Assembly (NCBI GenBank): GCA_027068765.1
Contig: JAMOMC010000074.1
Location: 1 to 39,236 of the forward strand
Origin: Campylobacterales bacterium
GTDB lineage: Bacteria; Campylobacterota; Campylobacteria; Campylobacterales; QNZT01
DNA: 39,236 nucleotides
Reading direction: 5' to 3'
The number at the start of each line of letters is the position of its first letter. The stretch's first letter is position 1. Made by a program: the position numbers and the translations under genes. A model generated the notes under the pieces. It was given only the letters and a program-made list of their open reading frames with translations. It had not been told where the DNA came from and ran no database searches. Of this stretch, positions 1 to 39,236 are shown one piece after another.

Positions 1-62
1 AAAGTTTTTATTTTTAAAGTTATAAGCTGTTGTTACGATATATTGATTATAAAGGATTCAAT

Positions 63-473
63 GTGGATATAAAAGAGTTAAAAGATATAACAAAAAACTT
101 AAGTCTGTTATATGTAGAAGATAACAGTTGCCTTAGTAAAATAAAAACTGAACTATTTGAGGATATTTTTAAACTTACTGTCTTAGCAGAAGATGGAGAT
201 ATTGGTTTAGAAAAATATAAACAAGCTCATTATGATTTAGTGATAACAGATATAAATCTTCCAAAATTAAATGGATTAAAAATGGTTGAGGAGATTTTTA
301 AGATAGATTCAAAACAGAGTGTTGTAGTTATATCTGCATATAGTGAAGTTGAGTACTTATCAAAAATACAAGAGTTAAATATAAAACATTTTTTAACAAA
401 ACCTGCAAAATCAAAAGATATATTGAATGCGATTTATGAGAGTGTGAAGAGTTTAGAAGTCATTATAAATTAG
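63..473 (+). CDS. Stand-alone response-regulator receiver domain protein
   Basis: A single CheY-like receiver domain with no output domain, about 136 residues. The phosphorylation pocket is complete: an acidic pair in LYVEDN near the N-terminus, the phospho-acceptor Asp in VITDINLP, the Ser switch residue in VISAYSE and the Lys in FLTKPAK. It should be a phosphorelay or signalling adaptor in the cytoplasm; the partner kinase is not in the window. I place the start at GTG 63 because AAAGGA lies six bases upstream at 51-56; the frame extends upstream to a TTG at 30 with no good ribosome site, and the ATG at 61 is out of frame. It is convergent with the next gene and shares a hairpin with it. 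Which pathway it serves cannot be told from sequence. Confidence 0.8.
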   Translation: MDIKELKDITKNLSLLYVEDNSCLSKIKTELFEDIFKLTVLAEDGDIGLEKYKQAHYDLVITDINLPKLNGLKMVEEIFKIDSKQSVVVISAYSEVEYLSKIQELNIKHFLTKPAKSKDILNAIYESVKSLEVIIN

Positions 474-492
474 CCATTTTGGCTAATTTATA
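464..492. terminator. Shared hairpin between convergent genes
   Basis: A perfect 12-bp stem (464-475 with 481-492) around a five-base loop ATTTT, with the core TTAGCC/GGCTAA. It overlaps the stop codon of the receiver gene and lies 15 bases beyond the 3' end of the minus-strand gene. No strong T-tract follows on either strand, so it may stabilise 3' ends or stop transcription only weakly. Confidence 0.5.
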
Positions 493-506
493 AAGTTAGT
501 TAGAAA

Positions 507-1883
507 TTATAGTGAAATTCCTAAAGATTTAATTACCGCATGAGTTATACCACCAGTTGCTAAACCTTTTTTAGTTTGATAAGCTTTTACAGCCGCTCTT
601 GTTTGACTTCCAACGATTCCATCAATTGGTCCGTTGTAGTGTCCTTCATTTTTAAGAGCAGTTTGTAAAGCTCTAATTGTGCTTGAATTGATGCTTGATT
701 GACAAACAACTCTTTTCCACTCAACTTTGCTTGGAGATACCATCTCTCTTTTTGATACAGTTCTATAAGCTTCAGGTATAGCTGTTCTTTTTACCTCTGC
801 TGGTTTAACTATAGTTGTAACTTTTATAGTTTTGTATGCTGCTGGAATCTCTATAGTTTTTGTAGTAGGAGGTGTGTCAACAACAGTTCTTGTGATAGTT
901 TTGTAAGCTTCTGGTGTTGCTGTTTTACAGATTTGGTGACCTGTATATTTTCCTGCACCTTTTTCTCCAGATTTTGACCAAGAGAATGTTGCATCTGCAA
1001 CTTTTACAGTTCTTGTGTAAGTTGAAGTTTTTTCAGGAGTTGCTACTCTTTGAACACTTGCAGGAGTTGCTAGTTTTTTAACTTTTACAGTTTTGTAAAC
1101 AGCTGGAATCTCTATAACTTTTGTTGTTGGAGGAGTTTTAACAACTCTTTTTGTAACAGTAGAGTATCTAGCAGGTGTTGTAACTAAACACATAACACCA
1201 CAATCATCACCTTCACCATTACATTGAGATTTTTTCCACATTGTTTTTTCAGGTTCTATTAGTATTTTTTCACTTACTGTATCATAAGTAGCAGGAACTT
1301 TAACTAATCTCTGAGATGCCTCTTTTACAAGAACTTTTTCTTCTACATACTCATAAGTAGCAGGAACAATTTTTAATTTTTCTGAAGCTTCTTTTGAGAT
1401 ATAAGTTTCGCTCTCAGTTGAGTATTTAGCAGGTGTAAAATATTCTCTGTAGCAACTACCAATAGCCATACCATCAATACCTGCTCCACCAGCTTTTGCA
1501 GCTGCTAAAATTTCAGCACTTACAGGAACACTCCCTTTTAGGCTTGTTTTCCAAAAAGTTTGAGCATCTTTTACAAGAATTTTTTCTGTTACTTTCTTAA
1601 ATGTACCAGGTATTATTGTTAATCTAGATGATGCCTCTTTTACAAGAATTTTTTGATCAGTTGTTCCGTATTGTGCGGGAATTACGGTTAAAGTTTCTGA
1701 AGCTTCTTTTGATAAAACCTTTTCAGAGGTTGTTTGGAATTTTGCTGGTGTTAATACTCTTGCATAACACTCGCCAGGTTGAGCATTTGGTAAAACCATA
1801 GCCTCTACTGCGTCTGCAGTTAAGTTTGATGTCGCTGCAATTAGTGAAGCTGCAACTATTGTTGATATTTTGTAAACTCTCAT
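507..1883 (-). CDS. Secreted repeat protein with C-terminal peptidoglycan-binding domain
   Basis: 458 residues. An N-terminal signal sequence (about 1-25) is followed by four tandem blocks of 71-73 residues, at about 39-111, 144-216, 232-302 and 318-388. Each block begins with Cys and ends with Trp, and is made of short strand-like units such as PAxYxTVxEKILVKEAS. The last 65 or so residues form a PG_binding_1 domain (YNGPIDGIVGSQTRAAV). The protein is probably exported and held on the cell wall. Blocks 1 and 2 resemble each other most, as do 3 and 4 (both carry PPTTK and EIPA), which suggests duplication of a two-block unit. The ATG start has AAGGAG seven bases upstream. The catalytic or structural role is unknown; I recognise no enzyme domain in the repeats. 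Confidence 0.75.
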   Translation of the reverse strand: MRVYKISTIVAASLIAATSNLTADAVEAMVLPNAQPGECYARVLTPAKFQTTSEKVLSKEASETLTVIPAQYGTTDQKILVKEASSRLTIIPGTFKKVTEKILVKDAQTFWKTSLKGSVPVSAEILAAAKAGGAGIDGMAIGSCYREYFTPAKYSTESETYISKEASEKLKIVPATYEYVEEKVLVKEASQRLVKVPATYDTVSEKILIEPEKTMWKKSQCNGEGDDCGVMCLVTTPARYSTVTKRVVKTPPTTKVIEIPAVYKTVKVKKLATPASVQRVATPEKTSTYTRTVKVADATFSWSKSGEKGAGKYTGHQICKTATPEAYKTITRTVVDTPPTTKTIEIPAAYKTIKVTTIVKPAEVKRTAIPEAYRTVSKREMVSPSKVEWKRVVCQSSINSSTIRALQTALKNEGHYNGPIDGIVGSQTRAAVKAYQTKKGLATGGITHAVIKSLGISL

Positions 1884-1918
1884 ATCATTCTCCTTAAATT
1901 ATTTTAATTGACTCGTAG

Positions 1919-1947
1919 ATTATACAGATAAAAAATTCGATTATCAA
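1919..1947 (-). promoter_or_regulatory. Sigma-70 type promoter for the peptidoglycan-binding protein
   Basis: Reading the minus strand, TTGATA (1942-1947) is followed by a 17-bp spacer and a consensus TATAAT (1919-1924). Transcription would start near 1912, giving a leader of roughly 30 bases that carries AAGGAG before the ATG at 1883. Confidence 0.6.
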
Positions 1948-2012
1948 TAAAATATTAATATACTTGGTTTATTTAAAGTATATTTAATTTTAAATAGAAA
2001 AACTATAATATA

Positions 2013-2028
2013 TTGATATTACTATCAA
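2013..2028. repeat. Inverted repeat TTGATA-N4-TATCAA upstream of ilvC
   Basis: Two 6-bp arms separated by TTAC, about 120 bases before the ilvC start. A TATAAA at 2034-2039 lies just downstream, so the repeat could overlap a -35 region and act as an operator, but the spacing to that -10 is short (15 bp). The rest of the 267-base gap between 1884 and 2150 is AT-rich; I see no leader peptide or attenuator in it. Confidence 0.25.
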
Positions 2029-2144
2029 ATTAGTATAAATATGTTTTAGCATAAGTGCAAAACAGACCAAAAAGTTAATACAATAATATCATTTTAAACA
2101 AAGTTAAATTTTAGTAACATCCATATAAATTTATATAAGGATAA

Positions 2145-3173
<1,029 letters not shown>

Positions 3174-3185
3174 GAAGGCTATAAA

Positions 3186-3986
3186 ATGGGTGAAGTGATT
3201 ACAATAACTTCTGGAAAAGGTGGTGTGGGGAAGTCAACTTTGTCAGCAAACCTTGCAGTTGGGTTGGCTGAACTTGGAAAAAAAGTTGTAGCGATTGATT
3301 TTGATATAGGACTTAGAAATCTTGATATGATTTTGGGTTTAGAAAATAGAATAGTTTATGATGTTGTTGATGTTATGGAGGGCAGATGCAATCTTTCTCA
3401 AGCCCTTATAAATGATAAAAGGTCAAAAAATCTCTATTTTCTACCAGCTTCTCAAACAAATAATAAAGACATTCTTGATAAAGAGAAAGTTAGAACTCTT
3501 TTGGAAAATTTGAAAAAAGATTTTGATATCATAGTTTTAGATTCTCCTGCTGGAATTGAGAGTGGTTTTGAACACTCTATATTTTTAGCTGATCGTGCTC
3601 TTGTTGTCTCTACTCCAGATGTTAGTGCTGTTAGAGATGCGGATAGAGTTATAGGGATTATAGATGCAAAGAGTCAAAAAGCTAAAGATGGGGGAGAAGT
3701 TTTAAAACATGTAGTCATAAATAGATTAAAACCTGAATTAGTTGAAAGTGGTAGCATGCTTAGTGTTGATGATGTTTTAAATATTTTGGCTCTTCCTTTG
3801 ATTGGTGTTATTCCTGATGATGAGAAGATTATAACTTCTACAAATGAGGGTGAGCCTATTTATTATGATAAAAATTCTCAAGCTGCTGAAGCATATAGAC
3901 GAATAGCTAGACGGGTTCTTGGCGAAGAGGTTGAATTTTTAGAATTAAAGAGTAAAAAAGGTTTTTTTGGTAGGTTGTTCGGATGA
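3186..3986 (+). CDS. minD: Septum site-determining ATPase MinD
   Basis: 266 residues. MinD is a membrane-associated ATPase that, with MinE, keeps FtsZ from assembling at the poles. The deviant Walker A motif GKGGVGKST is at residues 10-18, Walker B-like DSPAGIE near 119-125, and the protein ends in the amphipathic membrane-targeting helix [10 protein letters not shown]. It overlaps minE by four bases (ATGA), so the two are translationally coupled. No minC is in this window. Confidence 0.97.
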
Positions 3987-4222
3987 CTTTATTTGAGAGA
4001 TTTTTTGGACCCAAAAAAGCATCTGCTAATGTTGCTAAAGATAGATTAACACTCATGTTAGCTCACGAGAGGGCTGATTGTGCTATACCATACATGGATG
4101 ATTTAAAAAAAGATCTTTTAGAGGTTATACAAAAATATACAAAAACTGGAAATGTAAATATAAAAACAGAGCAAAATCAAAATGTTGATATGCTTGAAAT
4201 TGAAATTCAACTAGGTAGTTAA
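3983..4222 (+). CDS. minE: Cell-division topological specificity factor MinE
   Basis: 79 residues. MinE binds MinD and stimulates its ATPase. The N-terminal membrane-binding segment (LFERFFG) and the MinD-contact helix ([10 protein letters not shown], residues 21-30) are clear, and the C-terminal half fits the dimerisation beta-domain. The start ATG overlaps the minD stop, and the stop codon shares its last A with the ATG of the next gene. Confidence 0.95.
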
Positions 4223-5217
4223 TGGGTAAATACCTATTTTTAAAGATTGTAGCTGTTACTTTTTTTACTCTTAGTATTTCACTTGTTGGTTTTTATTTTT
4301 TTATGAAGCCAGTGAATAAACTTGAGCAAAATGCTACTGTTTTAGCTGAAAAACCATTAAAAAAACCTATAAAACAGACAATATATGATAAAAATGAGAC
4401 TATTGAAATTGAGAAAAAAAGTGTTAGTGAAGAGATAAAAGAGTATATAAAAAAAGTTAAAATCTCAGAAGTTAATGTTTCAGTAAAGATAGAAGATAAA
4501 AATATATCTATACCAAAACAGGTAAAAAAACTTGTTAAAAAAGAGATAGAGGTTATAGAAAAACAGGTAAAAAAGCTACCAAAATTAGCGATAATTATGG
4601 ATGATATAGGTTTTTTTGAACAAGCATTAAAGCTAAAGGAAATTCCTTTTCCCATAACTCCATCTATATTTCCATCAAATACAAACTATCCAAATACTCC
4701 TAAGATTGCAAAAATGTTCAAGCATCACATGGTGCATTTTCCAATGGAGGCTTACAATTATAAAAACATTACAGAGGAGGCTATCAATATCTCTGATACT
4801 TTAGAGTTTGTAGATAAAAAAGTGCAAAAAATGAAGAAAAACTTTCCAGATGCAGTTGCAATAAATAACCATACAGGAAGTAAATTTACTTGTGATTTAG
4901 ATGCAATGGATATGTTTTTTTCTGTTTTAACTAAGTATGATATTGAGTTTATTGATTCTAAAACAACAAGTGATACTAAGTGTTTAGAAGCTGGAAAACT
5001 CTATGATAGAAAAGTTTTACAAAGAGATATTTTTTTAGACAATATAGATGATTATGAATATATAAGAGCTCAACTTAAAAAAGCTATAAAGATTGCAAAA
5101 AGAGATGGAGAGGCTATAGCAATTTGTCATCCAAAAGATGTAACATTTGAGGTATTAAAAAATAGTGCAGATTTATTTAAAGATGTAGAGTTAGTTTATA
5201 TAAATGAGTTTATGTGA
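4222..5217 (+). CDS. Divergent polysaccharide deacetylase (YibQ/DUF610-type), membrane anchored
   Basis: 331 residues. An N-terminal membrane segment (about 5-28) is followed by a Lys/Glu-rich linker (about 35-120) and a divergent polysaccharide deacetylase domain (about 122-331). Family landmarks are IIMDDIG, the HFPMEA segment, NNHTGSKFT and AICHP. The domain faces the periplasm. The Asp pair and His residues are compatible with metal-dependent deacetylation of a glycan, probably cell-wall related, but substrates of this group are poorly known. The Lys-rich linker could reach through or contact peptidoglycan. It is translationally linked to minE upstream and dprA downstream (four-base overlap), a coupling with division genes that fits an envelope role. 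Confidence 0.85.
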   Translation: MGKYLFLKIVAVTFFTLSISLVGFYFFMKPVNKLEQNATVLAEKPLKKPIKQTIYDKNETIEIEKKSVSEEIKEYIKKVKISEVNVSVKIEDKNISIPKQVKKLVKKEIEVIEKQVKKLPKLAIIMDDIGFFEQALKLKEIPFPITPSIFPSNTNYPNTPKIAKMFKHHMVHFPMEAYNYKNITEEAINISDTLEFVDKKVQKMKKNFPDAVAINNHTGSKFTCDLDAMDMFFSVLTKYDIEFIDSKTTSDTKCLEAGKLYDRKVLQRDIFLDNIDDYEYIRAQLKKAIKIAKRDGEAIAICHPKDVTFEVLKNSADLFKDVELVYINEFM

Positions 5218-5975
5218 TAAAAGAGATAAAGTCCAATTTAAAACAGTTTAAGAGTTTAAAAAAACCACCTAGTTTACTTTATGCTTTAGGTGATACTTCT
5301 TTGCTAGAGACAAAAATGGTCTCAATTGTAGGTACTAGAAAACCTATCTCTTATACAAAAGAGCAGGTATTTCGTCTCTCAAAATCATTTTCATCTATTG
5401 GTTATAATGTTGTGAGTGGAGCTGCTATGGGAGTAGATGCTTTGGCTCATAAGGGAGCATTTCCAAACACGATTGCGGTCATGGCAAACTCACTAGATAT
5501 AATCTATCCAAAAGTTAACCAAAGTTTAATAACTGATATTTATAAAGATGGGTTGGCTTTGAGTGAGTATCCAAATACAACAAAAGCTACAAGATATAGT
5601 TTTGTTGTAAGAAATCGTATAGTTGTGGCTTTGGGTGAGATTTTGATAATTGCAGAGGCTGATCTAAATAGTGGTACGATGAGAAGTGCTGAAATTGCTA
5701 AAGAGCTTGGAAAAAAAATTTATGTTTTGTCTCATAGAGTGGGGCAGAGTCTTGGAACACAAAAGCTTTTAGAAGATGGAGATGCTGAGCTTATAACTGA
5801 TATAGATAAGTTTGTTGGGCTTTTTGGTGAGGTTAAAGTGGATGAAAATAATCTTAGTTTTTTTAAAAATACCCCAACGGTTGATGAGGCACTAAGAGAA
5901 TACGGAGATAAGTTGTATGAGTTTGAGTTAGAGGGAAAAGTAGAGATAAAAAATCTGAAAGTTTATCTTTGTTAA
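5214..5975 (+). CDS. dprA: DNA-processing protein DprA
   Basis: 253 residues. DprA binds incoming single-stranded DNA during natural transformation and loads RecA. The Rossmann-like core shows VSIVGTRKP (about 37-45), VVSGAAMGVDALAH (about 62-75), the SEYP segment and RNRIVVALGE. The short C-terminal tail (about 215-253) resembles the small winged-helix (DML1) end seen in compact epsilon-group DprA proteins, and there is no N-terminal SAM-like extension. The GTG start overlaps the preceding stop by four bases. Its presence suggests a transformation-competent lineage, though no other competence genes are in the window. Confidence 0.93.
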   Translation: MIKEIKSNLKQFKSLKKPPSLLYALGDTSLLETKMVSIVGTRKPISYTKEQVFRLSKSFSSIGYNVVSGAAMGVDALAHKGAFPNTIAVMANSLDIIYPKVNQSLITDIYKDGLALSEYPNTTKATRYSFVVRNRIVVALGEILIIAEADLNSGTMRSAEIAKELGKKIYVLSHRVGQSLGTQKLLEDGDAELITDIDKFVGLFGEVKVDENNLSFFKNTPTVDEALREYGDKLYEFELEGKVEIKNLKVYLC

Positions 5976-6373
5976 AAATTGCATCTTTAGATATTGGGCT
6001 TAAGAGAATTGGTTGTGCGATTTGTCTTGGAAAAGGTATAGTCTTTCCCCAAGATGCGATAATTCGTAAAAATAGAAAACAAGCTGCAAAAGATGTGGAT
6101 AGTTTTTTAAGTGAATTTGATATAGATATTTTGGTTGTTGGGGTTCCAAAAGGTGGAAGCAGTAGTGATGAGATGAAGAGAAGAATTGAGCATTTTGTTT
6201 CACTTATAAGTTTTAATGGAGAACTATTTTATCAAGATGAATATGGAAGCTCAAATGAGGCAAAAGAGATAAGCAGAGGCATTACAAAACATAAAAGAGA
6301 TGGGAAAGTTGATTCTCTTGCTGCAAAGATAATACTTGAACGATGGTTGGAATTTAATAAAGATTTTATTTAA
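5969..6373 (+). CDS. ruvX: RuvX/YqgF-family Holliday junction resolvase-like protein
   Basis: 134 residues, RNase H-like fold. The first catalytic Asp is in ASLDIGLKRIG near the N-terminus, the Lys-Gly loop is GVPKGG, the central acidic residue is in DEYGSS, and the C-terminal KVDSLAAKIILE supplies the last Asp. Members process 16S rRNA 5' ends or act on branched DNA. The TTG start overlaps the dprA stop by seven bases; no better start lies downstream because the first strand begins immediately. It closes the ilvC-to-ruvX run. Confidence 0.9.
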   Translation: MLKIASLDIGLKRIGCAICLGKGIVFPQDAIIRKNRKQAAKDVDSFLSEFDIDILVVGVPKGGSSSDEMKRRIEHFVSLISFNGELFYQDEYGSSNEAKEISRGITKHKRDGKVDSLAAKIILERWLEFNKDFI

Positions 6374-6424
6374 AATTAAAACTATTATGTTATTATAAGT
6401 AAAAATACAAGGTATTAAAATATA

Positions 6425-6844
6425 ATGAAAAATATACTCCTAATTATACTTTTTATTTTTACCTCCTTAGGTGCTGATATTGCAATTATAAAGAGTGTAA
6501 AAGGCTCTGTGGAGATAAAACGAATCTATGATATATTACCTGTAAAAGTTGGTGACTTATTAAATGAGGGAGATATTATTATGACTAAAGAGGATAGTAG
6601 TGTTGGAATTATTTTTGATGATGGCACAAGATTATCTTTGGGTGCAAAGAGTTATATAACTATAGAGAGGTATATTTTTGATCCTCAAAATAGTAAATTT
6701 GCATTTGATTTAAATATGACTAGAGGTAAAGCTATATTCGAATCAGGTAAGTTTGGAGTAGTAGCTCCTAAAAAAGTTAAGTTTAAAGTTCCAGATGGAA
6801 TTATAGGCATAAGAGGTACAAAGTTTTATGTTGATGTTAGGTAG
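6425..6844 (+). CDS. Secreted FecR-domain protein
   Basis: 139 residues: a signal peptide (about 1-17, ending GA) and one FecR domain (GSVEIKR, VKVGDLLNEGDIIMT, DDGTRLSLGAKS, TRGKAIFESG, GIIGIRGTKFYVDV). Free-standing periplasmic FecR domains of this type usually sit in signalling modules rather than with FecI sigma factors, and no sigma factor is nearby. It is three bases upstream of an OmpA-like gene and co-transcribed with a CHASE2/HD-GYP gene, so it may present a periplasmic signal to the CHASE2 domain. That role is inference. Confidence 0.85.
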   Translation: MKNILLIILFIFTSLGADIAIIKSVKGSVEIKRIYDILPVKVGDLLNEGDIIMTKEDSSVGIIFDDGTRLSLGAKSYITIERYIFDPQNSKFAFDLNMTRGKAIFESGKFGVVAPKKVKFKVPDGIIGIRGTKFYVDVR

Positions 6845-6847
6845 ATA

Positions 6848-7450
6848 GTGCTAGATTTTATAATTGTAGTTTCGATTGTATTGATTTTGGCAGGGTTACA
6901 AGCTAAAAAGACTACACAAAGTAAAGCCTCTATAATTTTAGGTGATAAAAATGGTGCAAACAATGCTATAGTTGTTTCTTCAAAAGGGTCTGAACTTTTG
7001 GTAGATGAGCCATTTATGATGGTGAAATTAAAACCAGATGGAGGTATCTCAAAACCTGTTAAAATATCCGCTAAAGATTTACAAAAGCAGTTTTCAGACG
7101 CACTAGATGCAGAGCCAAAAAAACCATATTCAATTAATTTATATTTTGAAAGCAGTACAAAACTAACATCTTCGTCATTAAAAAATATACAAAATATAAT
7201 GAATGTTCTTAGAGATAAAGAGCCTTATAGTATTGCTATTGGTGGATATACAGATAGTAAAGGAACTTATGAGAAAAATATGCTTATCTCTAAAAATAGA
7301 GCAGAATTTATAAAAGATATACTTCTTGAAAATGGTGTTAAATCTTCTAGAGTTAAAGTTTTTGCTTATGGAGAGAGCGGACAACTCTTTTCCACTAAAG
7401 ATGGTGTAAGAGAAGTAAAAAATAGAAGAGTAGAAGTAATTATAAAGTGA
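6848..7450 (+). CDS. OmpA-like domain protein with N-terminal membrane anchor
   Basis: 200 residues. It begins with a hydrophobic segment (about 2-18), followed by a small beta-rich region and a C-terminal OmpA/MotB-type peptidoglycan-binding domain (about 95-200). The binding-site residues look intact (GGYTDSKG, SKNRAEF, YGES, KNRRVEV). No beta-barrel is present, so this is a wall-binding module rather than a porin. It starts at GTG three bases after the FecR gene and overlaps the next gene by four bases, so the three products are very probably made together. Confidence 0.85.
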   Translation: MLDFIIVVSIVLILAGLQAKKTTQSKASIILGDKNGANNAIVVSSKGSELLVDEPFMMVKLKPDGGISKPVKISAKDLQKQFSDALDAEPKKPYSINLYFESSTKLTSSSLKNIQNIMNVLRDKEPYSIAIGGYTDSKGTYEKNMLISKNRAEFIKDILLENGVKSSRVKVFAYGESGQLFSTKDGVREVKNRRVEVIIK

Positions 7451-9369
7451 ATTTTACTCTTTCAAAGCTTCTTGCTTTAGCCATATTAGTGGCTATTTAT
7501 CTATGGACATATAAGAGTAGTTATATAGAGTTTATTGATTATAAGATATATGATATTTTTTCAGTTAAGTTGATAGACTCTAATTTTGCTAAAGAGACGA
7601 TAACCCCCTCTGTTGTAATTGTAGATATTGACCAACAAAGTGTTGATAAATTTGGTCAGTGGCCTTGGCCTAGAATCATAGATGCCCAGCTTATTAGGAA
7701 GATTAACGAAGCTAAGCCATCTAGTATTGGATTAGATATAATTTTTAATAAAGCAGATAAAAGTTCTATTACTTCAATTGAAAAGTTTTACAAGCGGTAT
7801 TTAGGGCTTGAAGTTAAAATAACAGGTTTAAAAAAAGATCTTTTTGATAATGATCAAATTTTAGCAAGTTCACTTAGTGATACAAAAGCTATTTTAGCTG
7901 TATATCTGCGAGAGAATTTAAACGAGAGTGAACAATGTAATTTTAACTCTCCAAATAGTGTTTTTATAAAAGATGCAAAAACCTCCTATGAAGCTGGATC
8001 TATGCTTTGTAATGTAGATAAACTTCATGCTGTGGTTCCTTCTTTTGGATTTGTAAATACTCAAGTAGATAAAGATGGAATTTTTCGTCGTACTCCGCTA
8101 TTTATAAGATATAAAGAGACTGTCATACCAGCATTTTCTTTGGCAAATTTACTAGAGTTAGATAAAGATATAAAATTTCTATCACCAAATAAAATTACAC
8201 TTTTGGGAGAGACATTTTATACAAATAGTGAGTCACAAGTACTTTTACAATTTTATGATAAAAGTTGGTATAAATATATCTCAGCAAAAGATATATTAGA
8301 GGGAAATGTTCCAGATAGTGAGTTAGCTGGCAAAATTGTCTTGATAGGTTCTTCTCTTATAGGGCAACAAGATAGTCATATAGTTGCAACTAGACAAGTT
8401 CTTAATGGTGTTGATATACATGCTACTGTAATTGAAAATATTTTAAATGAACATTTAAGATGGCAACCTTTGGTGTTTAAAACTGTAAATACTTTACTTG
8501 GGTTTGTATTATCAGTTTTTATGTTAGTTATGATTTGGAGAAAGGCATACAAGACAATTGCTTTAATCTCAGTGGCAATTTTTCTCATATCTTTTTTGCT
8601 CTGTGTTATCTATTTTAAACAAGGTATATATTTGAGTGTTGGTTATCTTTGGTTTCCTTTAGTTTTATATTATATATTTCTTGGGTTTATGATGCTTTAT
8701 ATTAATGATAAAGAGAAAAGAGAGTTTTTTAAAGAGCTCTCTAGGTCTCATTCAGCTGCTCTTGATAGTATGGTTATGGTGGCTGAAACAAAAGATTTTG
8801 AAACAGGAGCACATCTTATTCGTACTAAAAAGTATATAAAATTATTGGCTAATCACTTAAAAAATAGTGGGATATATAGTGATATTCTAACTGATGATTA
8901 TATTGATATTATATATCGTGCATCCCCTCTTCACGATATTGGTAAAGTAGGAATTCCAGATGCAATACTTCAAAAACCTGGAAAACTAGATAGTAGTGAG
9001 TATAAAATCATGCAAAATCATCCATATTTGGGTATGAAAATTATATCAAATGCGATTAAAGCTTATAACAATAATGACTTTTTAACAACGGCTTATAATA
9101 TAGCATATTATCACCATGAGAAGTGGAATGGGAGTGGCTATCCACAAAAATTAAAAGGTGAAAATATACCTCTTGAGGCTAGACTTATGGCACTTGTAGA
9201 TGTTTATGATGCACTTATCTCTAAGCGATGTTATAAAGATGCATATAGTTTTTTAAAATCTGAGGAGATTATCATAAAAGAGAGAGGAGAGCACTTTGAC
9301 CCAAAGATAGTAGATGCATTTATAGATCTAAAAGATGAGTTTAGAGAGATAGCTAAAGAGCATAAATAG
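7447..9369 (+). CDS. CHASE2 sensor with HD-GYP cyclic-di-GMP phosphodiesterase domain
   Basis: 640 residues. One N-terminal membrane helix (about 6-22) is followed by a large periplasmic CHASE2 domain (about 40-335; VVIVDIDQQSVDKFGQWPWPR and the GKIVLIGSS segment), three closely spaced membrane helices (about 343-415) and a cytoplasmic HD-GYP domain (about 435-640). Catalytic features are intact: HD at 496-497 (LHDIGKVGIPD), NHPYLG, the YYHHE pair and GYP at 564-566, then VDVYDAL. It should hydrolyse c-di-GMP in response to an envelope signal. The GTG start overlaps the OmpA-like gene by four bases. Targets of the c-di-GMP change are not visible here. Confidence 0.92.
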   Translation: MNFTLSKLLALAILVAIYLWTYKSSYIEFIDYKIYDIFSVKLIDSNFAKETITPSVVIVDIDQQSVDKFGQWPWPRIIDAQLIRKINEAKPSSIGLDIIFNKADKSSITSIEKFYKRYLGLEVKITGLKKDLFDNDQILASSLSDTKAILAVYLRENLNESEQCNFNSPNSVFIKDAKTSYEAGSMLCNVDKLHAVVPSFGFVNTQVDKDGIFRRTPLFIRYKETVIPAFSLANLLELDKDIKFLSPNKITLLGETFYTNSESQVLLQFYDKSWYKYISAKDILEGNVPDSELAGKIVLIGSSLIGQQDSHIVATRQVLNGVDIHATVIENILNEHLRWQPLVFKTVNTLLGFVLSVFMLVMIWRKAYKTIALISVAIFLISFLLCVIYFKQGIYLSVGYLWFPLVLYYIFLGFMMLYINDKEKREFFKELSRSHSAALDSMVMVAETKDFETGAHLIRTKKYIKLLANHLKNSGIYSDILTDDYIDIIYRASPLHDIGKVGIPDAILQKPGKLDSSEYKIMQNHPYLGMKIISNAIKAYNNNDFLTTAYNIAYYHHEKWNGSGYPQKLKGENIPLEARLMALVDVYDALISKRCYKDAYSFLKSEEIIIKERGEHFDPKIVDAFIDLKDEFREIAKEHK

Positions 9370-9388
9370 CCTTTAAAAAGGCTATTTT
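9364..9388. terminator. Bidirectional terminator hairpin
   Basis: Stem AATAGCCTTT/AAAGGCTATT between the convergent HD-GYP and DUF481 genes, overlapping the HD-GYP stop codon. A short T-run follows on the plus strand and an A-run precedes it, so it can serve both directions. Confidence 0.65.
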
Positions 9389-10171
9389 CTAAAATTTATA
9401 TCCTAATCTTATAATTGTTTTTGTATCAGTTTTCTTAAATCCAACAGGAGGTAGATTGTCATAGGTTGCTTCAGCTTCTAAACTTATATTTATATTTTCA
9501 CTAACAGCAAAATTAACTCCAGCAAGAAGTGTAGCTTCCATATCTTCACCCATATCTTTAAAGTTCTGCATAGCACCTAATTTTACATATAGATTGCTGT
9601 ATGTGTTTAGTTTGTTTGTATACTCTAGGTACTCATTTAGTGAGCCATATTTTTTATCTGCTTGTCCATTTGTGTACTGCTCTATATTGTATGCTGGTCC
9701 GATTTTGACTATCAGGCGATGTTTTTTATCATCAAAAAGAACTCTGCCAACTCCAACTGCTAGTGAAAATTTATTATCATAATTTTTAAACTCATTTCTA
9801 AGCCAGCCAAGAGCTACATATCCAAGCCAATTGTATTTTAACTCTTGTTCACCATTTAAAAGTGCTGTGTACTCTTGTGAAGTTTTTACACCATTGTTTT
9901 TAGTCATAAATCCTGTTAGTTGTAAGTTGTATTTAAATGGCTCAAATTTTGCTCTTTGGATTGAGTTGGAGAGTGAGTATTTTGCATTTAGGTTTAATGT
10001 TTTTGTATTTCCTGATACATTTGCAAAGCCTATATCGATACTTTGAATTGCTTTATCTGTTGCTTCAATTGGTGCAGTTTTACTTGTATATTTTCCCTCT
10101 ACATCTGTTGTTGTAACTTCTGCATGGATACAAGTTATAGCTACAATTGTAGATAAAATAATTTTTTTCAC
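9389..10171 (-). CDS. DUF481-type outer-membrane beta-barrel protein
   Basis: 260 residues. A signal peptide (about 1-17, ending HA) is followed by alternating-pattern beta strands up to a C-terminal strand ending in Phe (IRLGYKF). The closing segment NLPPVGFKKTDTKT is typical of DUF481, a family of small salt-induced or stress-related outer-membrane barrels. The function of the family is not established. The start is GTG with AAGGAT eight bases upstream. The gene is divergent from ywbE, and the 89-base gap holds a repeated motif that may be an operator. Confidence 0.75.
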   Translation of the reverse strand: MKKIILSTIVAITCIHAEVTTTDVEGKYTSKTAPIEATDKAIQSIDIGFANVSGNTKTLNLNAKYSLSNSIQRAKFEPFKYNLQLTGFMTKNNGVKTSQEYTALLNGEQELKYNWLGYVALGWLRNEFKNYDNKFSLAVGVGRVLFDDKKHRLIVKIGPAYNIEQYTNGQADKKYGSLNEYLEYTNKLNTYSNLYVKLGAMQNFKDMGEDMEATLLAGVNFAVSENINISLEAEATYDNLPPVGFKKTDTKTIIRLGYKF

Positions 10172-10196
10172 AATTTAATCCTTAAAATAGTTTCTG

Positions 10197-10234
10197 TATA
10201 CTTACTATAAAAATTAAATATACTTAATAGTATA
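10197..10234. repeat. Two TATACTTA-type repeats in a divergent promoter region
   Basis: TATACTTACTATA at 10197-10209 and TATACTTAATAGTATA at 10219-10234. The second is an inverted repeat (TATACT-N4-AGTATA). The two copies start 22 bp apart, about two helical turns. They lie between the DUF481 gene (minus) and ywbE (plus). The pattern suits a DNA-binding dimer, but the AT content makes chance resemblance possible. Confidence 0.35.
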
Positions 10235-10260
10235 TCATAAACAAAAGGTAATTTAAAATT

Positions 10261-10452
10261 ATGAGTGGTAAAATAAGAAAAGAGATAAAAAAAGGGTTAG
10301 AGGTAAATATAGTTTTAAAACAAGACCAAAGAAGTGGTAAGCTGACAAGGGGAGTTGTTAAGGATATTCTTACATCTTCCCCCTCACATCCTCATGGCAT
10401 TAAAGTAAAGTTAGAGAGTGGTGATGTTGGGCGAGTTAAAGAGATATTGTGA
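10261..10452 (+). CDS. YwbE-family protein (DUF2196)
   Basis: 63 residues, the usual size of the family. Key features are GLEVNIVLKQDQRSGKLTRG near residues 12-31 and the conserved HPHGIKVKLESG near 43-54. It is a small basic beta-rich protein, likely a nucleic-acid or RNA-associated fold; no biochemical role is established. AAAGGT lies upstream of the ATG. It overlaps the next gene by four bases. Confidence 0.85.
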   Translation: MSGKIRKEIKKGLEVNIVLKQDQRSGKLTRGVVKDILTSSPSHPHGIKVKLESGDVGRVKEIL

Positions 10453-10925
10453 CTCTTTATGTGGACGGAGATGCTTTTCCAAATCTTCTGAAACCGATTT
10501 TATGTCGTGCTATTGATAGATTAAAATTGCTAACATTTGTAATTTCAAATAAGCCCATAAGTATTGGAAAATCAAAAGATATTAACTATATCATAGTCAA
10601 ACTTGGAGCAGATGAGGCTGATATGAAAATTGTCCAGATGCTAGAAGAGGGAGATTTAGTTATAACAGCAGATATTCCTTTGGCTGATTGTGTTATAGAA
10701 AAAAAGGCCTTTGCGATTGATCATCGAGGAGAGCTTTATAGTAGAGAAAATATCAAGCAGTATTTAGCGATGAGAAATTTAATGGCTGAAATTAGAGATA
10801 GCGGTATCATAACAAAAGGACCAAAACCATTTGAGGCAAAAGATGCCCATCAATTTGCAAATCAATTAAATAATTTTTTAGCAAAACAGAGTAAAAATAG
10901 GAGGAAAAAAGATGAAAAGAGATGA
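10449..10925 (+). CDS. DUF188 (YaiI/YqxD, UPF0178) family protein, PIN-like fold
   Basis: 158 residues. The N-terminal LYVDGDAFP carries two Asp residues (6 and 8) placed like the metal-binding acids of PIN/NYN nucleases, and further acids occur in GADEADMKI and VITADIPLADC. The HRGELY and GGP-like KGPKPF segments fit the family. It is probably an RNA-acting nuclease or nuclease-like protein, with unknown substrate. The GTG start overlaps ywbE; the 3' end overlaps the NYN gene by 14 bases. Confidence 0.85.
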   Translation: MTLYVDGDAFPNLLKPILCRAIDRLKLLTFVISNKPISIGKSKDINYIIVKLGADEADMKIVQMLEEGDLVITADIPLADCVIEKKAFAIDHRGELYSRENIKQYLAMRNLMAEIRDSGIITKGPKPFEAKDAHQFANQLNNFLAKQSKNRRKKDEKR

Positions 10926-11619
10926 GATTTCAATAGCTCTTTTGATTGATTGTGACAACATTAGTCACAACTCAATTGAGGGAATTATAAATGAGCTTTC
11001 AAAGTATGGAGTTATAAATATAAAAAATGCTTATGGAAACTGGAAAAGTCCAAAGTTAAAAGGTTGGGAAGAGAAGCTCCATGAGTTTGCTATACAACCA
11101 ATTCAGCAGTTTGATTATACAAAAGGTAAAAATGCAACTGATATTGCTATGATAATTGATGCTATGGATATACTATATTCACAAAACATGGATGCTTTTG
11201 CTCTTGCTACAAGCGATAGTGACTTTACTCCAATTGTGATGAGAATACTTAGAAATGGACATAAAGTATTTGGATTTGGTGAAGAGAAAACTCCTGAACC
11301 TTTTATAAATGCCTGCTCTCAGTTTATAAAAACTGAAAGTTTATCAGAAGACAAAAAAGAGAAGAAGTTTGATAAAAAAGAGTTGAGAAAAGATACAAAA
11401 CTTGTAAATCTTCTTAGAAACGGAACTCTAAGAACTATGGATGAAGATGGTTGGTCAAATTTATCAAAGATAGGTATTTATATCACAAATAACTCCTCAT
11501 TTTCTCCTGTAAATTATGGTTATCAAAAATTGGGAGATATTGTAAGGGAGATTGATCTTTTTGATGTGGAGATGCGACTTGGAAATAAACAGATGTATAT
11601 AAAAGATAAGAGAGGGTAG
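10912..11619 (+). CDS. NYN-domain nuclease with C-terminal LOTUS/OST-HTH domain
   Basis: 235 residues. The NYN (LabA/DUF88) domain covers about 6-145: ALLIDCDNIS with D13 and D15, the central NATDIAMIIDAMD, and ATSDSDFTPIV with D102 and D104 form the expected acidic site. A charged linker follows (about 145-160), and then a winged-helix OST-HTH/LOTUS-type domain (about 160-232; WSNLSKIGIYI, PVNYGYQKLGDIVRE). LOTUS domains bind RNA, so this is probably an RNA nuclease with its own RNA-recognition module. A strong AGGAGG site lies inside the 3' end of the upstream gene. Confidence 0.88.
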   Translation: MKRDEISIALLIDCDNISHNSIEGIINELSKYGVINIKNAYGNWKSPKLKGWEEKLHEFAIQPIQQFDYTKGKNATDIAMIIDAMDILYSQNMDAFALATSDSDFTPIVMRILRNGHKVFGFGEEKTPEPFINACSQFIKTESLSEDKKEKKFDKKELRKDTKLVNLLRNGTLRTMDEDGWSNLSKIGIYITNNSSFSPVNYGYQKLGDIVREIDLFDVEMRLGNKQMYIKDKRG

Positions 11620-11647
11620 AAGGTTTATGCATCAAATAAACTTTACG

Positions 11648-11677
11648 AAAAAAGTGTTAGTATACAAATGCTTTTTT
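11648..11677. terminator. Bidirectional terminator between NYN gene and aroE
   Basis: An 11-bp stem with two G-U pairs (AAAAAAG arm at 11648 onward, CTTTTTT arm ending 11677) around a short loop. The A and T arms provide a T-run in each direction. It overlaps the aroE stop codon. Confidence 0.65.
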
Positions 11678-12451
11678 CATAAAATTTGTAATTTTAGCCA
11701 ATTCAAACTGATGTTCATAAAAAAAATCAAATGCCAAAACACCTTGATAAAGCAACATATCAGCACCATCTTTGTTAGGTAGGTTAAACTCATCTGCTAA
11801 CTTTAAAAATGGTGTTTTTTTATTGTAAATTACATCTATTGCAAAGTTTGATTTTTTGAAAATATTTTTAAGTATCTCCTTTGGTATGGGAAGATAGTCA
11901 TCTGTTAATCCAGCTGATGTTGTATTTACTACTAAATCAAAGCTATCTAATTTGAAATTTTCCCAAGTAAAAGTTTCAAATCCAAGCTCTTTAAAAAACT
12001 CCAAACGACCAGATGAGCGATTTACAATAGTAACATTAAAACCAAGTTGCCTAAAAAATATTGCAATAGCTTTTGAGGTTCCACCAGCACCCAAAAGCAA
12101 AATATTTTTCATATCTCCAAACTCAAGAGTTGCTCTTAAAAACCCCTCTGCATCTGTGTTGTAGCCTATCATTTTGCCATTTTCATTTATAAGGGTATTT
12201 ACAGCACCAATCTCATATGCTATGCCTCTAACTTCATCGCAGAGCTTATAAGCTGTCTCTTTGTGAGGTACTGTAACATTCGCACCATCAAACTCTTTTA
12301 AAAATATCTTTTTTAATTTGTAGCCATCTTCAAGTAGTGTTTTTGTATAAGTTGCTTTTTGTTTTAGACCATCAATTGCAAATGTATGCATTTTTGGAGA
12401 GATTGAGTGAGAGATGGGGTTTCCAAATATAGTAAATTTTTTATTTTTCAA
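11657..12451 (-). CDS. aroE: Shikimate dehydrogenase
   Basis: 264 residues. AroE reduces 3-dehydroshikimate to shikimate with NADPH in aromatic amino-acid synthesis. The shikimate-binding serines are in NPISHSISP (S14, S16), the catalytic Lys is K64 in NVTVPHKE, the partner Asp is D100 in YNTDAEG, and the nucleotide-binding loop is GAGGTSKA at 121-128. The start is TTG, 11 bases inside the 3' end of trpE; the first beta strand begins at once, so there is no room for a later start. It is the last gene of the cvpA-to-aroE array. Confidence 0.95.
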   Translation of the reverse strand: MKNKKFTIFGNPISHSISPKMHTFAIDGLKQKATYTKTLLEDGYKLKKIFLKEFDGANVTVPHKETAYKLCDEVRGIAYEIGAVNTLINENGKMIGYNTDAEGFLRATLEFGDMKNILLLGAGGTSKAIAIFFRQLGFNVTIVNRSSGRLEFFKELGFETFTWENFKLDSFDLVVNTTSAGLTDDYLPIPKEILKNIFKKSNFAIDVIYNKKTPFLKLADEFNLPNKDGADMLLYQGVLAFDFFYEHQFELAKITNFMKKAFVY

Positions 12452-13859
12452 GTTTTAACTCATTTAGTGTACTCATCATCGCACCTAGTTTATTTGTTAC
12501 TTCTAAGAACTCTAGCTCTTTTTGGCTATCAGCTACTATGCCAGCTCCAGCTTGAAAAATTATTTTTTCACTATTTTTCCAAGCAGTTCGAATTGCTATA
12601 GCACTATCCATATTCCCATCAAATCCAAAATATCCAATAGCCCCACTATAAAATCCTCTTTTTACACCCTCATAATCTGCTATTAGCTCCATAGCTCTTA
12701 TTTTGGGGGCTCCCGTCATTGTTCCTGCTGTAAAAGTTGCTCCAAATAAATCAAACATATCGTGTTTTTCATCAAGAGTTGCAGTAATATCACTTACCAT
12801 ATGCATAACATGTGAGTATCTTTCAACTCTCATCATTTCAGTTACTTTTACACTTCCACATTTAGAAACTCTACCAACATCATTTCGACCAAGATCAACT
12901 AACATAAGATGTTCAGCACACTCTTTTTCATCATGTAGCATCTCTTTTGCTAATTCTTCATCTCTTTTTGCTGTGTTTCCTCGTCTTCTTGTTCCTGCAA
13001 TTGGTCTTATTAATATCTGATTATCATTTAATCCTACCATCACTTCAGGAGAACTTCCAACAATTGCAAACTCTTTGAAATCTAACAAGAACATATAAGG
13101 AGAGGGATTTTTGCTTCTTAAAATTCTATAAAATGAGAGAGTATCTATATTTGCTTGTTGAGTAAAACGATTTGATATTAATATTTGAAAAATATCTCCA
13201 CTTCTTATCATCTCTTTTGAATCATCAATAATCTTAAAAAACTTCTCTTTTGTACATGTAAAATTTCCAAGTTTTTCATCAATAATAGATTTTTTAATTT
13301 CGATATATTGGCAAGGCTCATGTAGATATGAGATCAAGTTATCTAGCTCATTTTCAAAGTTTTTATGGTGTGCAATGAGTGTTAGTTTATTGGTTTTGTG
13401 TGAAAAAGCTATTACAAGTTTTGGGCGAATTAGATCTAAATCTGGTGTATTTAACTCATCTTTTAAATTATCCATATGTTTTTTTAAAGTTGGCTCAAAA
13501 ATTTTGACCGCATCATATCCGATATATCCAACAAAGCCGTCAATATATCCTATGCCTAACTCTTGTGAAAATTCAGCGTATTTTGCACTATCTATATTTT
13601 TGTAGTATGATTTTAAAAATTTAAATGGATTTTCTTCAAGGTTTTTGCTTACTCCATCTGATTTTGTAAATGTTGTAATGGAGTTTTTGTAAGAGATTCT
13701 CTCATTTGCACCTATAAAAATAAAAGTAAAATTTCCTTTTTCACTGTTTATTGCACTTTCAAACAAAAAAGAGAGTTCATCTTTGAATTTCTCTTTTAGT
13801 TTGTGGTAAATTGAGATAGGCGTTAATTGGTCAAAGAGTAATTGACGATAACTAAGCAC
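12441..13859 (-). CDS. trpE: Anthranilate synthase component I
   Basis: 472 residues. It makes anthranilate from chorismate with ammonia from a glutaminase partner, the first step of tryptophan synthesis. The chorismate-binding core is clear: PIAGTRRRGN, LMLVDLGRNDVGRVS, TFTAGTMTGAPKIRAME, GAIGYFGFDGNMDSAIAIRT and IFQAGAGIVADS. LFESA (about 32-36) and NPSPYMF fit the tryptophan feedback site, favouring TrpE over PabB. The GTG start follows one base after the SPOR gene stop. No glutaminase (trpG) or other trp gene is here, and the gene splits a pair (SPOR-aroE) that is adjacent in Campylobacter. Confidence 0.93.
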   Translation of the reverse strand: MLSYRQLLFDQLTPISIYHKLKEKFKDELSFLFESAINSEKGNFTFIFIGANERISYKNSITTFTKSDGVSKNLEENPFKFLKSYYKNIDSAKYAEFSQELGIGYIDGFVGYIGYDAVKIFEPTLKKHMDNLKDELNTPDLDLIRPKLVIAFSHKTNKLTLIAHHKNFENELDNLISYLHEPCQYIEIKKSIIDEKLGNFTCTKEKFFKIIDDSKEMIRSGDIFQILISNRFTQQANIDTLSFYRILRSKNPSPYMFLLDFKEFAIVGSSPEVMVGLNDNQILIRPIAGTRRRGNTAKRDEELAKEMLHDEKECAEHLMLVDLGRNDVGRVSKCGSVKVTEMMRVERYSHVMHMVSDITATLDEKHDMFDLFGATFTAGTMTGAPKIRAMELIADYEGVKRGFYSGAIGYFGFDGNMDSAIAIRTAWKNSEKIIFQAGAGIVADSQKELEFLEVTNKLGAMMSTLNELKLEK

Positions 13860-13860
13860 T

Positions 13861-14694
13861 CTATTTTATCCTATATATATATGCACTAGGATTTATTTTT
13901 GATTGGACTTGGTTTAAATCTGCTCTTGCTTTGGTTCTTGTGCTATATGGTCCAACTAAAACTTTTTTGATATTTTGTCCTTTTACGACTACTTTATGAA
14001 CAATATAGTCAAAACCAGCATTTTTAACTTTATTTAAAAATCTTTTATCAGGGAAAGATTTTGAAGTTGCTCCAACTTGTATAAAATACCCACTCATAGA
14101 TGAGATAGGAGATGGAGTAGGGCTAATCTCATCTTTTGTTGATATGATTTGCTCTTTTTCAATTACTTTTGGTTTAGTGAGAACAACTGGTTCAGGCTTG
14201 CTCTCTTTTATGATTTCAACTTTTTTTACAGGAATTTCAGCAATATCTTTAATCTTATCTACAATATTTATCTCTTTAGCCTCTTTTACTTCTTCAGTAT
14301 CTAAAGATATATCTTTTTGATTTTCTCTTGCATCTTGCTCTTTTAATCTTCTAACCATCTCTTCAAATTTTAAATCAGTCTCAGAACTCTCATCGATAAT
14401 GGGTTCCTCTTTAAATAGAGAATCTTTTGTATCATCGACAGCAGTTTTTGCATTATTTAAAAACTCTTCACTCTTGTTTTCTATACTTTCATCTATACTT
14501 GTCAAACTTTCACTTGGGGAGATATTTGAAGTATTAAACATCTTCATAGCAATTAATATAATTAAAAATAGTAGCACTAAAGATGCTACACCTAGTATTA
14601 GTTTTTTAATTTTATCATTGCTTGAACTATCTTTTTCTAATATAATATCACTCAAATCATTCTTTTTTTTCAATTTTTCCAACTTATCTTCCAC
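13861..14694 (-). CDS. Bitopic SPOR-domain protein
   Basis: 277 residues: a charged cytoplasmic N-terminus, one membrane helix (about 30-50), a long acidic and Lys-rich periplasmic linker (about 55-195), and a C-terminal SPOR domain (about 200-277; GYFIQVGATS, KVLVGPYSTRTKA). SPOR domains bind glycan strands stripped of stem peptides at division sites, so the protein probably localises to the septum. The GTG start has GGAGAG just upstream. Its position between DUF1882 and aroE matches Cj0404 in Campylobacter as I recall it. Confidence 0.88.
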   Translation of the reverse strand: MEDKLEKLKKKNDLSDIILEKDSSSNDKIKKLILGVASLVLLFLIILIAMKMFNTSNISPSESLTSIDESIENKSEEFLNNAKTAVDDTKDSLFKEEPIIDESSETDLKFEEMVRRLKEQDARENQKDISLDTEEVKEAKEINIVDKIKDIAEIPVKKVEIIKESKPEPVVLTKPKVIEKEQIISTKDEISPTPSPISSMSGYFIQVGATSKSFPDKRFLNKVKNAGFDYIVHKVVVKGQNIKKVLVGPYSTRTKARADLNQVQSKINPSAYIYRIK

Positions 14695-14709
14695 TATCTC
14701 TCCTTAGTT

Positions 14710-15252
14710 TTACATATGTCTAGCCCATGAAGCTCCACGCTCTTTTGCATAGACTTTCATAGGTAGATTTAGTATATTAAATTCTTTTGGTATATCTTGG
14801 TCTGGAAACATTTTCCATTCTCTTGGAAGTTTCATAGAGAGTTTAGCAGATAATCTCTTTGAGAGTTGATATGCTTCACCTAGTGTTGTGTGACCTTTAT
14901 GTACATATAGGTGCAGATGACCACTAGTTTTACTCTCATATGCAGTAAAGTTTAAAAAACCCTCTTCACGAAGCATAAGTTGAGCTCTATGCCAAAACTT
15001 CTCTGTATTTCTTCCATTGTAGTCAAAAACTATATTTTCAACTTTGTCTCTACTGTTTATGATAGAGTGAGCTACAGTTATCTTACCAGATGCATGGTCA
15101 CTCATAATAGATCTTGATAGATTCTCTTCAATTCTCTCATACTTATCAAAAAACATTTTGCCTTTATGACTTATTTTGTTAACAATCTTATCTCTTTTTA
15201 TCCAGTAATGGTCACTAACTATCTTTATCAAAGAAGTATCAACATTGTACAT
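14710..15252 (-). CDS. DUF1882 protein with primase-polymerase (AEP)-like motifs
   Basis: 180 residues; homologous by position and sequence type to HP0184 of Helicobacter pylori and Cj0403 of Campylobacter jejuni. Three segments match, in order and spacing, archaeo-eukaryotic primase (AEP) motifs: NIVFDYNG (D77; the second acid is N79), SKTSGHLHLYV (residues 107-117, like the SxH motif of LigD-type polymerase domains), and MFPDQDIPKEFNILNLP (148-164, like FPxQD...N.I.LP of AEPs). I recall, unchecked, that the H. pylori homologue's crystal structure was classified with the Prim-pol fold. Loss of one acid in motif I suggests altered or absent nucleotidyl transfer. It is encoded ten bases downstream of glyA. 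Confidence 0.8.
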   Translation of the reverse strand: MYNVDTSLIKIVSDHYWIKRDKIVNKISHKGKMFFDKYERIEENLSRSIMSDHASGKITVAHSIINSRDKVENIVFDYNGRNTEKFWHRAQLMLREEGFLNFTAYESKTSGHLHLYVHKGHTTLGEAYQLSKRLSAKLSMKLPREWKMFPDQDIPKEFNILNLPMKVYAKERGASWARHM

Positions 15253-15262
15253 AAATTAATCC

Positions 15263-16510
15263 TTAATATATGGCTCTATCATATATGATAAAATTGCTCG
15301 CAAGCTCTTTCATCTCATCTTTTATTTTAGCTAAAAGTTTATTATCATTTATATTATCTAAAACATCTGCAATTTTTTCAGCAATTATCTCAAATTCTTT
15401 ACTTTTCATACCTCGTGCAGTTAGAGCAGGAGAGCCTATTCGAATACCGCTTGTTACAAAAGGACTTCGTGTTTCTCCAGGGACTGTATTTTTATTTACA
15501 GTAATTCCAGCTTTTCCTAAAGCTTCATCTGCATCTTTTCCACTAAAGTCTTTATTTAAAAATGAGACAAGCACTAGATGGTTGTCAGTTCCACCACTTA
15601 CAACATCATAGCCTCTTTGCATTAAAACTTTTGCAAGAATTTTTGCATTCTCTTTGACATCTTTTGCATATGTTTTCCACTCAGGCTTAAGATTTTCACC
15701 AAAACCAACAGCTTTACCAGCTATAACATGAACCAATGGTCCACCTTGAATTCCTGGGAAAATTGCAGAGTTTATCTTTTTTGCAATATCTTCATCATTT
15801 GTCATAATCATACCACCTCTTGGACCTCTTAAAGTCTTATGAGTAGTAGTTGTTACAACATCACAATAAGGAAAAGGGCTAGGGTGTTCATCAGCTACTA
15901 CAAGTCCAGCGATATGAGCAATATCTGCAAACAAAATTGCACCAACTTCATCAGCAATCTCTCTAAATTTTTTAAAATCAATCTCTCTTGCATATGCACT
16001 AGCACCGCAAACAATCATTTTTGGCTTAACAATTTTAGCAATATCCAAAACTCTATCATAATTTATACGACCATCAAGCTCAACTCCATAAAAAAAGCTA
16101 GAGTAGGTTTTACCAGAACTACTAACTTTTGAACCATGTGTTAAGTGTCCACCGTGACTCAAATCCATACCTAAAAGTTTATCATAAGGTTTTAAAAGAG
16201 CTTGATATACACCTTGGTTTGCTTGGCTTCCAGAGTGAGGTTGGACATTTGCAAAAGAGCATTTAAAAAGCTCACATGCTCTATCTATCGCAAGTTGCTC
16301 AACTCTATCGGCATGCTCACACCCACCATAATATCTCTTGTATGGATAACCCTCAGCATATTTGTTAGTAAAAATACTTCCCATCGCTTCCATAACAGCG
16401 GGGCTTGTAAAGTTTTCACTTGCTATCATCTCTAAGTGATCACACTGTCTTTTTAGCTCATCTTGTAGTATCTCATAAACTTCTTTATCATCTTTTTCTA
16501 AAAAATTCAT
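15263..16510 (-). CDS. glyA: Serine hydroxymethyltransferase
   Basis: 415 residues, typical length. A PLP enzyme interconverting serine and glycine with tetrahydrofolate, the main source of one-carbon units. The PLP-binding Lys is K225 in [16 protein letters not shown]. Other landmarks are [34 protein letters not shown] and [16 protein letters not shown]. The ATG overlaps the lysS stop by four bases, as expected for the conserved lysS-glyA pair in this phylum. Confidence 0.97.
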
Positions 16511-18048
16511 TCCCCATCCTCATCTTTTATCTCTTTTTTTATTGGTTTCATCGCTGGAAATAGTATAACATCTCGAATTGAGTGCTGATTTGTTAAAAGC
16601 ATAACAAGTCTATCTATGCCAAGTCCTTGTCCTGCCGTTGGAGGCATACCGTATCCAAGAGCGTGAACAAACTCTTCATCCATATCATGTGCTTCATCAT
16701 CACCGCTATTTTTATCATCTATCTGTTTTGTAAATCTTTCATATTGATCAAGTGGGTCATTTAACTCATTAAATCCATTTGCAATCTCAGTACCTGCTGC
16801 AAAAAATTCAAATCTTTCAGCAATATCTGGATTTTCGTCACTTCTTCTTGCCAGTGGGCTTATCTCAATTGGATAGTGAGTGATAAATGTTGGATTAATA
16901 AGCTTTGGCTCTACAAAATTATCAAAAAGTTCACATTGTAGTTTTGCAATCGAGAGTTTAGGGTCAGCTGCTTCTCCCTTCTCTTTTAGATAAGAGAGCA
17001 TAGCATCTTTGTCATCTATAATCTCTTTTGGAACTCCTCCTATTTCACTAAGTGAATTTGCCCAAGATATCTTTTTAAATGGTGTACTAAAATTGATACT
17101 CATATCTCCATAAATTATAGTTTTTGGCAAATCAAGCTCTTTTAAAATCTCATCAAATAACTCTTCTGTGAGTTTCATTAAATCTTTATAATTGTGGTAT
17201 GCCCAGTAAAATTCAATCATTGTAAACTCAGGATTATGAGTGTGATCCATTCCCTCATTTCTAAAGTTTCTGTTTATTTCAAAAACTGCTTCAAACCCAC
17301 CAACTATCAATCTTTTTAGATAAAGTTCAGGTGCAATTCTCAAATATCTTTCAATATCTAAAGCATTGTGATGAGTTATAAAAGGTTTCGCATTTGCCCC
17401 ACCTGCGATTGGATGCATCATTGGAGTCTCAACTTCTAAAAAATCTCTGTTTTCAAAAAATCTTCTAATTATTCTCACAAGATTGCTTCTTGTTTTAAAT
17501 ACTTCTTTAACTTCAGGATTCATAATCATATCTAGATATCTCTGTCTATATCTTAACTCAATATCTTGCAATCCGTGAAATTTTTCAGGGAGAGGTTTTA
17601 TCGATTTTGCAGCAAGGGTTAGTGAAGTTACTGACAGAGATAACTCTCCTGTTTTTGTAACAAAAGGGAAACCAGCAACAGATATAATATCTCCGACTTC
17701 TATAAGTTTTTTAAAAACATCATTGTAAAAACCATCTGGTAAATTATCTCTTGCGACATAAATTTGCAATAATCCACTCTCATCTTCTATCTTCACAAAA
17801 GCAGCTTTTCCCATAACTCTTAAAAATTTAATTCTTCCATTTACACTTAAGCTTTTGCTCTCATCTCTTTTTTCTTCACTTTCCAACACATAAGCAAACT
17901 GCTCTTTGAACTCTTTAGTTGAAGAGCCTTTTTTGATGTTGTGAGGGTAGGGTGCGATATCTAAATTTTTTAAATTTTTTGATTTTTCTATTCTCTGTTG
18001 TTCATATTGATTATCAAATATCAATGTTTCTCCTAAGTTGTTTGACAT
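16507..18048 (-). CDS. lysS: Lysyl-tRNA synthetase (class II)
   Basis: About 513 residues. An N-terminal OB-fold anticodon-binding domain (about 55-160; [19 protein letters not shown]) precedes the class II catalytic core with motif 1 ([16 protein letters not shown]), motif 2 ([20 protein letters not shown]) and motif 3 ([11 protein letters not shown]). I use ATG 18048, which gives [13 protein letters not shown]; an in-frame TTG three codons upstream has no advantage. The start lies 16 bases inside the 3' end of fur, so the two genes are coupled. Confidence 0.96.
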
Positions 18049-18491
18049 TTTTTGCAAACTCCATAAAGTTGCATTAAGTGGTCTGTTAATTTAAAGTCGT
18101 GAAGTTTAGCAATTTTGTGTTGAAGCTTTTCTATTGTGGCATCTTCAAACTCTACAATTAAGCCACATTTTTCACAAATTAAATGGTCATGGTGGGGTTT
18201 ATTGCCTAACTCAAATTTTTTACCTTGTGCTCCAAAAGAGATTGAAGTTGCAATAGAGTTCTCCTCTAGTAGGTTTAATGTTCTATAAACTGTTGTTATT
18301 CCCGTGTTTAGTTTTGGATAGTTCTCTTTTACAAGTAGATAGAGATTTTCTGGTGTAAAGTGGTCGGGATTGTCAAAGAGAGTTTTTAAAATAGCCTCTC
18401 TTTGAGCTGTATATTTTAATGAGTTCTTTTTCAGAAGTATTTTAAATCTCTCTAAAAGCTCCTCATAACTTAAGTTTTCAATATTTTCCAT
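18033..18491 (-). CDS. fur: Ferric uptake regulator
   Basis: 152 residues. The N-terminal winged helix (about 10-85) has its recognition helix near [16 protein letters not shown], and the C-terminal dimerisation domain carries [13 protein letters not shown] (C106, C109) and GVCKKC (C146, C149), the structural zinc site. The segment [19 protein letters not shown] closely resembles epsilon-group Fur rather than PerR or Zur. It represses iron uptake genes when iron is replete. It lies between cvpA and lysS, as in Campylobacter. In a region so rich in heme proteins, iron control may matter, but I did not see a clear Fur box upstream of the cytochrome genes. Confidence 0.93.
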
Positions 18492-18501
18492 TAATAAAAC
18501 C

Positions 18502-19044
18502 TTACTCTTTAATCTCTTCTTTATCTATTGTTATCGTTTTATCTTGATTTAGCTGAGAAGGGTCAAGCTGTACAATTTTAGATCCAACATCTTTAAAAAT
18601 CGGGTACATCATGCTCCCTTCAAATATAGAGTTTAAACTACCTTTAAAGATGCCAATGCTTGAGAGTACATAGATAATAACAGAAAATATTAAAAATATC
18701 TTAGCACCACCTACAATAAAACCCAAGATTTTATCAACAATTCCAAGTCCACTAGAGTTTACAAGCTTTCCAAGAAGAGAACCTATTAAAGTTGCTAATC
18801 CCCAAAAGAGTATAAGTACAGCAATAAAACCTATGAGATAAAGAGATGCTTTATTGTCAAGATTTAAAAAAGTGACATCTATATACTCTCCTGCAACTTG
18901 TGCATATTTTGATGCGATAAAAATACCACCGATAATTCCAATAAGTCCAAAAACCTCTTTGACAAATCCACGAAGTATACCTTTGATACCTAAAAAAAGA
19001 ATGAGTGAGATTGAAACCAAATCTAAGATTGAAACATTTTCCAT
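18502..19044 (-). CDS. cvpA: CvpA-family membrane protein
   Basis: 180 residues with four hydrophobic segments (about 9-27, 30-48, 65-90 and 103-127) and the CvpA N-terminal pattern ([30 protein letters not shown]). CvpA proteins are inner-membrane and have been linked to envelope stress and colicin V export; the molecular role is uncertain. The ATG start is about ten bases upstream of fur's end of the array, and the gene appears to head the cvpA-fur-lysS-glyA transcript. A TATTAT lies a few bases before the ATG but I see no matching -35. Confidence 0.9.
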
Positions 19045-19083
19045 AACTTTATAATACCTTTTTGTCTTTATGGAAGTATTGTA

Positions 19084-19770
19084 TCAGATAATTGTTAAAG
19101 AATTAAAATAGGATAAAGCTTTGTCGTAATCTGTATAAAAACGTATCTCATTTGAATCTTTTTCACTATTTTCCCAAGCCTCAACTAGGAGATAATTAGG
19201 AGTGATCTTTTTAAGAGTATAGTAAGCTGAATATCTCTCACTCTCATGCATATAGATATAAAATCTACCTTGGAAATCGATAAAATACTTTCCAAATCCA
19301 CTATCTTTTTTTCCAATACTAACATCAAATTTCATAGATAAATCAGGGTTTAAATGCATAGTAATTAGTGCAGCACCTTTTCTCTTTTTGTCTATATACA
19401 AAGCAAAAATAGTTTTTCCAACTAGCATCTCATTTGTAAAAAAAGAGTTTTGCTCTATTTTTTGTCTATCTTGGTAATATTTTCTTATAATTGCATCTTT
19501 AAAATATAATTTATATTTATCTAAGTTATCCATTGCATCTTGTTTTGTGTTGAATCTGTTTGTATATAATATGTGGTAATTTTCTCCTGTGATTATCTGT
19601 AAATTTTCTTGAAGTTTTGGTGGCAGTAGTTTTATATCAGATTTTAAATGCTTTAATCCAAGTTCATTTTTTTGTGCGGATGCAAGTTGTATGTTATATG
19701 AAGTTTTAGCAAGTAAAGATGATAAGAAGAGTGTAACAATAAGAGTTATAATTGAAGCTATTTTTTTCAA
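19084..19770 (-). CDS. Secreted protein with a divergent SPOR-like N-terminal region
   Basis: 228 residues, not assigned to a named family. A signal peptide (about 1-21, ending LA) is followed by TSYNIQLASAQ, then YHILYTNRFNTKQDAMDNL and KDAIIRKYY; this order resembles a SPOR domain. The C-terminal half (about 110-228) is beta-rich and unrecognised. The start is TTG with AAGGA eight bases upstream, and no ATG lies near. A perfect 14-bp hairpin ends exactly at that ribosome site. It is probably a periplasmic envelope protein. It lies 55 bases downstream of a tetraheme cytochrome gene, so a shared transcript is possible. Confidence 0.6.
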   Translation of the reverse strand: MKKIASIITLIVTLFLSSLLAKTSYNIQLASAQKNELGLKHLKSDIKLLPPKLQENLQIITGENYHILYTNRFNTKQDAMDNLDKYKLYFKDAIIRKYYQDRQKIEQNSFFTNEMLVGKTIFALYIDKKRKGAALITMHLNPDLSMKFDVSIGKKDSGFGKYFIDFQGRFYIYMHESERYSAYYTLKKITPNYLLVEAWENSEKDSNEIRFYTDYDKALSYFNSLTII

Positions 19771-19779
19771 GAGTTAATC

Positions 19780-19811
19780 CTTTGCTATAATTTTTCTAAA
19801 TTATAGCAAAG
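19780..19811 (-). terminator. 14-bp perfect hairpin before the SPOR-like gene
   Basis: Arms 19780-19793 and 19798-19811 pair perfectly (CTTTGCTATAATTT) around a four-base loop. On the minus strand it lies just beyond the tetraheme cytochrome stop (19826) and its last AAG is part of the AAGGA ribosome site of the next gene. No T-run follows, so it is an imperfect candidate for a terminator and may instead protect the 3' end of the cytochrome message or restrict translation of the next gene. Confidence 0.5.
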
Positions 19812-19825
19812 AAAAATTACTTTAC

Positions 19826-20449
19826 CTATTTATCATGACAAGATAGACAAAGTTCACTTCTGTGGTTTTTATTTCTTAAAAAGAGTCCATCATCTGTCAT
19901 GGAGTGAGGATCGTGACAAGTGCCACACTCAACTTTTCCATTTCTTAAAATATCAGAGATTGTTTTTGCCCCTTTCCACTCACCAAGAAGAGGGGCTGTT
20001 ATAGGTTTTAAACCTTTAGCTTTTCCAGCTTCATACACAATTGATATAGGATGATCTCCACCTGTTACATGTTGATAGTTAAATCCTTCTCTTTGAGTTA
20101 CTGTTTCGCCTGCATTATTGTAGCTATTGTTAACTACAAAATTTACTGAATTTACACCATCGTGACAACTTAAACAAATCATCGAGTAAGAGTGAGGAGT
20201 GGAATTAGAGCTTTGTGTATCTGATAAGGCTCCTGAGTATAGAGAAAATGACTCTTTCTTTTTTGAATTGTCCCAAAGTTGTTTGCTAAAAGGAGTACCA
20301 CTTAGTTGTGGAGGATGGCAATATTCACACAGTTGACTGTTCTCTGCATCACTTGCATCTACTGAGAGGTTGTGAGGAGTTTGTAGCATTTGTGCATTTA
20401 ATGTTACTAGGATTAACAATGTTGATAGTATATAAATTTTTTTTAACAT
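19826..20449 (-). CDS. Secreted tetraheme c-type cytochrome (paralogue of the 32114 gene)
   Basis: 207 residues. A signal peptide (about 1-20) and four CXXCH motifs starting at C41 (CEYCH), C92 (CLSCH), C175 (CGTCH) and C201 (CLSCH). It aligns along its length with the tetraheme protein at 32114-32806: HNLS, CLSCHDGVN, DHPISI, VECGTCHDPH and a C-terminal CLSCHDK. It differs after heme 1, where PPQ replaces the TPH that supplies a histidine in the other protein; H86 (STPHSY) and H127 are possible substitutes. It is likely periplasmic or extracellular. It lies between the sulfur operon and the SPOR-like gene, apart from the main cytochrome cluster. Confidence 0.85.
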   Translation of the reverse strand: MLKKIYILSTLLILVTLNAQMLQTPHNLSVDASDAENSQLCEYCHPPQLSGTPFSKQLWDNSKKKESFSLYSGALSDTQSSNSTPHSYSMICLSCHDGVNSVNFVVNNSYNNAGETVTQREGFNYQHVTGGDHPISIVYEAGKAKGLKPITAPLLGEWKGAKTISDILRNGKVECGTCHDPHSMTDDGLFLRNKNHRSELCLSCHDK

Positions 20450-20510
20450 CTAAATCTACCTCAATTCATATTTTTATAAACACCTTGTCTAGAAGTATAT
20501 CGTCAATTTT

Positions 20511-21791
20511 TCAATTTTCTGAACTTAAAATTGATATGGAATTGTTAAGTGATTTAAAAAAATACTTTATATCTTCACAGTTATGAGTAAAATGAAAACT
20601 AACTCTAATCCAGCCAGGTTGTTGTAAAAATTCTTGATTATCTTCAAATCCAAGAAGATCGTGACCATAAGGACCAGCACAACTGCATCCTGCTCTTACT
20701 TCTATTTTAAACTTATTGCTAAGGACTCTTGCTAACTTATATGGATCTAGTCCTATTATATTAAAAGAGAAAGTGGTTAGTTTTTTATGACTTTCAAGAC
20801 AGTAGAGTTTTATATTTTTAAAGTTTTGGATCTCTTTTTTAAAACACATTTTTAACTCTTGTTCTTTTTTGGCTATATAATTTAATCCAACCTTATTTCT
20901 TAACTCATAAGCTAAAGAAGCTTTTATAAACTGTAATACTCCTGGAGTTCCTGCATCCTCTTTTATTTCAAGATCTTGTGAAAATATATGAGAAGCACGA
21001 GAAACATAAGATACAGTTCCTCCACCTGCAAATGTAGGGACTTCTTTACAGTTGCAAAGAGTTTTTTTGATAACTAAAAGTCCACAACTTCCTGGACCTC
21101 CTAAAAGTTTATGAGGGGATAAAAACAAAACATCATAGTATTTTGACTCTACATTCATATAAGCTGAAGATGCAGCCGCATCAAGACACACAGTTGCTTT
21201 ATATTTATGCATGATATTATAAATCTCTTCTATTGGATTTATAATACCTGTAACATTTGAAGCAACTGCAAAAGAGCCAAATATCTCTCTATCGCTGTTT
21301 TGCTCCAAAACTCTTTTTAACTCTTCCAAATCTATAGTTTCATTTCTATTTAGAGGAATCCTCACAACTTCACACAGAGCTTCTCTAAAGCTAACTTCAT
21401 TTGAGTGGTGTTCAAAAGGCCCAATAATTACTAAAGGGAGATCTTTTTTGTTTGGTTTTATTTTATATCTTTTTTTTGTGGCAGGGGGTATGTAGAGTCC
21501 TAAAAGCTCTTGAAATTTTTTAATCGCACCAGTTGCACCTGTTCCACAAGGAATGATATAAAAATCATCACTAATTTCAAGAGATTTTTTAAGAGACTCT
21601 CTTGCTAGGTTGTAGTAATTGGATGTGATTTTTGAGTTATTTCCAGTTTGTGAATGAGTATTTGCATAAGTCTTTAAGATATTTTGTAGTTTCTCTTCAA
21701 TTGGTTTGTAGCCAAGTCCCGAGGCTGTAAAATCAAGATAGAGAACACCATCTTCAAGTATGGTGTTCTCTCTAATTTTCTCAATCATCAT
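20511..21791 (-). CDS. Class-V aminotransferase, cysteine desulfurase-like
   Basis: 426 residues, fold-type I PLP enzyme. D204 (VCLDAAAS) and the Schiff-base Lys K228 ([14 protein letters not shown]) are present. A Cys-rich loop [12 protein letters not shown] (C369, C371) sits where SufS/CsdA-type enzymes carry the persulfide Cys. [10 protein letters not shown] is also typical. It probably removes sulfur from cysteine for clusters or thiol cofactors; a related lyase activity cannot be excluded. It overlaps cysK by 11 bases and is the last gene of the metY-rrf2-cysK transcript, which supports a sulfur role. The first of two adjacent ATG codons is used; no strong ribosome site is visible. Confidence 0.82.
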
Positions 21792-22704
21792 ATAGACCAG
21801 AACTTAGGTATCTTTCTCCTGTGTCGTTTAACATGGTTACGATTATTTTTCCTTTGTTCTCTTCTCTGCTTGCAACTTCCAAAGCAACAGATGCATTTGC
21901 TCCAGAAGAGATACCAACTATCAAACCTTCTGTTTTTGCCAGTTTTTGAGCAGCTTTTTTGGATGCTTCATCACTTATTTGGATTATTTCATCATAAATT
22001 TCTGTATTTAGAGCTTTTGGTATAAAACCAGCTCCTATACCTTGGATTTTATGAGGACCTGGTTTTCCTCCTCCAAGAACTGCTGAGGTTTCAGGCTCAA
22101 TTGCAATGATTTTTATATCTGGATTATGTTTTTTTAGTATCTCTCCAACTCCTGTTATTGTTCCACCTGTACCAACAGCAGCTATAAAAATATCAACTTT
22201 TCCATCTGTATCTTTTAGTATCTCCTGGGCAGTTGTTCTTCTATGAACTTCTGGATTATCAAGATTTGAAAATTGTTGAAGTACAAATGAGTTTCCCCTC
22301 TCTTTGGCTAATTCAAAAGCTTTATCAACCGCACCTTTCATCCCCAATGCAGGCTCTGTTAATATGAGCTCAGCTCCAAGTGCTACTAAAAGTTTTCTTC
22401 TCTCCAAGCTCATAGAACTTGGCATTGTTAGAGTTAAATTTAAACCCAAACTTGCACATACTATCGCTAATCCAATTCCAGTGTTTCCACTTGTTGGTTC
22501 TATGATTTGAGTCTCTAAAGAGATATCCCCTCTTTTTAGAGCTTCATTAATCATATTAAAACCTATTCTATCTTTTACAGAGTGTGAAGGGTTTAAAAAT
22601 TCACACTTTCCAAGAACTGTTGCTCCTGTTGTATTTGAGATGCTATTTAGTTTAACAAGTGGTGTATTTCCTATAAGCTCTGTAACATTTTTCGCATAAT
22701 TCAT
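21781..22704 (-). CDS. cysK: Cysteine synthase (O-acetylserine sulfhydrylase)
   Basis: 307 residues. Makes cysteine from O-acetylserine and sulfide. PLP Lys is K44 in NPSHSVKDR, the substrate loop is TSGNTG at 71-76, the phosphate-binding loop is GTGGT and the C-terminal GISSGAN is present. AAGGAG lies just before the ATG. It follows the Rrf2 regulator by 13 bases. CysK in other bacteria binds partner proteins, including the Rrf2 regulator CymR in Firmicutes, which is relevant to this neighbourhood. Confidence 0.95.
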
Positions 22705-22717
22705 TTATAACTCCTTT

Positions 22718-23131
22718 TTATATATTGTAGCAAATTTGTCTTGATACTCTTTGTTGATACTTAATTAACTCTTCTAAAGATAGATTAAATATCTTATTTA
22801 ATTCTGCTTTTTTTTCTTTGTAAAAAAGAGCTAAAGCAGGGTTTTGTGTGCAATCTTGGGCTATATCAAGCCCTCCTTCAAGTGCTTCAAAAATCTCTTT
22901 TACAGATATTTTGTTTGCATCTTTTGAGAGTTGATAACCTCCATATGCTCCTCTTGTGCTATTTACTAATCCCGCTTTTTTAAGTTGAGATAGAAGTTGT
23001 TCTAGGTAGTTTTGAGGGATATTTGCATTTGTTGAAATATCTTTTATTTGAACAGGTTTAGAGCTTTTTAACATACAAAGCTCATACATTGCAGCTAAAC
23101 CATACATCCCTTTTGATGATATAAGTGCCAT
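22718..23131 (-). CDS. Rrf2-family transcriptional regulator, probably of sulfur metabolism
   Basis: 137 residues. The winged helix-turn-helix spans about 1-70 (ALISSKGMYGLAAMYEL, IPQNYLEQLLSQLKKAGLV, STRGAYGGYQL), followed by a dimerisation helix. Cys residues occur at 19, 94 and 134 only, so the three-Cys Fe-S cluster site of IscR is not present. With metY and cysK on either side, a CymR-like sensor of cysteine status fits better than an IscR role. It starts two bases after the metY stop. Confidence 0.88.
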   Translation of the reverse strand: MALISSKGMYGLAAMYELCMLKSSKPVQIKDISTNANIPQNYLEQLLSQLKKAGLVNSTRGAYGGYQLSKDANKISVKEIFEALEGGLDIAQDCTQNPALALFYKEKKAELNKIFNLSLEELIKYQQRVSRQICYNI

Positions 23132-23133
23132 TT

Positions 23134-24396
23134 TTAATCCAAAGCTTTTTCTAAATCTTCTATTAAGTCTTCAATATCCTCAAGACCTACACTAAGTCTT
23201 ATAAGTCCTTGTGTTATACCATATTTTTCTAATTTCTCAGGCGGTACTTGCATGTGAGTTGTGCTTGCTGGATGAGTTATAATCGATTTTGAATCTCCGA
23301 TATTTACAACTATTGCAAAAAGCTCTGTACTATTTAGTATATGCTCAGCTGTTTTAAAATCTTCAACTTCAAAGCTAAGAAGTCCAGAGGCATAACCATT
23401 TTTAAATAACTCTTTGGCTTTTTTATGATATGGATCACCTTTTAGTCCAGGATAGTTTACCTTTTTGACTTTTGGATGTGATTTTAAAAATTTTGCAATT
23501 TTTAGAGTATTTTTGCTGTGCTGTTTCATTCTGATAGCTAAAGTCTCTAACCCTTGAATAAATAGCCATGAGTTAAATGGTGCAGGAGTTGCTCCTATAT
23601 CTCTAATGAGTGAGAGTCTAACTCTAAGAGTAAATATCGGAAGTGGTAAATTAGCATAAACTAAACCGTGGTAACTCTCATCTGGTTCATTAAATTGAGG
23701 GTATCTTTTGTTTCCTATCAATTTATCATTTAAGCCTTTTGCCTCAACTATTAAGCCACCAATTGCTAAACCTTGACCGGTTATGTATTTACTAGCACTG
23801 TGAACTACTACATCAATACCTTTTGTAAGTGGGTTAAAAAGTATTGGAGTTGCAACTGTGTTATCACAAATTGAAATCACATCATGTTTTTTTGCAATAG
23901 ATGCAATTTTTTCAACATTTGCTATGGATATGTTTGGATTTGAGAGGGATTCAAAAAAGATGGCTTTTGTTTTATCATCTATCAAAGCCTCTAAATCTTC
24001 GGCTTCATCACTGTCAAATATCTTAGCTTTTATACCAAATCTTTTCATAGTATGTGTGAGAAGAGTGGTGGCTCCTCCATAAATTTTTTCAGCTACTATG
24101 ATATTGTCACCAGCTTCTGCTAAGTTAGCAATTGCATAAAATATAGCAGATTGACCGCTTGCCGTGGCAATTGCTGCTTCTCCTTTTTCAACCGCTGCAA
24201 TTCTACTCTCTAGTATCTCAGTTGTTGGATTGTTCAATCTTGTATATATTGGTCCTAACTCTTTTAGGGCAAAACGATCGGCTGCACATTTGGCTGTTTT
24301 GAAATCGTATGCTGTTGTTTGATATAATGGTACAGCCATAGTTCCAAAACTCTCTTTATCATACCCATGATGAATAGCTAAAGTCTCTTTTTTCAT
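23134..24396 (-). CDS. metY: O-acetylhomoserine aminocarboxypropyltransferase (sulfhydrylase)
   Basis: About 420 residues. Uses sulfide and O-acetylhomoserine to make homocysteine. Family landmarks are PLYQTTAYDF, YTRLNNPTTEILE, ATASGQSAIFYA, CDNTVATP and the PLP Lys K203 in HSASKYITGQG. I choose ATG 24396 (MKKETLAIHHGYD) because AAGGAG lies just upstream; the frame runs 22 codons further, through the promoter, and that extension is not real. A cystathionine-type activity is less likely because the length and GQG motif fit MetY. First gene of the sulfur operon. Confidence 0.93.
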   Translation of the reverse strand: MKKETLAIHHGYDKESFGTMAVPLYQTTAYDFKTAKCAADRFALKELGPIYTRLNNPTTEILESRIAAVEKGEAAIATASGQSAIFYAIANLAEAGDNIIVAEKIYGGATTLLTHTMKRFGIKAKIFDSDEAEDLEALIDDKTKAIFFESLSNPNISIANVEKIASIAKKHDVISICDNTVATPILFNPLTKGIDVVVHSASKYITGQGLAIGGLIVEAKGLNDKLIGNKRYPQFNEPDESYHGLVYANLPLPIFTLRVRLSLIRDIGATPAPFNSWLFIQGLETLAIRMKQHSKNTLKIAKFLKSHPKVKKVNYPGLKGDPYHKKAKELFKNGYASGLLSFEVEDFKTAEHILNSTELFAIVVNIGDSKSIITHPASTTHMQVPPEKLEKYGITQGLIRLSVGLEDIEDLIEDLEKALD

Positions 24397-24420
24397 ACTC
24401 TCTCCTTGTTTGATTTTAAA

Positions 24421-24449
24421 ATTATAGTATAAAAATTCTTCAATGTCAA
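24421..24449 (-). promoter_or_regulatory. Perfect consensus sigma-70 promoter of the metY operon
   Basis: On the minus strand: TTGACA (24444-24449), exactly 17 bp, then TATAAT (24421-24426). Transcription should start near 24414, leaving a leader of under 20 bases that contains the metY ribosome site. That is too short for a SAM riboswitch, so control is likely by a protein binding at or near the promoter, with the operon's own Rrf2 regulator the obvious candidate. Confidence 0.85.
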
Positions 24450-24484
24450 GTAAGCTTATCAAGATACTATAAATTAAATTATTT

Positions 24485-24542
24485 TTAAAGTTGAATAAGA
24501 AATTATAATTTAACTTTAAGCTAAAATATTGGATAATTCAAC
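24485..24542. repeat. Inverted-repeat arms in the metY / cytochrome divergent region
   Basis: TTAAAGTT (24485-24492) pairs with AACTTTAA (24512-24519), and the overlapping GTTGAAT (24490-24496) pairs with ATTCAAC (24536-24542). The arms lie between the metY promoter and the 12-heme cytochrome gene. They could be operator sites or alternative hairpins; the AT content makes chance likely enough to keep confidence low. Confidence 0.25.
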
Positions 24543-24582
24543 AAGAGAGATAAAAATTTGTTATATTTAAAGGGAAGTGATG

Positions 24583-25896
24583 ATGAAAAATTTTACAAAA
24601 AAAGGAAGTTTATTTTTAATATCTATTTTTGTAACTATACTATTTTTAAATGGTTGTGGAGGGGGCGGAGGTACTAGTGTAAAAAATGTAGCAGAAGAAG
24701 CACCTGCTCAAAAAGTTGAAAAAGTAGCACAAGAGATAGCAGCGCAAGAGGAGAAGATTGAAGTTGCTATTGTACCAGCTGCTAAAGAAGAGCTTGTTTT
24801 TGAGCCAAATCTAAAGCAGTCCAAGAAGGTTACTCATCCTCCATATGGATCAAAACTGTGTTCAATGTGTCATAAGTCATCTAATCCAAAAGATGGAAAT
24901 GACCTCACAATGGAGCAGCCAGACCTTTGTTATCAATGTCACGATAAAGATGCCAAAGAGGGTAAAAAATTTATTCACGGGCCAGTTGCTGCTGGAGCTT
25001 GTAGTATATGTCATAATCCACATGATTCAGAAAATTCATCACTTCTAAGATATTCAAATGTAAATGAACTATGTACATCATGTCATAGTGCAAAAGGTGA
25101 GTTTTTAAAAAATACAGAAAATATTCATCCACCAGTGAAAGATTCTTGTGTAAATTGTCATGACCCTCATACAGAGGATTATGAATTTCAATTAAGAGCA
25201 GATAGAAAAAAAGATATATGTTTAACCTGTCATGTTGATAAGCAAGATTGGATTAATAGTGTGAAAAGTAAACACGGCGCTATAAATATGGGTACTGGTT
25301 GTCAAAATTGTCACGATCCTCACGGTACAGGTCAGCCAAAGATGATGAAAGCTGCAACTGTAAAAGATATGTGTTTAAAATGTCACTCTCAAGAGTTAGT
25401 AACAGATGAAGAGGGGTATAAGCTTCAAAATATAGGAAAGCATTTAGATGAGAATCCAGATTGGCATGGGCCTATTCAGTGGGGAGATTGTGCGATGTGT
25501 CATAATCCACATGGATCTGATAATCTAAGAATGTTAAATAAACCATTTCCAAAAACATTTTATTCAAAGTTTGATGAGAAAAACTATATCTGTTTTGAGT
25601 GTCACGATTCAGAGAAGATAAAAAAAGCACAAACCATTGAAGATACAAACTTTAGAAATGGTAATAGCAATATGCATTTTGTTCACGTTGGTAAAGAGAA
25701 AGGTCGTACTTGTAGAGCATGTCATGATTTTCACGGAACAAAAGATTATCCACATCATTTAAAGAAAAAGACACAGTTTGGAAAGATTAGTTTTCCTTTA
25801 AGGTTTATTGAGACTCCAACTGGTGGCTCTTGTGCACCTGCTTGTCATGCAAGACGTGGTTATGATAGAGAAAATCCTATCAAAAATTTGAAATAG
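24583..25896 (+). CDS. Dodecaheme lipoprotein c-type cytochrome
   Basis: About 437 residues. A lipoprotein signal ends at LNGC (C25), followed by a Gly run and an Ala/Glu/Lys linker to about residue 75. Then come eleven CXXCH motifs, many as CHNPH or CHDPH (doubled-CXXCH cytochromes), and a twelfth, non-standard CX3CH near the C-terminus (CAPACH, 25831-25848). No Asp follows the lipid Cys, so it probably goes to the outer membrane. I use ATG 24583, seven bases after AAAGGGA; an ATG and a GTG lie immediately upstream. It is 14 bases from an 8-heme cytochrome gene. Likely role: electron transfer at the outer membrane. I see no catalytic site. Confidence 0.88.
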   Translation: MKNFTKKGSLFLISIFVTILFLNGCGGGGGTSVKNVAEEAPAQKVEKVAQEIAAQEEKIEVAIVPAAKEELVFEPNLKQSKKVTHPPYGSKLCSMCHKSSNPKDGNDLTMEQPDLCYQCHDKDAKEGKKFIHGPVAAGACSICHNPHDSENSSLLRYSNVNELCTSCHSAKGEFLKNTENIHPPVKDSCVNCHDPHTEDYEFQLRADRKKDICLTCHVDKQDWINSVKSKHGAINMGTGCQNCHDPHGTGQPKMMKAATVKDMCLKCHSQELVTDEEGYKLQNIGKHLDENPDWHGPIQWGDCAMCHNPHGSDNLRMLNKPFPKTFYSKFDEKNYICFECHDSEKIKKAQTIEDTNFRNGNSNMHFVHVGKEKGRTCRACHDFHGTKDYPHHLKKKTQFGKISFPLRFIETPTGGSCAPACHARRGYDRENPIKNLK

Positions 25897-25910
25897 AAGG
25901 TTGGTATTAG

Positions 25911-26978
25911 ATGCTTAGAGGTATTTTATCTGTTTTATTTTTTGTTTTTTCTCTTGGAGCGGTTGAAGCAAAAAGTGGTTCATTTGAGATCCTAAAGCCT
26001 GAGAGTAAAGGTGTTTATGATGAAGATTATGCATCTATAGTCATTAAAAGGTTAGACGCATCTTTGCAAAAGGTTAGCATAGTTCTTGCGGATGATGTTA
26101 TAATCGAGTTGAAATTAGGTGAAAAAGATAGAGATGTTTATTGTAAAACTATCAATTTAAAACTTGGTAACAACAGAGTTATATTGGTTGGTTATTCTGC
26201 TGATAAAGAGTTAACAAGAAAAGAGTTAAATCTTTTTCATAGGTCTGAAGTATATGAAGGTTTTGTTGATGAACCCAGCGGATATAAGAGAAATTTTTTT
26301 CACATAAATAAAAATGAGAAGTTATGTAAATCTTGTCACAATATGAATCCTGATAAAAACAGTTTAAAAAAGAAGCATATCTCTCCATCAGAGATAAATT
26401 CTAGAGATTTTGATATTTTAGAAAATCCTGAGGATTCAAATTGTTACGAGTGTCATAAAACGATAACTTATAGAAAAAACGGTCATGCCCCTTCTGTGAA
26501 TTTTTTATGTACAGAGTGTCATACAGGAAAAGGTGGAGAGTTTAATCTGCAAGATGAAGGTAAATCAAAATACCTTATGCCAGATCCTATCATGGGTAGA
26601 TGTTTCTCTTGTCATGAGGGTATAAAAGAGAAGTGGTTTTCTAACACTTCAGAACACGGTCCACTTCGTTCAGGAAGATGCAATAAGTGTCATAATCCTC
26701 ACTCTTCAGCATATGAGTTTCATTTAAGAAAACCTATTTGGGATCTTTGTACAACTTGTCATTCTGAAAAAGCTACAGGGAAACATGTCATAGGAAGTTT
26801 TGTTTTTAGTAGAAATGAAGGGAGCCATCCTACTCGTGGTAGACCTGATCCATCTCGTCCTGGTCGTGAGCTTGTCTGTTCAAGTTGTCATAACCCTCAC
26901 GGTTCAAACGGAATATTTTTACTTAGAAGTAAAGGGAAAAGAGCTTTTAATGTTTGTCAAAGGTGTCACAAAAAATAA
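25911..26978 (+). CDS. Octaheme secreted c-type cytochrome with N-terminal beta domain
   Basis: 355 residues. A signal peptide (about 1-21, ending VEA) is followed by a region without hemes (about 22-125) that reads as an Ig/fibronectin-like beta sandwich, then eight CXXCH motifs (CKSCH, CYECH, CTECH, CFSCH, CNKCH, CTTCH, CSSCH, CQRCH). Several are followed by NPH, giving likely distal histidines. It ends five residues after the last Cys pair begins. Co-transcribed with the 12-heme lipoprotein, it probably receives or passes electrons in the periplasm. AAGG lies upstream of the ATG. Confidence 0.88.
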   Translation: MLRGILSVLFFVFSLGAVEAKSGSFEILKPESKGVYDEDYASIVIKRLDASLQKVSIVLADDVIIELKLGEKDRDVYCKTINLKLGNNRVILVGYSADKELTRKELNLFHRSEVYEGFVDEPSGYKRNFFHINKNEKLCKSCHNMNPDKNSLKKKHISPSEINSRDFDILENPEDSNCYECHKTITYRKNGHAPSVNFLCTECHTGKGGEFNLQDEGKSKYLMPDPIMGRCFSCHEGIKEKWFSNTSEHGPLRSGRCNKCHNPHSSAYEFHLRKPIWDLCTTCHSEKATGKHVIGSFVFSRNEGSHPTRGRPDPSRPGRELVCSSCHNPHGSNGIFLLRSKGKRAFNVCQRCHKK

Positions 26979-26984
26979 AAATTA

Positions 26985-26993
26985 TGTTATAAT
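26985..26993 (+). promoter_or_regulatory. Extended -10 promoter before the Sel1 genes
   Basis: TGTTATAAT matches the extended -10 (TGnTATAAT) and lies about 35 bases before the ATG at 27028, just after the octaheme cytochrome stop. No good -35 is present at 17 bp, which is tolerated for extended -10 promoters. Confidence 0.5.
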
Positions 26994-27027
26994 ATAGATA
27001 AGGTAAATATAATTAAGGTGGGTTGGC

Positions 27028-27855
27028 ATGCGAATTAGATTTCTTTTACTTTTAACTCCTTTACTTTTGCAAAGTGTTACAATGGAAGAGTTAAAAACGA
27101 AAGCTTTAGAAGCTAAAGAGAAGAGAGACTTATCTGAAATACAGCATGATATGAGAGAGAGACTAAAACACTCTGATACTTACAATAAGAGTACAAGTGA
27201 AATGAAGAGTCGAACATATAATACAGCAAAAAGAAAAGCAAAATCTGGAGATGCCAATGCTCAATTTGCATTGGCTGGTATGTATTATCATGGTATTATG
27301 GCAAAAAAAAGTTATTTAAATGCTATAAAGTGGTATGAGAAGGCTGCTATTAAAGGACATAAAAAAGCACAATTTAATTTAGGATATATCTATTTTGATG
27401 GTCGTGGAGTTCCAAAAGATCATAATAAAGCACTAAAATGGTTTTTAAAAGCCTCTAAGGGTGAAACTAGAGAGTTAGGTAATGGTAAGTCAGATATGTA
27501 TATTGGCAAAATATATGATGAGAGAGGTGATTATAAAAATGCTTTTATCTGGTATCTTGATGCAGCAAAGTTAAATTATCCATTAGCTCAATATGAGTTA
27601 GCTATGAGATATAAATATGGTAAAGGGTGTGATAAAGATATTAAAAAGATGATATATTATCTGAAAAGAGCTGCGGCTCAGAGTGAAGCAAAATCTCAAT
27701 ATGAGTTGGCTTTAGCATACCTAAGAGGTAGTGGAGTTACAAGAGATATGGAAGATGCAAAACAGTGGATGCAGAATGCCTATGTAAATGGTGAAAATAG
27801 AGCTAAAGAAATTTTAGAAAAATATAAGTGGGAAATCCCAAATAAAAAGGAATAA
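27028..27855 (+). CDS. Secreted Sel1-repeat protein, first of a tandem pair
   Basis: 275 residues. A hydrophobic N-terminus (about 2-17) reads as a signal peptide. A charged helical segment follows (about 20-70), then about five Sel1-like repeats (about 75-260; AQFALAGMYYHG, AQFNLGYIYFDGRGV, AQYELAMRYKYGKG, SQYELALAYLRGSGV). Sel1 repeats form alpha-solenoid binding surfaces. The third repeat is irregular, with a GETRELGNGKS insertion. The AAGGTGG site precedes the ATG. It probably assembles or scaffolds envelope proteins; its place between cytochromes suggests a role in that system, which is inference. Confidence 0.82.
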   Translation: MRIRFLLLLTPLLLQSVTMEELKTKALEAKEKRDLSEIQHDMRERLKHSDTYNKSTSEMKSRTYNTAKRKAKSGDANAQFALAGMYYHGIMAKKSYLNAIKWYEKAAIKGHKKAQFNLGYIYFDGRGVPKDHNKALKWFLKASKGETRELGNGKSDMYIGKIYDERGDYKNAFIWYLDAAKLNYPLAQYELAMRYKYGKGCDKDIKKMIYYLKRAAAQSEAKSQYELALAYLRGSGVTRDMEDAKQWMQNAYVNGENRAKEILEKYKWEIPNKKE

Positions 27856-27862
27856 AAATAAA

Positions 27863-28666
27863 ATGAAAAAACTACTAACAATAACTGCTATAAGTATGGC
27901 TTTAATTCAAAGTTTATGGGCAGATTTGGGAGAGATGAGAGAGAAGATATCTCAGGCCACAATAGAAGATAAAAAAGAAGTAAATAGTATAGATTTTATG
28001 AAGAAAAAAGCTTTAGAAAATGCCAAAAAAAGAGCTATTGGTGGAGATATTAACTCTCAACATGCATTAGGTAGCATGTACTATTTAGGAACTGTTATAA
28101 AGGTAGATTATGAAAAAGCTTTAAAGTGGTTTAAAAAAGCTGCTAAAAGTGGACATACAAAAGCACAGTATGATTTGGCTTATATGTATTATGAGGGTAG
28201 AGGAGTTCAAAAAAATTATGAAAAAGCTTTAAAGTGGTTTAAAAAAGCTGCTAATCAAGGTGATATAAAAGCTCAAGTTTATTTGGCTGATATGTATTAT
28301 GAAGGTAAGGGTGTTGAAATTGATTATAAAAAAGCATTTTATTGGTATGAAACAACAGCAGCTTTGGATTATGCTAAATCTCAATATAAATTAGCTGATA
28401 TGTATTTTGATGGCAAAGGGCTACCTAAGAATTATAAAAAATCAGCATTTTGGTTTGAAAAAGCATCAAAGCAAAGTTATGCAGATGCTCAGTATAGATT
28501 AGGACTTATGTATATAGCAGGAGATGGTGTTAAAAAAGATATGAAAAAAGCTAAAAAATTGACTAGGCAAGCATATTTAAATGGAAGTGAGGATGCGATA
28601 GATGTTTTAAAAAACCAAGCTTGGAAAATCCCAAAACCTATAAAAGCTATTTACCTTGATGAATAA
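27863..28666 (+). CDS. Secreted Sel1-repeat protein, second of a tandem pair
   Basis: 267 residues. Signal peptide about 1-20 (ending LWA), helical segment, then five regular 36-residue Sel1 repeats (about 68-245). Units 1 and 2 share an exact 40-base stretch, a sign of recent duplication. Its end (WKIPK) matches that of the upstream paralogue (WEIPN), so both come from one ancestor. The ribosome site AAGGA overlaps the upstream stop codon. Probably periplasmic and co-expressed with its neighbour. Confidence 0.85.
   Translation: MKKLLTITAISMALIQSLWADLGEMREKISQATIEDKKEVNSIDFMKKKALENAKKRAIGGDINSQHALGSMYYLGTVIKVDYEKALKWFKKAAKSGHTKAQYDLAYMYYEGRGVQKNYEKALKWFKKAANQGDIKAQVYLADMYYEGKGVEIDYKKAFYWYETTAALDYAKSQYKLADMYFDGKGLPKNYKKSAFWFEKASKQSYADAQYRLGLMYIAGDGVKKDMKKAKKLTRQAYLNGSEDAIDVLKNQAWKIPKPIKAIYLDE
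28107..28254 (+). repeat. Exact 40-bp direct repeat inside the second Sel1 gene
   Basis: The same 40 bases occur at 28107-28146 and 28215-28254, 108 bp (36 codons) apart, encoding YEKALKWFKKAA in neighbouring Sel1 units. Recombination between the copies would remove or add exactly one repeat in frame. Confidence 0.9.
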
Positions 28667-28710
28667 TTATTGTAATATGACGATATAGAATATACTAATA
28701 GGAGATAAAT

Positions 28711-29073
28711 ATGAACAAATTATTATTAAGTACGGTTTTTATGGTATTAGTTTCTACTACTTCAGTAAATGCTTGGAATCCAATGAATGCAGAGTCCGCA
28801 GTTGTAGATGGTAGTACGACTTTTGAGACAAATGGATGCACTATGTGTCATGATGAAAATATGGAGAAGATGGGGCCATCTTTGATGACAATTAGAATGA
28901 GTTATGGTGGAGATGAAAATGCTCTAGTTAGTTTTTTTAAAGGTGAGACACCTGCTAGAGTATACCCTGCAAAAGCTGCAATGATGCAACCACAGCTTAT
29001 GAAAATACAAACTTTGTATGATAATGAGATAAGAGCATTAGCAAGATATGTATTAGGTATTGAGAAGTTTTAA
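28711..29073 (+). CDS. Monoheme periplasmic c-type cytochrome
   Basis: 120 residues. Signal peptide about 1-21 (ending VNA) and one heme motif CTMCH at 43-47, followed by MGPSL. The C-terminal part has MMQPQ, a likely Met ligand, and the last helix DNEIRALARYVLG, as in small c8/c551-type carriers. It probably shuttles electrons in the periplasm. A GGAG site lies ten bases before the ATG. It precedes the sensor and two-component genes by 23 bases. Confidence 0.88.
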   Translation: MNKLLLSTVFMVLVSTTSVNAWNPMNAESAVVDGSTTFETNGCTMCHDENMEKMGPSLMTIRMSYGGDENALVSFFKGETPARVYPAKAAMMQPQLMKIQTLYDNEIRALARYVLGIEKF

Positions 29074-29096
29074 TCACTAGCTTTTAGGATTTTTAT

Positions 29097-30215
29097 ATGA
29101 AAAAGCTTTTTATATTTTTAGCATTTATCATTGCGGTAGTTTTTGCTATTTTGATGATAAATACGGGTAAAAAGCTTGATTTAAAAAAGCAAGCCCACAT
29201 TCATGATAACATAAATAAGATATTGCTAAAAAGTATTGATAGTGAAAAAACACCACCTTTATCTTTGGCAATAGCATTAAGTTCTAGCCGCTCAATTCAA
29301 GATGTAGTTTTAGATAATGATAGAGATTTAGGACATAAAGTACTTAAAGCTGCAGCAGAGTCTTTAAAAAAACACTCAAGTAAAGCGGATATATATATAC
29401 AAATTTTTACAAAAGATTTAGATGTATTTGCTAGAAGTTGGGAGTCTTCAACACCTATAATTCCTTTAGTAACTGGAAGAAAGGCAGCACTAAAAGAGTC
29501 TATAAAACATAAAAAACCGATGACGGGTATAGATTTTGGTCTTCCACTTGGAATTAAATCATCTTCAATGATAATGTATAAAAATGAATTTTTAGGTATT
29601 TTAGAAGTTACAACACCTTATGAGGCAATAGTATCTAAAATAAGAGAGTATGGGATAGAGATAGTTCCACTTATAAGTCTTAACTTTGTTCCTATGATTT
29701 ATATTGAGCAAAAAAGTCTTTTTACTGTTGGCGGTACTTTAGCAGTTGCAAATCAAAATACAAATCATGCCCTAATAAATAGACTTAAAGCATTAAACGA
29801 AAAAGAGCTTAATGAATTAATGACAAATGACTTTGTATTAACTTCTTCTCATTTTTTTGCTTCATATGCGTTAAAAAATCCTCACGGTCAAAAACTTGGT
29901 GCTTTTATAGCTATCATAAAGAAAGATGATTATAAAGATTTTTTGGGTGAGCAAAAATCACTTTTAAGAAGTGTTTATACAATTGATAGCAGTGAAGAGG
30001 ATGTATACAATTATATAAAAAATCAAGAAAAAAATATATTTTCAGATATTAAAGAGAAACATTTAATTGAGCTTAATAACTTAGCAGATGGGAAAGATAA
30101 GCTTGATATGTATGAGGCATCTAAGGTAATATTACAAGATTACTCAAAAGAGGATTTAATTGAGTTAATTTTGAGAGGTAGAGACAATAAACAAATTGAA
30201 GGGGAGATAAGATAG
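29097..30215 (+). CDS. Membrane-anchored periplasmic sensor protein, double-Cache-like, no output domain
   Basis: 372 residues. A single N-terminal membrane helix (about 3-21) is followed by an entirely extracytoplasmic body. The segments DIYIQIFTKDLDVFARSW, KAALKESIKHKKPMTGIDFG and YKNEFLGILEVTTPYEAIVSKI fit a Cache-type ligand-binding domain, and a second similar region lies at about 205-285. No kinase, HAMP or cyclase part follows. The next two genes encode a response regulator (overlap three bases) and a kinase, so it probably delivers a ligand signal to that kinase. The ligand is unknown. The Cache assignment rests on pattern and context. Confidence 0.7.
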   Translation: MKKLFIFLAFIIAVVFAILMINTGKKLDLKKQAHIHDNINKILLKSIDSEKTPPLSLAIALSSSRSIQDVVLDNDRDLGHKVLKAAAESLKKHSSKADIYIQIFTKDLDVFARSWESSTPIIPLVTGRKAALKESIKHKKPMTGIDFGLPLGIKSSSMIMYKNEFLGILEVTTPYEAIVSKIREYGIEIVPLISLNFVPMIYIEQKSLFTVGGTLAVANQNTNHALINRLKALNEKELNELMTNDFVLTSSHFFASYALKNPHGQKLGAFIAIIKKDDYKDFLGEQKSLLRSVYTIDSSEEDVYNYIKNQEKNIFSDIKEKHLIELNNLADGKDKLDMYEASKVILQDYSKEDLIELILRGRDNKQIEGEIR

Positions 30216-30871
30216 TGAAAATACTGCTACTTGAAGATGAATATGCTTTAAGAATAACTATAAAAGAGCTTCTTGAAGATAACGGCTATGTTGTAGATGA
30301 TTATAGTAATGGAGATGAAGCTTTTGATGCAGTTTATTATAATAGTTATGATTTATTGTTATTAGATGTAAATGTACCAGGTATGAGTGGTTTTGAACTT
30401 TTAGAAGAGATAAGAAAAAGTGATTCACAGATACCTGCTATTTTTATAACCTCTTTTACTGAAATTGATAATTTAGAGAAGGGGTATAATGTTGGTTGTT
30501 GTGATTATATAAAAAAACCTTTTGATTTGGTAGAACTTAGAGTGCGAGTTGCAACAGCTTTGAAAAATGTTATGCCACAAAGTACAAATGATATTATACT
30601 ATTAGCTCTAGGTTATGAGTATGATGCTAAAAACTTTTCACTTAAACATAATGAACAAGATATACAACTCTCAAAAACTGAAAAGATGATTTTGGATCTT
30701 TTTGTAAAACATAAAAATCAAGTAGTTAGTCCTGATATGATAAGAGATTATGTCTGGGATGATTATGTAGATCCTGCAAATATAAGAGTTCAGATAAATA
30801 ATCTAAGAAAAAAACTTGATAAAAATTTAATTGTAAATATAAGAGGTGTAGGATACAAACTTGAAACTTGA
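30215..30871 (+). CDS. OmpR-family response regulator
   Basis: 218 residues. Receiver domain about 1-118: acidic pocket E7/D8, phospho-acceptor D51 (LLLDVNVPG), T79 (FITSF), K101 (IKKPFD). Winged-helix DNA-binding domain about 128-218 (LSKTEKMILDLFVKH, VSPDMIRDYVW, NIRVQINNLRKKL, IRGVGYKLE). The GTG start has GGGGAG upstream and overlaps the sensor stop. Such regulators bind tandem repeats about 10-11 bp apart; such a repeat lies just downstream of the kinase gene. Confidence 0.93.
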   Translation: MKILLLEDEYALRITIKELLEDNGYVVDDYSNGDEAFDAVYYNSYDLLLLDVNVPGMSGFELLEEIRKSDSQIPAIFITSFTEIDNLEKGYNVGCCDYIKKPFDLVELRVRVATALKNVMPQSTNDIILLALGYEYDAKNFSLKHNEQDIQLSKTEKMILDLFVKHKNQVVSPDMIRDYVWDDYVDPANIRVQINNLRKKLDKNLIVNIRGVGYKLET

Positions 30872-32036
30872 AGTCAATGAGAGACGCTTTTCATTAAAAT
30901 ATGCAACGATATATACTTTGATTATTATTGGAGTCTTGTTTGCACCATTTGCAATTTATGATAAATATAGATATTCGGTAGAGGAGGTAAAGACGGAGAT
31001 ATCTTTAAAGAAAAAAGCTATTGAGATTATAAATGAGATGGAGAGATTTAATCCTAATATAGATAAATATTTTACATACCCAAGATATAAAATATATCAG
31101 TCAGGACTTTATGATGATAGTACAAATCCAATTTTTACAACTGTTGATGAGAAGATAACTATATCTAATCTAAGGCAAGGGTACAGTAGACAAGGTAGCC
31201 ATAGGTTATATGTGATGAAGTTAATAGATGGTAAATATTTTGGTGCATCTTATTTAGTTGTGGTAACGGAGTTCAATATATATGCAGTGCTTGAAAATAT
31301 TTTGATTATATTTTTGACTGTACTTACTGTTGTATTTGGATTGTCATTTTTGATACTTAAAAATTTTGCAAAACCATTTAGACAGATAAATGAAGCATTA
31401 GATGAGTTTATAAAAGATGCGATGCATGAGATAAATACACCTTTAGCTATTATAAATATAAATATAGATGTATTTAGCGAAAAGTATGGCAAAAATAAAT
31501 ATCTATCAAGGATAAAATCCGCTTCAAAAATATTATCAACTATATATAATGATATGAATTACCTTATAAAAGAGCAAACTATAAATAGAGCTAACAAGCA
31601 GAGTATTAATTTCTCAGATTTTTTAAATAAGTCTGCATGTTACTTTCAAGAGATTGCAGAGCTTAAAAATATTGAGCTAATTACAGATATAGATGATCTT
31701 ATAATGTTAGAGTTTATTCCTACAAAGTTACAGAAGATAATAGATAATAATCTTTCAAATGCAATTAAGTACTCATATGAGAATTCTAAAGTAATAGTAA
31801 CACTTAAGAAAAATGGAGATAGAGCTATACTAGGTTTTAGAGATTTTGGCATGGGTATAAAAGATCCTGATATGATTTTTTCGAGATATTATCGAGAAGA
31901 TAATGCAAAAGGTGGCTTTGGAATAGGTTTAAATATAGTTGGTAAGATTATAAATGAAGAAGATATTACCGTAAAAATAGAGTCTGAACTGAAAAAAGGT
32001 GCGTATTTTGAGTATATTTTTAAAAAAATAAACTAA
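30861..32036 (+). CDS. Sensor histidine kinase
   Basis: 391 residues. Two membrane helices (about 13-32 and 139-165) flank a roughly 105-residue periplasmic loop. There is no clear HAMP domain. H189 in DAMHEINTPLA is the phospho-acceptor. The ATPase domain has the N box (DNNLSNAIKYS, 295-305), G1 (DFGMGI) and G2 (GGFGIGLNIVG). The TTG start is 11 bases inside the regulator gene, with AGGAT six bases upstream. It forms a signalling set with the regulator and the separate Cache-like sensor. Confidence 0.92.
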   Translation: MKLEVNERRFSLKYATIYTLIIIGVLFAPFAIYDKYRYSVEEVKTEISLKKKAIEIINEMERFNPNIDKYFTYPRYKIYQSGLYDDSTNPIFTTVDEKITISNLRQGYSRQGSHRLYVMKLIDGKYFGASYLVVVTEFNIYAVLENILIIFLTVLTVVFGLSFLILKNFAKPFRQINEALDEFIKDAMHEINTPLAIININIDVFSEKYGKNKYLSRIKSASKILSTIYNDMNYLIKEQTINRANKQSINFSDFLNKSACYFQEIAELKNIELITDIDDLIMLEFIPTKLQKIIDNNLSNAIKYSYENSKVIVTLKKNGDRAILGFRDFGMGIKDPDMIFSRYYREDNAKGGFGIGLNIVGKIINEEDITVKIESELKKGAYFEYIFKKIN

Positions 32037-32047
32037 ATGACCTAGAA

Positions 32048-32069
32048 TTTTACACAATTTTTACACAAT
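32048..32069 (+). promoter_or_regulatory. Tandem TTTTACACAAT repeats, candidate response-regulator operator
   Basis: TACACAAT occurs at 32051-32058 and 32062-32069, exactly 11 bp apart and in the same orientation, each preceded by a T-run. This is the one-turn spacing used by OmpR/PhoB-type regulators. The repeats are 12 bases after the kinase gene and 45 bases before the tetraheme cytochrome start. A weak -10 (TGTAAT or TAATAAT, 32072-32080) follows, as expected for an activator-dependent promoter. I did not see this repeat upstream of the other genes in the window. Confidence 0.6.
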
Positions 32070-32113
32070 GATGTAATAATTCCCTTGTAATTAAAAAATA
32101 TAAGGAGAAATTT

Positions 32114-32806
32114 ATGAAAAAGTTTACAAAAATCATAACGACTGTGTCAGTTGCTTTAATGTTAAGCTCAACATTTGCATCTGCGGCTATGAAAGGTTCT
32201 AAGCATGATATAGGTGGTGCTGAGGGTGGTAATGAAGGGGATGATCAAAGAATTTGTGTCTATTGTCACACTCCACACGGTGCTTCATTGGTAGAGGGTG
32301 CTCCTTTATGGAATAAAGTGTTACCTTCTGGAGAAGGTTTTACAATGTATGGAACTACATATGCTGGTAACAATCCAGAGGCGACAATTTCTGGTCCTTC
32401 ACTTGTATGTTTAAGTTGTCACGATGGTGTTAATGCTGTTAACTCTGTAGTTAATATGCCTGGACGTGCTGGATATAATGTTGATGGTACAATCATGGGT
32501 GCAGCTGTAAGAATGACAATATCACCAGTTCTTACTGTTGCTAATGATGGTTTAACAAATGATCATCCTATCTCTATTATCTATGATGAGACAGCAGCAT
32601 CTTTAAGACCAAAAACTACAGTTCTTGCAAGTATAGAAGGTGCACCTGCAGCTGATTGGGGTAACTATACTACTATCCAAAACTTGTTAAGAAGTGATAG
32701 AGTTGAGTGTGGTAGTTGTCACGATCCTCACCGTGCTGAGAATGGAACATTCTTAAGAATTAAAAATACAGGTTCAGCTCTTTGTTTAACTTGTCACGAT
32801 AAATAG
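32114..32806 (+). CDS. Secreted tetraheme c-type cytochrome, nanowire-type candidate
   Basis: 230 residues. Signal peptide about 1-24 (ending ASA) and four CXXCH motifs at C48, C99, C199 and C224. The mature protein has exactly four other histidines (H31, H55, H151, H206), one distal ligand for each heme, so all four can be bis-His. The arrangement (H...CVYCHTPHG...CLSCHDG...DHPI...CGSCHDPH...CLTCH) resembles the tetraheme cytochromes, such as Geobacter OmcE, that polymerise into extracellular filaments; the size is also similar. Filament formation is inference. AAGGAG precedes the ATG. A strong terminator follows, so it can be made in excess over its neighbours. Confidence 0.88.
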   Translation: MKKFTKIITTVSVALMLSSTFASAAMKGSKHDIGGAEGGNEGDDQRICVYCHTPHGASLVEGAPLWNKVLPSGEGFTMYGTTYAGNNPEATISGPSLVCLSCHDGVNAVNSVVNMPGRAGYNVDGTIMGAAVRMTISPVLTVANDGLTNDHPISIIYDETAASLRPKTTVLASIEGAPAADWGNYTTIQNLLRSDRVECGSCHDPHRAENGTFLRIKNTGSALCLTCHDK

Positions 32807-32820
32807 TCGACAAACTACTA

Positions 32821-32857
32821 AAGATCAGTAAGATTTTATCTTATTGGTCTTTTTTTA
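32821..32857 (+). terminator. Rho-independent terminator after the tetraheme cytochrome gene
   Basis: A 14-bp stem with two G-U pairs (32821-32834 with 32838-32851), a TTT loop, and a run of seven T. It lies 15 bases after the stop codon at 32806, so the cytochrome has its own short transcript. Confidence 0.9.
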
Positions 32858-33200
32858 TGTATATAAAAATATAATAACTTTCAATATACCCCTTTTCATT
32901 TTTTATTTTTTAATCTAAAAATAATTTCTATCTTAAATCTTTTACTTTATAATTTGAGTTCTATAATAATAGCTGTGACTACTATGTTCTATCAAATACA
33001 GGTTTATATATTTATTAAAGTATTAATCTTAAGTTGTTTTATTAAAATTACCTGAAGAGATATTTATCATTAATTACAATTACTACTTTAAAAATTTTAT
33101 ACTTTAAATATAAGTAAATTTTTTTTACATTTTATAGATATGTAAGAAATTATAGGTTAGAATAAGAAAAATTTATAAATTAAGAGTATGGAGGAAGAGG
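32858..33200. other. AT-rich intergenic region with no gene recognised
   Basis: About 340 bases between the terminator and the NHL lipoprotein gene. It has no open frame of useful size and no tRNA-like fold. A TATAAT occurs near 32966-32971 with only a weak -35, and TTTACA at 33124-33129 has no well-spaced -10. It probably holds the promoter and control sites of the NHL lipoprotein gene; I cannot fix them. Confidence 0.5.
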
Positions 33201-34391
33201 GTGAACTTTACATTTAGTGCATTATTTAGGGGTTTTGTCGTTGGTTTAGTTGGGTTAACATTTGTGGCTTGTGGTGCTAAAAAAATAGAAAAGATTAATA
33301 TAGTGATACCACAGCCACCTGAAGAACCAAGATTATTTTTTATAGATAGGTATTATGGAAGCAGTAGTTTTACTGATTCTAGCACATTGGATTTATTGAT
33401 CGGTGAAGATAAAGGTGCAACTTCAGGAAATCTTTTTAAGCCTTATGGTGTTGCAGGCTCTAAAGGAATGATGTATGTGAGTGATACAGCAGTTGGTAAT
33501 GTATTTGCTTTTGATATTAAAAATAAAAAAGTGACTCATATAGGAGATAGAGCGGAGGGTAGATTAAATACTCCAGCAGGGGTAACATTAGATAGTAAGA
33601 ACAATGTATATGTAAGTGATGCAAAACAGAAAAAAGTTTATGGGTATGCCCCTGATGGATCTTTGATATTTGCTTTAGGTAAAAAAGGTGAGTTTATAAG
33701 ACCAGCAGGTTTAGCAATAGATAAAAAACTAAATAGGATATATGTTGTTGATGTAAAAGCACATTTAGTAAAAGCCTATTCTCTTGATGGTAAGAAGCTT
33801 TTTCAATTTGGAAAAAGAGGGACAGGAGAGGGTGAGTTTAATTTTCCAACAAATGTGGCTGTTAGTCCAATAAATGGAAATATTGTTGTTGTTGATACTC
33901 AAAATTTTAGAGTTCAGATATTTAATAAAGATGGTAAATTTATAAGAAAATTTGGTCAAATTGGAGATCAACCTGGAACATTTGCTAGACCAAAAGGGGT
34001 TGCGATTGACAGTGAGGGTCACATATATGTTGCTGATGCAGCTTTTAATTTAGTTCAGATATTTAACGAAGCTGGAAATCTACTTCTCTATTTTGGAGGA
34101 CACGGTAGATCTCCTGGATTATTTTGGCAAATGGCTGGTATGTATATAGATGAGAGTGATAAAGTTTATATAGTTGATAATATGGGTAATGCCGTTCAAG
34201 TATATCAGTATGTGAGTGAAAAATGGAAAAAGGCTAATCCAAAAAAATATAAAGAACTTAAAACTCTTAAGAATGAAGAGGTTAAAAAAAATGAACTTAA
34301 AAAAGAGAAAAAGTTAAATCCATCTGATTCTGACATTTTAGAACAGACTCCTGGTAAAGGTGAACTTGAAAAAAGCCTTCATAATTTTTAA
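33201..34391 (+). CDS. NHL-repeat beta-propeller lipoprotein
   Basis: 396 residues. A lipoprotein signal ends near FVAC (C24; -3 is Phe, a slightly weak lipobox). Six NHL repeats follow (about 75-345), with the recurring pattern PxGVAxDxxxxxYVxDxxxxxVQIFxxxG. A Lys/Glu-rich tail makes up about 347-396. The propeller resembles that at 37162-38175 blade by blade, so they are paralogues. NHL proteins of this kind occur beside multiheme cytochrome genes in Geobacter; their job there is not known, and assembly or surface binding is possible. The GTG start has GGAGGAAG upstream. Confidence 0.88.
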   Translation: MNFTFSALFRGFVVGLVGLTFVACGAKKIEKINIVIPQPPEEPRLFFIDRYYGSSSFTDSSTLDLLIGEDKGATSGNLFKPYGVAGSKGMMYVSDTAVGNVFAFDIKNKKVTHIGDRAEGRLNTPAGVTLDSKNNVYVSDAKQKKVYGYAPDGSLIFALGKKGEFIRPAGLAIDKKLNRIYVVDVKAHLVKAYSLDGKKLFQFGKRGTGEGEFNFPTNVAVSPINGNIVVVDTQNFRVQIFNKDGKFIRKFGQIGDQPGTFARPKGVAIDSEGHIYVADAAFNLVQIFNEAGNLLLYFGGHGRSPGLFWQMAGMYIDESDKVYIVDNMGNAVQVYQYVSEKWKKANPKKYKELKTLKNEEVKKNELKKEKKLNPSDSDILEQTPGKGELEKSLHNF

Positions 34392-34399
34392 TAGTTTTT

Positions 34400-34429
34400 T
34401 TGATGTGTAGTTTATATACTAAATATAAT
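34400..34429 (+). promoter_or_regulatory. Promoter for the prolyl isomerase-barrel-NHL-cytochrome genes
   Basis: TTGATG (34400-34405), 18 bp, TATAAT (34424-34429), about 25 bases before the ATG at 34455. It would start a transcript carrying the isomerase, barrel, second NHL and last cytochrome genes. Confidence 0.55.
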
Positions 34430-34454
34430 AATTAATATAAGGGGAAATTTTTAA

Positions 34455-35399
34455 ATGAAAAGATTTATAGGTATAGTGATGGTTTTGTTGTTTGTTTCAA
34501 ATTTGTATGCAAAAGAAGAAGTTGTATATTCTGATGTTTCCGTGGCAAAGGTAAATGGAGAGGATATAACAAGAGCTGAGATTGAAAGGGCTATTGATGT
34601 TTTAGCACCTAGGACCTATTTTCATGCCAATATTACAATTGAAAAGAGAGAGAAGTTAGTTGACAAAGCACTTGATAATGTTATAGAGAGGAAACTTCTA
34701 TCTCAATATGCAAACAAGCTTGGTATAAAAGCTTCAGATGGAGAAGTTAAAGAGTATGTTGCCAAAGTAGCTGGCAAATTGGGTGATAAGAAAAATTTTA
34801 TACAAGCACTTAAAAAAGCTAATATGGATTATGATACTTTTGAAAATGAAATCAAAATAGATATACAGATGAAAAAACTTTATGAAAAAGAGATAAAAAA
34901 AACATATACCGAAGCTGAGATAAAAGAGTATTATGAAAAAAATAAGTTTAAGTTTCAAGAACCCCAAAAAGTTAAAGTTAGAGTAGTTTATGCACGAAAT
35001 GATCCAACTAAACCAGATGGAAAAAGTAAAGCTTTAAAAAAAATCAAAGAGGCTGAGTTAAAAATTAAAGAGGGTGCAAAATTTGCCGATATTGCTTCTA
35101 AGTATTCTGATGCTATGAGTCGAGTAAAAGGTGGGGATGTTGGTTATACTCATAAAGGTATGTTAGACCCTGCTATAGATAAGGTGGCATTTACTTTAAA
35201 AGTTGGAGAGGTTAGTGAAATCATAGAAGACCCAAAAGGTTTTTATTTAGTTAATGTTGAGGAGAAAATAACTCCTAAACCTATAACATATGAAGAGACA
35301 AAAGGAAAACTTAAAAAGAGAATGATTTCAAAGATTGAGAAGCAGAGAAAAAAAGAGTTATTAGATAAGCTATTAAAAGATGCAAAAATAGAAAGATAG
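34455..35399 (+). CDS. Secreted parvulin-type peptidyl-prolyl isomerase (SurA/PrsA-like)
   Basis: 314 residues. Signal peptide about 1-19 (ending YA), a SurA_N-like helical chaperone region (about 28-160; VAKVNGEDITRAEIERAI), a rotamase domain (about 165-272; FADIASKYSDAMSRVKGGDVGY, VAFTLKVGEVSEIIEDPKGFYLV), and a basic C-terminal helix. It should help fold or insert exported proteins. It is three bases upstream of the barrel-gene region and co-transcribed with it, which suggests a dedicated helper for the barrel or for the multiheme proteins rather than the general SurA. Confidence 0.9.
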   Translation: MKRFIGIVMVLLFVSNLYAKEEVVYSDVSVAKVNGEDITRAEIERAIDVLAPRTYFHANITIEKREKLVDKALDNVIERKLLSQYANKLGIKASDGEVKEYVAKVAGKLGDKKNFIQALKKANMDYDTFENEIKIDIQMKKLYEKEIKKTYTEAEIKEYYEKNKFKFQEPQKVKVRVVYARNDPTKPDGKSKALKKIKEAELKIKEGAKFADIASKYSDAMSRVKGGDVGYTHKGMLDPAIDKVAFTLKVGEVSEIIEDPKGFYLVNVEEKITPKPITYEETKGKLKKRMISKIEKQRKKELLDKLLKDAKIER

Positions 35400-35407
35400 A
35401 GTTGAAA

Positions 35408-37138
35408 ATGGTAAAAATAAAGAAAATTTTGTTGATAGGTGCTGGCTTATCGCTATTAAGTACTAGCATCAAAGCAAATAACGAACTTTTTACCACGAGA
35501 GGATTATATGGAGGAATTCAATATATCTACTTAGACAACTATTATGAGATAAATAAAAGAACTAGTAAGTCATATCTTCAAATATATCAAATGGGTTATG
35601 AGGGCTCTTTGTATAGTCCAAGACTTTTAACTTATGATGTCTCTGGAACACTCTATTTTGATAAAACGAAAAGATCAAATGGTGAAGATTTAAGTATTAA
35701 TGATCAAAGTTTTAAAGCATATTTAAATTTAATTCAAGGATCTAAATATCCATTTACTCTATTTGTAGAGAAACAGTCTCTTCCAACTATAAATTTGATA
35801 AGTGATTATGTCTATTCAAAACAAGATTTATATAGATACGGTCTATATGGTTCTATGAAATTTGGTAAATATATGTTAAGTTACGATGCAAGATATAGAG
35901 ATTCTGAAGTAAAAGGTGTTTTTAGTGATGAAAAAGTAAAAGGTAGTTCACTCTCTTTAACTCTTAGTAGAAGTTTTGAAAAACACTTTTTATCTCTTTA
36001 TTTGAGAAGAAATGATACAAACTATTATAGAAAAAGTTTTGCAGATGATAGTGAAACAGATAGAAATGATAAAACAAGTGATGCAAGAGTTACATATAAT
36101 TATAACCCAAGTAGGACTTTTCGTTTAAACTCTTATGTTGGATACTCTGATATTGAGTATTATGATATGAAGAGAATAACCTCAAATGCAACTTTTTATT
36201 GGACACCAGATGATTTATACTCTCTTAGTTTTGGAGTAATTGGAGAAAATTTAAAGTACAGTGAAAGTTTTTCTAACTTTACATCAATCTTTGCAAATGG
36301 TAGATATAAAGTCTCTTCAAATCTATTATCAACACAAAGCATACAGTTTTATAACTCTACAAGTAGCAATTATGAGCAAAATACTGGTTCAGTAAACTTA
36401 GGTCTTAGATATAGTGGCAATTTTGATAAAAGTTTGTCATACTACATCAGTGGAAATACAGGGTTAAGTGTAGAGAGAGGAAGTGGTGAAGAAGGTGTTG
36501 ATGAGACGATATTAGATAGAAATACTCAAAGTATAAACATAGGTTTTGGAACAACAAAACGATTTATTGCAAGTGGTAATTTGTTGGGATTTTCTGCTTA
36601 TTATAATAAATTTACTTCTGATTTAGGAGAAGAGAGTGATAGATACACTCTCTCTTCAAATTTCATGACAAGAATAAGAAATAATTTACTTTACAGTATA
36701 AATGCTACTTATTCAGATGGTGAGAGTATCGGTATTAAGTATCGTGATGATGATAGAGTAGTAAAAACAAAAACAACACTTCTTACGGTTACGAATAAAT
36801 TACAGTACAATACAAATATAGGTATAAATGGTAGATTTTCAGCTACAACAGGATTAACTTATGTATATTCAAATCTTGGAAATTCATCAGGGTTTAGACC
36901 ATATGTGAACTTAACATTTTATTATAGATTGCGAAGAAATTTAGTTTTTAGTTCAGTTTCAAATATTTCGAGAGATACATATGGGGATACAACTAATTAT
37001 TCAAACTTTAATGGATTAGAGTATGCAGTTAGAAAAATAAGATTTTCAGCAGGTGCTAGATTTTCCAACTCAATAAGTGATACCAGAAAAGGGCAACAAA
37101 GAAGAAATATCTATTTGAAAGTTGAGAGAGTATTTTAA
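35408..37138 (+). CDS. Large outer-membrane beta-barrel protein, candidate conduit porin
   Basis: 576 residues. A signal peptide (about 1-23, ending IKA) is followed by alternating hydrophobic and polar strands rich in Tyr, Ser and Asn with Asp/Lys turns, ending in a strand that closes with Phe (YLKVERVF), the usual outer-membrane barrel signature. The length would suit a barrel of roughly 20 strands. I do not recognise a named family. I use ATG 35408; a TTG two codons upstream has no separate ribosome site. Set among secreted multiheme cytochromes and a folding helper, it is the natural candidate for the pore of a porin-cytochrome complex. Confidence 0.82.
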   Translation: MVKIKKILLIGAGLSLLSTSIKANNELFTTRGLYGGIQYIYLDNYYEINKRTSKSYLQIYQMGYEGSLYSPRLLTYDVSGTLYFDKTKRSNGEDLSINDQSFKAYLNLIQGSKYPFTLFVEKQSLPTINLISDYVYSKQDLYRYGLYGSMKFGKYMLSYDARYRDSEVKGVFSDEKVKGSSLSLTLSRSFEKHFLSLYLRRNDTNYYRKSFADDSETDRNDKTSDARVTYNYNPSRTFRLNSYVGYSDIEYYDMKRITSNATFYWTPDDLYSLSFGVIGENLKYSESFSNFTSIFANGRYKVSSNLLSTQSIQFYNSTSSNYEQNTGSVNLGLRYSGNFDKSLSYYISGNTGLSVERGSGEEGVDETILDRNTQSINIGFGTTKRFIASGNLLGFSAYYNKFTSDLGEESDRYTLSSNFMTRIRNNLLYSINATYSDGESIGIKYRDDDRVVKTKTTLLTVTNKLQYNTNIGINGRFSATTGLTYVYSNLGNSSGFRPYVNLTFYYRLRRNLVFSSVSNISRDTYGDTTNYSNFNGLEYAVRKIRFSAGARFSNSISDTRKGQQRRNIYLKVERVF

Positions 37139-37161
37139 GAGATATGATAAAAAGGGAAAAC

Positions 37162-38175
37162 ATGAAATTTAAAAGTATATTTTTAATACTGATTTTATCG
37201 ATTAATATCAATGCCAAAGAGATACAAAAGTTAGTATGGCCATCAGCACCAGACCCAGCAAGAATAGAGTTTAAAGCTTTGATAACTTCTCCTGAAGATT
37301 TAGAGATTAAAAAAGGTATTTTTTCAAGAGCTTGGGAGTTTTTTGCAGGTAGTAGTGAAGAGGAGAGATTTGTAAAGCCATTTGGTTTACATGTAGATGA
37401 GAATCAAAGGCTTTATGTTTCCGATACTGGCACAAGAATAGTCTCTGTTTTAGATACAAAGAAAAATAAAAAATTTATAATTGAAGGTACAAAAAAACAT
37501 AGATTTATATCCCCCATGGATATAGATACAGATAAAGAGGGAAATATTTATATTTCAGACTCTGTTTTAGGGTTTGTCTATGTTTATAATAAAAAAGGAA
37601 AATATCTCAGAAAGATTGGTGAGGGTAAAAAGTTACATAGACCTGTTGGTATTGCGATTGATAGTAAGTTAAAAATAATTTATGTAGCAGACACTTTGGC
37701 TAGTAAGATACAAGTTTATTCACTTTTTGGTAAATATATAAAGACAATAGGTAAAGAGGGTGCAGAAGATGGTTCATTTAATAAACCAACATACATAGCT
37801 CTTGATGATGATAGCAATCTTTATATTTGTGATTCAATGAACCATAGAGTTCAGATACTTGATAAAGATGGAAAATTTATTAGTAAATTTGGAAAGATTG
37901 GTGATACACTAAGCTCTTTAGCAAATCCACGAGGAATTACAATAGACTCTAATGGAAATATTTTTGTAACCGATACTACTTTTCATGTTGTGAAAATATT
38001 TAATAAAAAAGGTCAGCTACTCTTAGTTCTTGGACATTATGGAGAAAAAAGAGGTGAGTTTGCAATTCCTGAAGATATAGCAATCTCTAGTGAGGGAGTT
38101 ATATATATCGCAGACTCTTATAACATGAGAGTACAAGTTTTGAAGTTATTAAAAAATGTAAAGAGTGGAGGTTAA
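37162..38175 (+). CDS. Secreted NHL-repeat beta-propeller protein
   Basis: About 337 residues. Signal peptide about 1-18 (ending INA), a conserved N-terminal stretch (LVWPSAPDPARIEF, 24-37) typical of NHL proteins next to cytochromes, then six NHL repeats (about 70-330; GLHVDENQRLYVSDT, GIAIDSKLKIIYVADT, HRVQILDKDGKF). No lipobox, so it is probably periplasmic or secreted. ATG 37162 is chosen because AAGGGA lies five bases upstream; an in-frame ATG at 37144 has no such site. The stop is three bases from the next start. Confidence 0.88.
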   Translation: MKFKSIFLILILSININAKEIQKLVWPSAPDPARIEFKALITSPEDLEIKKGIFSRAWEFFAGSSEEERFVKPFGLHVDENQRLYVSDTGTRIVSVLDTKKNKKFIIEGTKKHRFISPMDIDTDKEGNIYISDSVLGFVYVYNKKGKYLRKIGEGKKLHRPVGIAIDSKLKIIYVADTLASKIQVYSLFGKYIKTIGKEGAEDGSFNKPTYIALDDDSNLYICDSMNHRVQILDKDGKFISKFGKIGDTLSSLANPRGITIDSNGNIFVTDTTFHVVKIFNKKGQLLLVLGHYGEKRGEFAIPEDIAISSEGVIYIADSYNMRVQVLKLLKNVKSGG

Positions 38176-38178
38176 GTT

Positions 38179-39236
38179 ATGCAAAATTTTAAACAACTGA
38201 TTGTATTATTATTTTTATCACAAAGTTTTCTATTTGGAACGATATTAAATACTAAACATAATCTTTCAAATGTTGGTGTTGGTACGATAAAAGGTACAAG
38301 TGAAACAGAGGTTTGTGTTTTTTGTCATATACCTCATGCCACACAAGAGGGAGCACCTCTTTGGAATAGAGCGATGCCATCGAGTGAATACAAAATGTAT
38401 GAGAGTGAGTATCTTGATAGATTAAATTATCCAAAACCTGTAAGTCTAGGTGCAACAAAAGGTGCTCCAGGCTCTATATCAAGACAATGTTTAAGTTGCC
38501 ATGATGGAACTATTGCTATTGGAGCTGTCTATTTGGTGAGGGGTAATATATTAGGAAATACTCTTATTGATATGGCTGGAGTAAGTGCAGATGGAACTAT
38601 GTTAGAGGGTGCTTTAGGGCATATTGGAACAGATCTCTCTTTTCATCATCCAGTTGGTTATGAGTATGATCCAAGCGTTACAAAAAGTTTTGGACAAGGA
38701 GTGAGAACAAGTGAATTAAAAGCAGTTCCAGATGCTCCTATTAAATTACAGCAATATGGAGGGAAACAGTATGTAGAGTGTACCTCTTGTCATGATCCTC
38801 ATCTTGAAAATGCGAAATTTTTAAGAGTTCATTCAGCAGGAACTCATGGTCAAAATGTTGTAAGTACTTGTACCTCTTGTCATCAAAAAGATCAGTGGGT
38901 AGGAAGTGCACACAATGGTGCAACTCACTCATATAGTGATCCAGCTATCTTAACAAAATATGGCACAAACTCAATTTCAGCATTAGGATGTATAAATTGC
39001 CATACACCTCATAATGGAGAGAGCAGTTCATACCTACTTAGAAAAATAGAGCAAAATACTTGTTTTCAAGGGGCAGCAGGCTCTGTAGCAACGGCTGCTT
39101 GTCATGGAACAGGGGCAACTAAAGATATAGAGTCCGTACTTTCAAGATCATACGGACACCCTGTAAATCAAATAGATGGTGTACATACCAATCTTGATAC
39201 TTTATATGGAACAGGGGTTGCTAGAAATCCTGCAGG
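38179..39236 (+). CDS. Multiheme c-type cytochrome, cut by the window end
   Basis: At least 352 residues; the gene continues past 39236. Signal peptide about 1-21. Five CXXCH motifs at C46 (CVFCH), C104 (CLSCH), C201 (CTSCH), C231 (CTSCH) and C271 (CINCH). A sixth site is CX12CH: C295, then C308-H309, at 39061-39105. The first 215 residues follow the tetraheme family (KHNLS, CVFCHIPHA, PLWN, CLSCHDG, HHPVG, CTSCHDPH), and the rest adds further doubled-heme units. The last visible part (SYGHPVNQIDGVHTN) supplies more histidines. It is probably the outer cytochrome of the conduit encoded by the genes just upstream. Confidence 0.88.
   Translation, partial: MQNFKQLIVLLFLSQSFLFGTILNTKHNLSNVGVGTIKGTSETEVCVFCHIPHATQEGAPLWNRAMPSSEYKMYESEYLDRLNYPKPVSLGATKGAPGSISRQCLSCHDGTIAIGAVYLVRGNILGNTLIDMAGVSADGTMLEGALGHIGTDLSFHHPVGYEYDPSVTKSFGQGVRTSELKAVPDAPIKLQQYGGKQYVECTSCHDPHLENAKFLRVHSAGTHGQNVVSTCTSCHQKDQWVGSAHNGATHSYSDPAILTKYGTNSISALGCINCHTPHNGESSSYLLRKIEQNTCFQGAAGSVATAACHGTGATKDIESVLSRSYGHPVNQIDGVHTNLDTLYGTGVARNPA

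Follow-up and report, generated by a model that had tools for sequence, protein, structure and literature searches.

What do six neighbouring genes for secreted proteins at the edge of a Campylobacterales contig build together? A sequence-only reading had likened them to the trans-outer-membrane porin-cytochrome complexes of other phyla. The analysed window is one entire contig of 39,236 bases, and all six open reading frames were found where that reading had placed them, at 32114–39236 on the plus strand, in the order A-N1-P-B-N2-J. The signal sequences, heme motifs, NHL propellers, barrel-type C-terminal phenylalanine and short spacings that it had listed were confirmed as well. The products of all six genes carry signal-like N-terminal sequences, and the genes are separated by 394 (A–N1), 63 (N1–P), 2 (P–B), 5 (B–N2) and 3 bases (N2–J). 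The claim that this is an extracellular electron transfer system is very probably correct and well supported; the kind of system follows from the individual genes and their conservation.

Gene A (32114–32806, plus strand) encodes a secreted tetraheme cytochrome of the OmcE type, the presumed filament subunit, with 230 amino acids, a signal peptide, four CXXCH motifs and a paired-CXXCH match in Pfam. When all solved structures were searched, two matched A over its full length: the OmcE filament 7tfs (residues 12–230 of A against residues 11–232, E = 9e-26) and 9yuq, a 'putative multiheme cytochrome c' with 16 chains (E = 2e-27). There are exactly eight histidines in A: four belong to the CXXCH motifs and four lie elsewhere, and all are kept across loci. 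In OmcE, heme ligation crosses the subunit boundary, a histidine of one subunit binding a heme in its neighbour (PMC9473688); with eight histidines for four hemes, A fits an OmcE-like polymer with no spare ligand. We infer from the sequence that the hemes of A would have bis-histidine ligation and that A would polymerise into a filament. Homology to OmcE does not by itself prove polymerisation, and the filament is a putative one. A second OmcE-like tetraheme paralogue, in which alignment shows one conserved histidine to be missing (CHPPQ), is encoded at 19826–20449 on the minus strand and is possibly related to the cluster.

Directly 3′ of gene A lies a terminator-like hairpin (32820–32852, plus strand), consisting of a 15-bp stem and a T run (−15.5 kcal/mol, z = −4.7). 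Using a single rule for the 117 bases 3′ of every gene end, we detected such a hairpin after A in 15 of 20 loci from two phyla, compared with one of 73 other junctions. Shuffled control sequences gave a mean of 0.17 hairpins per 20 loci. Furthermore, the gap between A and N1 measures 117–831 bases in all loci, and N1-P-B-N2-J are mostly packed tightly. Since the hairpin separates A from the rest, this layout suggests that A is probably made in excess over the assembly proteins, as would be expected for an over-expressed fibre subunit.

The next genes encode candidates for the handling of such a subunit. N1 (33201–34391, plus strand) is a lipoprotein of 396 amino acids with the lipobox FVAC and a six-bladed NHL propeller (NHL, E = 2e-26). 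P (34455–35399, plus strand) is a secreted SurA/PrsA-like PPIC prolyl isomerase and presumed chaperone, recognised by the Pfam domains SurA_N_3 and Rotamase_3. N2 (37144–38175, plus strand) is a second, secreted NHL propeller (NHL, E = 2e-30; family alignment).

Between P and N2, gene B (35402–37138, plus strand) encodes an outer-membrane barrel, the presumed exit pore or port, assigned from its AlphaFold2 model and Foldseek. The protein has 578 amino acids, ends in phenylalanine, and matched neither a Pfam family nor, by sequence, any PDB entry. The model, built with 19 aligned homologues (pLDDT 87, pTM 0.66), shows 28 strands behind a signal peptide and has no plug; the plugged transporter that the sequence-only reading had named as its counter-case is therefore not what the model shows. 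Compared with solved structures in Foldseek, B matched barrels of many kinds. Among the matches listed, MtrB had the highest TM-score (6r2q_B, 0.49, rmsd 12.6), the others reaching at most 0.39, and TonB receptors, ushers and LptD had E-values as good as that of MtrB. For this model, a TM-score of 0.49 to MtrB is general barrel similarity that shows no kinship. At the sequence level, no kinship with MtrB was detectable, B falls outside the Pfam family MtrB_PioB, and this family (PF11854) is absent from the whole host genome. The equal E-values would also suit an unrelated role of the barrel, as a solute transporter or an adhesin export pore that neighbours the cytochromes by chance. We consider this very improbable, given that the model lacks a plug domain and that the barrel keeps its order across phyla and co-occurs with J, the NHL proteins and the OmcE-like cytochromes.

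Judged from its homologues, gene J (38179–39236, plus strand) encodes the first half of an undecaheme cytochrome whose N-terminal domain is OmcE-like. Since the window spans the entire contig, J breaks off after 352 amino acids and five CXXCH motifs (Pfam Paired_CXXCH), and a search of the host genome did not find its other half elsewhere in the assembly. The larger multiheme cytochrome of the sequence-only reading is thus present, but only half of it in this copy. Complete homologues have about 700 amino acids and ten CXXCH motifs (eleven in two of them) plus a CX12CH motif. The latter, of the form C[FY]xG...CH with 12 residues between the cysteines, occurs in 24 of 26 J sequences, including the window copy, and is of the same kind as the long-loop heme motif of OmcZ, which has a 14-residue loop. 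Ten CXXCH motifs and one CX12CH motif would give J eleven hemes, the number in the name UetJ. The fragment is 62–67% identical to homologues from Campylobacterota (62–65% for complete copies of about 700 amino acids), making J far more conserved than the barrel (22–36% identity), and residues 5–240 of the family match OmcE (E = 4e-31). An AlphaFold2 model of J (pLDDT 31) gave no usable structure. Tentatively, and with some doubt on our part, we propose that J is a hybrid base plate: its N-terminal domain would copy the subunit and nucleate the filament, and its C-terminal hemes would lie in or under the 28-strand barrel and connect the filament to the periplasm.

B and J could also form a conduit of the Mtr/Pcc type, in which J or another multiheme cytochrome runs as an insulated wire inside a sheath formed by B; A would then be a small partner, soluble or at the surface, and there would be no filament. 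A plug-free barrel of 28 strands is in the right size class for this, MtrB was the structure with the highest TM-score listed, and B and J are almost strictly co-inherited. However, the resemblance to MtrB is that of barrels in general, B lies outside MtrB_PioB, and no cytochrome of the MtrA/DmsE family scored above the cut-off in the window: for TIGR03508 (cut-off 192.2 bits), an undecaheme lipoprotein encoded upstream of A reached 137 bits and complete J 47. Such a conduit would also leave the OmcE identity of A, the hairpin, the prolyl isomerase and the OmcE-like domain of J unexplained. We regard it as unlikely; the conduit and a nanowire are not fully exclusive.

The gene arrangement recurs well beyond this strain. 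We searched an order-wide sample of 299 genomes for the barrel and the C-terminal part of J and found them in 15 and 14 genomes, respectively. Both were present together in 13, compared with 0.7 expected (Fisher p = 8e-20, a value that overstates independence because the sampled genomes are related). Each of the three discordant cases falls at a contig edge or in an incomplete genome. A loss of J from the nearest relatives (G020 and G011) was ruled out, as J sits on other contigs there. Loci of the same genus and order carry the cluster, in agreement with the assignment of the host to Campylobacterota. When GTDB genomes were scanned with the N2 family, the same order also appeared in Nitrospirota and in one Nitrospinota MAG; among these loci, P was not seen in two (L039 and L041). 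In a survey of Nitrospirota, the barrel was strong in about 10 of 296 genomes, mostly flanked by N1, P, N2 and J, and the most distant members (L117 and L118) keep the core A-N1-P-B-N2 with a varying large cytochrome. The order tetraheme-NHL-PPIase-barrel-NHL-J is thus common to Campylobacterota and Nitrospirota, so that the counter-case of an order confined to this strain, named by the sequence-only reading, did not apply. This order in two phyla and the co-occurrence of barrel and J are far beyond chance.

In the trees of N2 and J, Campylobacterota fall on one side with good support. For the sampled rows, the separate, well-supported sides of Campylobacterota and of Nitrospirota/Nitrospinota in the J tree rule out a recent transfer between these phyla. 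No barrel was found in viral contigs and no J in plasmids, and a Foldseek comparison of the barrel with viral proteins returned generic barrels only. These searches gave no indication of a mobile or phage origin.

The extent of 32114–39236 given by the sequence-only reading proved too short, as the unit reaches upstream to about 24577. There, an undecaheme lipoprotein cytochrome (24577–25896, plus strand; 11 CXXCH and one CX3CH by motif count in the open reading frame) is a probable periplasmic or outer-membrane electron relay; its homologues, 61–65% identical, adjoin the cluster in two related loci (L047 and L051). It is followed by a secreted octaheme cytochrome (25911–26978, plus strand; eight CXXCH), a probable periplasmic relay with homologues adjoining the cluster in the same two loci and in L042 and L114. 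Two Sel1 proteins are also encoded upstream of A on the same strand, as is a monoheme class I cytochrome c (28711–29073, plus strand; Pfam Cytochrom_C, E = 1e-7), homologues of which lie close to the cluster in L047 and L051. Immediately ahead of A is a regulatory trio on the plus strand. It begins with a membrane-anchored periplasmic sensor-like protein without a Pfam match (29097–30215), continues with a response regulator recognised by sequence (30215–30871) and ends with a histidine kinase with HATPase_c/HisKA domains in Pfam (30861–32036). The trio is kept beside the cluster in Campylobacterota, and in three loci (L006, L020 and L028) a protein of similar length starts the same trio ahead of gene A. 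On the other side, J is followed in relatives by a small protein and then, in many of them, by a cytochrome c synthase of the CcsBA/ResB type. Because J ends at the contig edge, such a synthase, if present here, would fall beyond the contig end. No full quinol oxidase of the NapC/CymA type stood out in the host genome.

With moderate confidence, we conclude that the locus encodes an OmcE-type cytochrome-nanowire system for extracellular electron transfer. This conclusion draws on the full-length match of A to OmcE, its eight histidines and the OmcE-like domain of J; on the hairpin after A, the conserved order, the co-occurrence of barrel and J and the large barrel, plug-free in its model; and on the CcsBA-type synthase 3′ of J in many relatives, together with the precedent of the osc operon discussed below. 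In such a system, A would be the secreted tetraheme subunit, probably produced in excess, and P, N1 and N2 may fold, guide and tether it. The 28-strand barrel B would serve as the exit of A, as the membrane crossing of the electron path, or as both. J would act as the fixed base, with its OmcE-like tetraheme N-terminal domain of about 240 residues seeding or capping the A filament, and its roughly seven further hemes could link, through or at the barrel, to the periplasmic octaheme and undecaheme-lipoprotein relays.

The same machine might also run inward, with Fe(II), cathodes, other cells or minerals as electron donors; inward transfer has been proposed for the undecaheme electron transfer (Uet) set of Ca. 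Tenderia electrophaga and of iron oxidisers. This alternative is a matter of direction alone and shares ground with the other explanations. Campylobacterota are often lithoautotrophs, which would suit electron uptake, and the gene content is like that of Uet as predicted in Gallionella and in cathode-oxidising Tenderiales. The sequence, on the other hand, gives no direction of electron flow, and OmcE is tied to outward transfer in Geobacter (PMC1829397). We hold inward flow to be the less probable direction. Even in Geobacter, the physiological role of cytochrome filaments is a matter of dispute (PMC11077965, PMC13194489).

The nanowire system proposed here would extend nanowire-type electron transfer to Campylobacterota, a phylum in which one Sulfurimonas is known to reduce Mn(IV) and a second has been described as having no complete known conduit (PMC11748539). 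The cluster bears on how nanowires are exported and how electrons pass from the periplasm to the wire. With a subunit, a chaperone, two propellers, a very large barrel and a composite cytochrome, it is compact enough for expression as a unit. If J is indeed a base plate, it would join outer-membrane conduits to cytochrome nanowires as a missing link, and several phyla would then have nanowire systems in the form of the predicted Uet complexes.

How does the cluster compare with known systems? Like MtrCAB and the porin-cytochrome complexes, it has an outer-membrane barrel, predicted to be large and plug-free, adjoining multiheme cytochromes; unlike them, it has a barrel that is not of the MtrB_PioB family and, in the window, no protein of the MtrA or MtrC family above the cut-off. 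The analogy to MtrCAB/Pcc favoured by the sequence-only reading is thus weaker than that to nanowires, given the family of the barrel and the fact that the tetraheme protein is a homologue of an OmcE-type subunit. A is homologous to OmcE itself (7tfs) over the full length and shares its four heme motifs and its four additional histidines. The omcE locus of Geobacter sulfurreducens likewise holds further multiheme cytochromes, along with a gene pair for cytochrome c biogenesis (PMC2700814, PMC1829397). GSU0614 of Geobacter is not a prolyl isomerase; it belongs to this biogenesis pair. In contrast to the Geobacter system, the host here is from another phylum, and we did not find a composite J with an OmcE-like domain described for Geobacter.

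The osc (omcS companion) operon of G. sulfurreducens (Shen et al. 2025, as reported in PMC13194489 and PMC12977616) offers a parallel in gene content, as proteins proposed for folding, secretion and morphology are encoded beside a nanowire subunit. In the accounts given there for OmcS nanowires, the proposed roles are folding for OscH, secretion for OscEFG and morphology for OscD. The osc operon differs in serving the hexaheme OmcS, which has no sequence similarity to OmcE, whereas A is a tetraheme protein homologous to OmcE. The resemblance may therefore be read as one of how the systems work.

The closest counterpart in gene content is the Uet set of Ca. Tenderia electrophaga and Gallionella (Eddie et al. 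2022, as outlined in PMC10734462), so that the suggestion of a possibly undescribed six-gene set is contradicted at this level. As summarised in that source, Uet comprises an extracellular tetraheme cytochrome (UetA), a peptidylprolyl isomerase (UetB), a barrel (UetC), two NHL proteins (UetHI) and an undecaheme cytochrome (UetJ). By gene content, not by sequence, A corresponds to UetA, P to UetB, B to UetC, N1/N2 to UetHI and J, partial in the window, to UetJ, all in one cluster. Uet as outlined there also has three periplasmic triheme cytochromes (UetDEG). The window holds no triheme open reading frame and has the octaheme and undecaheme relays and the regulatory trio instead, and we therefore call the cluster Uet-like rather than Uet; a triheme cytochrome is present in the cytochrome clusters of G020 and G011. 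In the passages of PMC10734462 that describe Uet, no link to OmcE or nanowires is made. Our comparison suggests the same kind of system for the Uet genes found in electrode- and iron-oxidising bacteria. What is new here is the occurrence in this phylum, a composite J, a transcription signal that sets A apart, and the link of a Uet-like set to OmcE-type nanowires.

The window encodes a second OmcE-like tetraheme cytochrome, located 12 kb upstream on the opposite (minus) strand (19826-20449), in which one distal histidine that is conserved elsewhere is substituted (CHPPQ). In several Campylobacterota, an additional tetraheme paralogue sits between the genes for the first NHL propeller and the prolyl isomerase, at 6529-7203 in locus L050, 6992-7681 in L023 and 7270-7943 in L020. 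The large multiheme cytochrome J occurs as a second copy, on a separate contig, in two relatives (L123 3395-5398 in genome G020; L124 3634-5628 in G001). These copies have no adjoining barrel or NHL genes and group as a separate branch of their own.

Additional paired-CXXCH cytochromes of very large size are encoded in the host genome, at 7190-8746 in locus L126 (contig C112) and 7209-9059 in L156 (contig C164); one carries 16 CXXCH motifs and the other, which is truncated at the edge of its contig, at least 20. The undecaheme lipoprotein of the window is akin to both. Two tandem genes for secreted Sel1-repeat proteins (27028-28666) adjoin the cytochromes, and Sel1-type proteins were also found close to the cluster in L020, L023 and L026. 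Consecutive FecR-like, OmpA-like and CHASE2/HD-GYP-like genes (6425-9369), as judged by eye from their translations, possibly form an envelope signalling operon.

The closest solved relative of the OmcE-type tetraheme cytochrome of the cluster (gene A) is chain N of PDB 9yuq, entitled 'Putative multiheme cytochrome c', whose 16 identical chains suggest a further OmcE-like filament.
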